Below are positions 1 to 64,000 of a DNA stretch of 64,000 bases, one piece after another (the stretch's first letter is position 1; each line of letters opens with the position of its first letter). The position numbers and the translations under genes were made by a program. This DNA is from Atriophallophorus winterbourni (lineage: Eukaryota; Platyhelminthes; Trematoda; Plagiorchiida; Microphallidae), in assembly GCA_013407085.1 (NCBI GenBank), contig JACCGJ010013253.1, positions 1-64,000 on the forward strand. Direction: 5' to 3'. The notes beneath the pieces are model-generated. The model was not told the DNA's origin and made no database searches. It worked only from the letters and a program-made list of their open reading frames with translations.

Positions 1-242
1 TTATAATTGCACAGGTCAACGTCTGCTGACACACTGCTTACGCAACCATCTGCGTATTAGGTGTGATGTTCGTTAATCCTTATCCGCTGCAAAACGGAAC
101 GCCAGTGGTGTGTAAGGGATAGGGATGTGAGCAACACATTACTTTGGAACGCCAGATAGTTGACATATCCGCCCCATCCACCTTGTTCACCGCATTCGCT
201 CCAGCATTTGTTATTTCAACAGCCTCGGTGTGAAGTCTTTCC
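1..242 (-). mobile_element. Penelope-like element fragment (copy B), 3' end with GIY-YIG C-terminus
   Basis: On the minus strand this stretch repeats, almost base for base, the sequence at about 475-720, which encodes the C-terminal part of a PLE GIY-YIG domain and its 3' non-coding tail. It is cut off by the window start and breaks at about 242, where it abuts the pseudo-LTR end of copy A. Copies A and B share an insertion of about 49 nt that the related copy at 15.4 kb lacks, so they are sisters, probably a tandem pair. It is non-functional as it stands. Confidence 0.75.
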
Positions 243-286
243 CTATTATGAAAATAGAATTTGCAATGAATCGGTTATAGTAAGTT

Positions 287-333
287 TTTGGTAACGTTTC
301 GCTTCTGAACACAGAAGCTTCGTCAGACCAAGG
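287..333 (-). ncRNA. Hammerhead ribozyme in PLE pseudo-LTR (copy A)
   Basis: On the minus strand: helix I UUGGU pairs with ACCAA; core box CUGACGA; helix II GCUUCUG pairs with CAGAAGC; second box GAAA; very short helix III formed by the self-complementary ACGU; predicted cleavage after GUU. One extra A lies between the first core box and helix II, which departs from the classical fold. Hammerheads with tiny helix III are established features of PLEs. All conserved core bases are present, so activity is plausible, perhaps as a dimer. Confidence 0.75.
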
Positions 334-539
334 GTGTCGGTACGAACAGTGTTCAGGTATAAATGGCATTCTCTTGACCAATCGTGAGTTCACTAAGCTA
401 CACAGGGGAGATCAAGATAATTGATCAAGATAATTGATCACACCTCCTAATTGCTGTGTTCATCCCTGATTATTTATTAATTGCACAGGTCAGCGTCTGC
501 TGACACACTCCTTACGCAACCATCTGCGTATTAGGTGTG

Positions 540-896
540 ACGTTCGTTAATCCTTATCCGCTGCAAAACGGAACGCCAGTGGTGTGTAAGGGATGGGGAT
601 GTGAGCAACACAATTCTTTGGAACGCCAGATAGTTGACATTTCCGCCCCATCCACCTTGTTCACCGCATTCGCTCCAGCATTTGTTATTTCAACAGCCTC
701 GGCGTGAAGTCTTTCCCTATGAGATTTCACACCCCGTCTTATCACTTTCACGTTATCAAGATCTACGCTGTGTCCAGTGTCTAACACGTGTTCAGCTAGG
801 GCAGAATCCCGAATCAGTGATTGATATTCACTGGGATTGAGAGGTGGCTTTCCCACTCGTTTTCTGTGTTCGTTTACCTCAGTGCAGAGTTCTCTA
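540..896 (-). pseudogene. PLE GIY-YIG endonuclease domain, broken
   Basis: The minus strand encodes the PLE segment EHRKRVGKPPLNPSEYQSL followed by DSALAEHVLDTGHSVDLDN and LHAEAVEITNAGANAVNKVDG, which align with the intact-looking domains at 7.1, 15.4 and 19.4 kb. The catalytic GVYIGQT segment is missing because a LINE tail starts at about 897. Near the C-terminus an insertion of about 49 nt between two GGAACGCCAG copies replaces the usual end. The family nicks DNA for target-primed insertion; this copy cannot. Confidence 0.75.
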
Positions 897-1365
897 GAAA
901 GAAAAAGAAAGAAAGAAAGAAAAATGGCTTTATTCGAGTACACGAATTTTCAGCGATACAATTAATTCGACCACACGTAATAAAATGTACATTTAAAAAA
1001 ATACATGTCAAATAAAGATGATCCCACTTCAGTTGTTATACTGTCAGTTTCTTCCTCAAATCGAGAATTACTTTTGTACGATCAACCAAATATCGAGCCA
1101 GGTAAGGGATAAAAGAATTTTTGAATTTCTCAGTTCTCGCATACGGGACGATATGTTGACTACGCGTGGGTGGGAACGATCTGCAAGCCATAAGGACCTC
1201 ATGCAGTGGGTGTGCATTGTCAGACGATATGACTCTGACCAATCTGTCACATTCACGAAAGTGTCGTTCGACGATCATATCACGAATTAACTCGGTGGAG
1301 AAAGAACTCAATCTTGAAATTAATTTGATTCCTCTTCTGACCATCAAAAAATCCTTATTCAATAT
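897..1365 (-). mobile_element. Non-LTR retrotransposon 3' end inserted in PLE copy A
   Basis: The minus-strand frame ends in a motif typical of the C-terminal tail of LINE reverse transcriptases (RTEKFKNSFIP), then a stop near 1036 and a 3' UTR that ends in a small hairpin, AATAAAG and a TTTC-rich tail at 899-922. The same 3' end occurs at about 24,762 and 28,561. The PLE reading resumes on both sides, so the LINE landed inside the PLE and is 5'-truncated. Clade is not determined. Confidence 0.6.
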
Positions 1366-1474
1366 AAACACCCGCGCAACCCTTGCAGTAGATTTTGTAG
1401 ATGAAGTTCTTCGCACAACCTGAAGGAGTTTTATCGTTGAGATGCAGTAATACGGAGCGAGAGTTATACCTGCG

Positions 1475-1590
1475 TCTCAAAGATAAGAATATTTTACGTT
1501 GTGCGACAAACTGCATCTGCAAAATAAAATGCAAGTGTTCCGCGGGTGTTTACATTGGGCAAAAGTCAAGAGAACTGTGTGATGGAAACC
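1475..1590 (+). repeat. Inverted PLE fragment (fold-back of the GIY-YIG linker)
   Basis: The plus strand here reads as PLE sense sequence, including CSAGVYIGQKSREL, the catalytic start of a GIY-YIG domain. Immediately to its left (1366-1474) the same PLE segment lies on the minus strand. The two form a head-to-head inverted repeat of roughly 105 bp with almost no spacer. This is a rearranged, non-functional scrap. Confidence 0.6.
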
Positions 1591-4500
1591 TATGTATAAA
1601 AAGTATAATATGGAGACAAAAATCTGAGAGAAGGCCCAAGAAGTCATTGCCATCATTTATCTCCGGCATTTGTGTATAAAATGTTTATCATATTATTCAG
1701 TAAAACGCAAAACACTATTGTGCTTATCATTTAAGCAAGCCCAACAACTGGTTTACGATGATTGCAGAAGCATTTTGCTCACAGATGGAATAAGCAAGCG
1801 CCCGATTGCGCTATATCTATATGCTTGAGGCAAAGCATCTGAATTAACAATTTCGATAAATCATTGACTGGTGAATTTGACCATATATTGCTTTATTTTT
1901 TGTGCCTGTATCTACTTTCTCCCACACTTAAATAAATAAACTCGGCTAAACTCTGATTCTTCTGATAACCCGTCTATACGTGTAAAAAATCATTGTTTCT
2001 CCGCTTTCAAGTCGCTGTTTGTCGTTTTTGACTTATCATGGTTATTCGTGTACAAATATTCCGCTTACGGACGCATTGTTGGAAGAAGTGCTATTACCGA
2101 ACGAACACAATCTTCCGAAGACTATTCCACTGGAAAATTGCAAAACAACCTAGAAATGTTTAGAAATGTTAAGTGAGTCGTTTTGTAGCTCACTCTGGGT
2201 TACTTCGCGCATTTAGCCTTAGAAACAAAACTGCTGCGATTATGTATTTTTGTGAAAGAGGCTACTTGTGAGTAGCGTTCTATCCAAAAGCATACGAAAT
2301 TAGTGCGTGTTTTGTATTGAAAGTCATCTTACTATTCATATCAACAGTACTAGTTATTCAGATAAGCTTTTGTGTTGATCAAAATTTTGAGATACCTTGT
2401 GTATTTTAATTGTTTCTGTGGTCTGTTTCGGCGTATCACATTTGAATATAGTTTGGAAAATCCTCGTTTAAAACCCTAGATCCCTAGCCTAGATAATTGC
2501 AGTTGAACTATTCATTGGAAATTATTAACATTGAAATTAGTTCTGAATATTGTCTGTTGGTATTAATCGTATTCCATATGGCCATTTGCTGATTTCCATC
2601 TACTCGGGAGAAGAATGCTTTATCAGCACAAGTGGCAGTTTGTCGGTGCAATATCTGAGTACCCACAGCTTTCGTAGTTATAGCCATGCTCTCTCGATTC
2701 CGGTGGAACCATTTCAACCGTAAACAACAGAAATGACGAATGCAGCACGCTAGGAAACCTGAGACAAATTGATGTTTGTTTCAGTGCGGTGGTCATTTGA
2801 AGACTTTGCTCTAAAAAATAGTACTAGGATTTTAGTTAATGATTTCAGATTCTATATAACACACCAATTTACTACAGATCCAAACACTTATTAGCTCATG
2901 CTGAACCTATGAAGACATTATCCCAGCTTAATAGTGTATTGTCTTACGTTTTAGTGCAACAAACGTAATTCGTTCATGTTTCTAAAGATAAACCAACAAA
3001 TCCGTTAATAAAAATAATTTCCTTTGGTTCAATTGATTATGCACTCATCCATAGGAAACAAGTTTGACACCGATTAGGAAAGTTGATTGAGCAACAACCT
3101 CTGAAAATGGTGCCTGTCTGGTTTGATTATAATCTCTTGGGTTTGACAATAACTATGTCTTTGATCAAGCGGTGGTTGTTTAGAAGAAGCGTGGAAAATT
3201 TCGAATCAACTGGGAGACGAAAAGTTATGGAATTCGTTGGGAATGACCATTTTGTCGCTAAAGAGTTTTGATATTGGTGATTGAAATAATTAACGCCAAC
3301 TGGTTTACACCATCTCGCATTATTGTAATGATGTTGAACGTGCCCCGTGCACTCGCATTTCAGCAATTAAGTGTTTCCCGAAACTCAACCAACCAGGCTT
3401 TGTTTACTTCAGTCGAACGAATCATAACTATTGAAAATAAATTCTTGTTGGCCGGTTATATCAGCATGATAATGAACGACTTTGAGCAGGCACAATTATT
3501 TCCTTTCATGTCTACTAAACCAAGTGCGGCTTTGGAGGTTAGTGCAGGTCATTTGTTCCACAATTCATGCTCAGTGTGACTGTGCCCAACAAAATATGAG
3601 GAACATTATATAGGTTGCTAGATTTGCCGTGATGTACATATGAATCAAGGTTTGCTACTTGTTGCTGTGAAGCACAATTCCTATAGCTAATAAAAGTTTA
3701 TGCCCTAAATGTGCCCACTCACTCATTTGGTTCGTCTCTTGATAATAAATTTTCAATTTATGACGCTCATAATACCTAATTAGGCTCCATTTCTTCAGTT
3801 TCGTTTAATATAAGAAGCGCAGAATACAATGCTCGTGATTTCCGCAAAGTAGAAAAATGGGTAACACTGTAAACAAAGCATGAACATGTTACACCGCTAA
3901 TGGATAATTGGGTTGGCACAACCAAACAGTTCAATCGCATGTGTCCACACGTATGTAAATGCATTTATACCAACGAGCTTGGAAGGATCTACATTCCTCA
4001 CTGTTTCATGGTATGTGCATCCGGATGGTGCTGTCAAACGTGCAGCCTGAAAACGGCATCGAAATGCGTGCAAATACGTAATTTTGTTCAAACTCATGCG
4101 TTGAAATGTAATTTGGCCACAGTCAAGTCAACGTGTTTTAATCAGATGGAGTTGATAACTGTGAAAGCATCGTTTCTAGTGCTGCGTATACTGCTGCCCA
4201 CAGCCTGAAAGTTTTTCTATATTTAACTGTCCAAGCTTGCTAGACAACCTGCCATCATAAGTTGAGGTGCAGTCAGTACAACCAGTGAAAATTGTCTTTC
4301 CATAAACATGAAGTTAAATTCGCCTTGCTCACAAATTTATTAACCAAATGTGTCACACATGTTGGTCATTCTTTTTTCCCGATGAACAATACATCCCATG
4401 CTGCATAGTGAATTAAAATGAAGCACGTCAGTGTATTCCATCTTATAGCATTAACTGTAGAGTAGATTTCAAGAAGGATAAAATCCATTAAACGTTAGTA

Positions 4501-5599
4501 ATTGTGATCCATCGTTTAGTGTAATACATTGAGAATACGATATATGTTCACCTTAAAGAAACAACCATCCGTAGAACCATCCATATAAAGCAGATCGCAT
4601 ACAGCGCAAAAGTATGAGCCTGGTATCGTAATGATGGGGGAACATTACGCGATGTCAATCGAGGACCAACTGCATATCCCGTTCTAACGTGCATACGATG
4701 CTTGATCAAACATTAACCACGTCAGCCCCGGCGTTTCACTCACAAATTTCGATTATGTCCCGATTGATCCATGCAGTCAACATTTCCAACGCTAATCGCG
4801 TTCACTCAAAACAGGAATTCAATTGGCCAAACCCGTTTATTATTCACATGCCAATGAATAAAAACGCGCCTAACGTAGTGACGCAAATCTCGTCATCACA
4901 ACACCGTTCTCAGTATGTCTTACCGATCGTCACTCCAATCTGCTTTGTCAATCGGTTTCGTGCCAACTGGTTCACTTCAAACGCTCGAATGGCTCCGTTC
5001 GTTTGATCGACCTTGATAAATTTAATATCGTCCATCTCCTGGTCCTGGGCTAACCGCTTTTATACAACTCTACCGAAACTAAAATTATTGCGGGTTTGCG
5101 GTTGTTGTCGTCTGTCATTTCGGCGTTTCGTGTTTTGCTGGAAGGTGGTGCCCCGCATATCATCAAAAATATCCACAAAAGGTTTTCTCAGCAACCTCAA
5201 ACATTTGAGGGGAACGTTTTATTCTCGCAGCTGTGTAATAAGATGAGCAATTCGGTATCGACCCACAAGCAGATATATTTTCTGTTTGTAAATGAAAATG
5301 TTGTCAATAGCAGCGGCTCAATCATCGATCAGACGAACTCTTTGCCATTTCAGTTTATTGGTTAGATGAATGTTATGGCATCGCAACTGCTGTAAATTCA
5401 GGCGAACTAAGTTTGATTCGAACGTTTTCCACCGAATTTTATGAAGTTACTTGTAAAATAATAATATAATAAAAATCGATTAAGCGCCAAACTGTTCACT
5501 TAATTGCAGGATATTTAGACGCTAAAACTGAACTATTTATGTGCTTGACCGTAATTTTGCTATCATCAGAAGATGATTTCATACTGTATTTGTCATCAC
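1591..5599. other. No recognised gene; one coding-like minus-strand stretch at 4.9-5.25 kb
   Basis: Four kilobases without a supported feature. Short open frames are scattered on both strands and none resembles a known family. The minus strand at about 5,230-4,910 has an unusual composition, with a Gln/Arg/Asn-rich piece (NTKRRNDRRQQPQTRNNF) and, after a stop, a second piece (TNGAIRAFEVNQLARNRLTK) followed by GTAAGA. This could be a decayed exon or element, but I do not recognise it. Confidence 0.3.
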
Positions 5600-6727
5600 T
5601 GCATGCGTTATTTGTATTAGGATAGTGGTTTGTAAGTATTATTTTACACAGGTTTGAAGGAAATTATAATGTTCAGAGTGCATGCATATAATTTCTTCTA
5701 AATCAGCCCCGTAGAAAAACGTCATGTTTTTTCTCATCATATTTCTCAATCGAGCATTTATTTGAAAATGATACAAATTAATCGCTGAAAGTTTATCTGA
5801 TTCACATCAAATCCACTGCGCAATCCAGCTTCATAGAAATTACCCGAAGCTGCCAAGTAATGTGAGTTGTCTGGACTGTTAGAGTAAGCCATTTGTGTAT
5901 TTACCATGCAAAGATCTACGTCGGTCAGGAGAACTATTGCGTCGAATCAAAAACGCTCCAAGATTACAACTCCAGTATGCAGAACCCAGAGAATACGAAG
6001 GAGCATATAAGGAAACTGTCGTTGCTTACAAAGCTGCCAGAGATTGAGACTCAGTCCTACGGTGATTTTCGGTGTTATGAAAATGAGAATCGCTAATTTT
6101 GTGTTAAATCATTTTCTCTGGTCAACAAATATTACCGGTACGGAGTGTTATGGTTTTATACAATGTGAGACATTAATATTCATAAATGAATTTATATTTT
6201 GTGGAGTAGAAGTATTTCATTAAAACCATCATAGTTTCATTTCTGTCTCCATTGTACGTTTGCTTTTAAATCATTTATTAGTTTTGTTCGACGGAATAGG
6301 AGTTCGATTTACCTGCTTCGCCAAAGGTTTTCGCTACATCACTACGATGAGTGGTTATGAGAGTAGCGCTGATATGAATTTGTTTTCATGGGGACGAATT
6401 GTAACATTTTAATGCACTCTAAAAAAATCGCAAAATGGTTTCTTCATAACAAATAAATACCGTTTTATCTTCACTTACTTCTGCGCACATTTCATCTTCC
6501 TCTGCGCAACTACGCGGTCTTTGTAAATCTCAAAGCACTAGTTAGAAGTAAATAATACTTGAAAAGCGAGATGACGCAATAAATCATCTAATCTCCACTC
6601 GAATTCACAGGGCAAAACCCAGACGAAGCGTTCAAACACCTGAATGAAAACCATCTCTCAACACCAATGCAATGCTGTCGGTTATGCTAATTTGATGTAA
6701 TGCAAGCGAGAAACAATATGCTGAACA
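5600..6727 (+). repeat. Duplicated block C, copy 1 (sister at 52.54-53.70 kb)
   Basis: The block aligns along its whole length, with substitutions and small indels, to 52,540-53,698. It includes non-coding flanks and one exon-like segment. Alignment stops at 6,727 where the 3' end of a PLE begins; the sister copy continues past this point with unrelated sequence, so it acts as an empty-site reference for the PLE boundary. Confidence 0.7.
5846..6062 (+). pseudogene. WDR19: WDR19/IFT144-like exon, broken copy 1
   Basis: In one frame the plus strand encodes LQLQYAEPREYEGAYKETVV then AYKAARD, followed by a stop where the sister has Trp. This resembles the TPR-like C-terminal region of WDR19 (IFT144), a core subunit of the IFT-A train that carries cargo inside cilia; flatworms have ciliated larvae and flame cells, so they need it. 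Upstream the frame has stop codons and a shift relative to the sister. The assignment rests on remembered family sequence (AASVYxRCK and YKEAVVAYE motifs) and on agreement of the two copies. The working gene must lie elsewhere. Confidence 0.55.
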
Positions 6728-7031
6728 ATGCAAAGAAATTTGTGTGCAATCGGTTATCGTAGTTTTTGGGTAACGTTTCACTTCTGACAAAGAAGCTTCG
6801 TCTGACGAAGGGTGATAGTCAGGACAGGGAATATGATTAAGTAATAGTCAACCCACACCGCTCGTTTGACCTTACCGCTAAACAGCCTACAATACGCCTA
6901 CAGTGTGTCACGTCTCGTGGAAATGACCAGGATCAGTGGTCCATTTTCCTCACAGTGTGTATCCAATTCAATCTGATACAGGTGAATATGGTCAAGGTCA
7001 GTTGACACAGCTGCCAACATACGTCAAAGTA
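6728..7031 (-). repeat. 3' pseudo-LTR of the full-length PLE
   Basis: This segment repeats 14,844-15,150 with scattered substitutions, beginning at the shared AATGCAAAGAAATTTGTG and ending at the shared ACATACGT(C/A)AAAGTAC. It carries the hammerhead-like core at 6,766-6,811. Terminal repeats of this kind are normal for PLEs. Confidence 0.7.
6766..6811 (-). ncRNA. Degenerate hammerhead ribozyme (PLE 3' pseudo-LTR)
   Basis: Minus strand has the same layout as the copy at 287-333, but the first core box reads CAGACGA instead of CUGACGA, helix II is GCUUCU with AGAAGU (one wobble), and helix I reads UUCGU against ACCCAA, which weakens pairing. The second box GAAAC and cleavage-site GUU are kept. 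With U4 changed to A it is probably inactive. Confidence 0.6.
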
Positions 7032-7113
7032 CATAACTAACGGGGCTAAGGCTATTTTTTGAAGAAGAACAAAAATCTAATTAACCAGTAGGTATAAGGT
7101 GTATTAAAACTAT

Positions 7114-7668
7114 TTACTTTCGCATCAGTGCTAAGTGCCAGATTGTGGAGCATTCTGCCCCATCCACCTTTGTGACCGCCACTCGACCTGCCTTGGCAAT
7201 TTCGACCGCCTCCGCATGTAGGCGTTCGCTATACGGTTTAATACCGCGTCTTAATATTGTCACATTGTCTAGATCTACGTTGTAGTCCACATCTAAAACA
7301 TGCTCTGCCAAGGCGGAATCACGAATAAGGGTTTGATATTCCCTCGCATCCCGAGGTTTTCTCCGGACACGCTTTCGGTGTTCTTCGATTCTAGTGTGAA
7401 TTTCCCTGGAAGTCTGCCCTATGTAAACACCCGAACAGTCCATACAGTTGATTCTGTAGATGCTGTTCGTAACCCTAGATAAAGCCTTCTTATCCTTGAG
7501 ATGTATCAGAACCGAACGGATAGTTTTCCCTTTCTTATATGTTACGCGTATGGCCGCCTGGTTCAAGATTCTACTTATTGCTTCAAATGAGCATTTTACA
7601 TACGGTATACAAACTGCATCCCGCCAGTTTTTCTCCGATTTTTCAGATGCGTATTTTACCTTCAGCAA
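7114..7668 (-). CDS. PLE GIY-YIG endonuclease region (open frame)
   Basis: A 184-residue open frame. Near residues 72-85 it has a Cys pair (INCMDCSG) running directly into GVYIGQTSREIHTRIEEH, the GIY-YIG catalytic core with its conserved Arg and Glu/His. Downstream blocks DSALAEHVLDVDYNVDLDN and LHAEAVEIAKAG match the other PLE copies here. It is the C-terminal domain of a longer polyprotein; the annotated Met is internal and the upstream frame is broken in the reverse transcriptase. The family endonuclease opens the target for reverse transcription. Confidence 0.7.
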   Translation of the reverse strand: MLKVKYASEKSEKNWRDAVCIPYVKCSFEAISRILNQAAIRVTYKKGKTIRSVLIHLKDKKALSRVTNSIYRINCMDCSGVYIGQTSREIHTRIEEHRKRVRRKPRDAREYQTLIRDSALAEHVLDVDYNVDLDNVTILRRGIKPYSERLHAEAVEIAKAGRVAVTKVDGAECSTIWHLALMRK

Positions 7669-9000
7669 TTAGCGTTTTACAAAACTTTTTGGATAACCGT
7701 GTTCTACGAGCATTTGGCTTGCTTCACGGTGCGCCTGTTTTCGCTCCCTTTCGTTGCTGCACATGTGTTCTATCTTGTAGAAAATGGAACAAGCTATGGA
7801 ATTAAAGACCTGTCTTGGATGAGCGGAAGTGTATAATAGTACAGCATCTGTATCAATAGGTTTCAGATAGACAAGTTTTTATTTTCCCGTCTACTTTTTG
7901 TGCTAAGCAGTCCAACAAAGAAAGCGTGACTGCGAAGGATTCCACTTCCTTTGTGACAGTAATACTTGGGTCTATTTCATTTAAATATTTAAAGAAAGCC
8001 TCTAACTGATCTCGTTTGATGATAACAAATGTGTCATCGTCATAGCGCTACCAAAACTTTGGCTTGAACCATTCATTGTTAAGAGCTTTGTTCTCGAAAT
8101 GCTCCATATACATGTTCGCAAGTACTGGAGATATCGGGGAACCCATTACCAACCCTTATTGTCTATAGAAAAAGAAGAAGAAAAATGGCTTGCTTATCAA
8201 TTATGAAGTGGTTCATGCCTAGGCAAATCGATACACCGTTGATAATGTGCCGGACGCTCAAGTTTGTGCGATCTGGCAAACTGGCATCAGGTTCCAAGGC
8301 CCGTCTAGCTAGTTGTAACGTTGGTGAACAAAGCGCTCACATCAAAATTAACCATTATTTCGTCGTCATCTATTGTTAACGACTTTAAGCGTGCTGCAAA
8401 GTCATATGCGTTCTTGATGAACGAGGCTGTATTGCCGACTAAAGCTTTCAACAAATAAGCCAAATGTCTAGCTAACTCGTGCGCAGGTGATCCGATACCG
8501 TCGACGATAGGTCTAATAGGAATGACTTCTTTATGTGTTTTAGGTAGGCCGTAGAACCTAGGCGTTAGAGTAGACTTCGGATACAGGTTATACCACAAGC
8601 CCTTTCACAAACTCTCCTTAACGTCACGCAAATACCTTGAGACTACCGTTTTGCAATTATTCATTACCTTTTTCATTTTACCATTAACTATCCGTTCATA
8701 AGGGCCCTCGGATAAATGTGCCCCAACCTTGTCTAAATAGTCGCTTTTGTTCAAAATTACCGTTAATTTGCCTTTGTCAGCCTTAGTAATGGCTATATTT
8801 GTATCTTTTTTCAGCGTAAGAAGTGCTTGTCTTTCGTGTGTGTAGCAACTTGTAATTTCACTTTCTTTTTAATTGTACTTCCATTTCCGCGCACGTTCCT
8901 CTTCTGCTTGATTTTCGTGGTGCTGCGTTATTGCGTGTTTGCGAATCACGACGATTAACAGCAAAATTGACTTTCTTCACATTTTTCAGCTTCGCCAATT
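7669..9000 (-). pseudogene. PLE reverse transcriptase region, broken
   Basis: In pieces on the minus strand: ITKADKGKLTVILNKSDYL (about 8,790), FYGLPKTHKEVIPIRPIVDG and IMVNFDVSALFTNV (8,305-8,598), MGSPISPVLANMYMEHFE (about 8,110), and RYDDDTFVIIKRDQ where the catalytic box should be YVDD. Internal stops and frame changes, including a purine-rich GAAGAA disruption near 8,170, destroy it. The piece at 8,880-9,000 (NRRDSQTRNNAAPRKS) precedes the RT and meets the Gypsy insertion at about 9,000. Confidence 0.65.
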
Positions 9001-9154
9001 ATAAATGTTGATCAACGCGATACACCGGAGTTTGGAGCTGGAATATTTATGTGTGTGCATATTTGCATTGGACATTGAATTTTCACTTTTCGTGAGTTCG
9101 TTCCTTGTCAATTTTTTTACTATAACATTTTCCTGTTATATTTTTGCACTTATC

Positions 9155-9227
9155 CACTACATAATTGGTGAGCCCGACGACCACTACTTAATTGGTGAGC
9201 CCGAGCACTACCTAATTGGTGAGCCCG
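9155..9227 (+). promoter_or_regulatory. Triplicated primer-binding-site-like motif of Gypsy 1
   Basis: The motif AATTGGTGAGCCCG occurs at 9,163-9,176, 9,190-9,203 and 9,214-9,227, each preceded by a CACTAC-like lead. TGGTGAGCCCGA in front of a Gypsy gag has the position and form expected for a tRNA primer-binding site just inside the 5' LTR; CsRn1-type elements use tRNA-Trp, and this fits that only with mismatches. A single copy is expected. Confidence 0.5.
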
Positions 9228-9280
9228 TATTCCATTTTTTCGCTCAGAACTCCCGTTATTTTCTCAATTTTGCTATAATG

Positions 9281-10780
9281 TCGTCTGAACCTAACGAATC
9301 GCAAATGAACGTTATCAGCTGTAACACGCCAGCATTTGACCCTGCAACCCCGCACGTGTGGTTCATCCAAATAGAAGGTATGTTTCGTTTCAGACGGATC
9401 ACGAAGCAAGAGGTCATGTTTTCTTTCGTACAATCACAATTACCGTCCTACATCGCGAAAGAAGTATTGGACGTTCTTGACCCCATGCCCTCCATTTCGC
9501 CTTACGACACACTGAAGGCTGCTGTGCTCAAGCGTACTATGGCCTCTGACGAAGACAGGCTAAAACAACTGCTGGCTGGTGTAGAACTAGGCGACAGAAC
9601 CCCTTCACAGCTGTTACGTCACATGCGTTCCCTGGAGAGCAACACAAAGTTAGACGATTCCGTATTACAACAACTTTGGCTGAACTGCCTGCCACACATC
9701 ACAACCGCCATTCTTGCCGTGTCGGCCGACAAAGTTTGCCTCGACACATTGGCTGAACTAGCAGATAAAATTCATGAACGCATCGACAGAACCAGCGTCA
9801 ATCAAGTATCAGAAGGTGGTAACCTCCCAAAGCTTGAAGCCACCGTGGCCATGCTAACTAAGGAGCTTGCATCCTTACAGCTTATCATTTCCAACATGAA
9901 ACGACCCAAAACGTCTAGAGCTAGACCCCGGAGTCCATCTGGAAATAGAAGCCACTCTCGCCTTCGCGATACCAACTGGTTCTGTTATTATCACCGTCGT
10001 TTCGGAAACGCCGCGCGCAATTGTCGCCCCGGGTGTAAACATCCTAACGCTGACAGACACCGTGTTGAAAAACCACGTAGCAAGTCAGTTATGACGACGA
10101 CCGTTCCTGGCAAACCCACTAGTCGCCACTTATACGTCTACGACGCATCTTCTAAGCTCAAGTTTCTCGTAGACACCGGTGCCGAGGTAAGCGTTATACC
10201 GCGCAGTTACGAAAAATGCGACCTCCGTCCTTCAGGCATCACATTGCAGGCGGCTAACAATTCGAAGATTTCGACTTACGGTGAAAAAATTTTAAAACTC
10301 GATCTCGGACTTAGACGTGAACTCCCTTTCGTCTTCTTGATAGCCGATGTTCATAAGCCTATCATCGGTATCGACTTTCTGACGAAATACGGTCTCGTAG
10401 TCGATCTCCAGCACCGACGGCTACACGACAATACCACGACACTAAACGTGTCCGGTAAACTATGTTCAATCACCTCACCTGGTCTTCGAATTTTCGACCC
10501 GAACAATGCCACTTACAGCGATTTCCCGACCCTAACACGCCCAGCACAATACACGGAGCAACCCACCCACGATGTTCATCATCACATCGTCACTAAAGGG
10601 CCTCGAAATGTTGCTAAAGCTCGCAGGCTACCGCCTAAAAAGCTGAAAGCAGAAAAACGTGAATTTGGCTCCACACTGAGACAGACGGGCAAAAGGGTAT
10701 TTGACAATCGCACTACCGGCGAAGTTGAACCAGCATCCTACTGCTCCAGACTCAAACAGCATTTTTTTCATTTACGATAA
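9281..10780 (+). CDS. Gypsy 1 Gag-protease polyprotein, truncated before reverse transcriptase
   Basis: I take the Met at 9,281 (MSSEPNESQMN) because the upstream frame is leader and primer-site sequence. Residues about 20-200 resemble CsRn1-type Gag; the knuckle CYYHRRFGNAARNCRPGC follows, then a protease with [13 protein letters not shown] and the flap-like [12 protein letters not shown]. The frame reaches the linker before RT (KKLKAEKREF) and then switches to unrelated sequence at about 10,660. Gag would form the particle and the aspartic protease would process it. With no RT or integrase it cannot move alone. Confidence 0.75.
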   Translation, partial: SSEPNESQMNVISCNTPAFDPATPHVWFIQIEGMFRFRRITKQEVMFSFVQSQLPSYIAKEVLDVLDPMPSISPYDTLKAAVLKRTMASDEDRLKQLLAGVELGDRTPSQLLRHMRSLESNTKLDDSVLQQLWLNCLPHITTAILAVSADKVCLDTLAELADKIHERIDRTSVNQVSEGGNLPKLEATVAMLTKELASLQLIISNMKRPKTSRARPRSPSGNRSHSRLRDTNWFCYYHRRFGNAARNCRPGCKHPNADRHRVEKPRSKSVMTTTVPGKPTSRHLYVYDASSKLKFLVDTGAEVSVIPRSYEKCDLRPSGITLQAANNSKISTYGEKILKLDLGLRRELPFVFLIADVHKPIIGIDFLTKYGLVVDLQHRRLHDNTTTLNVSGKLCSITSPGLRIFDPNNATYSDFPTLTRPAQYTEQPTHDVHHHIVTKGPRNVAKARRLPPKKLKAEKREFGSTLRQTGKRVFDNRTTGEVEPASYCSRLKQHFFHLR

Positions 10781-11431
10781 ATTCGTATTTGTAAAACTTT
10801 TGGCTTATATTTTGGAATACTCACTTAACACCCCACCATGAACGATTTTTCCATAAGTAAAGTTTCCACAATCCTACAATCACAACATATTCCATGCGCA
10901 TTACCGACTTTAGACTTGGTTCGGCCAAATTGAATCTATTTTTCGTATATATGGCATCACCGATGAATCTATTATGTATTCTCATGTGGTGACTTTGCTC
11001 CCTCTCGACGTAGCTGAACAAGTCAGTGATCTTATTTATGCTATGCCTGAGATCAAGCCATACGAAAAGCTCAAATCCACACTAATAGACCGAATCGGTT
11101 TTTCTGAGCAAGAGAAGCTCGACGTCCTTTTTTCCAAAATGGCTCTTGGTGATAAAAAGCCATCTCAGCTTCTTCGCCAGATGAAAAAGCTACTTGGAGA
11201 CAAAAGGATTGAGGAGAGCATTTTAACACAGTTGTGGTTTAAAAACCTCTAAGCTGACATTTGCCAAGTGCTTGCTGGTTTGATTACTTACGTATCATTA
11301 GACGAACTAGCACAAGCGGCTGACAAAATGCTCGAAGCAAAAGAAGCCGACCAAATTACGGTTGATTCCGCACACATCAATTCGCCTGTCCATGTTCGGA
11401 ATTAAAAGAACAAGTCGTTGAACTAACTCTT
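10781..11431 (+). pseudogene. Gypsy 2 Gag remnant with stops and frameshifts
   Basis: After a short non-coding join, Gag-like sequence resumes from about 10,840. The best piece, 10,974-11,252, contains VAEQVSDLIYAMPEIKPYEK and LGDKKPSQLLRQMKKLLGD, which parallel VLDVLDPMPSISPYDTLKA and LGDRTPSQLLRHMRSLES of Gypsy 1. A stop follows at about 11,252, then VSLDELAQAADKMLEAKEAD in the same frame and a shift before the protease frame. It is decayed. Confidence 0.65.
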
Positions 11432-13306
11432 GTGGCGAACTCTCTTTCGTCAAAATCTCCCAACCCATCTCGCTCAAAATCTAAATCTCGACCATCGAAA
11501 ACCCCTGAGCGCATATGTTGGTACCACAAGAGATATGGGGATAAAGCCTCAAAATGCATCTCTCCGTGTTCAAAAACCGTCAATATCAAGGGTCAATCAG
11601 TAACGACGACTTCTGTTCCCGGCCTACCAAACCCGAGTTGCCTATTCTATGTTACAGACAAATCGAGTGGTCTGCGTTTTCTAGTCGATACTGGCGCTGA
11701 AAATAGCGTCATACCTCCAACATCCAGCACCTCCAAACCGTCGTCCTACACTCTTCAAGCGGCAAATGGCACTCGTATTAACACTTACGGCCAACGCCTG
11801 CTAACCCTCAACTTAGGACTAAGGCGCAGTTTTCCCTGGGTGTTTCTCATCGCGGAGTTTAATTGCCCAATAATCGGCATCGACTTTCTGTCTCACTTCG
11901 GTCTAACTGTCGAAGTAAAACAGCGGAGATTAGTAGATACGAAAACCTCTTTACAGGTGTCAGGTATCACTACTAAAGCCATTTCCTCCGGCATCAAAGC
12001 TGTCACTCCAGAAACTTCGACTTTTTGTGCTATACTGCATGAATTCCCATCCGTCATGCAGCCCCCAAGACCGACAGACAAAGTGACACACTCCGTGAAA
12101 CATCACATTGTCACTAGCGGACCACCGGTCTCCTTCAGACCTAGGCGACTTCACCCGTCGAAACTCAAGATCGCAAGAGCCGAATTTGAGCATATGCTAG
12201 AGCTTAGGATCATCCGTCCCTCTTCCAGCTCCTGGTCGTCACCACTTCATATGGTTCCCAAGAAGACCTCAGATGACTGGAGGCCATGTGGCGACTATCG
12301 TGCTCTCAACAATCGAACGGTCCCCGACAGATATCCGGTGCCACACATTCACGATTTCTCTTTGAATTTTTGTGCCACGACGATACTTATTAAGCTTGAT
12401 CTCGTCCGTGCTTATTATTACATCCCGGTAGCCGAGGAAGACATACCCAAAACGGCAGTCACAACTCCTTTCGGGTTATACGAATTCACTCGGATGCCAT
12501 TTGGCCTGAGAAACGCTGCACAAACTTTCCAACGTTTCATCGACGAAGTCCTGCGAGGCTTGCCGTTCGCCTACGCATACATCGACGACGTCTTGATTGC
12601 CAGCAACTCTCCAGAAGAGCATGTCGAACACATCCGTCTCGTTTTAGAGCGTTTCGTTAACTACGGGATAAAGATCAACCCAAGTAAATGCATTTTCGGC
12701 ACAGATTCACTGGACTTGCTCGGTCATCGCCTTACTTAATCTGGTATCACACCACTTCCCGAGAAATGTCAGGCGATTTCCGACTTTCCTGCCCCAACAA
12801 CGGTCACCCAGTTGCGCCGCTTTATCAGCATGATCAACTTTTACCGTCGCTTTATTCCGAACTGCGCAAAGATCATTGCACCGCTGACCGATTTGCTCGA
12901 CTCCAAATCAAAATCACTACAGCTTTGGTCAGAGGCACTTGAAGCTTTCGCCGCATCCAAAAAAGCTCTTTGCTGTGCTACAGAACTCTCATTCATTGAT
13001 CCGGAACCGACCTATTCTTTGTCATTGACGACGGATGCCTCCAATTCGGCTGTGGGAGCTGTTTTACAACAACACCACAAGAACACAGTCCGTCCACTGG
13101 CATTTTTCTCGCAAAAGCTTAATCCGGCACAAACTCGCTACAGCACATTTGGCCGTGAAATACTTGCGATATATTTGGCCATACGGCATTTCCGTCATTT
13201 ACTGGAAGGTCGTGACCTCATTATCTTTACGGATCACAAACCATTGACTTTTGCTCTGCAGTCTAAACTTGATGGTCATTCGCCACGCGAGATTCGCCAC
13301 TTAGAT
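11432..13306 (+). pseudogene. Gypsy 2 Gag knuckle-protease-RT-RNase H, one nonsense codon
   Basis: One frame runs from 11,432 to 13,306 with a single TAA at 12,737-12,739. In order: knuckle [18 protein letters not shown], protease [15 protein letters not shown] with [20 protein letters not shown] and catalytic YIDDVLIAS, then the connection (FISMINFYRRFIPNCAKIIA) and RNase H with TDASNSAVGAVLQQ and FTDHKPL. RNase H is then interrupted by a CR1 fragment. Gag-Pol of this family reverse-transcribes the element RNA. No integrase is seen. Confidence 0.8.
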
Positions 13307-13946
13307 ATTTGGATATTTGGACGTTTTTCCCCGAGGTGTTTTCCTCTCATGATGAACACATATATACACAGGCTTCTAGATTAAGCCGCACAAGCCTGGA
13401 CACCATGACTCCAAAAAGACATCTTACTCCTGGATCGCATATACCGGAGAGCTTCTAAGCTTGTCATTGGTCTCGAAAATATGTCATTCGCCAGGCGACT
13501 CAGACAACTGGAAATGAGTACACTGGCAAAAAAGGAGAATGCGAGGTGATCTCATCCTCGCATACAAAATACTAACTACTGTTTTCCACCCCTTGGATAT
13601 ATTATTCCACCTTCGAACTTCCAGCAACAGTCGTGGCCATGGTTGCAAGTTGGAAATACCACATTCCAAACGGAACTGCCGCAGGTATTTTTATTCCGTA
13701 CGTGTGTGCTTTGCTTGGAATTCCCTACCTTCCGATTTGGTAAGCTCAAACAGCTTATCTATATTCAAATCAAAACTTGACGATTATATGAGAGCTAATC
13801 CGAATTTTTCCCCAAACTATTGAATAAGCTATCATTGTCCCATTGATTTTGATTTTATTTATACTTATATATATACATTTGTACCTATATTTCCACCCTG
13901 TGGTTATTGTAAAGTTAATTGCTTTTTCAACCATAAATCTTGAATC
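13307..13946 (+). mobile_element. CR1-like 3' fragment inserted in Gypsy 2 RNase H
   Basis: The 640-bp insert is flanked by TAGAT at 13,302-13,306 and 13,947-13,951; removing it and one TAGAT restores the Gypsy frame. It encodes the decayed RT tail of a CR1-like element (RMRGDLILAYKILTTVFHPL, then IPHSKRNCRRYFYSVRVCFA and WNSLPSDLV), a stop near 13,822, and a 3' UTR with TGTGGTTATTGTAAAG and a short TTGAATC tail. The same subfamily lies at 49.16-50.27 kb. It is a typical 5'-truncated LINE insertion. Confidence 0.85.
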
Positions 13947-13951
13947 TAGAT

Positions 13952-14216
13952 TACATCTCTCAGTTCTCTACCGATATTCGTTACATCAAAGGAGATGCTA
14001 ACTTGGTTGCCGATGCTTTATCAAGACCTGACATTTCTGTTTTGTCTGCAGGCACACCATCTGATCTCTCCCTTTTGACTAACCATCAAGCCGAGATTGA
14101 TAAAACCGAACTCGCGAAGTGTCGATCCATGGATTTGCAGCAAATTCAGTTACCAAACGCCGATGCACCTGCGATACAGTTTCTTACCGCGTCTGACTGT
14201 TCGTTGGGGAGTGCAT
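13952..14216 (+). pseudogene. Gypsy 2 RNase H end and pol linker, after the LINE insertion
   Basis: The frame resumes with YISQFSTDIRYIKGDANLVA and DALSRPDISVL, the characteristic end of Gypsy RNase H. It continues to about 14,215 and then enters minus-strand PLE sequence, so integrase is missing. Confidence 0.75.
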
Positions 14217-14843
14217 TTGATGATCCCTCAATACAGGGGATAAGATCCTCAGCATTCATAAAGCTCTTACTTATGCAGAAATTCAAGCCCTTCTCCAACA
14301 ATCTTTGTTCAGCTTGCGAAAGTTGTCGATTACATAAATTCAAAACATTAGAATACTGGTTGCTAGATAATGACTTATTAGATTTAACTGAAGAACGTTA
14401 ATTATAAAACTCGAATAACTTGTTGAACTTACGGTCTTGTATTTCTCCTATTCGCTCCGTTTGTGTGGTTAAAACCTCTGCGTGTTTTCCACAAATTTTG
14501 TGGAAATCTGCTCCGGAAAATTCAAAGCGCAGTTTCGACATCATTTTAGAATCTTTCGATCGAGCGGCCAATACGGTTTCATTGACCCGGTGGATCCTTT
14601 GTTTTAAAACACTTTAATGCACTCGCGGCAGCCTTTGTAGAATTGCGGTATTATCCGGAGGTTTTACCACCAGATCCCTTGGTATTACACCGCACTGCTT
14701 GCAACGAAGGTTGAAGATGCGGTGGATCACCCATCTGGCTTCATATTCCGCTGTTCTCACCAACTCACTGGTCAATTTTTGAACACGGGGCTCGTAGGAG
14801 TCAGCAATCAATTGGAATATGTTTCAGACCGATCGTGTATTCA
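14217..14843 (-). pseudogene. PLE N-terminal coding region (5' half of the split element)
   Basis: Minus-strand pieces include ARWVIHRIFNLRCKQCGVIP with RDLVVKPPDNT (14,811-14,614), KICGKHAEVLTTQTERIG (about 14,470), and NRQLSQAEQRLLEKGLNF (about 14,330), which look like the region ahead of the RT in PLEs. Stops and frameshifts are present. It ends at the Gypsy junction; its continuation is at about 9,000. Confidence 0.6.
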
Positions 14844-15150
14844 TAATGCAAAGAAATTTGTGTGCAATCGGTTATAGTAGTTTTTGGGTAACGTTTCACT
14901 TCTGACAAAGAAGCTTCGTCTGACCAAGTGTGATAGTCAGGACAGGGAATATGATTAAGTATTAGTCAACCCACCACCACTTATTTGACCTTACCGCTAA
15001 ACAGCCTATAGTACGCCTACAGTGTGTCTCGCCTGGTGTAAATGACCAGGATCAGTGGTCCATTTTCCTCACAGTGTGTATCCAAATCAATCTGATACAA
15101 GTGAACACGGTCAAGGTCAGTTGATACAGCTGCCAACATACGTAAAAGTA
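14844..15150 (-). repeat. 5' pseudo-LTR of the full-length PLE
   Basis: Matches the 3' pseudo-LTR at 6,728-7,031 over its full length. At 15,150 it directly abuts the pseudo-LTR end of the next PLE copy (15,151 onward), so two PLEs lie in tandem here. Confidence 0.7.
14884..14928 (-). ncRNA. Degenerate hammerhead ribozyme (PLE 5' pseudo-LTR)
   Basis: Minus strand has helix I UUGGU with ACCCAA, first core box CAGACGA (U4 changed to A), helix II GCUUCU with AGAAGU, and GAAAC followed by GUU. It shares the changed core base with its partner at 6,766, so the change predates the element's insertion. Confidence 0.6.
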
Positions 15151-15176
15151 CGAAATGAATCGGTTATAGTAAGTTT

Positions 15177-15222
15177 TTGGTAACGTTTCGCTTCTGAACA
15201 CATACGTTTCGTCAGTACAAGG
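15177..15222 (-). ncRNA. Degenerate hammerhead ribozyme, helix II eroded
   Basis: Minus strand keeps CUGACGA, GAAAC and GUU followed by ACCAA, but the helix I 5' strand reads UUGUA and the 5' strand of helix II reads ACGUAUG, which no longer pairs with CAGAAGC. Probably inactive. Confidence 0.55.
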
Positions 15223-15406
15223 GTGTCGGTACGAACAGTGTTCAGGTTTAAATGGCATTCTCTTGACCAATCCTGAGTTCTCTAAGCTAGACCGTGGAGA
15301 TCAAGATAATTGATCACACCTCCGAATTGCTGTGTTCATCCTTAATTGTTTATTAATTGCACAGGTCAGCGTCTGCCGGCACACTGCTTACGTAATCATT
15401 TGCGAA

Positions 15407-15931
15407 TTAGGTGCGATGTTCGTTAATCCTTATCCGCTGCAAAACCGAACGCCAGATTGTTGAGATATCCGCCTCATCCACCTTGTTCACCGCATTCGCC
15501 CCAGCCTTTGTTATTTCAACAGCCTCGGCGTGAAGTCTTCCCATATAAGATTTAACACCCCGTCTTATCACTTTCACGTTATCAAGATCTACGCTGTGTC
15601 CAGTGTCTAGCACGTGTTCAGCTAGGGCCGAATCCCGATTCAGTGATTGATATTCACTGGGATTGCGGGGTCGCTTTCCCACTCGTTTCCTGTGTTCGTT
15701 TACCATTGTGTAGAGTTCTCTAGACGTTTGCCCATTGTAAACACCCGCGCAACCCTTACAGTTGATTTGGTAGATGAAGTTCTTCGCAAAACCTAAAGGG
15801 GTCTTATCTTTGAGATGCATTAATGCGGAACGGAGAGTTCTGCCTGCCTTATATGTTACTCTAATACATGCGCTATTCAAGATTCGACTTTTTCCGTTTT
15901 GACATACGGTAGAGATACCGTAGCTCGCCAA
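15407..15931 (-). CDS. PLE GIY-YIG region, open but with altered YIG motif
   Basis: An open frame of 174 residues, fragmentary at its N-terminus. It has the Cys pair INCKGCAG and then GVYNGQTSRELYTMVNEHRK, in which the Ile of YIG is Asn. Conserved blocks DSALAEHVLDTGHSVDLDN and LHAEAVEITKAG follow. The altered catalytic motif and the missing RT make activity unlikely. Confidence 0.65.
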   Translation of the reverse strand: MASYGISTVCQNGKSRILNSACIRVTYKAGRTLRSALMHLKDKTPLGFAKNFIYQINCKGCAGVYNGQTSRELYTMVNEHRKRVGKRPRNPSEYQSLNRDSALAEHVLDTGHSVDLDNVKVIRRGVKSYMGRLHAEAVEITKAGANAVNKVDEADISTIWRSVLQRIRINEHRT

Positions 15932-16386
15932 ACTTTTTCAGTCTACAATGCTTTGGGATTTATAATGAATTTTTCGACAAGACTGATTTGGTAATCTTTT
16001 CTGTCTTTTCGAATGTGGCAGACACACTTATTTCTTAATGACGTGTAGTTGCACCAAGTTATCCCAGACGGATCGTCCAAGTATTTGGACCAGGCATTGT
16101 CACGCTTACACATCCCTTTCCGAGTACTGCTTCTGAGAGGCTTTTTCGGACGCTGTTTGCTGGATATTATTTTCACCTTCGATGATAAGTCAATGATAAT
16201 ACGAAGTTGGCTGTAAAACGTTTTCTAGATTTCCTTAGCTGATTTGAGTTCAAGAAAATTCCATCGATTTACAGTAGTAAGAGCTCGAAGCAAGTCATAG
16301 TTCACAGTTGTATAAGTTCGTTGAGTATTATTTGCTGGTTCGTATTGATAAGTATAATCAAATGTCATGACAACATGATCACTCAA

Positions 16387-17046
16387 TCAGAGTGGAGCTG
16401 TAAAGGAAACAGATTCTATCATGATTTCTTCGTTTGTAAGCATGAGGTCTAGGCTAGATGGGGTTTGTTCAGATCGAAATCGTGTTGGTTGTTGCACATG
16501 GTTGTAAAGAGGGGTGCAAGTCATTATTTCTTGAAGAAAGCTTTTGAATGAATCGTCACCTGTAACCTGTGTTGCAACGGTCGGTACATTAAAATCACCG
16601 AGGAGGAGCGAATGTGAATATGTGAGCTTCAATGCAAAACGTATTGCATTAGAAAGAACAGTGTCAGCGGCAGATGATGAAGAAGGGGGTCGATAAATCA
16701 ATGCTAAGAGGCACTTACGTTTATCATGTAAGTCAAAAGAGCAAAACAATGTATCTGGGACATCTAACTCGGGGGAGAGAAGTATAGTGCAGTTGATGCT
16801 TTCATGTAAGTAGAGGAGGACACCGCCACCTTTTGTTGCTCGATCTTTTCTGTAAATCATCATATGAGGGATTTTGAGTTCAGAGTCGTGTATAGAATTA
16901 CACAACCAGGTTTCTGTCACTGCAATCAAATCCCAAGAAGCCACGGTCGCACGTGAATACAGTTCAGTGAACTTGCCCAGAAAGCTCTGAGCATTGGTGT
17001 AACAGCATGATAGAGATTTGATTTTAGTTGTAGATGAAGAGCTCAT
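16387..17046 (-). pseudogene. CR1-like ORF2, AP-type endonuclease domain
   Basis: Starts at the ATG overlapping the ORF1 stop. Endonuclease motifs: CCYTNAQSFLGKFTEL near residue 14, LIAVTETWL, KGGGVLLYL, LALIYRPPS, LLLGDFNVP, and TPSSLDLMLTN. A TGA at 16,387 replaces the Gly codon expected before SDHVV, and decayed sequence continues to about 15,945. The enzyme would nick target DNA for insertion. Confidence 0.75.
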
Positions 17047-18413
17047 CGTAATGGATTCGCCGACCCAGAATTGGTCAGGTGCTCCACGTTTTTTGTCTCA
17101 GGTGCATTTGATTGACTTGGTAGCGAAGCCATTTCAGGAACAATACTGTTCGTGCGTTTTATGTCGTATACAGCCGGAAAACGAATTTTAGAAGGTGCAA
17201 ATTTTCGACATTGATACCACGCCTCGAGTATTCTATCCTTCATCTGATCTGTGCGGAATGATATTTTGAGAGGAGTAGGGTGATGCGTTTCTTTTTTCGG
17301 TATAAGGCGCATAACATGAGTCGTTATTATGTCATTTAAACCTAGGATCTCTTGTAAAACTCTCCATTCACTGCAATCGTGTTGCATACGTTTGCTGGAT
17401 TCTACTTCGTTCGAAATGGGTACACCATGAACTATAACAGCTCTGCGATTCATAGCCTCTTTTGCTAGTTCCGGATTATTACGACGAATTTGCCGTTCTT
17501 CCCAAGGAACGTCCGGAAATATTCGCACAGTCGATTTGTTTACAACTAAGAGGGATGAGGCGAGCAACATGTTTTCTACATCTGACATGAGCACTACACG
17601 CAGTAACCTGGGTGTGTTCGCACGAGGTGAGTTCGGGGGTCTAAACAATCGCGTCAGCGACGCTGGTGAGGCAGTGATGTCTAAGCTTCTGCAAAGGTCA
17701 TTCCATTGATTCCTATCATCTGCTTCGCGTTGCTTTAGCGATGGCGAAGTTGATTCGACAAGATTACTACAAATTACCGTTAGATCATCAATGTTTGTCT
17801 TTGGAGGAGTTTTAGTGTTCAAACTCTTCGGTCTAAGCCAATGCACATCCTTCGATATTTCAGAACTTTCATTCACTTGACTGTTGGTCAGATTCGCAGA
17901 CTCATCGGTCGTACCGAGCTGTTGGAAGGGGCCTTGGTCGATTTCTGAAGAAATCAGAGTTTCCGTAGTAGTTAGCGCTTCACTGTAACTCATGCGGTTA
18001 ATGTGATTAGGGACTGCGTTTAGAACTGGTTTCAGAGCTTTCTGACACGCAATTGTTTGGAAAGACTCTATCGTGTTTTCAAGCCGTTTAAGGTTCGCCT
18101 CTACAGCTAACATGCGTCTTTCCATAATTGAATCAGAGTTTTCGGATCTTGATAAATCACTAGTTACTTTCAATCTTCATGGATTACATATATAGCAAAT
18201 GCCTAGTAATTTCTCATTATTAATTAGGGTCACAGATTCAGGTGATGAATACTTTTCACAGTTCGCATGAATTGCAATTGAACACAAGTAACATTTAACT
18301 TCACGCGATCTGGGACTTACCAACTTTTGACAAAGTTTGCACTTCTTACAAACCTCGTCGTCAGGTCCGTTTAAGGTCACGTCGGGTCCGTTTAAGGTCA
18401 CGTTGTCAGTCAT
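17043..18413 (-). pseudogene. CR1-like ORF1 (Cys/His finger protein), one nonsense codon
   Basis: Frame starts MTDNVTLNG at 18,413 and is open to 17,043 except for TGA at 18,177-18,179, where copy 2 has TGC (Cys). N-terminal residues form a PHD-like array of Cys pairs and a His (CKKCKLCQKLV, CYLCSIAIHANCEKY, CYICNP), then a coiled-coil-like stretch (MLAVEANLKRLENTIESFQ) and a basic C-terminal region with FPDVPWEERQIRRNN. ORF1 proteins of the CR1 clade bind element RNA. Its TGA stop overlaps the ATG of ORF2 as ATGA. Confidence 0.75.
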
Positions 18414-19054
18414 CGTTACAATTTCGCGAGATCGAGTCGATGCCCTGAGCGAAGCGGTCGATTATCGATTGGTGTCTCTCGATGGAGTGCAAAGACGACT
18501 GGATGCGATGCAGTGCAATCCAACGGACAGTATAATGGCGTACACTTTCACGTAAAGGCTGTTCTGTGAGATTTGATCCGACAGTGTTTAAATAACTGTC
18601 AATAAATACCAAATAGCGAGATCTTCTTGATGGTATCCGAGTTGTTGCGTTATTATGGATCGGAAGCGATGTTGCACGCGTATGCAATGTTGGGTAGAAA
18701 CTGGAAGTTTTGATTTTGAGGAAGTTAAGACGAGTTCAATGATATAAGAACCGTCCAGATCCGTTGATAGAGCGAGCAATACGATCCAAAAATATGAGGG
18801 CACACATTTGTACGTCCACACCGTAGCCTGTATTTGATATTTCAATAATAAATAAATTTCTGTATCATTGGAAATCTTAAAGAAAATCACACATGTAAAG
18901 CATGCTAAACAGATTTATCTTACTTACGAGCAATATATGCCTAACATTGAATAACACATCTCAAACAAAAGATAATTTGCTTCAAAAGAATTCTTTTAGT
19001 TGCATGACGATGCTTTCGAAGCAAGAAAACATAACAGGAAATGATGCTTACATC

Positions 19055-19129
19055 AATGTAATGGAATATGTTTGTGACAGATCGGGGAATCATAATCATG
19101 AAAAAATAAAGTTTGTAATGTATCTGTGA
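19055..19129. other. Short spacer between CR1 copy 1 and the next PLE
   Basis: About 75 bp of unassigned AT-rich DNA between the shared CR1 5' end and the PLE pseudo-LTR end. Confidence 0.5.
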
Positions 19130-19138
19130 GAGTAGTTT

Positions 19139-19183
19139 ATTGGTAACGTTTCGCTTCTGACACAGAAACTTCGTCAGACCAAG
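19139..19183 (-). ncRNA. Hammerhead ribozyme in PLE pseudo-LTR
   Basis: Minus strand: helix I UUGGU with ACCAA; core CUGACGA; helix II GUUUCUG with CAGAAGC (one G-U); GAAAC; cleavage expected after GUU. All catalytic core bases are present, with the same extra A before helix II as the copy at 287-333. Confidence 0.7.
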
Positions 19184-19414
19184 GGTGTCAGTACGAACAG
19201 GGATCAAGCTTAAAATGCATTCACCTGACCAATCATAAGCTGGTTAAGAACTGCACAGTCCATGGTGGGTTCTGCGCTCGTTAAGAAGGACAAGCACGTT
19301 CAATATCAACTGACGCACCACCACCCCTACGTGCCGTATAATCCCTTAATAGTCTTGGCAGGTGTGAATGACATCTGGTGACAGATTAGCGCGATTGCGT
19401 AATCGGTGCGCACA

Positions 19415-20875
19415 CTAGAGGTTACACACGTTAATGTTTATCCGCTGCAGGACCGGACGCCATATTGTGGAGATATCAGCCCCATCCACCTTATTGACAG
19501 CATTCTTACCAGCCTTTGTTATCTCAACCGCATCAGCGTGAAGTCGTTCCATGTATGGTTTTATTCCCCGCCTTATCACTTCTACGTTATCAAGATCTGC
19601 GCTGTGACCGGTGTCCAGCACATGTTTAGCTAGTGCTGAATCTCTTATCAGTGTTTGATATTCACTGGAATTGCGTGGCTGCTTACCGATGCGATTTTTG
19701 TGGTCACTTATCCTAGTACTGAGTTCTCTGGATGTTCGTCCGATATATACTCCCGAGCAACCCTTACCGTTGATTTTATATACGCAATTCGTCGCGCAGC
19801 CTGAAGGTGTTTTATCCTTGAGATGCGTTAATAAGAAACGGAGCGTTCTATCCATTTTATACGTTACTCGTATACCTGCGTTATTCAAGGTTCGACTTAT
19901 CCCATTTGACGCTTCCTTAACGTAAGGTATAGAAACTGTTGCACGCCAAACTTTTTCCGTTTTGGTGCTGGGTATTTAACCCGTTTCAGTTGGCGTTTAA
20001 TTAGACTCTTAGAGTAACCATGCTCAGCAAGTCGACGAGTAACTTCTTGATGGGCTCGTTTTTTATCGGTGGCATTGCTGGACAAGCGTTCAACTTTGTA
20101 GAACAGCGATTTCGCAACTGAATTAAATATTTCTTGGGGGTGCGCTGATGAGTACCGCAAGACCGCATCTGTGTCAATTGGCTTACGATAGACCGTATTG
20201 CTTATTTTACCATTTTGCTTTCGCGCGAGACAGTCCAAGAATGGAAGTGTCCCTTCTGTCGACTCAATCTCCTTTCTAACTTGGATTTTGGGATCTAGGT
20301 TGTTAAGGTAACTATGGAATGCTTCCAATCTGTCGCGTTTCATGATGACGAATGTATCATCGACATAACGCCACCATATCTTTGGCCGAAGAGCTACATT
20401 TTTTAGAGCTAACTCTTCAAAGTACTCCATGTACATATCCGCTAACACTGGGGAAATAGGTGAACCCATCGCTAAACCTTCCTTTTGCTTATATAACTGT
20501 CCGTTAAACAAGAAGTGGTTCATATTCAGACAAATCGCTATACCGTTAACGATTTGCTCTACACTCAAGTTTGTACGATCTGTCAATGTCGCGTGTGAAT
20601 TAAGTGCATTTTTTGCTAATTCTAGAGCGCTCGTGGTGTCCACGTTCGTGAACAAGGCGCTTACATCGAAGCTAACCATCATTTCATCCTCGTCGAGCGT
20701 TATTGTACTCAAACGACGAACGAAATCAAAAGAGTTCTTAATGAAAGAATCCCTGTTCCCTACTAGCGGTTTCAACAAATGAGCAAGATGCTTCGCTAAT
20801 TCGTGTGTTGGGGATCCAATGCCATCCACGATAGGTCGCAGAGGGACGCCCACCTTATGTATCTTCGGGAGCCCG
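19415..20875 (-). pseudogene. PLE reverse transcriptase plus GIY-YIG endonuclease, one frameshift
   Basis: RT motifs in order: VPLRPIVDGIGSP, MVSFDVSALFTNV, FNGQLYKQKEGLAMGSPISP, WWRYVDDTFVI with the catalytic YVDD, and FLDCLARKQNGKI. One missing A in the A-run near 19,961-19,965 shifts the frame; the other frame then continues through the Cys pair INGKGCSG and GVYIGRTSRELSTRISDHKN to the stop at 19,415. In PLEs this single polyprotein copies RNA and cuts the target. Apart from the frameshift and truncation it looks young. Confidence 0.8.
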
Positions 20876-21366
20876 TCGTACCGAGCTGTTGGAAGGGACC
20901 TTGGTGGATTTCTGGAGAAATCAGCGTTTCCGTAGTAGTTAGCGCTTCCCTGTAACTCTTGCGGTTAATGTGGTTAGGGACTGCGTTTAGAACTGGTCTC
21001 AGCAATTGTTTGGAAAGATTCTATCGTGTTTTCAAGCCGTTTAAGGTTCGCCTCTACAGCTAACATGCGTCTTTCCATAATTGAATCAGAGTTTTCGGAT
21101 CTTGATAAATCACTAGTTACTTTCAATCTGCATGGATTACATATATAGCAAATGCTTGGTAATTTCTCATTATTAATTAGAATCACAGATTCAGGTGATA
21201 AATACTTTTCACAGTTCGCATGAATTGCAATTGAACACAAGTAACATTTAACATGAGGCGAACTGAGACTTACGAACTTTTGACAAAGTTTGCACTTCCT
21301 ACAAGCCTCGTCGTCAGGTCCGTATCAGGTCACGTCAGGTCTGATTAAGGTCACGCTGTCAGTCAT
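20876..21366 (-). pseudogene. CR1-like ORF1 N-terminal part, broken
   Basis: Starts MTDSVTL at 21,366. It soon meets a TGA where copy 1 reads on, then encodes the Cys/His finger (CYLCSIAIHANCEKYL, CYICNPCRLK) including the Cys codon lost to a stop in copy 1. A deletion near 21,001 shifts the frame before the PLE junction. Confidence 0.7.
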
Positions 21367-22051
21367 CGTTACAATTTCGCGAGATCGAGTCGATACACTG
21401 AGCGAAGCGGTCGATTATCGATTGGTGTCTCTCGATGGAGTGCAAAGACGACTGGATGCGATGCAGTGCAATCCAACGGACAGTAAAATGGCGTACACTT
21501 TCACGTAAAGGCTGTTCTGTGAGATTTGATCCGACAGTGTTCAAATAACTGTCAGTAAATACCAAACAGCGAGATCTTCTTGATGGTATCCGAGTTGTTG
21601 CGTTATTATGGATCGGAAGCAATGTTGCACGCGCATGCAATGTTGGGTAGAAACTGGAAGTTTTGATTGTCAAGAATTCACGTTTCTCCGACTTGAAAAT
21701 AGCATATTATGAATGAGGAAGTTAAGACGAGTCCAATGATATAAGAACCGTTAGGTCCGTCAATAGAGCGAGCAATAAGATCCAAAAATATGAGAGCACA
21801 CATTTGTACGTCCACACCGTAGCCTGTATTTGATATTTCAATAATAAATAAATTTCTGTATCATTGGAAATCTTAAAGAAAATCACACATGTAAAGCATG
21901 CTAAACAGATTTATCTTACTTACGAGCAATATATGCCTAACATTGAATAACACATCTCAAACAAAAGATAATTTGCTTCAAAAGAATTCTTTTACTTGCA
22001 TGACGATGCTTTCGAAGCAAGAAAACATAACAGGAAATGATGCTTACATCA
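20876..22051 (-). mobile_element. CR1-like retrotransposon copy 2, 5' part only
   Basis: Nearly identical to 17,920-19,054, except for a 47-bp extra segment near 21,667-21,714 and a short deletion near 21,001. It holds the 5' UTR and the first part of ORF1 and then joins PLE RT sequence at 20,876. Confidence 0.8.
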
Positions 22052-22303
22052 GAAGCATAAATCGAATACGCTCCAGTGAGTTGAGATCCCGTTATATTCG
22101 CGCCGCGTTGACCTGCATCTGGAAAAATTGCTTTCTCTCTGGAAGTGGAGTTAATTTCATCTTCTTGCTCAAAATGACCTTTTACAATGCAAATTTTAGC
22201 TGAAGATTCCTTGTTTGGAAACGTTTTGAGATCAAACTGTATGAAAACAATTTTCACAGTATGTCGCCAATGCCATGTCTTGGATAGCTGAAACAGTGCA
22301 GTC
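22052..22303. other. Unassigned DNA between CR1 copy 2 and the palindrome
   Basis: No open frame or repeat that I can identify. Confidence 0.4.
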
Positions 22304-23338
22304 ATAATGACCAAATCAAGATCAACTATGCACTCTGCATCAGAGAATAATAACTAGTAGGTTGAATATAGCATTGTGTGAATCTACAAAACAATTCATA
22401 CATCTGCAGCATTGAGGCAGCCACATAAACTCAAGTACGTTATACACCTATTGAAATCGAAAAGCTTATCCGAAGCAGTTTAAAAGGATTATGGTTTGAC
22501 ACTACCTCCAAATGTTGGGATTTTTCACAAAATTTAATTAATTGCAATATGTTCAAGGTCGATTGGGTAGCCAGAATGAAATGAGGTTTGTATGAAATCA
22601 GTAATCAGACTTTGAATAAAGTTTCGTTTCGTCTGATTAATGGTAGTACCCGTTACAGGGAATATGACTATATAACATACCGTCCACCAGCTCTGTTTAG
22701 GTCTTGCATTAAAAAATCCAAAACGGATAATGGGGCTCAGTAAACAGTTCAAAACCTGAAATTTACGAGATCAAACTAGAAAATATTTCAAAGGTAACCT
22801 TGGATCATCTCTCATGGGACCATAGAGTACAACTTAAATAAATTTAAATCGGAAACATGAGGTCGGTGAAATTCGTGCAAAATGTAAGCAAAAATTCTTC
22901 AATCGAAATGGACCTATGAAAATTTTATATTTACTGCATATTTATTATGACAATATGCGAATAATCAATGATCATTAATGTAATGATAAAATTCATATAA
23001 GTCTTTAAGGCTATTGTTGCATTAAATATATGTCTTTACGGGTAAACGATTGCGCACACCAAGTGATTTCGGCAAAACATAAGGTGGAACCTTTAAAGAA
23101 ATTAGAATTTATTCAAGGAACAATTAAGTTAGCTATTAAAAGACCCATGAGCGAGCATGATATATTTGGCAACTAGAAATAAAAACCAATTAACCCATAC
23201 TAATATTTCATATTTCCCAAATTGTTTATCATTTGAGATGAATTTTTAGCACCATGTTTCGTAATTTCTCATTAACAGGAATAATTTGAGGCATGTTATG
23301 GTGTATGGTTTAGAACGGTCACAAATGTATCAGATTAA

Positions 23339-23581
23339 CTAATTAATTGCTTTTCTGTTTAACGAAAATCTTTGATGACCAAAATTGATAGTTTCAATAG
23401 CTTTTTTGTGAGATGACGATAGAAGGTAAGAGCAGGAATCTTTCTTCCGGTTTTCGGGCTTATCCGTTTCGGTTGTTGCATCCCAGAAAGGCCTTAATTC
23501 ATCAGGTATCGTCAAATGAATCTGTAGTAGTTTCCGGTAGATCACAGCTATTGAATATTTTGTATTGCTATATACTTGCAT
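23339..23581 (-). other. 80-codon open frame in the left arm, frameshifted in the right arm
   Basis: Encodes a natural-looking stretch (TIPDELRPFWDATTETDKPE) open to the stop; the right-arm copy at 27,114 loses one base after DEL and changes frame. It could be an exon or a relic. I recognise no family. Confidence 0.25.
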
Positions 23582-24339
23582 GCAATGGTTGATCTACGGT
23601 AATGCTAAATTCAGCGCAAAATCTTACTCATTCGCCTTCATCAGTACTTTTTATTCAATAAACATTGACAAAGAAGAAACAAATTGCATACAACCCTTTT
23701 GAAAAAAACACAAATTGCGCCTACTTCACAATCGCCGATAAAAACAAAATCTGAGCTGGTTTCACATAGCATATAGTAATTAAAATGTTCGAAATTCTTG
23801 AGATGCAATGATTTTGTTCCTCAAATCAAACAAAAATTGATTGTGCGAGTAGATCATCATGATAGCGTTGGCAGTCATTCCAGTGACACTGATAGCTTAC
23901 CGATCCCCAGTCCTTAGTCGGCGTCTTTCTGATATCTAATTAACCAACATCAGCAATCCTCTTCGTCAAAATGTGACATAATTCTGGTGAACATCAGCAA
24001 TCACGAAAAAATGAACTTACTTGAATCATTTATGTGATAAAATTGCAGCATGCTTTTTCCTTGCAACTGGCAAAAACTTCGTCTTCAATGCAATGACAGA
24101 TTGCGCAAAATTCAACTTTCGCGTTTTTGATGGGGAATTACTTGCCAGCCGCATACAAGGTCTGAAACAATACGATGAAAGAGAAAAAGAAAAACAAATT
24201 TCTGCGTTTTAATATCATCAAAGTAGACAATATGCGAATAATGAATAATGAATAATCATTAAGGTAATGCTAAAATTGAAACAAGTCTTTAAGGCTATTG
24301 TTGCATTAAACGTATGTCTTTACGGGTAAACTATTGTCT

Positions 24340-24342
24340 ACA

Positions 24343-24388
<46 letters not shown>

Positions 24389-24840
24389 TATATATATATA
24401 TAGTACTATCTTATATCATAATATAATATATAATATCATATATATATATTGCACATCATATATTTTTTCAGTCAATACGAGAGCTTTTGTTTTTTCAAAC
24501 GTTTTAACATGTCGTGAACATGTGAACCAAGGACGTTTGATGCCCCGCACGCTTTAAACGCTGCGCAATATTTTATTTTTTGAAGGATGGGGAATTTGCT
24601 GCGCCGGTCGGAATAATGCGAAAGAAAACTCATACATGCCTGCAGACGGAACCGAAACTGTTTTGATTTTGAATGTGAATGGCAATCTCAAATTTTCCCA
24701 TCAATTTTTGACGTCCCCCTTATTCGTATTGAAATTCTGTGTTCAAACTATTTTGATTAACTGAAAATTCGTTTTAACGAATAAAGTTCTTTTCTTCTTT
24801 CTTTCTTGCTTCTTCTTCTTCTATATATAATATATACATA
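24340..24840 (+). repeat. Left-arm-specific insertion: AT microsatellite plus retroelement 3' end
   Basis: An AT dinucleotide run covers about 24,344-24,402. It is followed by about 430 bp absent from the right arm, ending with the hairpin-AATAAAG-TTC-rich tail motif at 24,762-24,830 also seen at 28,561 and (reversed) at 957-899. This suggests a 5'-truncated retroelement insertion after the arms formed. Confidence 0.6.
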
Positions 24841-24889
24841 TTCGGATTTGCCACAATCCAGTAGCTCACACCAGAATTCTTTTGATAAT

Positions 24890-25242
24890 TTCAAGTTCAG
24901 AAAAAATCGTATTCTCCTGAATCTATGCTGTGCTTCATAGCTTAAGTTAATGAGTTTACAGCGATTCCACAAAGCATCCAGTATGAACCACGACATTAAT
25001 TAAAATAGAACTAGTGATCAAGTTATCGGACGACAGTTTAATGGACATTTACATTCGACGACCTCGTAGATCGGACTAATCAGGACAATTTTCCAAGTTT
25101 CCGGCACGAAGTTCTGTTCAAACATTATCTTGTACACGTCAGATGTCGGTATATAAATTCTATTTAGGGTGACCCTGTTTTTCATTGTTTTTTCCACCTT
25201 GTGAAGAAATAGCAGGCTGCGGCTATGTCCATGTGTTGACAA
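24890..25242 (-). pseudogene. CR1-like RT fragment, left arm
   Basis: Minus strand reads VPETWKIVLISPIYEVVE, then CPLNCRPIT, a stop, and MSWFILDALWNRCKLINL with YEAQHRFRRIRF. These are the CR1 RT blocks equivalent to ANDWKCGLITPIYKGG, SNYRPVT and AQHGFRTRHS of the element at 56-57 kb. Its mirror copy is in the right arm. Confidence 0.7.
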
Positions 25243-25470
25243 CTTGGAGATTACTGATGCAAATTTTTCTCGAAGAACTTTTGTACAATCTTTAAATGAT
25301 GTAACTATACCATGCGAATCGAAGTTCTTGTCTACTCGCTACTTTATAAGTAGCTGAAGGGACTAAACTAAGCCCCAACTGATCGAACGGCGTATTGCCG
25401 CGAGGGTTATTACAACCCCAGGATAGTTCGAAGTAGAATACCATTCCGAAACGCTAAAATCTCACCGGAA

Positions 25471-25513
25471 GCACAGGACCGGTTTCGAGGTTTTTGCCTC
25501 TCATCAGCTATGC
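25471..25513 (-). ncRNA. Hammerhead ribozyme, repeat unit 1
   Basis: Minus strand: helix I GCAUAG pairs with CUGUGC (six pairs, one G-U); core CUGAUGA; helix II GAGG with CCUC, loop CAAAAA; GAAA; helix III from the self-complementary ACCGGU; cleavage expected after GUC. Every core base of a type I hammerhead is present. The tiny helix III suggests that a dimeric transcript would cut best, which a tandem repeat supplies. Confidence 0.85.
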
Positions 25514-25727
25514 GTATCCGCTGGACTCTTCGCGTTTCGAACTAGTATTTGTGTAGACGGATGGCGTAATGTGAACTGAAGTTCTCGTCTACTCGCTACT
25601 TTATAAGTAGCTGAAGGGACTAAACTAAGCCCCAACTGATTGAACGGCGTATTGCCGCGAGGGTTATTACAACCCCAGGATAGTTCGAAGTAGAATACCG
25701 TTCCGAATCGCTCAAATCTCACCGGCT

Positions 25728-25770
25728 GCACAGGACCGGTTTCGAGGTTTTTGCTTCTCATCAGCCATGC
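25728..25770 (-). ncRNA. Hammerhead ribozyme, repeat unit 2
   Basis: Same fold 257 bp further on: helix I GCAUGG with CUGUGC (two G-U pairs), core CUGAUGA, helix II GAAG with CCUC (one A-C mismatch), GAAA, helix III ACCGGU, cleavage after GUC. Slightly weaker than unit 1. Confidence 0.8.
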
Positions 25771-25856
25771 GTATCCGCAGGACTCTTCGCGTTTCGAACT
25801 AGTATTTGTTTAGACAGATGGCGCAATGCGAGTCGAAGTTCTCGTCTACTCGCTAG

Positions 25857-28353
25857 CGCCAAATTGTCGACACATGGACTGTTCCTAAAATCTGGAAGCT
25901 GCAGCCTGCTAATTTTCCACGATTTGGAAAAAACAATGAAAAAACAGGTTCACCCTGGATAGAATTTTTATACCCCAATCTTTTGCATAATCCATCTTCA
26001 GAAGTGGCATAAACGACATCTGACGTGTACAAGATAATGTTTGAACAGAACTTCGTGCCGAAAACTTGGAAAATTGTACTGATTAGTCCGATCTACTAGG
26101 TCGTCGAATGCAAATGTCCATTAAACTGTCGTCCGATAACTTCATTACTAATTCTATCATAATTAATGTCGTGGTTCATACTGGATGCTTTGTGGAATCG
26201 CTATAAACTCATTAACTTAAGCTATGAAGCACAGCATAGATTCAGAAAAATACGATTTTTTCTGAACTTGAAATTATCAAAAGAATCCGAATATATATAT
26301 ATATATATATATTCATATGCTGTGGACAATTGTTTACCCCTAAAGACATACGTTTAATGCAACAATAGCCTTAAAGACTTGTTTCAATTTTAGCATTACC
26401 TTAATGATTATTCATTATTCATTATTCGCATATTGTCTACTTTGATGATATTAAAACGCAGAAATTTGTTTTTCTTTTTCTCTTTCATCGTATTGTTTCA
26501 GACCTTGTATGCGGCTGGCAAGTAATTCCCCATCAAAAACGCGAAAGTTGAATTTTGCGCAATCTGTCATTGCATTGAAGACGAAGTACTTGCCAGTTGC
26601 AAGGAAAAAGCATGCTGCAATTTTATCACATAAATGATTCAAGTAAGTTCATTTTTTCGTGATTGCTGATGTTCACCAGAATTATGTCACATTTTGACGA
26701 AGAGGATTGCTGCTGTTGGTTAATTAGATATCAGAAAGACGCCGGCTAAGGACTGGGGATAAGCTGTCAGTGTCACTGGAATGACTGCCAACGCTATCAT
26801 GATGATCTACTCGCACAATCAATTTTTGTTTGATTTGAGGAACAAAATCATTGCATCTCAAGAATTTCGAACATTTTAATTACTATATGCTATGTGAAAC
26901 CAGCTCAGATTTTGTTTTTATCGGCGATTGTGAAGTAGGCGCAATTTGTGTTTTTTTTCAAAAGGGTTGTATGCAATTTGTTTCTTCTTTGTCAATCTTT
27001 ATTGAATAAAAAGTACTGATGAAGGCGAATGAGTAAGATTTTGCGCTGAATTTAGCATTACCGTAGATCAACCATTGCATGCAAGTATATAGCAATACAA
27101 ATATTCAATAGCTGTGATCTACCGGAAACTACTACAGATTCATTTGACGATACCTGATGAATTAAGCCTTTCTGGGATGCAACAACCGAAACGGATAAGC
27201 CCGAAAACCGGAAGAAAGATTCCTGTTCTTACGTTCCATCGTCATCTCACAAAAAAGCTATTGAAACTATCAATTTTGGTCATCAAAGATTTTCGTTAAA
27301 CAGAAAAGCAATTAATTAGTTAATCTGATAAATTTGTGACCGTTCTAAACCATACACCAAAACATGCCTCAAATTATTCCTGTTAATGAGAAATTACGAA
27401 ACATGGTGCTGAAAATTCATCTCAAATGATAAACAATTTGGGAAATATGAAACATTAGTATGGGTTAATTGGTTTTTCTTTCTAGTTGCCAAATATGTCA
27501 TGCTCGCTCATGGGTCTTTTAATAGCTAACTTAATTGTTCCTTGAATAAATTCTAATTTCTTTAAGGGTTCCACCCTATGTTTTCCCGAAATCACTTGGT
27601 GTGCGCAATCGTTTACCCGTAAAGACATATATTTAATGCAACAATAGCCTTAAAGACTTATATGAATTTTATCATTACATTAATGATCATTGATTATTCG
27701 CATATTGTCATAATAAATATGCAGTAAATATAAAATTTCCATAGGGCCATTTCGATTGAAGAATTTTTGCTTACATTTTGCACGAATTTCACCGACCTCA
27801 TGTTTCCGATTTAAATTTATTTAAGTTGTACTCTATGGTCCCATGAGAGATGATCCAAGGTTACCTTTGAAATATTTTCTAGTTTGATCTCGTAAATTTC
27901 AGGTTTTGAACTGTTTACTGAGCCCCATTATCCGTTTTGGATTTTTTAATGCAAGACCTAAACAGAGCTGGTGGACGGTATGTTATATAGTCATATTCCC
28001 TGTAACGGGTACTACCATAAATCAGACGAAACGAAACTTTATTCAAAGTCTGATTACTGATTTCATACAAACCTCATTTCATTCTGGCTACCCAATCGAC
28101 CTTGAACATATTGCAATTAATTAATTTTTGTGAAAAATCCCAACATTTGGAGGTAGTTTCAAACCATAATCCTTGTAAACTGCTTCGGATAAGCTTTTTG
28201 ATTTTAAAAGGTATATAGCGTACTTGAGTTTATGTGGCTGCCTCAATGTTGCAGATGTATGAATTGTTTTGTAGATTCACACAATGCTATATTCAACCTA
28301 CTAGTTATTATTCTCTGATGCAGAGTGCATTGTTGATCTTGATTTGGTCATTT
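25857..28353 (-). repeat. Right arm of the large inverted repeat
   Basis: Reverse complement of the left arm. An AT run at 26,291-26,312 sits where the left arm has its insertion. The outer boundary is near 28,353, after which the sequences on the two sides are unrelated; I see no target duplication. Confidence 0.85.
25869..26260 (+). pseudogene. CR1-like RT fragment, right arm
   Basis: Mirror of 24,890-25,242. Plus strand shows MSWFILDALWNRYKLINL with YEAQHRFRKIRF and, upstream and more decayed, the ISPI-type block. The two fragments point away from the palindrome centre. Confidence 0.65.
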
Positions 28354-28665
28354 TCGGATCAACTGGGGTTCAATTTTCACGTGCACTTTAGAACGAAGTA
28401 CGAAATACCGGGACTTGCAGTGACCCAAAAACTTTTGCTAGTAAACTGGATCGTATGTCAATCAATTAAGACGGACAAGAAAAATCGTTCAGTCGACAAA
28501 TTGTAACTCGATGTCGGGACATGTTTATCATTTTTTAAATATGTGGTGAAATTATTGTAACAGCTGAAAATTCGTGTGTACGAATAAAGTCAATTTCTTC
28601 TTCTTCTTTTTGTTCTTCTTCTTTTTCTTTTTATTCTTCTTCTTCTCCTGCAACGGTAGAAAAGT
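28354..28665 (+). mobile_element. Retroelement 3' end with hairpin, AATAAAG and TTC-rich tail
   Basis: At 28,561-28,650 the sequence has GCTGAAAATTCGTGTGTACG then AATAAAG and a long TTC/TTTTTC tail, the same 3' end as at 24,762 and 957-899 (reversed). ATTCGT and ACGAAT form a small hairpin. Upstream a short open frame ends near 28,504. The clade is not determined. Confidence 0.55.
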
Positions 28666-30944
28666 AGCGCTTGTATGCTAATGTTGGATAAGGATGGAAC
28701 AAGCAACCTGTTCGATAACATTTGCCTACACACATGTATGGATAAATCCCATAACCGTGAACCAAAATGCTCATTTGCTTGCATTTCCAACACACACACA
28801 CCACGACCGGTGTCGTGCTGTTTGCACTTATTGGGTAGAAACAGTAAGAGCAGTATTCGCACGATCTTGCAACATTTCTCATTTATACGAGTAAACAGGA
28901 GGAGATAGAATCATTATAATCATACATTAAATAACATATGCAATTCATCGATGTCAGTCAAGCGACCCAAAGTTTTCAAATGCGCGAAGGGTAACAGTTG
29001 GCATCAGCTCGTGAATAATTCTAATCAAATTGCTAGAGGAAGCAGACACATTTGAGATGTAATATGTAATAATTTGATTCGCTTATAAGTAATCCCACTC
29101 TGTGTGAATCTTTGTCGTTTGCTTACTAATTGTTTGACTAATTGGCGTTTCCTTGTTTCGGAGAGAACGGTTCTCATTAACTGTTCACTTATTGTCCTCG
29201 GGTTATGAATATAAAAAAAATTAACAGCTTCACAAGAGACCATATTAACGTTCGATCAAAATTTCCTGGAAATGGTGAAAAATTAATAGACATTTGGACC
29301 GCAAATGCCTTTTGGCCTTGATTGACCATGTTTGACCTCCGCATCTGGTTTACGTATCCTATACTTTGGGTTTAATTGGATTTCTAATTTAAAAACAATA
29401 TTTAGTGTAAAAGAGACACCTGTTTGTGGAACACAAAGTATTCGCGGTTACGTGTTTTGACTATTGCATCGATTGGTACGTCACAGCTGTCTTCTGGCTC
29501 TTTGTCTCTTGGACTTGCTGGTAAGGTTACGCTTAGTTCTCTAATGGAAAACAAAATTTCCACCTGTAATTAATACTTTTTATCGAATGATACGAAATAC
29601 GAAGATCATTTTTAATAGATTGTTGACTTCAGTTAGCTCAATGATGTAATGCGTCTAGAAATTGAATTTTTCCCATTTTATTTAATATTGGTTCATCTAA
29701 ATTGTTCTCCAATACGAGAAATGTAATTGCCTCGAATTGTGATTTGCCGATTTCCCACTAGACATTAATGAAATCATCTGACTGTCAATAGAGCATGTGT
29801 AAACTGCGTGTATACCGCACACTAACATGCATACTGGTTGGATCAAATTCTTTACATCTCGTATGAGTGAGTTCAATAAGTCGTGAAATTTACACTCATT
29901 GAATCGTTGCGTTACAGATTCAAAAGCAATTAAGCGAATCCCTTTACTTTCGTTTTTGAATGTCACACTGACCACTTGACATACTGCCGCACCCAGTGCA
30001 CATGGATAGGGCATGAATGTGACAACGTATCCAAGATTTACAGGCAAAATGACGCAGCAATTTGCGATCTGAGATGATTGCTTTTCGATTAAGTAGACGA
30101 GTGGATGATCCTCGGTCTCCCTTTATTGTAATCCAGCAGACGAAATCACTTTTTGTAAGTAATCTCAGATGAAACAAGATCAATCAGTGGAAAGATTGTT
30201 TCAGATTGCGCTCGATACGCTTATAACTGACCGATATATTATTGTGCTTATGCACAAACATTTTCTCACCACAAACGGTTTCTCATTGATTACGTTCATC
30301 CGGTGAAGATATTATGATTAGGTTTAGTGAACATTTAAAAAGTGATGAAGTGGTATACAAAGTTGTCCTTAAATTTTAGTCTTGTATACGGATTTTATAA
30401 ACACTACGGCGATCAAATACAGAATCACAACATGATTTCCTTACAACTCACTGATCCCAATATTGCAGCGACTTTTTATACCGCTTTACCACTATTTCAA
30501 GGCTCACTAAATCGAATCTTACTGCTTTCGTTTGATGAAGACAAGCAGTTAAAAACAGTCTACGGATTGTATATGCGGGGATATGAGCACCACATTACAT
30601 CATTTCAGACGACTTCAGGGATGGATTCTCAAATTGGCAATGATTTTACTTATTTACCAATCCACATGGCTCAAAACTTAAAAAATATTCAACAAAACTA
30701 TCTGTAAATTTTGTTTGTTTGTCGTGTGCTTTTATCTAAATAATTACTTTGTTTTCTATTAATTGCAGATGTTTTTACTCTCGATATGTTAGTTACTGTG
30801 ATCCAACAATTTGATTCCAATCAACCAATGCTAGACACATGAATTCTGAGGTTTTCACAACAATTTCCAGATGTTGGTCTTAATTGTAACAGTCAATGAA
30901 AGAAAATCGACAGTAAAGGAGAAATTTCAATACATAAATCTCAC
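28666..30944. other. No confirmed gene; candidate terminal exons of the metalloproteinase
   Basis: The minus strand holds an open frame at about 30,140-29,697 (with PVNLGYVVTFMPYPCALGAA, FNECKFHDLLNSLIRDVKNL) preceded by an AG and reads like protein, but matches no domain I know and cannot be joined with confidence to the hinge exon at 30,945. A plus-strand open frame at 30,342-30,707 is also unassigned. A segment near 28,690-28,870 is distantly similar to 42,420-42,660. Confidence 0.3.
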
Positions 30945-30992
30945 CTGTTCCTCTAGGACGAATAGTAGTAGTGGTCGTTGGTGTAGGATTCG
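30945..30992 (-). CDS. Probable metalloproteinase hinge exon 2 (Thr-rich)
   Basis: 48 nt between acceptor CTTTTATTTCAG and donor GTGAGA. Joined in phase to the previous hinge exon it reads NPTPTTTTTIRPRGTG, a low-complexity Thr/Pro linker that could be O-glycosylated. What follows downstream is unresolved. Confidence 0.55.
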
Positions 30993-31000
30993 CTGAAATA

Positions 31001-32579
31001 AAAGTTTTAAACGAACTAACTTTGAACAACGATAAATCTTGAAGTAATTGTTAAAACAGATAAGCAGAGTCAGCATTTGAGTAAATATTCCACTTAATGG
31101 ATCTAAGGCAAGTGAGCAAGTCAACGGAATAGACTAGATCTCACAGTTCGTATATTTCGGAATCTACAAGTTCTTCGTTATTTACCGTCATATAAGTTGA
31201 AATTAGCTATAGTTTTCAAGGAAAACCCTCAGTACATCTGTCAGCACCAAAGGTTTTATATACCTGAATGCTTGGCTCTCTGTTGTAGCCATTTCTGATT
31301 CGAATTTTATGAACCTAATTATGATCCATATTCAGAACCTTTTCTCTAGAATGTAATAATTTATGGCAAAAAAGCATCCAGCTTCTCGCTTACTACACGT
31401 TGATATATATTGCATCAATAAAAATGATTCTCAATCACATTCAATATATCCGTAGTGTAATGCATAAATACTCATATGTTGCTAAATACGTGCAGTCAAT
31501 TCGTTTTACAAAAGGTCTACCAAATTAATAAGCGGACACCATAGGCGTTAGCAAGAGTTTCGGGTAGCTCATTCCAAAGAATGCATATAAAGAGTCAAAT
31601 TATCGGTTTTTAATGAAGCTGCATGGGTACGTGGGTCGCGTATTTAGTCATTGGTTTAGAGCATCTATGATCTTGTACATGAGAAGCACATCACACGGAA
31701 TAAGGTATGCAATTGTAGGTCACTGGTGGATAAAGCAAGAATGGGAAATCTGATCATTCGCATATTCCCGCCCATGCGGTATAATGTAGATATATGCACA
31801 TGGAATTTAAAAAATCAGGTTAAGTAGTCTCAACCTTTGCGTGCAATTTTTTAAGATCAGCCAAATGAACTGAACATGGTGCGGGGGCCCCTACGGAAAC
31901 CAGTGACACGAAATCGCGTGAGAAATTAAATCTAAATGTCATCCGCAGCACGCACGTTTGGTCTGCAAGCTGAGATTAGATAATTTCTAAATAATTAAGC
32001 TGTTTGTGTTTGACTTTTTCATATGAGTAATAAACACGAGACCAAATGAAGTGTTCGTGCATTTTGTGAATTGTGTGGGATTATGGTCAAGGTATTGTTC
32101 TCGGGTGTGAATCCTAACGCACTAGACGGCAGGACAGGAAACGGGGTGGACGTGATTAATGTCTGATCCCTTGTCCTTTGGGTTTTGGCCAACAACGTCG
32201 AGACTGGAACGTGATTCGACCTCGGGTGACCTGATATAATGACCTCCTTGACGATATTACCCCGTATCGTTTCGTGTTGGAGATAAACCCAGTTCTTGTG
32301 TGATCAACACCATAATGATTGCGGAAATGTTTCATCCAAAACGACATCAGCATCACATGTTGCTTTGAATAAGGTTTTGCTTTAGAAACGCTGCTAGGCC
32401 TCAAACAATGAATATTCTGCACTTAAGGTAACGCATTTTATTGTTATTGATAATTTAACTGGATAATCATTTATTCACCAATGAGTTAGTTCGTGATATG
32501 AGGCTGAATGTGTGTGCTCCCTTGCGAGGACGAATTTCCTGATTATAAATATGTTTCTATTTATAATTGCATCACTTAC
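31001..32579 (-). other. Metalloproteinase intron between hinge exons
   Basis: Mostly AT-rich. A stretch at about 32,040-32,430 is richer in G and C and has an 88-codon minus-strand open frame (NHYGVDHTRTGFISNTKRYG) that I could not assign; it may be an old element. Confidence 0.4.
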
Positions 32580-32666
32580 GTGTTGGGGGAAATTTGGTCG
32601 GTTCTGTTGGGTACGTGACTGGATATCCCATCGTAGTAGTTTCCCGTTTACGTGTAGTACGAGGAC
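32580..32666 (-). CDS. Probable metalloproteinase hinge exon (Thr/Pro-rich)
   Basis: 87 nt between acceptor TTTTAG and donor GTAAGT. In phase 1 it reads PRTTRKRETTTMGYPVTYP then TEPTKFPPT, like an MMP linker. Exon 5 ends in phase 0, so a short exon ending in phase 1 is needed between them: candidates are 13 nt at 34,145-34,133 (SLFYG) or 34 nt just upstream after a TTTTCCAG acceptor; I could not decide. Confidence 0.6.
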
Positions 32667-32739
32667 CTAAAATTAAAATGCTCTTGTCATAAGACAAAGT
32701 GCTGTTTGATTAACGTAGCTATATGAGACATGATTCTGA

Positions 32740-33855
32740 AACAAAATCGTGTGACTGAGTTGAAGAGAGGAATCCTAACACCCATCTACAAAGGGGGAAC
32801 TCGTTCTGACCCAGCAAATTACCACCGTAACACTCCTTCCAGTGATCTGAAAAGTTATGGCGCGAATATTGTACGAGGAAATTGTGAGTCATCTCGAAAC
32901 TCAAACTAGTTTTCCAGAGACCAACTTAATTTCGGAAGTCTCGTTTTTGCTTGACTAACCTACTAGAGATCATGGACGACTGTACGCAAGCAGTTTATCA
33001 AGGTGGTTGCGTGCATGAATGTTATTGGGAAAACCAAAGGCAGTTCATCGAGTCGCAATTATATACAACTGAGCAAGATGCGGGATGTTGGTATTAATGG
33101 GTTTCTTATTACCGGGTTGAGAAAAAACATTCTTGAACGCAAGGCAAATTTTCGTAACGATGATGTGATGTCTGAGGAAATCAAAGCCACTAAAGGTGTC
33201 TGGTACCTGGTCCGGTTCTTTTTTTGGTATACAACAACGAACTTACGAAACTTCACACAGACAAAATATTCCCTTTGCGGATGATTCTGAACTTTGGATG
33301 TGAATCACATCAAGCGTGGACTGTTTGCGCTTAAAAGCAACCTGGGTATATTGAGCAACTGGTCAAAGTTAAACTAGATTCCATTCAACCTCAGAAAGTG
33401 CACAATTTTCGAATAAGTAATGTTTTCCCATTCTACAACGTTGGATCGCAACAACTGGAATTGAAAACAAAAGAAAAGGACTTCGGCGCATGGATTATTG
33501 GAATTATTAAGCATATCATGCAATGCGAATCGTTTTACAACCGAGCTAGCCGAATGCTAGGTTTGCTTCGGCGTATTTTCGGAAACATTACCCATACTCA
33601 TAAATACGTGTATTAACCCATTAATGGAATTCTCAGTGCAAGCTTGGCCATCATGGCTACAAAAGGACATCTAGCTGCTTAAGCGGATTTATAACCGAGC
33701 AACTAAAATGGTTGGATGTCCCTGCAACCTACCATATGAGGATCGACCGATTCATCTTAATTAGGATACACTGATTCGCAGACATGTTCGATTGGATCTA
33801 ATCCCAACTTATAAATTAATGAACACATCAATTTCTTCCCTATATCTTCTAAACG
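32740..33855 (+). mobile_element. CR1-like relic in a metalloproteinase intron (antisense)
   Basis: Plus-strand RT pieces in element order: LTPIYKGGTRSDPANY (about 32,775), VWYLVRFFFWY (an eroded GVPQGSVLGP block), and from about 33,540 NRASRMLGLLRRIFG, INPLMEFSVQAWPSWLQKDI and RIYNRATKMV. Frameshifts throughout. It lies opposite to the host gene. Confidence 0.65.
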
Positions 33856-33860
33856 CCCAA

Positions 33861-33864
<4 letters not shown>

Positions 33865-33894
<30 letters not shown>
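33865..33894. repeat. AT dinucleotide microsatellite
   Basis: Uninterrupted TA/AT run just after the LINE relic. Confidence 0.9.
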
Positions 33895-33895
<1 letters not shown>

Positions 33896-34239
33896 TTTAT
33901 GGCTTTTTCTTAATTATTGGATCTAAGTATATAAATTAGTTTGGGTCAGACATGTACATTTCGACCATATTGTCGTTCAACGTTTATCCGGTAACTGAAG
34001 CATAGCGAAGATTGTGAATTTATCTTAATTGTATTTGATAATTATGAAGTAAAACGGGCAATCGCCAACACAGAACCATTCCTCAATCTGATTCCGGTTT
34101 TTCTTCTGCGTGAAGCGATGAGATTTCTGGACCATAAAATAGAGACTTCACAAACGATACCACCCATTTAATACTGTATCTTGGGCTCGAATTATATTCT
34201 GGAAAATCAACTTTGGCAACATCGTCACATTTATCTTAC

Positions 34240-34400
34240 CGTAAAGCGATTGAATTTTAAGATGTCATCACTGCCTAACTTCGGTTCGCCTGATTTTTGT
34301 CCGTATAATGGGTACATGATTGCTCTGCTATTTTGTGAATGCCATAGTCCCAGACTGTGACCAATTTCATGCAGCACGACCATAAATAGATCAGTAGAAT
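34240..34400 (-). CDS. Metalloproteinase exon 5: catalytic zinc site and Met-turn
   Basis: Acceptor CGTTCCATTTCAG; reads STDLFMVVLHEIGHSLGLWH, with the three zinc-binding His and catalytic Glu, then SRAIMYPLYG (Met-turn) and LGSDDILKFNRFT. Donor GTAAGA, phase 0. The usual end of the catalytic domain (a LYG-type segment) is not in this exon. Confidence 0.9.
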
Positions 34401-37400
34401 CTGAAATGGAACGAATTTGCATGTTACGATTCCAATTACGCATGATAGCACTGAATTAAATGTTTCCAACTTAAAAGAGTCATTTGTAAATTCGTGTACC
34501 GAAAAATACGCGGTGAATTCAACATTAAACGTAGGCCAGATAATTAAAGCAATTATGGGGATTCGCCACTTGACCACAAATCATTTAATGAATCGGTTTC
34601 CGTTATCATCTTGCAGTTTTCCCAAAACTTCAATCAGGTTACAATCTTCTGACTGTTACAAGTCTCAAAGAGGCCCATCCAGATGTTTCCAGTTGCTTAC
34701 ACAACCAGAAATCGGCAGTGGAGATTACTTGCAAGAGAAGCGACAACTGAGTCAAGTAAACCTTGAACAAAAATACTTGTAATATCATAATACCTCTCGT
34801 TCACATTAGAAAACGCTCTCATAATATTTACCCCGTCATTTCGAAACTCCAAAAATTCTGCCAACGTTTAAATAAATCGAGCTGACGTTTTTGCCCGTTT
34901 GACATGGCTGATATTGGTTGTTTTCTTTTGTCTCGATTTTCTTTAGAAACAAAACATCCTTTTTAATAAAAGTTCTCAACATTTACCAGTAAACATACAC
35001 TTCGGAATCAATTGTTTCAAATCAAGGCACTTTCCGCGAATTTGGCCATAATAGTTGTATTTATTAATTGAGTATCTCTATTATACTCAATCAACAGAAA
35101 AAAATTCGTCAAGATTAATTTTAATCATTTGTGTTTTCCTTGTGTTCGCTTGCAAGAACTCTTACAACGTTGCCCAAATATCCCTAACCAGAAAGCATCA
35201 GCATTTCATTCAGTCCGCAGCCATCTACAGACATCTATGTTGATTATGCGATGTTGTCTCAGATACACTACACTATGCGGTTCATCATTTAGGATGATTA
35301 ATTAAAAACCACAATGAAATGAATTGAAATCCCTGTGTGTTGGCCTTTAATCGTGCAAAATGTATAATGCTGTCGTTTGAAAATTCTTCGCACCATATGT
35401 ATACGTCTGGCATGCAAGATCTCACCTGGAATCTCATGGAAGAATACCTGTTTCTGGGTTTCTTGTAGCCTCAATCCGGGAAACTGTTGCCACAGTATAT
35501 AATATCGTAGGCTATATCTTGAATTTGTCAAAAAGTATATTCGGGAATAAAGCACGCGTAACCTTAATCCGGATATTAAATACTTATGTATGCGTCATGT
35601 TATGTAATGCTGAATCCATGCTTGGGCACCATGGCTCAGGCGCACAAGCCGTGTACCCAAATGGGCAAATATATTAAGCAAACAAAGTAAAATCTCGTTA
35701 CTATCCCACCTCGCTACTAGGCCACTTTTGCTCGCTCCAGGCAGATGGCATAGCAGCGAGATTTGACTGTATATTAATTAGGTTTTCCCCTATCGAATTA
35801 CCAAGGGATTATTATAAAAGAATATTGAATATGAAACATACTAGGTGAACCGTTTATCGACCAATCCTCATCATCGTCAAAGTGGACATCCCCGTATATA
35901 GACATATTTTTACCCGACGTTTCCGGGAAAAATGCGTGAGCTAATTCGGCACCTAAATAAGAGAAAAACCACAAATTAGCAATTCCGTGATATCCTAGAA
36001 CAGTTGGAACGCTGTTTGCTAAAAACAGTAAGATTTTAAAAATATCTCGCAGGGTCCACTATAAATAAGTAGCGATTAACCGTTTGCGAAATGCGTGTGT
36101 TAGAGCTGGTTCCGTCACATTTATGCCACCGAACACCCCAGACAATACATTTAAAAAATTCATACAACTCTAATCAAATTGAAATTTGTTTGTCCGTCAT
36201 CCCATTATTTTGATTTTCCAGGTTGTCCCCACAACATTTAAAGCTGCCGAGAGTGGTAGAATATATTTGCTATCCCAGGAGGTTTCATCCAAAATACCGT
36301 CGTTTAAATTGTTTCGAAGCACTAAAGCCTGGTTTGAATATTTGCTACTGATCTCGAAATCATACGAAATACAGGATACCTGAAGAAAAGCTACACTATC
36401 TCTTCAATAAACCGACAGATTGAAAGTTCTGTTCATAACACCTATAAAAACTACTGCTGCGCTACATGGTTCACTCTGATGATCCTCTACATACAACGGA
36501 CTCGCTTTTTATTAATGTCTCCTCGTTGCCTGCTGTTGAATCTTTTTCATATATGAACATCCGTTTTACGTGATATCTGGCTGCACATTTATGATATAAG
36601 TCGTTAGGAAAATTTCATGGCACAATAAAGACGACCTGCGGATTGTTTGAAAACATATGATGCACTGACCTTTAATGATTAGCTTTTCTCGTATGTTATA
36701 ATATAAAACGATTGTCAGTTTACTAAATAAAAGTCTATAGTTTCTTTAATTATGGCCTGTAGAATTAGAGGCAAATATGAATCAACGATTCGTTTCACCG
36801 AGATTGACTGCGGAAATCACTTAAATGTACAGATCTCTTCTCAAGGTTCATTGGGCAAACGGATTGACGAGAACATATTATGTTAGTTATGCAAACAGCT
36901 TTGTTTAAACCGTCCCATGCTTTTCAAAACCTTAATTGTTATTTTATAGACAGGTAACTTTCTCCACAGAAACCGTCAGCATTAAGGGCCTAATTGATTC
37001 ACATATTGTACGAACTAGTCCTTAAGTTACTACCTATTTGACTGTTGTGAACGTTATATACACGTTTCCCGAGGTAATTCTTTAGAAAGTTTGCGCTTGT
37101 TCATGGGCAAACAAACCGACACACATCGTCGTTGGTTTGTAATAGATCAGGAAGTAGACACCTCAGAACTGCTGAGTCTTTGGTTAAGCGCGTGTTTGTG
37201 ATTTTGTCAATACAAATCTATTATGCATTAATTTAACACTGATTAGTACTAGTAATTAAAGCCGTAATTTCCACAAATTGCATAAAGGAAGACATTTAAT
37301 GGTCACCTTCAGATTTAGGAAATAATTGTTCTCAACATATGCCGAACAACAGTTTGAATAGCCAGCAAAAGTATGCTAAATTTTAAATGGTTTGATCTCG

Positions 37401-40400
37401 AGTTACTACACTATTTTTATTGTTTTACATTCAAAATATGTTTTGTGTCAATAGGTTTGACCTGCTTAATTCATAATAAAGGTTTATAGCTTGAAAGATT
37501 CGAAATATGTATTTTAATCGGTAAAAGCTACCGACAAATAATTTATTGATTGGGAGAACGAGAATATCCGACATTTGTGCCTCTATTTTTCATTCGTGGT
37601 ATTTTGTGGAAGACTATGGATGAATAATTTATTAAATAACAATGACGATATTTCGTCATTTTATCAATGAAATAACTATTCGGCATTTTCGAGTATGGAT
37701 TCAAAACACTTGAAATACGCTAAACCATTATTATCATTTTTGGCGTAAATTGTAGAAGTTTGAAGCACTTGAAATGGCTTTTAAGAAAAACATATTTTCA
37801 TGGATTCCTTTCAGATCGATAGCCGATATAACAATTTTCACAGTAAACTATCATACCTTTACCATCAAAAACACGGCCGTCGTTGTGATCTCCTACTTCA
37901 AAACTAAATATCATATCCGCCGGTTTGGAATGGTTCGGTTCCTCGATGAAATTCAGCTCTGCCGCATCAGACCATTTGTCGAGGGCTTTCTCAATCGTTT
38001 TTTTGGCATCATCCCATGAAATAGTTCTAGAGTTATTTGCTAACCTTGAAGGGATACACAAAAAATATTGGGCGTGATCAAAGTGAAAACTGGTACCGTA
38101 TTTCGAATCTACTATATTTATGTACATCCATTGTCTATATTGAACGAAGGAGTCCAACGACAACATTACCAATGTAACGTACGTCTTCTTGATAAAACCT
38201 TACTCAGAACAAACTTGGCATTTGTATTAACCCGAGCGAGTGAATTTGACTGTAACAAAATTCAACAATTATTGTCCTGATTTCGACACTAATATCAGTT
38301 TAGTTTTGTTTGATTGCAGATGTGTCCTATGATTAAATTCAAAGATGGCGTATAGACCAACAATGTTCAAAGCCTAATAGATTTAGACAAAATCGTACAT
38401 TTCCTGATGCGTAAGTGACGAAAGTGAATTCGTACAATGAAGCATTCAATCTTAAAACTTGAATTTTGGATCATAGATATGTGTGCTTCTTCATTGTGCC
38501 AGTTTGCAACGCATTTTTGTATAAAGCCATACGCCCACGCCATAACTCAAATCGAAAATTGCTAGATGGACATAATGTCGGCTATAAAAATATATAAATT
38601 ATTCCATCGTCGCTCATTATGTGATTTTAATCACTAAACCCAGAATTAGGCCGATTAAACCTGCATGCAGTTTTCTGGACATTGTGCTAATTCGAACGGA
38701 AAAAGGCCAGCATGTACTGTTGGTGTGTTTCGAAGGCTTTTCAGCGTATAAATGTTTCATTCGCATTCATGTTCTCCACAAATTGATTGCAAAGTGATGC
38801 TGCTAGCTGATATTTACATGACACAAATCCGCATTTGGTGAGTGATCTTTAAAGCGTTTTTCTTCTAGTTGTTTACTAATCGAAGAATATGTACAATCTA
38901 AGCGTTTTGTGGAGAATATGTTGTTTATGTTTGCGAATACTCAACCATGCCTACCCCATCGAAGTATTCACAAATTTGATAATGACATTTCGTAATTGTG
39001 ACACTGAACTCAAATTTCATTCCTCAATCCTCTGTGTATTAGAAAAATTGAAGAAGCACATACATTTATCTCTATGATGAATGATCGTCGAGGCACATAC
39101 CTGGTGCAAAATTTCAAACAATTCATAAAATCCACAAATTCAAAAGTACCCGGCAGTTATCAGTGAAACTACCGTTTTCTGTATAATTGATTCGACAAAG
39201 TTTGCACTCAAAATCACAGACCACAGCAAATTATAATCAACTTAAAACTACGATCAAATGAATAAGTTCTGATCAAATTCAAATTTTGTATTAGATCTTT
39301 TTGCTGAAACACCATAGCAATGCTCATTTAGTAGTTATTTATGATTCACTTTTAAAATAAAGTTTACATTTACCTCGAAGCCAACATTTTAAGTTAATGA
39401 TAACGTAAACAATACTGTTTTGTAATATTCCCCTGCTGATGACCAAATGTAGTCTAATCCAACTTCTCGGTTCGGGTTCAATGAAACATAAGCCGTCAAT
39501 TATGTTAAAATCTCACGAGGTTAAACATGGGTCGTTAAATATTCCGGTATTTTAGAATCAGGTTTAACGTAAAAGGATACTAGAAATTAGGAACGGCCCG
39601 ATTGAAAATCATCAACAGGTAACATTTAGTCATTGCTTAGAATAAAATAACATTATATAACAGTTAAATTGTTTGAAGATGATCGAATTAAATAAGTTGC
39701 AATTTTGAGATTTAATGAATCGAAAGAAATCAAGCTACACTACCTCCATATTAATGTCGAATTTTCCCATTTCTCGGCGGAACGTGGTTGTCTTCGCAAA
39801 AAAGATATTTTCGGAAAACGAATATCTGGATTTCCACATCTGCTTGCAGTCAAACCCTTGGCTGTCAAGCGGTCGATCTCACCGGTGACTGACAATCCGT
39901 ATTTCATTTGGGAACTTTTAATCGCTGCTTGCTTCACATCGAATGTCGTGTGTTCTTTCCGCTGCCGATTCGTTCGCTGCTGATATACATTGTCTCCTGG
40001 ATTGTAGAAGCTGAGTTTTTCAAGTGATTTCTAATATCGAGGAAAGAATTAGTTTAAAGTCATACTTGGAAATTCATTCTATATATTTGTTACTAATTAA
40101 ATGCGATTAATGATCACGGTGTTACGCATTCTTATGTTCCTTCCATATCGGTTTTCAAGAAATATTGAAGAGTACTCTTGCTTAAAAAAATTCGTTTTTT
40201 TACAAATGTTTAAATAACATTATTAACTGAAACAAGTAACTTTCAACTGAGAAACGTGTAATAGTATGAAGATCCTATTACAATTTTCAATCTCTTCGAC
40301 TCTCGCTACTGCCATCTCAGAGGTGATTCGATTCCTATGTTCAATATATTACATATCCAAATCATTCCGTGAATAAATTCTTCACACGACTACCACTCCG

Positions 40401-41485
40401 AACCAGCTGGAGTCATGAATACACAGTACTTATTCCCGAAAGAGACTAAACTGTCGAAAATATTTTTATTATGTACGTGTATGTTTTACATGGAAATCCC
40501 TACCATGTAATGTTGCACATTCACCCACCTTTGATATATTAAAATCGAACTTGAACAACTTCATTTCGACCAATCCAAGCATTGAACCTATTCTACACCT
40601 TTAAAGCGTTGAACTTTGAACCCATGCATCGAAATAATCTGTACATCTTGACCCCGTGGATTTACATAGGCCATCCAACCGACAGAAAACAGTTTCTGCC
40701 CTAAGGATTTTTACCTGATTCCGTAATCAAACAAATCCCGTGTTTAATAACTATGCTATTCGTAATTCCCATATTATTCTGTGGTTTTGTAAAACTGTGT
40801 GCATTTTAGACCATTAACTTTAATCGAATTAAACGAACGAACTAATATATATATATATATATATATATTTGTATCTATGTTTGATATCTCGTTAGAAATT
40901 TTAGCTGCATACATAAGAAAAAAGGAGACTTAACAACTCAAAAATATAATGTCTCGTGCATCTGTAGATCTGTCTAACATCAAGATGTGATGGTATACTT
41001 AAAATAGTCAAAATTAGACAAAAGGATTCTTTAGCTTTCGACTTCAGTATCTGGCATAACATAGTATATCGTACGATGCTAAGAATCAAGGATGCTATAC
41101 TACGGACTTGGAATAATTATCAATTAGAGTTTATGATGCGTTTATATTGTGAATGATGCAACGCACATACGATAGCAGTGGATGGCCACAACTTATACAT
41201 TCACAGAAAATCACCTCTTCTGTCGATTGTTTTATCTACGATTTATCAACTGACATAGGTCGTGATGAGAAGCAGATAGAGCGCGTATAAAATGAAGTAA
41301 TTCTAGCAATAATATTTTTACTTTTGTAATGTGATGCTCACATCTCCGCATTTTACAAATATTCCGATTTTACTTACCATGGAATCGTCCATACTGAGTT
41401 TCCCTTCTTCCGGAACAGGTTTTGGCTCGCATTCTTTCAAAAAAATACAAACGGCGATTAGAAGGAAAAAGTTCTCAAACTGCAT
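34240..41485 (-). CDS. Matrix metalloproteinase (five-exon core; hinge exons follow downstream)
   Basis: Exons on the minus strand: 41,485-41,378; 40,030-39,744; 38,044-37,857; 35,952-35,842; 34,400-34,240. Each intron is GT-AG and the phases agree, giving 855 nt, 285 codons, without a stop. In order: signal peptide (MQFENFFLLIAVCIF), propeptide with the cysteine switch SRCGNPD, an RRQPR cleavage-like site, and the catalytic domain from WENSTLIWR to the zinc site HEIGHSLGLWH and Met-turn AIMYPLY. The enzyme is a secreted, zinc-dependent endopeptidase of family M10A, activated by removal of the propeptide, acting on extracellular matrix. Thr/Pro-rich hinge exons lie downstream; no hemopexin repeat was found. 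This is the only apparently functional host gene in the window. Confidence 0.85.
35540..35655 (+). mobile_element. Short CR1-like relic in metalloproteinase intron 4 region
   Basis: Plus strand resembles the RT block INTYIRPVMEYSIQAWAPWL in eroded form (IRILNTYVCVMLCNAE, MLGHHGSG). Confidence 0.45.
35842..35952 (-). CDS. Metalloproteinase exon 4: structural metal-binding loop
   Basis: Acceptor TTTTTCTCTTATTTAG; 111 nt reading ELAHAFFPETSG and GDVHFDDDEDWSINGSP. The pattern LAHAFFP followed by GDxHFDxDExW is diagnostic for MMP catalytic domains and supplies His and Asp ligands for structural zinc and calcium. Donor GTATGT. Confidence 0.9.
36000..37780. other. Metalloproteinase intron 3, no feature seen
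   Basis: AT-rich intronic DNA without a recognisable element or exon. Confidence 0.5.
37857..38044 (-). CDS. Metalloproteinase exon 3: N-terminal catalytic domain
   Basis: Acceptor CCCTTCAAG; 188 nt reading LANNSRTISWDDAKKTIEKA, LDKWSDAAELNF, then ADMIFSFEVGDHNDGRVFDG. The DHNDGRVFDG segment corresponds to the structural zinc/calcium loop (HGDxxPFDGxG in the family). Donor GTATGA after AAAG leaves phase 1. Confidence 0.85.
38100..39700. other. Metalloproteinase intron 2, no feature seen
   Basis: AT-rich intronic DNA; short open frames only. Confidence 0.5.
39744..40030 (-). CDS. Metalloproteinase exon 2: propeptide with cysteine switch
   Basis: Acceptor TTCTTTCCTCGATATTAG, then 287 nt in frame from KSLEKLSFYNP. 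It contains the peptidoglycan-binding-like helix region (AAIKSSQMKYGLSVTGEID), the switch SRCGNPDIR, whose Cys would hold the active-site zinc in the latent enzyme, the basic site RRQPR, and the first catalytic strand TLIW, ending in phase 2 at donor GTAGTG. The canonical Pro before RCG is replaced by Ser. Confidence 0.85.
40620..40868 (+). mobile_element. CR1-like 3' UTR relic with AT microsatellite
   Basis: Aligns with the 3' UTR of the element ending at 47,235 (CCATGCATC, GAAAACAGTTTCTGCCCT, CCCATATTATTCTGTGGTTT, TTTTAGACCATT). An AT run follows at 40,846-40,868. It lies in intron 1 of the metalloproteinase. Confidence 0.65.
40975..41200 (+). repeat. Duplicated block A (copy at 51,995-52,230)
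   Basis: Intron 1 sequence next to metalloproteinase exon 1; shares TTTATGATGCGTTTATATTG, GCAACGCACA and a long diverged alignment with 52.0-52.23 kb. Confidence 0.7.
41378..41485 (-). CDS. Metalloproteinase exon 1: signal peptide
   Basis: Thirty-six codons, MQFENFFLLIAVCIFLKE onward, ending in an ATG codon right at donor GTAAGT (phase 0). I chose the Met at 41,485 rather than the upstream in-frame Met at 41,524 because it starts a clean signal peptide and because a TATA box at 41,542-41,549 would place the transcript start near 41,515, downstream of the other Met. Confidence 0.8.
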
Positions 41486-41541
41486 CGGTACGTGATTTTT
41501 TATGTAAGGCGCGACTATTTTCAACTGCTACACAACCTTAA

Positions 41542-41549
41542 TATTTATA
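41542..41549 (-). promoter_or_regulatory. TATA box of the metalloproteinase gene
   Basis: TATAAATA on the minus strand, 57 bp before the chosen start codon. This segment is missing from the duplicated copy at 52.24 kb. Confidence 0.5.
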
Positions 41550-41599
41550 GGCACACGTTCAAATTTTACGGATTAAAACGTTACATACCACAACTATCT

Positions 41600-41845
41600 T
41601 TTCACTTTGAAAAAGAATTACTTTCAGTTTTGCATACAAAAATTGCTAACAACAACTTACAATAATACACTGAAGGGGTTTGAATGAAAAACAATGAAAA
41701 TAAGTGCACGGAACAACACTCCATCACCAGTTCAACTAGTTTTTATGTTGAGGAATGTGTTGCGGCAATGTCGGTGAGTGAACAAAAGGATCGATGTTAT
41801 TGTGTTAAAAATAACGATGACTTTTCAAAGTGGGCAGGATTAGAA
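41600..41845 (+). repeat. Duplicated block B (copy at 52,243-52,475)
   Basis: Sequence upstream of the metalloproteinase promoter; shares AAAATTGCTAACAACAA, GAAAATAAGTGCACG, TTTTATGTTGAGGAATGTGT and GGTGAGTGAAC with the 52-kb copy. Confidence 0.7.
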
Positions 41846-43900
41846 TGAATTTTTTATACATAAGGTGCATCGGTATATGCCGGAGTTTCTGCTGATTTGT
41901 AACAACTCTCGCGGCATTAATTTTGATTTCGCATTCTTGTTAACCATTCACTTTGTTTGAATGGTAGAGAAATATATTTCTTTACAATCTAACCAGAAGA
42001 ACAATAGATGTACAATTTTAACTATTGCACTAAAATAACTTTTAGGATTTATGATTCCAGATCCAAGATTCCTTAATTGACGGTCGAAATGAGCTTAAAA
42101 CAGCATAACACTATAAAATATGCGAATAAAAGCAAACAAATATTCAAAATCAAGGCGGTGTTAAATCAACAGTTTTGCAAATAGAAAGAATGACATTCAT
42201 CAAAGCATTTACTATTTTCATAAAATGCTATGTCCATGAATAAAATTAAATGGATTAAATTATGATGTTGCTCACATTCCCCATAATTACTTACCACAAC
42301 CGTTTTCTGACTGTTTACAGTCATCAGGGTGAGACAGTAAGATTAGTCTTAGTTAGTCTTGAAACAGTAAGAAAGTGATTAAAATTCAATATAATTTTTA
42401 CACATGAGGAGTAGACACATCGTGTTCGATTCAATAAACCTGCGTGACGCAAGAAAAGTCAAATTTGCAGCTGGAACCGTTGGGCGTACTCCGGAACTGT
42501 GGGAAAAAAGATTGAGCGTACCCACAGAACCAAAATGCTCATTTTCATGCATTTCCATTACATGCACCCTGACGGGTCCGTGCACTCTTCAGGAATAGAC
42601 AGTAAGATCAGTTTCTGCATGCGTTTGTTTGGCGGCAGAACAATTTCGAGGAACACTGCGCAATTGTATCATCTTGGTAAGAACGCAGAGGTTGATATTG
42701 TAAGAATATGAATTAAACCAGATAGCTTGCAAGTTGTCGCAAACTCGTGTAACCTAATTCAAAAGTGATCCATGGCTCCTTATTAATTGTCTGTGAAAGA
42801 ACATATGACAGCTTCTCTTATATTACTTGATAAATTATTGTGAAATAATAGGGTGATACTAAAGGTAAAAACAGCAAAATTCTTTGAATGCATATCGCCA
42901 TAGGTAGGTTCGGATGGAACGAATTTCACACTGGTTAATTTTACAATCATTAAACTGTTCTGAAATGTTAAACCGGGCTTTACTTCAAATAAAAACAATG
43001 CTATTATGAGCAACCCAGAATTACCGCAAACTGTTAATATCATAACTTACATTACTTTGTTATTCCATAATCGCCTTGGGTGCTTGATGAGGAAAATGTT
43101 TGTGATTCTATGTTTGAACACCGTGATTCGTTGTACGAACCCAATGTAACAGTGGCATTCAAGTATAACTTTGTTTACTCAAAGGGTATTTGGAAAACGT
43201 TCACACGAAATTCAAACGGATCATGAATATATAGTCGAGTCCGCTAGTCGTCTTATTCGTCTTGGCTGAAAATTTCAACTATTGTAGCAAAATATCTTTT
43301 ATCGTCTAAATCTGCGCTCGACATACAAAACAATTTTTATTGAGAGAAAATTTCGGCTGAATTTTTTCCGACTTCTCCTATTATAGTATCGGTGGGATCT
43401 TTATGGTGCTTTATGGTAAAACAGAGAAGGTGTTTTTATTCTATCCGTATCTGTTACACTTGGAACAGTTGACCTGCTACTGGAATCATTCAACTAAGTT
43501 TTATGAATTTAATCGAGTGAGTTTATATTCAATCATTCGTTTGGTGATTTTTTGTACAATTTGAAGTTTGATTTCTTAGTGTATGTTATTGTTTTACATT
43601 CACATTTAATTTTCATCTTCATGTTATTGTTGTTCAGTTTAATGCTTTTAGGAAAATTACAGACCTCCAATTACCTTGAATTATTCCTCGTCATGCATTT
43701 ACGGTGAGCGTCCAAGTCGCTTTGTGTTTCTATTTGCGTCAAAAACGTGGCATTTTCTCCCAAACGTACCTCCGAACATATGGGATTTTATATTTAGTGA
43801 TTAGGAATAATTTACAAATATTTTTTGATGTTCCGTCAGTAGAATGACGACTTAGTTACGACTATAATCAGTCGATCATGTTGTTCCGAGATCAAAAGCG
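41846..43900. other. No gene recognised upstream of the metalloproteinase
   Basis: Only short open frames. The segment 42,420-42,660 shares GAACCAAAATGCTCATTT and TGCATTTCCA with 28,750-28,790, which suggests an old dispersed repeat. Confidence 0.4.
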
Positions 43901-43909
43901 TAAGTATCA

Positions 43910-44025
43910 AGAAAAAATGCAACTTGACTGCAGTGAATGGAGATTATTACGTGAGATATTAGGTTTCGATTACGTAATAACGACGCTTATTTTGCGTGTT
44001 AAACCGAAAGAATAATTTTAACAGA
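43910..44025 (+). mobile_element. CR1-like ORF1 relic
   Basis: Plus strand MQLDCSEWRLLREILGFDYV then ITTLILRVKPKE matches MQHDCSEWRVLQEILGLNDI then ITTHVMRLIPKKE of the ORF1 at 17 kb. Confidence 0.7.
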
Positions 44026-44559
44026 TAAAATGAAAGGTTTATTAGTCACACCATGGTAACATTGCGAAACTTTGGCACCTGATGAAATTCGTATTCTCAT
44101 ACGACATAGTGCGTACGAACATGAATGATCTTGAATTTATTTCACCACATCTAGGTCGGCGAATTCAATAATTTAAGTTTCCTGTATGTCACGAAATTAA
44201 ATTGCTTATCATGCTGTTATATTAATGTTCAATGCTTTCCGGCTATATACTACCGTCAAAACACAGGCTTCGCTGTTAGGTAATCAGACTGGTCAACAGA
44301 GTGTATCCCATAACGCGATGTCTGGATCCATAATCTTATGGCACAGAAGATCTTGGCTATAATCAGTCATGGTATTGCTATTCTTGCGAACTGTGACAAA
44401 TCTTGATCATCTAAATCACAGGCTCTAACTAATAATGACAAACTACAAGGCAGCTAATATATATGTTATCCAAACCGAGTGAAATTATCAACTGATTTAT
44501 CAAGAGCTTAAACGTTTTTTTCAATTATTTAAAGACCCATTCTTTTTGTGGAGGTGAAC

Positions 44560-44880
44560 TTTAAACGGCTTGAAAATAGGTTAATGTCCTTCCTATCATT
44601 TGCATGTTAGGAAGCGCAGAAGCCAGTCCCAAACAAAGCATTAACAACATGAATAGAAAATCTAACTGGAAAGCAGTAACTACCGCGAAAACAATAATTT
44701 ATCGAGAAATCAATCAAAGTCTCTTCACACAACTCGGTACCATCAATGATTCTGCACAGCAGACCAGTAGTAAACCAAATGGAAGTGTTAAAATATCAAT
44801 GGATGTTAATAAGCTAAGGCATAAGAGTTTGAACACGAAAATTCCACAAGAGACAAAAATCGAAGAGCCAAGGTAATTTG
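44560..44880 (+). mobile_element. CR1-like ORF1 relic (more N-terminal part)
   Basis: A 90-codon open frame at 44,604 containing NMNRKSNWKAVTTAKTIIYR, QLGTINDSAQQT and KLRHKSLNTKIPQETKIEEP matches the corresponding ORF1 part at 17.8-18.0 kb. It lies downstream of the more C-terminal relic, so the two are separate or rearranged. Confidence 0.7.
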
Positions 44881-44907
44881 TAGTAATCTCACCGAATAAC
44901 GTTCCGC

Positions 44908-44925
44908 TGTATATATATATATATC

Positions 44926-44962
<37 letters not shown>

Positions 44963-44971
44963 ATATATATA

Positions 44972-45010
<39 letters not shown>
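44908..45010. repeat. AT-rich microsatellite
   Basis: About 100 bp of TA/AT repeats with few interruptions, between two LINE relics. Confidence 0.9.
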
Positions 45011-45013
<3 letters not shown>

Positions 45014-45405
45014 AAGCTATTCGCAAGATAAACTTCACAACTGACATACAGAACCTGCAATGTGAACTCGATATGATATAGGCGTGGTCCCTAGATAACA
45101 AAATGCAACTGAACGCCTCGAAATGCAGCTTATTATCCCTCAACAACAAGTTGAACTAAAAATATTACTTAGGTCATAGTGTTATTAAACCGGCCTTGGG
45201 AAACTCTATGCGATGTCAACTTGTTGCCAGCGAAGCTGAAAGCAACGTGGATCTCCTCAGAAGAACTCTATGTTTGTTTGACGTGAATATAATTTGCAAA
45301 TTGATTTCAACATACACCCGCTCTTATATCGAATATGATTTACCGGCATGGGATCGTTGATCGTAAAAAGACATACTGCTATCAGAAAACTCTACAGCAC
45401 AAAGT
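45011..45405 (+). mobile_element. LINE RT C-terminal relic of a second subfamily
   Basis: Plus strand with stops: KLFARINFTTDIQNLQCELD, AWSLDNKMQLNASKCSLLSL, and DVNIICKLISTYTRSYIEYD, which correspond to the post-YxDD part of CR1-type RT (thumb and MEYAVQAW regions). Confidence 0.6.
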
Positions 45406-45413
45406 GAACAAGT

Positions 45414-47235
45414 TTGTCCTTGGACTTTCTAATTATTCATAAGAAATGCGACGCTACAGTATTTTGTCCAAAGGAAAGCGTGGATATACAACTGGATCTA
45501 GAAATAACGCATCCTGTACCATTGGACATAATAACCATTACGAAAGAAGAGGTGTTGGGAACTCTACTATCGTTGAATCCCAGAAAATCCCCTGGTTATG
45601 ATAAAATAACCCCCCTATATACTCAAGCATTATGCACAATTTCTATGCGGAGCTATGACCTAGTTATTATGTGAATCGCTGTCCAAAAGTGTCATACTGA
45701 CGAAATGGAAATCTGGTATAATCTCCCCGTTCGGAGCCCGCAAATTACAGGCCTGTTACCTTGTTGTTCACCGTATCCAAGGTGCTCGAAAGGATCGTGG
45801 CAAACAAACTGAGCAAATACCTTGTAGCTAATAAGCTATTTTCGGGAGCGCAACACGGTTTTAGACAGGGATAATCCTGCCTTACTAACCTTCTCCTTAG
45901 CCTTGACGATTGGACTCGAGCTGTAGATATTGGGGAAACCATCTATGTATTTGACCTCGATATGTCGAAAGCATTTGACCGTGTAAACCACAGTATTCTC
46001 TTACAAAAGCTGAAACGTTGTGGTATCACTGACAGATTGTTAGTCGGATTACAAGATTTCCTGAATAACTGGCTTGTGCCAGTCTCTGCGGAGGGTGCTT
46101 AATCAAAATCCGTAGCAGTGACAAGTGGAGTGCCTCAGTGTACCATCCTCGGACCAATTCTCTTCACACTTTATATCAATGACATATCGGTTCTCATCAA
46201 ACGTAAGATCGTACTATTCGCGGACGATATAAAAGTGTGGTCGAGGATAAATAAGCCGGAAGACTGTGAACTTCTCCAGAAGGATCTGGACAACCTCAAG
46301 GTTTGATCACTAAAAACCGCCTATTTTTCAATTTTCAAAGTGTCATATGTTTAACCTTGTAAAATATGCGGTGTTCCAGTATTTTCTTGGTACACACAGC
46401 CTCTTGTGGACCATGGAACAAAGGACTTGGGTGTGCTAATAAGCAACACCTTAGGGATGTTGAGCCACTGCATCTCCGTCTATAGAAAAGCATCACAGAA
46501 ATTGTCAATCTTGAAGAGAATTTTCGGTAGGTTCTCAAAGCAGACAATTCCCTGCATTATAAATACGTACATAAGGCCCACGATGGAATATGCAGTTCAA
46601 GCATGCTCGCTATGGCTTAAAAAAGATGTTGCGACTTTGCGAAGAATATATCATCGAGTTACGAAACTTGTCACCGTACTCAGCCGGAAACCTTACAAAG
46701 AGCGAATCAAAACCCTGAATTTATTTGATTATCCTCGTCGTCGTCTCTGGAGTGATTTGATTTTGGTTTACAATATTTTGAATACCAAAAATCACTCACT
46801 ACAATGCTTGTTTAATCTACGGGGCTCGCATAAGACAAAAGCTCACATATATATTCTAACTGCCCCTCACTCACGACTCAACTGTAGACGACATTTTTGC
46901 TGTGTGAGTTTGCTTTACTTGGAACAATCTACCACATTCCGATGTAAACTCACCAAATCAGCAGATGTTCAAGAGAAGTCTTGATGCCTTTTTGACCCTG
47001 AACCCGTGCATCAAAGAAAACTATACATCTCAACACCATGCATCTACATTTGTCATCCCAACAATCGAAAACAGTTTCTGCCCTTTGGATTCTTACCTCA
47101 TTCTTGAACTGTTTAGTAAGCAACCAAATCCCATTTTTGCTTGTTATATTATTCGCTATTCCCATAATATTCTGTGGTTTTTTATAAAGCTATATGCTTT
47201 TTAGACCATTGCAATTGAATTGAATTGAATTGTAT
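45414..47235 (+). mobile_element. CR1-like retrotransposon, RT to 3' end, decayed
   Basis: Begins with RT palm-proximal sequence (ITKEEVLGTLLSLNPRKSPG), then QHGFRQG-like, VTSGVPQCTILGPILFTLYI with FADDIKVWSRI (46,118-46,306), and the tail LVYNILNTKNHSLQCLFNLR (46,406-46,984). A 3' UTR ends in AATTG repeats at about 47,210-47,235. Multiple stops and frameshifts. A related 3' half lies reversed at 59.45-60.49 kb. Confidence 0.8.
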
Positions 47236-47724
47236 AATAATGAATCTGCATTCAGCCCAATATAGACGGCAACGAGGAGCACTAATTTTCATTTTGACAG
47301 TGTTAAATCAAATAAACCGTCCATGCTTACATTTGTTACATCTTTCCCACAACACGCATCTGCGTGGTCACCAATCTACACTGATCTAATCTTTACGAAA
47401 ATTATTACTTAATCTAGATTCAAAAATCCAAAACATATTTTCCCTTGCTCTAGTGAAACGCTTAGAACACTAGTCAAAGCTTTTCGAAGCTAATAAGCTA
47501 GCTCACATAGTGGGATCAGGCAAATGCCCGGGCAATTCAAAATTTGTGCAAATATTTTCGAAGATTCAATGTAATTATTGTATCACAACATTGTCAAGAA
47601 TAGCTCTTATCTTGCTGCCGGCAAAACCGTTTGTTCGCGAAGCTAATGCTGACAACAAAAAATTAACTAACAGAAGGTTTACGGCACAAACTAATGACGT
47701 GCACTTTTCTGTTGCGCTGAGGCG
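47236..47724. other. Unassigned DNA
   Basis: No feature recognised. Confidence 0.4.
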
Positions 47725-48195
47725 ATCACACCAGTTCGATAAACGCAGAGGTTAGCGTTAGCGGTTTGTGAACCGTTAAAATCATGAAGTCACGACCTTC
47801 CAATAGGTGACGGAAATGGCGTATTGCTAAATATATCGCCAGTAATTCGCGGCCAAATGTGTTGTAGCGGGTATGTGTGGGATAAAGCTTCTGCGAAAAG
47901 AATGCTAATGGACGGATTGTGTTCTTACGACATTGCTGTAAAACAGCTTCCACAGCTGATTTGGAGGCGTCTGTCGTCAATGATAAACGTAAGGTCTGGT
48001 CTCGATCATTGAGAGACAGTTCGGTGGCACTGCAAAGAGCATGCGGCGAAAACTTCAAGTGCCTCTGTTGAAAGCTGAAGTGATTTTGCTTTGGAGTTGA
48101 GTAAATCAGTCAGCGGTGCAATGATTTTTGCACAGATTGGAATGAAACGGCGGTAAACGTTTATCATACCTGTAAGATGCATGTTAAGATTCATG
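47725..48195 (-). mobile_element. Gypsy RT/RNase H relic
   Basis: Minus strand MINVYRRFIPICAKIIAPLT, then LSLTTDASKSAVEAVLQQ, FGRELLAIYLAIRHFRHLLE and FMILTVHKPLT, matching Gypsy 2 at 12.8-13.25 kb. The RNase H catalytic FTDHKPL has become LTVHKPL. A frameshift separates the two pieces. Confidence 0.8.
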
Positions 48196-48980
48196 TAGCT
48201 TTGAAATTCATTCTTATTCCTTTCTATTTTCGACCTATATACAATACTGATTTTTGGTGACTTGAATTGGGTTTTCTTTATTGGTTTTACAGAATTTAGA
48301 TATTAAACCTTACTTTTTGTAAATAATTTGTGTTATTAGAACACTTTTAATAATCTATCCGTCATTGTTAAATTTGGTTGCCATTTTGGGCACTTGTAAT
48401 TTGCTTGGATTTTGACATCAAATTTAGGTGTCAAGTATTTTTGATAGAGAAATGTGTACGTCAAGTTTGGTAAACCAATTGTTTACATTTTTATCTCAGG
48501 TCGTCTTTGATTTAAATTAAATTGCTTCTGGAGTATTTTGGCTCCATTTTTTTGCTGTTGCGATACATTACCGTTGAGGTTTTTATTATTGTTACCGTAA
48601 CTGTCAATTACAGTTCCGCAGTATATCCGAATCTTTGTTCTGAATTTTCCAAACTAAATAATGGGTGGTCTACGCGTTAACCAACGACTTTAGTCGATAG
48701 AGAACTCAAATGTTCCGGGTTGTAAAAATGATGTGAGCCAAAAGTGCTCAAATGTTCCAAATGACAAAAATGCTGATAAGATAGACAATAAAATGGTGTA
48801 CAATCTATTTTTGTTTTCTCCAAATACCACGCGCAAAAGATGTGAAATTTAATGTAAGCCAAGCAATATGAATTAGATCAATAAAACAAAACGGGGTGTA
48901 CAACTGGATAGGACAGTAACGAAAATGTATAAACATAACAATGGCAGATAAAAACTGTGTATTAATGGAGCATCAATGCG
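48196..48980. other. Unassigned AT-rich DNA
   Basis: No feature recognised. Confidence 0.4.
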
Positions 48981-48984
48981 AAAT

Positions 48985-49160
48985 CTAGAATCTCTTGTAA
49001 AAATCTTGTTTCACTGCACTTGTGTTGCAGTCGTTTACTGGATTCTTATTCGTTCGAATTGGATACACCGTGAACGATGAAAGCTCGATAATTTATAGCC
49101 TCTGTTGCTAGTTCCGGATAAAAACAACAAATTTGTCTCGAAAAATATTCGTACAAGATT
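48985..49160 (-). mobile_element. CR1-like ORF1 relic
   Basis: At the base level it follows the ORF1 at 17,340-17,530 (shared TTCGTTCGAA, GGATACACCGTGAAC/GGGTACACCATGAAC, TAGTTCCGGAT) and stops where another LINE tail begins. Confidence 0.6.
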
Positions 49161-50275
49161 TTAAGATTCAACATTCAAGATTCAAGGTTTTTGGTTGAAA
49201 AAACTATTAACTTTACAATAACCATAAGGTCGAACGATAGGTACAAATGTATATATGTGTAAATAAAATCAAAATCAATGGGACGATGATAGTTTATTAA
49301 TAGTTGGTGGCAAAATTTGGATTAGCTCTCATATAATCGTCAAGTTTCGATTTGAGCTTAAAAAATTACAGGTAGGAAAATCTAAACAAAGCACACACGC
49401 ATCGAATAAAAATACCTGATGCAGTTCCCTTTGGAGTGTGGTATTTCCTACTTACAACCATGACCATGGCTGTTGCTGGAAGTTCGAAGTCAGCTGCAGT
49501 CGTCTCAGTCGCCCGGCGAATGGCGTAATTTCAAGTCCGATGACAAGCTTAGAAGCTTTCTGATATATGCAATTTATCAGTAGGCTGTCTTTTTGGAGCC
49601 ATGATGTCCAGACTTGTGCGACATACTCTAGAACCGGGTGTATATATTTGTTCATCATGAGAGAAAAACACCCTTAGTAAAAACATTCAAATATCAGCCG
49701 TGAAATGCCAAGCAGCGAGAGCAGCTTTCGTAAATGACTTGTATTATATACCATTTTTCAAACTACCGCAAATCCAGTCACCCAGGCCCTTTTCTTCCAA
49801 GGTGTACTCCAGGATTCTGTCACCGAGCTTACGTGGATAGGAAAAGCCAAGGTCACGATCGATCTGAATGAACGTAGACTTTTGCATATTCAATGGCAGT
49901 TTATTTTCGGATGACCAGTTCATCAGAGCATTCAAATCGTTTTGTATGAAAATACAACCATCAGCATTGCTGATTCGCTTCTATACTTTTATATCGTCAG
50001 CAAACAGAACCACCTTAGTGTCATTTGGTATTTACAAATCGTTCATATAGATTAGGAAAATATTGGTCCGAGCACTAATCCTTGTGGAACACCGCCAGTA
50101 ACATGGATTTTCTTCGACAATCGGCCCTCCACATAAACTCTGAAGTTTCTGTTGCTGAGGTAATCACCTATCAATTTATATAGTAATCCAATAATACCGT
50201 GTTTGTTTCCCTATTTGAAAAGAAAATTAGGATCTACTCTGTCGCAAGCTTTAGAAATATTCAGGTGACTGGGGA
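49161..50275 (-). mobile_element. CR1-like retrotransposon 3' part, decayed
   Basis: Minus strand from about 50,270: RVYVEGRLSKKIHVTGGVPQ, GPIFSLIYMNDL, FADDIKV, NALMNWSSENKLPLNMQKST, then NKYIHPVLEYVAQVWTSWLQ (49,658) and a 3' UTR ending in TTGAATCTTGAATG. Same subfamily as the fragment inserted in Gypsy 2. Confidence 0.75.
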
Positions 50276-50559
50276 TGAAGTGACCTGGGGATTAAATGTC
50301 AGACGATTAAGTTTCAGTAAACCGTTCCACAGACCCTAAATTACAGCTAGTTTAAATTAAAACAATGACATTTCACCACTGTTTCAATGCTCACTGAAAC
50401 AAAGTATGCTGTATGAGTTAGAGGAATATAAGGGCATTCTTCAGGTCGATCGAGGTCAAACCGCATATACTGTCTTAACGTTTCCATTACGTTGCTTCCA
50501 TTTTTCACCAGGTTAGGATTTTTCACTAAGCTCAGTATCAAGACTTTCGGCATCATCCT

Positions 50560-50735
50560 TGTTATCATTAGTTTTGAGGCTTCTATGAATAATTCAAATC
50601 GCTCGGGTCAATTTTTATTGAAATTGCTCCAATTTTTAAGAACTTAATCAGCCATACTGTCCTTCAGTAGTGTTAATTTGAGGGGGCGCGGAGCTTTACC
50701 ATCGTATTTCGGTCATGCTGGGATCCGATAATTAT
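50560..50735 (-). mobile_element. CR1-like ORF1 relic
   Basis: Minus strand APRPLKLTLLKDSMAD and VLKNWSNFNKN parallel GPRPLKLTLLTTTMVNTVPN in the ORF1 at 55.3 kb. Together with 51,798-51,995 it flanks a plus-strand LINE. Confidence 0.55.
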
Positions 50736-50984
50736 TGATAACATCTGTATTATTCGTTTGGATAGCGTCACTAATAAATTTCCATCCATACTATCAGCAG
50801 CTTCAGGAACGTTCAGGATTATCAGACTACAACACTCGCGCTCGTTCACTTTCCCAATGTTCCTATTTACTGTCAGTTTTGACCCAGCTGAACATTGTGT
50901 GTTTTCTTGAACCGTCTCGCAACAACTTTGCAGATAAAAGTATACCTTCGAGTTCTTTTTTACTTTCCAACATTACCGTGAGCA

Positions 50985-51797
50985 ATCTCGATTTATTTTG
51001 CTGCAGCTTGGGAAATCTCTGCACCACACGTATCAGCTTGGCACGCGAGATCTCGTCTGGACCACAGCAGAAAAAGATCTGGGTATCTGGGTTTCGTTTA
51101 ACCTTAAGCTGGACAGCATTGCCGGATGGTGTACAATAAAGCTTGCCGTATCTTGAGTCTTCTCAAAAGAATATTCCGGATTTTTACGCCCGAAACCATA
51201 CACCGGGTAATTAACACGTATATACGTCCTGTTATGGAATATTCCATCCAAGCCTGGGCACCATGGCTGAGGAAGGATATCGAACTACTCGACAGGATTT
51301 ATCATCGAGCTAAAAAGTTAGTCTCCCTTTACAGAAATTTGCCTTTCACAGAGCGAATGGTAAAACTGAACCCTACAAGATTTTACCCAACGGCGGATAC
51401 GTAGTGAACTTTTGTTGACTTTCAAAATCCTGCATTCTGTAAACCATCCCCTTAAACACTTGCTAAAGCCCAATGACCTTACTAGAACACGAACACATTC
51501 AAAGGCTTTAAGCATTCCGCATTCTCGATTGGATATACGTCGTAATTTTTTCTCCGTAAGAATTTGTTTCACTTGGAACTATTTGCCTGAAGAAATCACA
51601 CGATCAGAATCTGTTGAGGTTTTCGCTTCCAAACTCGATGAGTTTATGACGAACCATGCGGTATGCGAATGTCCCTATTGATTTTTGAGATATTTTATAT
51701 TTTTTATATATTTTTATATGTTCCATATACGTTGTCATGCTATGGTTATTGTTATGCTCAATGCTTTTTTCTACCATACAATTTTCTGAGTTCTGAG
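50985..51797 (+). mobile_element. CR1-like retrotransposon 3' part, inserted between ORF1 relics
   Basis: Plus strand: RILSLLKRIFRIFTPETIHR, INTYIRPVMEYSIQAWAPWL, RIYHRAKKLVSL, then, after a frameshift, MLTFKILHSVNHPLKHLLK and IPHSRLDIRRNFFSVRICF to the stop near 51,681. A third subfamily. The 3' UTR ends in GAGTTCTGAGTTC repeats. Confidence 0.75.
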
Positions 51798-51995
51798 TTC
51801 AGAGTTCTAAGCACTTTGAGAGCACGAGTAAAGCGAGTCAGTGAAACCGGATTGATTGTTTTTAAAATCAGCCTAGTGCACAGTTCCAACCATTTGGTTA
51901 AATCATACTGCTGTCTACTATAGAATGGTGTCTCAGTTGCATTGGTACAGATAATGCTGAGCGAAACCCTTTTTGAAGCAGGGTTCTCAAACACA
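51798..51995 (-). mobile_element. CR1-like ORF1 relic
   Basis: Minus strand SLSIICTNATETPFYSRQQY and LTKWLELCTRLILKTINPVS parallel SLSDICTNVPESTETS and LAEWLKLCTRMNLKAIHPVS of the element at 54.8 kb. Confidence 0.7.
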
Positions 51996-52475
51996 ACACT
52001 TGATGAGGATGGCTTAGATGTGACGGTATAATTGAAATAATCAAAATTAGAATAAAGGATTCTTTAGACATCGACTTCAGTATCTGGCCTAACATTTTAT
52101 ATGATAAAAAGCTAACCATCAAGGATGCTATACAATGGATTTATAATAATTTAAAACTGAAGTTTATGATGCGTTTATATTGTGAATAATGCAACGCACA
52201 AACAATATCAGTGGATGTCCTCAACTTATAGTTTGATACATTATCACTATGAAGAAGAAATCATTTCAGTTTTGCACACAAAAATTGCTAACAACAAATT
52301 AGGATAATACAATGCATGCGGTTGAATGAAAAACTATGAAAATAAGTGCACGTAAGCCTTTCACCATAAGTTCTATTATTCTTTTATGTTGAGGAATGTG
52401 TTGCGTGGATTTCGGTGAGTGAACGAAAGGATCAATGCCATTGTGTTAAAAATAGTAAGGAATTTTCAAGATGGG
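51995..52475 (+). repeat. Duplicate of the metalloproteinase 5' region lacking exon 1 (blocks A and B)
   Basis: 51,995-52,230 matches intron 1 at 40,975-41,200 and 52,243-52,475 matches upstream DNA at 41,600-41,845. The 400 bp between them at the gene, holding exon 1 and the TATA box, is replaced by about a dozen bases here. Confidence 0.65.
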
Positions 52476-52539
52476 CAGGCTGAGAAAGAGTTGAATTAAT
52501 TGAAGGTATCGGATTAATCAATCTAATCGATACAGAGCC

Positions 52540-53698
52540 AAAAATGCATGCGTTAGTTATATTAGGATAATGGTTTGAAAGAATTATTTTTTCACAGGTT
52601 TGAAGGAAATTATAATGTTATTGTTTCGGTGTACATGCCGTAAAATTTCTTCTACATCAGCACCGTATAATAATGTCATGCTTTTTCTCATCATATTTCT
52701 CAATCGAGCATTTATTTGATAATGATACTAATTCATCGCTGAAAGTTTATCTGCTTCACATCAACTCCACTGCACAATCCCACTTCATAGCAATTACCCG
52801 AAGCTGCCAAGCTCTGTGATTTGTCTAAAACGTTAGCGTTAGCCGCTTCTGTGTATTTGAGATGCAAATATCTTCGTCGAGCAGGAGAACTCTTGCGTCA
52901 TATTACTAAACACTCCAAGATTACAACTCCAGTATGCAAAAAAACAGAGAATCCGAAGGAGCATATAAAGAAGCTGTCGTTGCTAACGAAGATGCCAGAG
53001 ATTGGGACTCAGTCGTGTTTTGAGTTTCGGGTGTTATGAGACGGAGAATCGCTAATTTTGAGTTGAATCATTTTCTCTGGTCCACCAGTATGATCTGTAA
53101 GGTTTGTTGTGATTTTATATTACCGATGTGAGAAACTAATATTAACAAAATGAAGTTATGTTTTGTGGATTAGAAGTATTTCATTAAAACCATCATAGTT
53201 TCATTTCTGTCTACATTGTACATTTGCATTTAATCCATTTACAAATTTTGTTCGACGGAATAGTAGTTCGGTCTACGTGTTTCGCCAAAGCTTTTAGCTA
53301 CATCAGTGCGACTGAGTAGTTATGAGAGTAGCGCTAAAATGAATTTCATTATATAGGGACGAATTATAACATGTAAATACACTCAACCAAATCACAAAAT
53401 GGTTTCTCGAGAAGAAATAAATAACGTTTTCTTTTCACTTACTTCTGCGCACACTCCACTTCTAAATGTTGGTTCCCTGCGCAACTATGCGATCTGTGTA
53501 AATCTCAAAACCTGAACAGTTAGACCCCTATTCCTAGAATATGACATAATAAATAATCTTATCCGCACTCAAATTCACAGGGCGAATCTGGAACTAAGCG
53601 TTGAAACCCTGAATTACATCCATATGTCAACAGCTATACCTTGCTGTCGGTTATGCTATTTTAATGTAATACAAAAGAGATAAAATATGATGAACAGT
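52540..53698 (+). repeat. Duplicated block C, copy 2
   Basis: Sister of 5,600-6,727, directly downstream of the metalloproteinase-like duplicate. It contains the second WDR19-like exon. Confidence 0.7.
52800..53018 (+). pseudogene. WDR19: WDR19/IFT144-like exon, broken copy 2
   Basis: Plus strand EAAKLCDLSKTLALAASVYL then RCKYLRRAGELLRHI in one frame; after a frameshift near 52,905 the alternative frame gives GAYKEAVVANEDARDWDSVV. The first piece resembles the AASVYxRCK segment and the second the YKEAVVAYxxA segment of IFT-A subunit WDR19. Copy 1 keeps the middle (LQLQYAEPREYEG) that is shifted here. Both copies are broken at different places, so neither is the working gene. Confidence 0.6.
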
Positions 53699-54292
53699 TT
53701 TGCAGTTAATTAAACAGTCCAGCTTATAAGTCTAATTTAGTGCGATTGCCTGTAGTTGCATTCGAATGCTTCCTAAGTCTACGTTTGTATATGAACACGT
53801 TGTGTTAAAAGCTGTTCGTTTCCGTCCTGATAGAATGGCGATTTGAAATCCGTCAGAGGCCATATTTACCAAGGATTGATTACTAACCAGATTGCACATT
53901 CAAGCTGCAGTTGATTCACTTCATTTCACTCCAATTCATTCCACTGCATTTCGGTGAACCAAAATATGCTGTGTGGCCAGATGAATACGAGCAAATTGGG
54001 ATTTATCGTGATTTTCCCATATTGGATCTACGCGTGCAACTCTGTTAATACTCTTCAAGTCCTCAAAGGGATTAACGTCATCGGAAAGATCTTATTCTTC
54101 GCCGTCGACTGGTCATACTTTCAACATCGTGCGATCAACTACCGAAGAGTATCACCGGATTAAATTCTGATTTTGCTCTTTTTCGTGAACACTGAATTTT
54201 TTGTCGCGCACACTATATTCATCATCGATCGCTCGACAGAGCCAATGCTTGTGCACAAACCACTGAACAGTGCTGCTCATAACCCTGACCGG
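53699..54292. other. Probable 5' region of the CR1-like element, boundary not fixed
   Basis: An open frame upstream of ORF1 (53,954-54,163) is unassigned. The element's 5' end lies somewhere here; there is no second copy in the window to fix it. Confidence 0.35.
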
Positions 54293-55543
54293 ATGACCCC
54301 GAAACGAAAACAAAGCGCACCGGGCTGCATGTGTGCGGTTTGCCGAAAGTCGGTAAGTCCTAAGGCAAAGTCTGTCACGTGTTACGATTGTTTGTCGAAA
54401 GTTCATGCTAAATGCGACAAATCGCTGACCTCGGATTTAGTATCGATTATTAATGGAGATAATTGCCCTGGTGTTTGTTATGTTTGTCTGGTTTGCAAGG
54501 CCAAATCAACACCGTCAGCCTCGGCGACGAAAACCCCTGAATATGATATTGAGACGCGTCTAAATAGAATGGAATCCAGTATACAAAAACTAAATGAACT
54601 GATAATAAACGTCATAAGGACACCATCGTTACCCGTCGTTACTGCCGAAGAGCCGGTAGATAATCCATCATACTCAACTTTACCACCAAACCTATCAATG
54701 GAAAAGGTTGAATTCTTGCAGCACAGCACCCAGCAGAGTGTTAAAAGCGTCTTAAAGCCGTAAACGTTCACATCGAAGGCCCCATTAGCGAAAGTTGTCT
54801 CGAAAGGAATTTCTCTTAGTGATATCTGCACCAACGTGCCAGAGTCGACTGAGACATCAGAATGATTTGGCTGAATGGTTGAAACTGTGCACTCGCATGA
54901 ATCTCAAAGCGATCCACCCGGTTTCGTTGATTCGCTTGAGTCGTCCTCCCAAGATAAGCCGCGGTTGCTCAAGGTAGTAGTGCAAAATGAGAAGGACTTA
55001 GAAGTTGTAATTCTGTCGACATACTTGCTACGAGACGGCATGGAAAATACATCTCGTGTATTTGTTGATGTGCCCTGGTCGGAACGGGCAAAATCGCCAC
55101 CGAAAGGTAACCCAAATAAAGCAAACGATCGCAACAAGCGCACCCTTATTCTCCTAAATGTCCTAGAAGGTGCCACCGATTCAGATACAAAGTGTAAATC
55201 CAACCACGACCTACAACAGTGGAGATTTATCAGTAATGCTATCCAAACCACCAATGTAACGGTTATCGATACGTTCCGAATCCCAAAGTCATCGAATTAC
55301 GAAGGTAATGGTCCACGACCCCTTAAACTGACACTTTTGACCACCACTATGGTGAACACCGTGCCTAACAACTGGAAACAGTATCGATACAAAGTTCCAC
55401 GAGAGATCAAAATTGTCAGTAAACACCTGAAAACCTGCTCTATCGTGGAAGTTGCCGGACCTGTTGGTACTGAGCACAGTGATGCCGGGACTCCTGCTCC
55501 AAAAAACGGATGTCGACCGACTCTATCGGAGTCGGTGATGTAA
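54293..55543 (+). pseudogene. CR1-like ORF1, two compensating frame changes
   Basis: Starts MTPKRKQSAPG. The N-terminus has a PHD-like Cys/His array (CMCAVCRKSV, CYDCLSKVHAKCDK, CYVCLVCK), then a coiled-coil-like part (RLNRMESSIQKLNELI). The frame hits a stop at 54,763; homology moves to another frame (LAEWLKLCTRMNLKAIHPVS, 54,795-54,965) and back (KPRLLKVVVQNEKDLEVV, FVDVPWSERAKSP) to the stop at 55,543. ORF1 proteins chaperone element RNA. ORF2 begins 34 nt before its end. Confidence 0.75.
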
Positions 55544-58424
55544 TATACCCATTAACACGAGGCCCACCATCTTTGACACGTACTCAACTTACCTGCTCAA
55601 ATACTCATCATCCAACACTTTTATCAAGATCTACCATCAAATGTTTATACACCAACGCACAATGCTTGATAAATAAGTTACCCGAACTAATCGAGCTTCG
55701 TCAAAAATATTCACCACTCCTGATAGCCGTAACGGAAACTTGGTTCAATCAGCAATTAGTTGAGGAGGAAATTTCCATTCCAAACATGTTTCTTTTTCAT
55801 CGTACTCGAATGGATCGTGGAGGAGGAGGTGTTGCTATTTACTATGATCAACACCTCACGTTCAGAGAAATCACGGATAATGATTTGATACTGGAAGATA
55901 CACTTTGGTGTTCACTTGAATTAGCAACAGGTGAAAACTGTGTTGTTGGTGTGATTTACCGACCACCGTCAGTAGACGAAGCATACAATGCTAGTTTAAT
56001 TGAGAAAACTCAGCTGGTTGTTTCCAGATATCAAAACAACTTCCTGATCATAGGTGACTTCAATCTCCCGAATTTACTAATAAGCGAGATTCCACCGGTG
56101 AACTCTCTTGATCATCTCTTCTACAAAATGTTCAACGAAATTCCTTTATTCAACCACATCTCAAGCAGCACTCGCTTCAGAGGCACAAACACACCGTCCA
56201 TTCTCGATCTTGTTTTGACTAGCGAGGAAAATGTCATCGAGGATATCCGATATGAAGCACCTCTTGGAAAGAGTGATCATGTAGTCATTGTTTTCGACTA
56301 TATATCTGAAGCGATAAGAGCAAGTGATGCTCAGAAGTTGATAAGAAAAATCGATACGGTTGCATTATCAATGTCTCTTCAAGAAGTCACCGACTGGGCA
56401 CCGATTAGCACTGATTTCGAACAATGCTGGTCATCGATACTTCAGAAAATCAACCGAAAAATAGAACTCCACTCAAAATATGTTTCAAAACAACTGAAAA
56501 AAGGATTCAAATTCGTGATCCGGAGTCGAACACGGAAATGGATAAAGGTGAGAAACTGTGCGTGGAGAAGCCACATACTGCATTCAACACCTGAATCTTG
56601 GGAATCTTACCGTTTGTTGAGAAACAAAGTTACTAAACTTGTCCAGGAGGATAAAGAAAAGTATCAAATGAATCTGATGGATAAAATTGAACGAAATCCG
56701 AAGCTCCTCTTCCAGATCGTAAACAGAAAGGCCATGGTAAAGCCAGGTGTTTCCGCTTTACTTACTACGACTGGAACTACATCCACAGCTCTCGAAGCTG
56801 CTAACGAACTCGCTCAATTTTACTCTAGAGTGTTCTACCCTAACGAGCGCGTATCCTACGATATTCCTGCATTCAGATCGCAGAATACAATACACGAAAT
56901 CGTTGTGAAACCCGAGAGTGTCCTGGTAAAGCTACGCGGGTTAAATACAAAAAAATCCCCGGGTGCTGATGAAATAACACCATTCATCCTAAAGCAATGC
57001 GCCCATGCTCTATTCTCACCACTCTCTGACCTTTTCAACCTGTCCTTGAGTTGTAGCACGGTTGCTAATGACTGGAAATGTGGACTAATCACTCCGATAT
57101 ACAAAGGAGGGAACCGATCTGATGTGTCTAACTACAGACCAGTCACGTTGTTGCCAGTGGTCTCTAAAGTTCTCGAACGACTTGTGGCCGACGAACTTAT
57201 CAAACACTTGGAACAAAATAAGCTTCTTTCCATCGCACAGCACGGATTCAGGACAAGACACTCCTGTCTCACCAATCTTCTCATAACTCTTGATAATTGG
57301 ACTCGAGCCGTGGACGATGGATGCCCTATCCATGCTTGTTACTTGGACATGTCTAAAGCTTTTAATCGTGTTAACCACAGCATACTGCTACAAAAATTGG
57401 AGCAGCTCGGGGTATGCGGCAGACTATTGGCCTGGATAAAGGATACTTGACTGGTAGAGTTATAAGGGTTAGAGTTGATGGGGCACTATCCAGCCCAGTA
57501 GAAGTTACAAGTGGCGTACCTCAAGGCTCAGTCTTGGGGCCAATACTCTTCCTCGTGTACGCGAATGATATACCCGAAATCGTACGCAGAAAAATCATTT
57601 TATTTGCGGATGACATCAAAGTCTGGACTAGCATACGCACCATAGAAGATTGCCAAATTCTCCAAAAAGATCTCGAAGCACTTCATAATTGGTCCTTGCG
57701 GAACTGCTTACCATTCAACATCCAAAAATGTAAAATGTTGAACGTCGGTAAATCATTCGAATTCACATACTCTCTGGGATCTCAGCAACTTTCATGGGTT
57801 ACTGAAGAGAAAGACCTGGGCGTGTGGATTAGCAGTAACCTGAAGTCTTCACGGCACTGTTCTGTTGTATACAAAAAGTCCTGCCAAATCTTAGCATTGC
57901 TCAGAAGGATCTTTGGTCGTTTCTCAAAGCAGATACTCCCACGTATAATTAACACCTATATCAGACCAACAATGGAGTATGCTGTTCAAGCATGGTCCCC
58001 ATGGTTACAAAAGGACATGACCTTGCTGCAACGGGTATACCACCGCGCTACAAAACTGGTGACCGGGCTATACAACAGGCCATACGAGGAGCGGATTGCA
58101 ACACTAAACCTCTTTGACTTTTCGTACCGTCGTCTCAGGGGTGACTTGATCCTGCTTTTCAACATTCTGCATACAGTGGATCACCCACTTGAACACCTGT
58201 TTCATCGGCAAGAAGCACGTGGTAGCAGATCGCATGGATACAAGTTAATTATTCCACACTCCAGATCAAATTGTCGAAGGTTTTTCTTTGCTGTCAGAGT
58301 CTGTTTTCTATGGAACTCCCTGCCCCCACATATCATTTGCGCAACAAGCCTGAACATGTTCAAGGCTGAACTTGACAAGTATATGTTGACCAAACCCAAC
58401 CTTGCACCTGAATACACGTGCTGA
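55510..58424 (+). pseudogene. CR1-like ORF2: AP endonuclease and reverse transcriptase, one frameshift
   Basis: Endonuclease, about residues 35-260: CLYTNAQCLINKLPEL, LIAVTETWF, GGGGVAIYY, GVIYRPPSV, IIGDFNLPN, SILDLVLTS, SDHVVIVFDY. RT: LNTKKSPGADEITPFILKQC, ITPIYKGGNRSD, AQHGFRTRHSC, YLDMSKAFNRVNH; one missing T near 57,443 shifts the frame, then VTSGVPQGSVLGPILF, FADDIKVW and MEYAVQAWSPWLQKDM to the stop at 58,424. The enzyme nicks target DNA and reverse-transcribes the element RNA there. One lesion only, so recently active. Confidence 0.85.
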
Positions 58425-58989
58425 CTTTCCATGTGTATAAAACATTTGTGTTGTTTTTATGAATTCCCTATATTTTCAATCTGTGGTTATTGTAAAGTAT
58501 TTACTTTTTGGACCATTAGAACTTTGAATTACTTTGAATTACTTTGAATACTAATCCGAATGTTTCTAACTGAGAAATTCCGACAGCCGGACACCCATTT
58601 GAAGTGGTGGGTGCTTAAGCTTTGAGTAAAAACTAACTTGCATACGACATACTTTCGATACCACGTATGATATCTGCAACAACTTTTATAATAAGTGCAA
58701 AAATTGACAAGTAACGGTTTTCAAGAATAAATTAACACACTACATAAAATGAAATATACTTATTCTCCTCTAACTTCAAAAAACGCAGACAAACGCATTG
58801 TACTATTCCCTAGTTATATAAACGTTTGAGGTGATTCATTCAAAACGCAAGGCCAATGTTTTCGTGATAAGAAGACAAGCTACTCACATCCCACATCAAT
58901 ATGTATTTATAATCACTGTTGTTGGCCTCCTTCGGTTGATTGAGACAATGGACGTACATTACAACCGCGTGATCATTCATGCTGCACAG

Positions 58990-59215
58990 CTTTTCGAATG
59001 AGGAACAATATCTCCCTCAACGCTCACAACGATAAGCAGAACTCGTTCGATGGGCGTCAGTTGCACGCCGGTGGAGTGGTCTGCGTTCAGCAGCCTAGAG
59101 CTGTATCTGCTCCTCACCAGCTTTCAGACGACGCTTTACAAGATGCATACAATGTGTGCGGTCAAGATCAAGCTCTTCCGAACTTGCGTGGTCAATGTCA
59201 AGAGCTTTAATATTA
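58990..59215 (-). mobile_element. Non-LTR ORF C-terminal relic
   Basis: Minus strand KALDIDHASSEELDLDRTHC and KRRLKAGEEQIQL parallel KALGIGLTSWEELAPNRLLW and KRRMRAGDERIQL at 61.93-62.06 kb. It is decayed. Confidence 0.55.
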
Positions 59216-59451
59216 CGTTTTCGAACTTATTTTTACCGCAAATCGGTCTATCCGATGGTTGACTCCCTGATTTTAACTAATCATAGAGTAGATCTTTCGG
59301 AATACGTCTGTTTTGATTGTTTAGGAGTGTCCATGCCACCGTAGATAGCGCTGTCACACTAGGGTAAACAACAATTAGCTTCCTAAATTTCTCAATTTTC
59401 ATTAGTGCCCAAAATTATATAATCGGAACGATTTATCAAGAGGCTATACAT

Positions 59452-60485
59452 TCAATTCAATTCGATTCCATTTTAATGGTGTCAAAAGCATATAGCTTTA
59501 CAAAAAACCACAGAATAATATAGGAACTGCGAATAATACAACAAGCAAGAATGGGATTTGGTTGCTTACCCAGCAGTTCAAGAATCAGGTTAAAATCCAA
59601 AGGGCAGACACTGTTTTCGATTGTTGGGATGACAAATGTAGATGCATGGTGTTCAGACGTATAGTTTTCATCAATGCACGGGTTTATGGTCAAAAAGGCA
59701 TCAAGACTTCTCGTGAAAATCTGCTGATTTGTTGAATTTACACCAGAATGTGGTAGATTGTTCCAAATGAAGCAAATTCACACGGCAAAAAATGTCGTCT
59801 ACAGTTGAGTTGTGAGTGAGGGACAGTTAGAATAAATCTGTGAGCTCTTGTCTTATGAGAGCTCCGTAGATCAAACAAGCATTGTAGAGAGTGATTTTTG
59901 GTATTCAAAATATTGTAAACCAAAATCAAATCGCCTCAGAGACGACGGCGAGGATAATCGAATAAATTCAGGGTTTTGCTTTGCTCGTTGTATGGTTTCC
60001 GGCTGAGTCCGGTGACAAGTTTCGTAGCTCGATGATATATTCTTTGTAAAGTCGCAACATCTTTTTCAAGCCATGGCGAACATGCTTGAACTGCATATTC
60101 CATCGTGGGTCTTATGTACGTATTTATAATGCAGGGAATTGTCTGTTTTTAGAACCCACCGAAAATTCTCTTTAGGAGTGACAATTTCTGTGATGCTCTC
60201 CGATAGACAGAATTGCAGTGGCTTGATATTCCTAAGGTCCTTTTGTTCCATGGTCTACGAGAGGCTGTGTGTACCAAGAAAATACTGGAACTCCAAATAT
60301 TTTCCAAGGTTTAACATGTGACACTTTTGAAAATTGAAAAATAGGCGATTATTTAGGGAACAAACCTGGAGGTTGTATAGATACTTCTGGAGAAGTTAGC
60401 AGTCTTACGGCTTCTTTATCCTCGACCAGACTTTTATATCGTCCTCCAACAGTACAATCTTACATTTGATGAGAGCTGGTATGTC
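59452..60485 (-). mobile_element. CR1-like retrotransposon 3' half, decayed (sister of 46.2-47.2 kb)
   Basis: Minus strand from an eroded NDIPALI block at about 60,480 through KVWSRI-like sequence, then LVYNILNTKNHSLQCLFDLR (59,929-59,738) and the shared 3' UTR (CATGCATC, GAAAACAGT, CCACAGAATAATAT on plus) to an AATTG/AATCG-type tail at 59,452-59,465. Frameshifts and stops. Confidence 0.75.
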
Positions 60486-61679
60486 ATCGGCATTCACATT
60501 TCATTCAGTAATGACATTGGGAACTGACTCTCCGATAGATAGGAAAACGCTGATCACAAAATCTTACAACTTGCCTCAACCCGAAGACAAAATCCAGTTG
60601 ATATATACCTATGTTGGATGTTTCCGGGGAAAACCTTCGCTGAAAGACCATGACTATCGACAAAAAACCCAGATCACCAGACGGTGATCTCAGAATAGGA
60701 AACCTCTGCGCAAATGCTGATAATATCGAACTTTCATGATGCTTTGTAATATGACGTGCAAGTTTGCTGTTTATTTTGGAATGGGAGAGCATATAAATAC
60801 GGGATGTTTTGTGCTTGCGACTACTCTTCATTATCGAATCCTTCAAAATATTGACATAGATGAACTCGAGGTTACACCAGGCAGGCACTGCACTGGAGTT
60901 TCACTCTTGTTAACTTTCAACAGCAGCGTATATCAATGGCTTAGAAATAGACTCGAAACCGCCTTAATCAAAAAGTAATCATACGCCTTACAGCATATGC
61001 TACCGAGTGCCGTCTGTCAATTCGAAATAGGCATTTAGGAATCTTATACAAGACTGACAAATATGGGTAGCGTTGTATGGGCAACCAGTGGAGTAGAAGG
61101 CAGCAACATCTGTTGTGGTTGTCCAACCGGCCCGAATTCCTTTTCAGATCATCCCGTCAAATAGTCTAAGGTAATACCAACTGATTCCGAACAACAATGT
61201 TTACGCGATGCAAAATATTTGTTTTTCACGTTTGTGACTACTCATGAGTACCAACTTACTCGAAATATTAGCAAAATTGGTTGATGTATACATCCAAAGC
61301 ACTGCACTCGAAAATATTTTTAGCGCTGTTCATGATTTGATCTTCGTATTATATTTGACTACTTGTTGAATATTAGTAACTGAATGAAATAAATATTGCA
61401 TTGAGTCATGTTGTCATTTTTCGTGAATTCAATCGGATTATTTAATTTGCATTGAGCCAAGTGAAGGTTACTCTGTCACTTCTATCTCACACTAAAATAT
61501 TTCTATTTCCCTGTTATTTTGTGCATTAAGCAAATTGCATATACTTATTAACAGCGGGAAGACTTACAGCCGGAGTGTGTGAGCGAAATCCAGTATGTAA
61601 AGATGGACGCTATCCTGATTAACCGATGAATAATTGACACGTTGGAATAGAAAAACCTCTATCAAGATTAAACCTCGAT
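60486..61679. other. Unassigned DNA
   Basis: Short open frames at 60,466-60,978 on both strands do not match anything I know. No repeat recognised. Confidence 0.35.
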
Positions 61680-62275
61680 TATTTGTGATTAACTATTACA
61701 ACACACGCAGTTTCGATCGAACTGTACGTATTCGATTACCATCGCGTTACGAGTTCTAATCTGTAGTGAGTTGATATCAGGAACTGGACTATTGGTCAAA
61801 CCGTACTTGCGATACAAAGACGTTTGTAAAACAAATGTGATAGCTTTTGACATTAACCTCACGATTTGGGAAAAACATACTCTCGACTGATCAGTTTGAA
61901 TGCCGTAACGTGTCATCTGCAAGCCAGGGAAGAGCAAATGAAATATGAAAGCTCTTGGCATTGGCCTCACGAGTTGGGAAGAACTTGCTCCTAACCGCTT
62001 ACTTTGGAGGCATTGTGTAAAGCGTCGTATGCGAGCCGGGGATGAGCGGATACAGCTCTCAGCTGCTGATAGTAGATCATACCATCAGCACTCAACTGAC
62101 GCTGATTGACCGGCTACTGTCAATCGCTGTGAGCGCTGCGGGTGAGATTGTCACTCTCGAATCTGACTGTTTAGTCATTCTAAAATCTACGGAGCATGAC
62201 AACCTCATGCTTCTGTGAAGTAGATCCATGTTCGATATCGACCGGACGAAGCCAACAACTTGTGGATGGCTCATA
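61680..62275 (+). mobile_element. Non-LTR retrotransposon C-terminal relic with zinc-finger end
   Basis: Plus strand with stops: KALGIGLTSWEELAPNRLLW, RRMRAGDERIQLSAADSRSY, then NRCERCG and, after a frame slip, DCHSRI. A tail of the type CxxCGRxCHSRIGLxSHxxxH is typical of some LINE polyproteins. A similar WEK-type segment occurs just before, at about 61,840. Confidence 0.55.
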
Positions 62276-62279
62276 GTCG

Positions 62280-62745
62280 AAGTAAATCGATGTCACTAAT
62301 GGTGTTCCGCAAAGATCCGTGCTTGAACCAATACAGTTTATTCTCTATATGAAAAAATTCACTACACTAGATGATGGGAAGTTAATTATGTTTAATGATG
62401 TTTAACCTATTTCAGCGATCGTCATATCTTCATCAGCCCTCTAATTTTCACAATACCAACATTTCTTCTATATGCCAACTACGTACCTGGATGTGTATAT
62501 GATGTCAACTTGACGTGATATTCAAAGAAATATTCGATCTTATTCGCGCAATTGTGGCCATCTTAGCATGGAAACGATCCTGCTGTTAAACATACTGGAT
62601 GAAGTTCTTCATCCACTTAAACACCTGTGGTATCAGCTAGAAGCACGCGATAGCAGATCTCACTGGTACTAGTTAACTATACCACACTCAAGATCTCATT
62701 GTCGAAGGGTTTTCTTTGCTCTTTGAGGTTGTTTTTATATGTGAT
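62280..62745 (+). mobile_element. CR1-like RT relics
   Basis: VDVTNGVPQRSVLEPIQFIL (62,290-62,350) matches the VTSGVPQGSVLGPILF block. HPLKHLWYQLEARDSRSHWY and IPHSRSHCRRVFFAL (62,610-62,730) match the tail of ORF2 at 58.2 kb. The part between is deleted. Confidence 0.7.
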
Positions 62746-64000
62746 AAACGCTATACTACTTTGTAGCTCATGAAAGTTCTATCCTTATTATGTGTATGTC
62801 GACCATAGATGTACCCCACAAACGCATGGATATTTGAGGATATACAGAGTCTCACATGACTAACGAGTCCAATCAGACGAAACAATATCTCCCAAAGCGT
62901 TCGTTGCGATGGGCAATAATCGGCCAATCGACGCCATTTGCACGTTGTCGAGGTGAATTACGTTCAGCACCCGTGACCAGTGCCTGCACTTCCATAGTTT
63001 GAAGATGACATTTCGCACAGCGTCACCAGAAAGAGCGGCCAAGAAAGGTTCATCGCAAGTCAAAGGTTCAATGTAACAACGACAACGTCTTTCAAACGCA
63101 AGTGCTGTATGCTCAAAAGTCAACTCAAGAATAGAATTTATCTTTGGGAATACGACCGTTTTACATACTATAGTTATGAATCTACTAGCGTAGGTAGTGC
63201 AGTCCTAGTAGGTTGTACATGATCAGTATAGAGGCTTCTGAATCACTTCGGCATTTGTTGCATTGCCTATCTATGGTATGTTCAAGATATGCGGATGGTT
63301 CGTGAAGAGGAAGTAATCAGCTACTCTGTGTGCGCTCTATTATTATCTCGTGTGTAGTATGCTTTTCATATTAGCGCGAAATACAGCGGAATGACTTTCA
63401 AATTTCGAGCATTTATTATGATTGATCAAAATAACCAACACTACAGTGCTCATTAACTGTTTAATGAAACATTTTCACTTTAGATCGATAAAGTGATGTT
63501 GCTGGTCACATAATTACAACAAGTTAATTTACAGGCGATCTAAGATCACCTAGCCATTATTGGCGCAGTTCACATCCATGGTATACGAGATAACAATGCT
63601 GCTAAATGGAATTAACACCGCCAGACGTGCATGCAATTTACAAAGTAAGTTGCAGACAAGCTGCCAGACAATCAGATTCCCAAAATACATAAAGTTTTAA
63701 AGTGTTGTGGATGAAAATGGTTTATGTTCGCGATATATATCCATGGCAAACATTAGCCAAGTTTGGATGAACACTAGCAATTGAAACAAATTGTGAGCTA
63801 TGCCACATTTTCATGATCCATTACACTGGAAAACTAAAACCGGGAGTAAAAACATAATGCTTTCCTTTATTCGATCACGTGTTCTTCTATTTTTATTGAA
63901 TTATTTTTACATTATTGGTCGATCTCATTCTAACGAGAGTAAAGATCACGCAGTAGTGTAAGGAATCAAGTGCAGTTAATTTTGTGGCAAAATGTCGAAA
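62746..64000. other. Unassigned DNA to the window end
   Basis: An 87-codon minus-strand open frame at 62,860-63,123 (LWKCRHWSRVLNVIHLDNVQ) looks protein-like and may be an old element relic. Nothing else recognised. Confidence 0.35.

Follow-up and report, generated by a model that had tools for sequence, protein, structure and literature searches.

Metazoan non-LTR retrozymes are a published class of repeats (Cervera and de la Pena, 2020, PMC7229834; reviewed in PMC7761336). In the parts of the original description drawn on here, each unit carries a type I hammerhead ribozyme, measures ~150-450 bp (or, more narrowly stated, ~170-400 nt) and contains no protein frame, units occur as dimers to large multimers, GC content lies below 50% according to the text and below 45% according to a figure legend, and copies are dispersed, with target duplications of more than 4 bp when duplications are present. 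In axolotl retrozymes the ribozyme, HHR_Amex1, has a helix III of one base pair closed by a palindromic four-base cap, and its dimers cleave better (PMC7229834). Minimal type I hammerheads in tandem are also found in Penelope-like elements (PLEs), which have been proposed as retrozyme helpers (PMC7229834; PMC7761336). The 2020 review states that no conserved motif in the repeats indicates a helper, and leaves open both the helper enzyme and the start point on the RNA of animal retrozymes (PMC7761336). In another fluke, Schistosoma mansoni, the SMalpha repeats and W36.2 are hammerhead-bearing and SINE-like, with a repeat of 335 bp; their likeness to the element described below is one of description only, and the cited part of the source reports no fixed LINE-like start site for them (PMC8490949).

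The element analysed here is, judged by its sequence, a new family within the class of metazoan non-LTR retrozymes. It was found in a 64-kb window of the Atriophallophorus winterbourni genome (the window being the whole stretch of DNA that we analysed), and the coordinates of its features are collected in Table 1. Tandem Repeats Finder identified the array as a repeat with a period of 257 bp, 2.1 copies and 93% matches, confirming the direct tandem repeat proposed in a sequence-only reading of this DNA, with a third, partial unit closing the array. Each 257-bp unit carries one type I hammerhead, the arrays analysed range from 1.1 to 18.25 units, and no open reading frame of at least 120 amino acids overlaps the window array, as expected both for the class and from that reading. 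The GC content of the unit, 48.2%, lies below the first published limit only. Copies are dispersed, with short target duplications at a minority of arrays. The proposal of a retrozyme-like, non-autonomous element is thus supported, and extends to a genome-wide family. Compared with the published description as cited here, the present family differs in that the 3' edge of its RNA is fixed at two internal sites resembling a LINE tail.

Table 1. Positions of the retrozyme array, its ribozymes and start sites, and of possible helper elements in the window.
Feature	Position	Strand	Remarks
Retrozyme array	25312..25855	-	Two full 257-bp units plus 30 bp; the ribozyme RNA is the minus strand
Hammerhead, unit 1	25454..25525	-	Core and helices intact; Rfam HH9, 42.5 bits, E 1.7e-7
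Hammerhead, unit 2	25711..25782	-	Helix II with A-C mismatch; Rfam, 33.7 bits, E 1.1e-4
Predicted self-cleavage sites	25476/25477 (unit 1), 25733/25734 (unit 2)	-	Between GGUC and CUGUGC; spacing 257 bases
Start site 1, left edge of window array	25312..25324	-	Unit 250-3, motif ATCGAAGT
Start site 2 motif	25425..25434 (unit 1), 25682-25691 (second copy)	-	ACTTCGAACT; edge elsewhere, unused in window array
PLE-like element	17908-22051	-	Frames flanked by direct repeats at 17908-19055 and 20875-22051 (91%); Pfam reverse transcriptase
CR1-like LINE, candidate helper family	54173..58549	+	Endonuclease and reverse transcriptase frames; Pfam RVT_1, Exo_endo_phos
LINE 3' tail	58521..58549	+	(ACTTTGAATT)n

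HH9 is the top-scoring Rfam model for the window hammerheads, both of type I and on the minus strand. Both score below 52, the Rfam gathering score for the hammerhead family, and a default Rfam scan therefore reports none. The sequence-only reading described both units as carrying a textbook type I hammerhead. This is accurate for unit 1, whereas helix II of unit 2 is GAAG/CCUC and a strict motif scan rejects it. As that reading stated, helix III consists of ACCGGU only; it has no proper loop. We take the cut position in both units from the known hammerhead core. The core pattern CTGATGA..GAAAC occurs four times in the window against 0.37 expected, and two of the four lie inside the array; the other two, at 23466-23505 and 27154-27192, lack helix II and probably arose by chance. 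In its minimal, palindrome-capped helix III the predicted window hammerhead resembles that of axolotl retrozymes, which have a different unit (~330 bp) and host (PMC7229834). Energy folding of the 72-nt motif gave a gain from pairing two copies of 1.8 kcal/mol for unit 1 and 9.0 kcal/mol for unit 2, with no dimer hammerhead seen in the paired folds and no dimer advantage for unit 1, so that the idea of a dimeric ribozyme rests on the published axolotl case. In circular form, the 257-nt minus-strand segment delimited by the two cuts folded at -79.8 kcal/mol, whereas 100 base-shuffled sequences averaged -62.9 kcal/mol (sd 5.3, lowest -77.8); for the plus strand of the unit the value was -66.6 kcal/mol.

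The window array lies close to the midpoint of a large inverted repeat, with arms at 22306-24372 and 26291-28352 (98%) that each contain one of the two chance-like core patterns, and inner arms at 24876-25224 and 25897-26286 (84%). Two other loci (L020 and L034) have the left junction of the window array together with the inner arms, and the insertion therefore predates copying of the block. Elsewhere in the window, frames at 9005-14401 resemble, by eye, a broken Gypsy-type LTR retrotransposon, and an exon-like frame with a matrixin (Peptidase_M10) domain lies on the minus strand at 37798-38172; a search with this host exon, aimed at the organism, returned no hit.

Searches of the genome (537 Mb in 15840 contigs) returned at least 211 matches with a first query (best 40 of 657 candidates scored) and at least 348 with a second (best 40 of 667), so that further copies of the unit, on which the retrozyme interpretation depended, are present. 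Many short copies stand apart from one another, and one array (L028) has 18 units. A 25-base exact pattern was sought in viral contigs and none was found.

We oriented the arrays so that the left edge corresponds to the 3' end of the ribozyme RNA. In this orientation the left edges of all 34 arrays with distinct left flanks fall within two narrow intervals of the unit, of 10 and 16 nt: site 1 at unit 250-3 (15 arrays) and site 2 at unit 105-120 (19 arrays), these edges being BLAST limits with a possible error of a few bases. The RNA ends near ACUUCGAUU at site 1 and near ACUUCGAA or ACUUUGAA at site 2. For 15 random point sets, the best pair of intervals captured at most 11 of 34 points. The other ends scatter, with the best two intervals of equal widths capturing 6 of 21 right ends. 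The limits of the sites were written down from the first 27 edges, and the sites and the test were picked post hoc except with respect to seven later edges: among ten left-hand pieces fetched later, three had no edge and the remaining seven all had theirs inside the sites. The hammerhead cut, between unit positions 161 and 162, coincides with neither site, and no edge lies there. Together, the junctions are strong evidence, at the level of sequence, for fixed internal start sites in this family.

Loci outside the 34 comprise short versions of other loci (L001-L008), the LINE loci (L054-L073), loci whose flanks duplicate those of counted arrays (L020 and L034, window copy; L022, L018; L031 and L032, L030; L035, L033; L043, L023), loci with the left edge past the piece or contig (L013, L016, L037, L038, L046, L047, L049, L051, L053, L076 and L077) and one that begins in a degenerate stretch (L012). 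Right ends initially numbered 22, reduced to 21 since L016 probably repeats L028; they exclude L020 and L034 as kin of the window copy, and that of L015 may run into a divergent unit.

Several arrays bear further marks of insertion. An inverted piece is present at the right end of 7 of 21 arrays (L011, L013, L014, L019, L021, L033 and L036/L037), resembling the 5' inversions of LINEs. BLAST placed the outer ends of these pieces at unit 254 (L013), 1 (L019), 251 (L021) and 113 (L014); for L011 and L037 it gave units 6 and 246, which, judged by eye and from the duplication, belong to site 1 as well, whereas the piece in L033, with its outer end at unit 16, falls outside the two sites. Exact target duplications of at least 7 nt (7-10 nt) flank 5 of 20 arrays (L010, L011, L014, L028 and L036), compared with 4 of 380 mispaired flanks, and at the remaining 15, among them the window array, any duplication is shorter than 7 nt. 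In L011, ~16 units are arranged as two opposite arrays within one duplication, atactgtcag. The side on which the inversions lie identifies the ribozyme strand as the template. Copying of a linear, ribozyme-cut monomer would place left edges near unit 162, where none is seen, and a ring or an uncut multimer is therefore needed. The junction pattern thus suggests that the ribozyme strand is copied by target-primed reverse transcription initiated at internal positions. By-eye comparison of the flanks of LINE and retrozyme insertions revealed no consensus.

Fifteen common variable sites sort the units into four haplotypes, A to D. All 15 lie within unit 252-116; the ribozyme-bearing half, 117-251, has none. 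Mean divergence among 135 units is 0.021 in the ribozyme half versus 0.059 in the other half, and the hammerhead core words are intact in 109 of the 135. Pairs of the subfamily folds form in ~95% of cells, with no pair showing three or more double changes. As the structures derive from the same sequences and no pair reaches that number, we make no claim from compensatory pairing and dropped it as structural support; when all 135 rows were folded together as a circular consensus, the resulting structure made no sense and was discarded. The A/B and C/D lineages are mixed in 9 of 20 arrays, while others are pure (17 B units in L028, for example). Within an array, units resemble one another more than expected at random (0.272 versus 0.407 when shuffled), and in L011 the same unit occurs three times, twice in adjacent positions and once in the opposite arm. 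The order of units is hardly shared between arrays (0.042 versus 0.053 in the control, and 0.044 in the opposite direction). Mixed arrays would not arise from a single ring and so count against it; we interpret them as the product of an enzyme that copies rings and switches from one ring to the next, with long mixed transcripts or an exchange of DNA at a later stage as other possible sources. Several arrays have nearly whole numbers of units (window 2.12; L017, 1.98; L023, 2.06; L030, 1.10; L040, 2.01; L044, 2.03), as if copying tended to stop at its own starting point.

Some SINEs carry the 3' tail of a partner LINE, which recruits the enzyme of that LINE. The retrozyme would likewise be a short parasite recruiting a LINE enzyme through a tail, whereas its likeness to a LINE covers ~10 bases and no further (8-9 of 10 matching) and is present at two places within the unit. 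The LINE in question, which we take to be CR1-like from its relatives rather than from a tree, encodes a protein nearest to those of the flukes Paragonimus westermani (69%) and Opisthorchis viverrini (63%), with birds at ~40%. The family is young and abundant (best 40 of 3378 candidates scored, all 99-100%). Its tail is at least ACTTTGAATTACTTTGAA at all 20 fetched loci, which include the window's own copy and two with a common flank (L059 and L069); other LINE copies in the sequences analysed carry different tails, for example (AATTG)n at 47201 and in L023 or ACCTTGAATT in L015. Among the 257 positions of the A and B subfamilies, sites 1 and 2 are the two highest plus-strand matches to the (ACTTTGAATT)n tail, each with 8 of 10 bases. 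Subfamily D matches at site 2 alone, with 9 of 10, and subfamily C shows no preference. Shuffled motifs equalled the match in 101 of 20000 cases with the tail phase fixed (p 0.005) and in 110 of 3000 with any phase allowed (p 0.04), and the whole 3' end of the LINE matched the retrozyme no better than shuffles did (98 of 300 and 62 of 300 as good).

The resemblance of site 1 to the tail is closer in A/B (TCGAAG) than in C/D (CTGAAG). Starts divide accordingly into 14 AB and 1 CD at site 1 and 9 AB and 10 CD at site 2 (Fisher p 0.008, unadjusted, with three rows resting on 39-50 bases). Counterexamples are L078 and the inverted pieces of L011 and L037, which begin at site 1 in CD form. The start-site motif ACTTYGAANT is not rare, with 5 occurrences in the window versus 2.6 expected; a copy of ACTTCGAACT at 49490 on the minus strand was rejected as a meaningful site, being chance-like within degenerate LINE coding sequence. 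The resemblance of the start sites to the LINE tail is suggestive, and only that, of the CR1-like LINE as the helper.

To account for the family, its ribozyme motif, the two fixed start sites with scatter at the opposite ends, the inversions, the occasional duplications and the mixed arrays, we infer the following course of cleavage, ring formation, priming, hopping and helper use. The hammerhead would cut minus-strand read-through transcripts, probably in paired form, into 257-nt RNAs, and by analogy with published retrozymes these may close into rings. The enzyme, a reverse transcriptase most likely supplied by the abundant CR1-like LINE, would start at either internal tail-like site, with nicked target DNA priming the copying. 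By circling the ring and hopping between RNAs, the enzyme could lay down 1 to 18 units, and some insertions would carry a 5' inversion and duplicate the target over a short length. We assign a probability of about 0.5 to the reading that a ring of retrozyme RNA is copied from the tail-like sites, most likely by the enzyme of a CR1-like LINE. That the retrozyme is a circular-RNA SINE with two LINE-tail mimics, which a CR1-like enzyme copies while hopping to lay down mixed arrays, is a tentative view that we hold at slightly worse than even odds.

The same retrozyme could instead obtain its enzyme from a PLE, with the start sites reflecting PLE priming or exposed loops of the RNA. The window does contain frames that we take, partly from the sequence-only reading, to be PLEs, with a reverse transcriptase recognised by Pfam, and insertions of PLEs too can adjoin inverted pieces. 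That reading named the window PLEs as candidate helpers and credited them with hammerheads of their own. With an Rfam cutoff of E 10, and likewise in a motif scan, no other convincing hammerhead was detected in the 64-kb window, PLEs included, and the start-site motif ACTTYGAANT is absent from the PLE stretch 17908-22051. Published hammerhead-bearing PLEs resemble the retrozyme in their tandem ribozymes (PMC7229834), whereas the retrozyme has no frame and the window PLEs have no detected hammerhead. A PLE helper, for all the proposals in the literature, is accordingly unsupported by the PLEs of this window, and we consider it improbable.

Nor do we favour, to much the same degree, the copying of linear multimers by some target-primed enzyme, with 3' ends placed at the two sites by processing or nicking and with neither a ring nor tail mimicry. 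Linear multimers would fit the 9 mixed arrays, and the LINE likeness that they dispense with is itself suggestive only; however, arrays share little unit order, and the conserved ribozyme would cleave such multimers. Far less credible is a conventional satellite that owes its spread to unequal crossing-over and exchange of DNA and carries the hammerhead incidentally. Long arrays such as that of 18 units, and the likeness of units within an array, are what a satellite would show, but the one-sided fixed edges, inversions and duplications are marks of insertion, many short copies stand apart, and the ribozyme half is the more conserved one.

We found no earlier report of the junction rule in the mainly open-access literature searched. 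The rule can be applied to any genome with retrozymes, by asking where the arrays start and whose tail matches. It would assign production of the RNA to the ribozyme and the initiation of copying to a different place on that RNA, as a circular template predicts. If the circular-RNA SINE reading is true, a helper would be named for animal retrozymes, and their arrays would be explained without unequal crossing-over.
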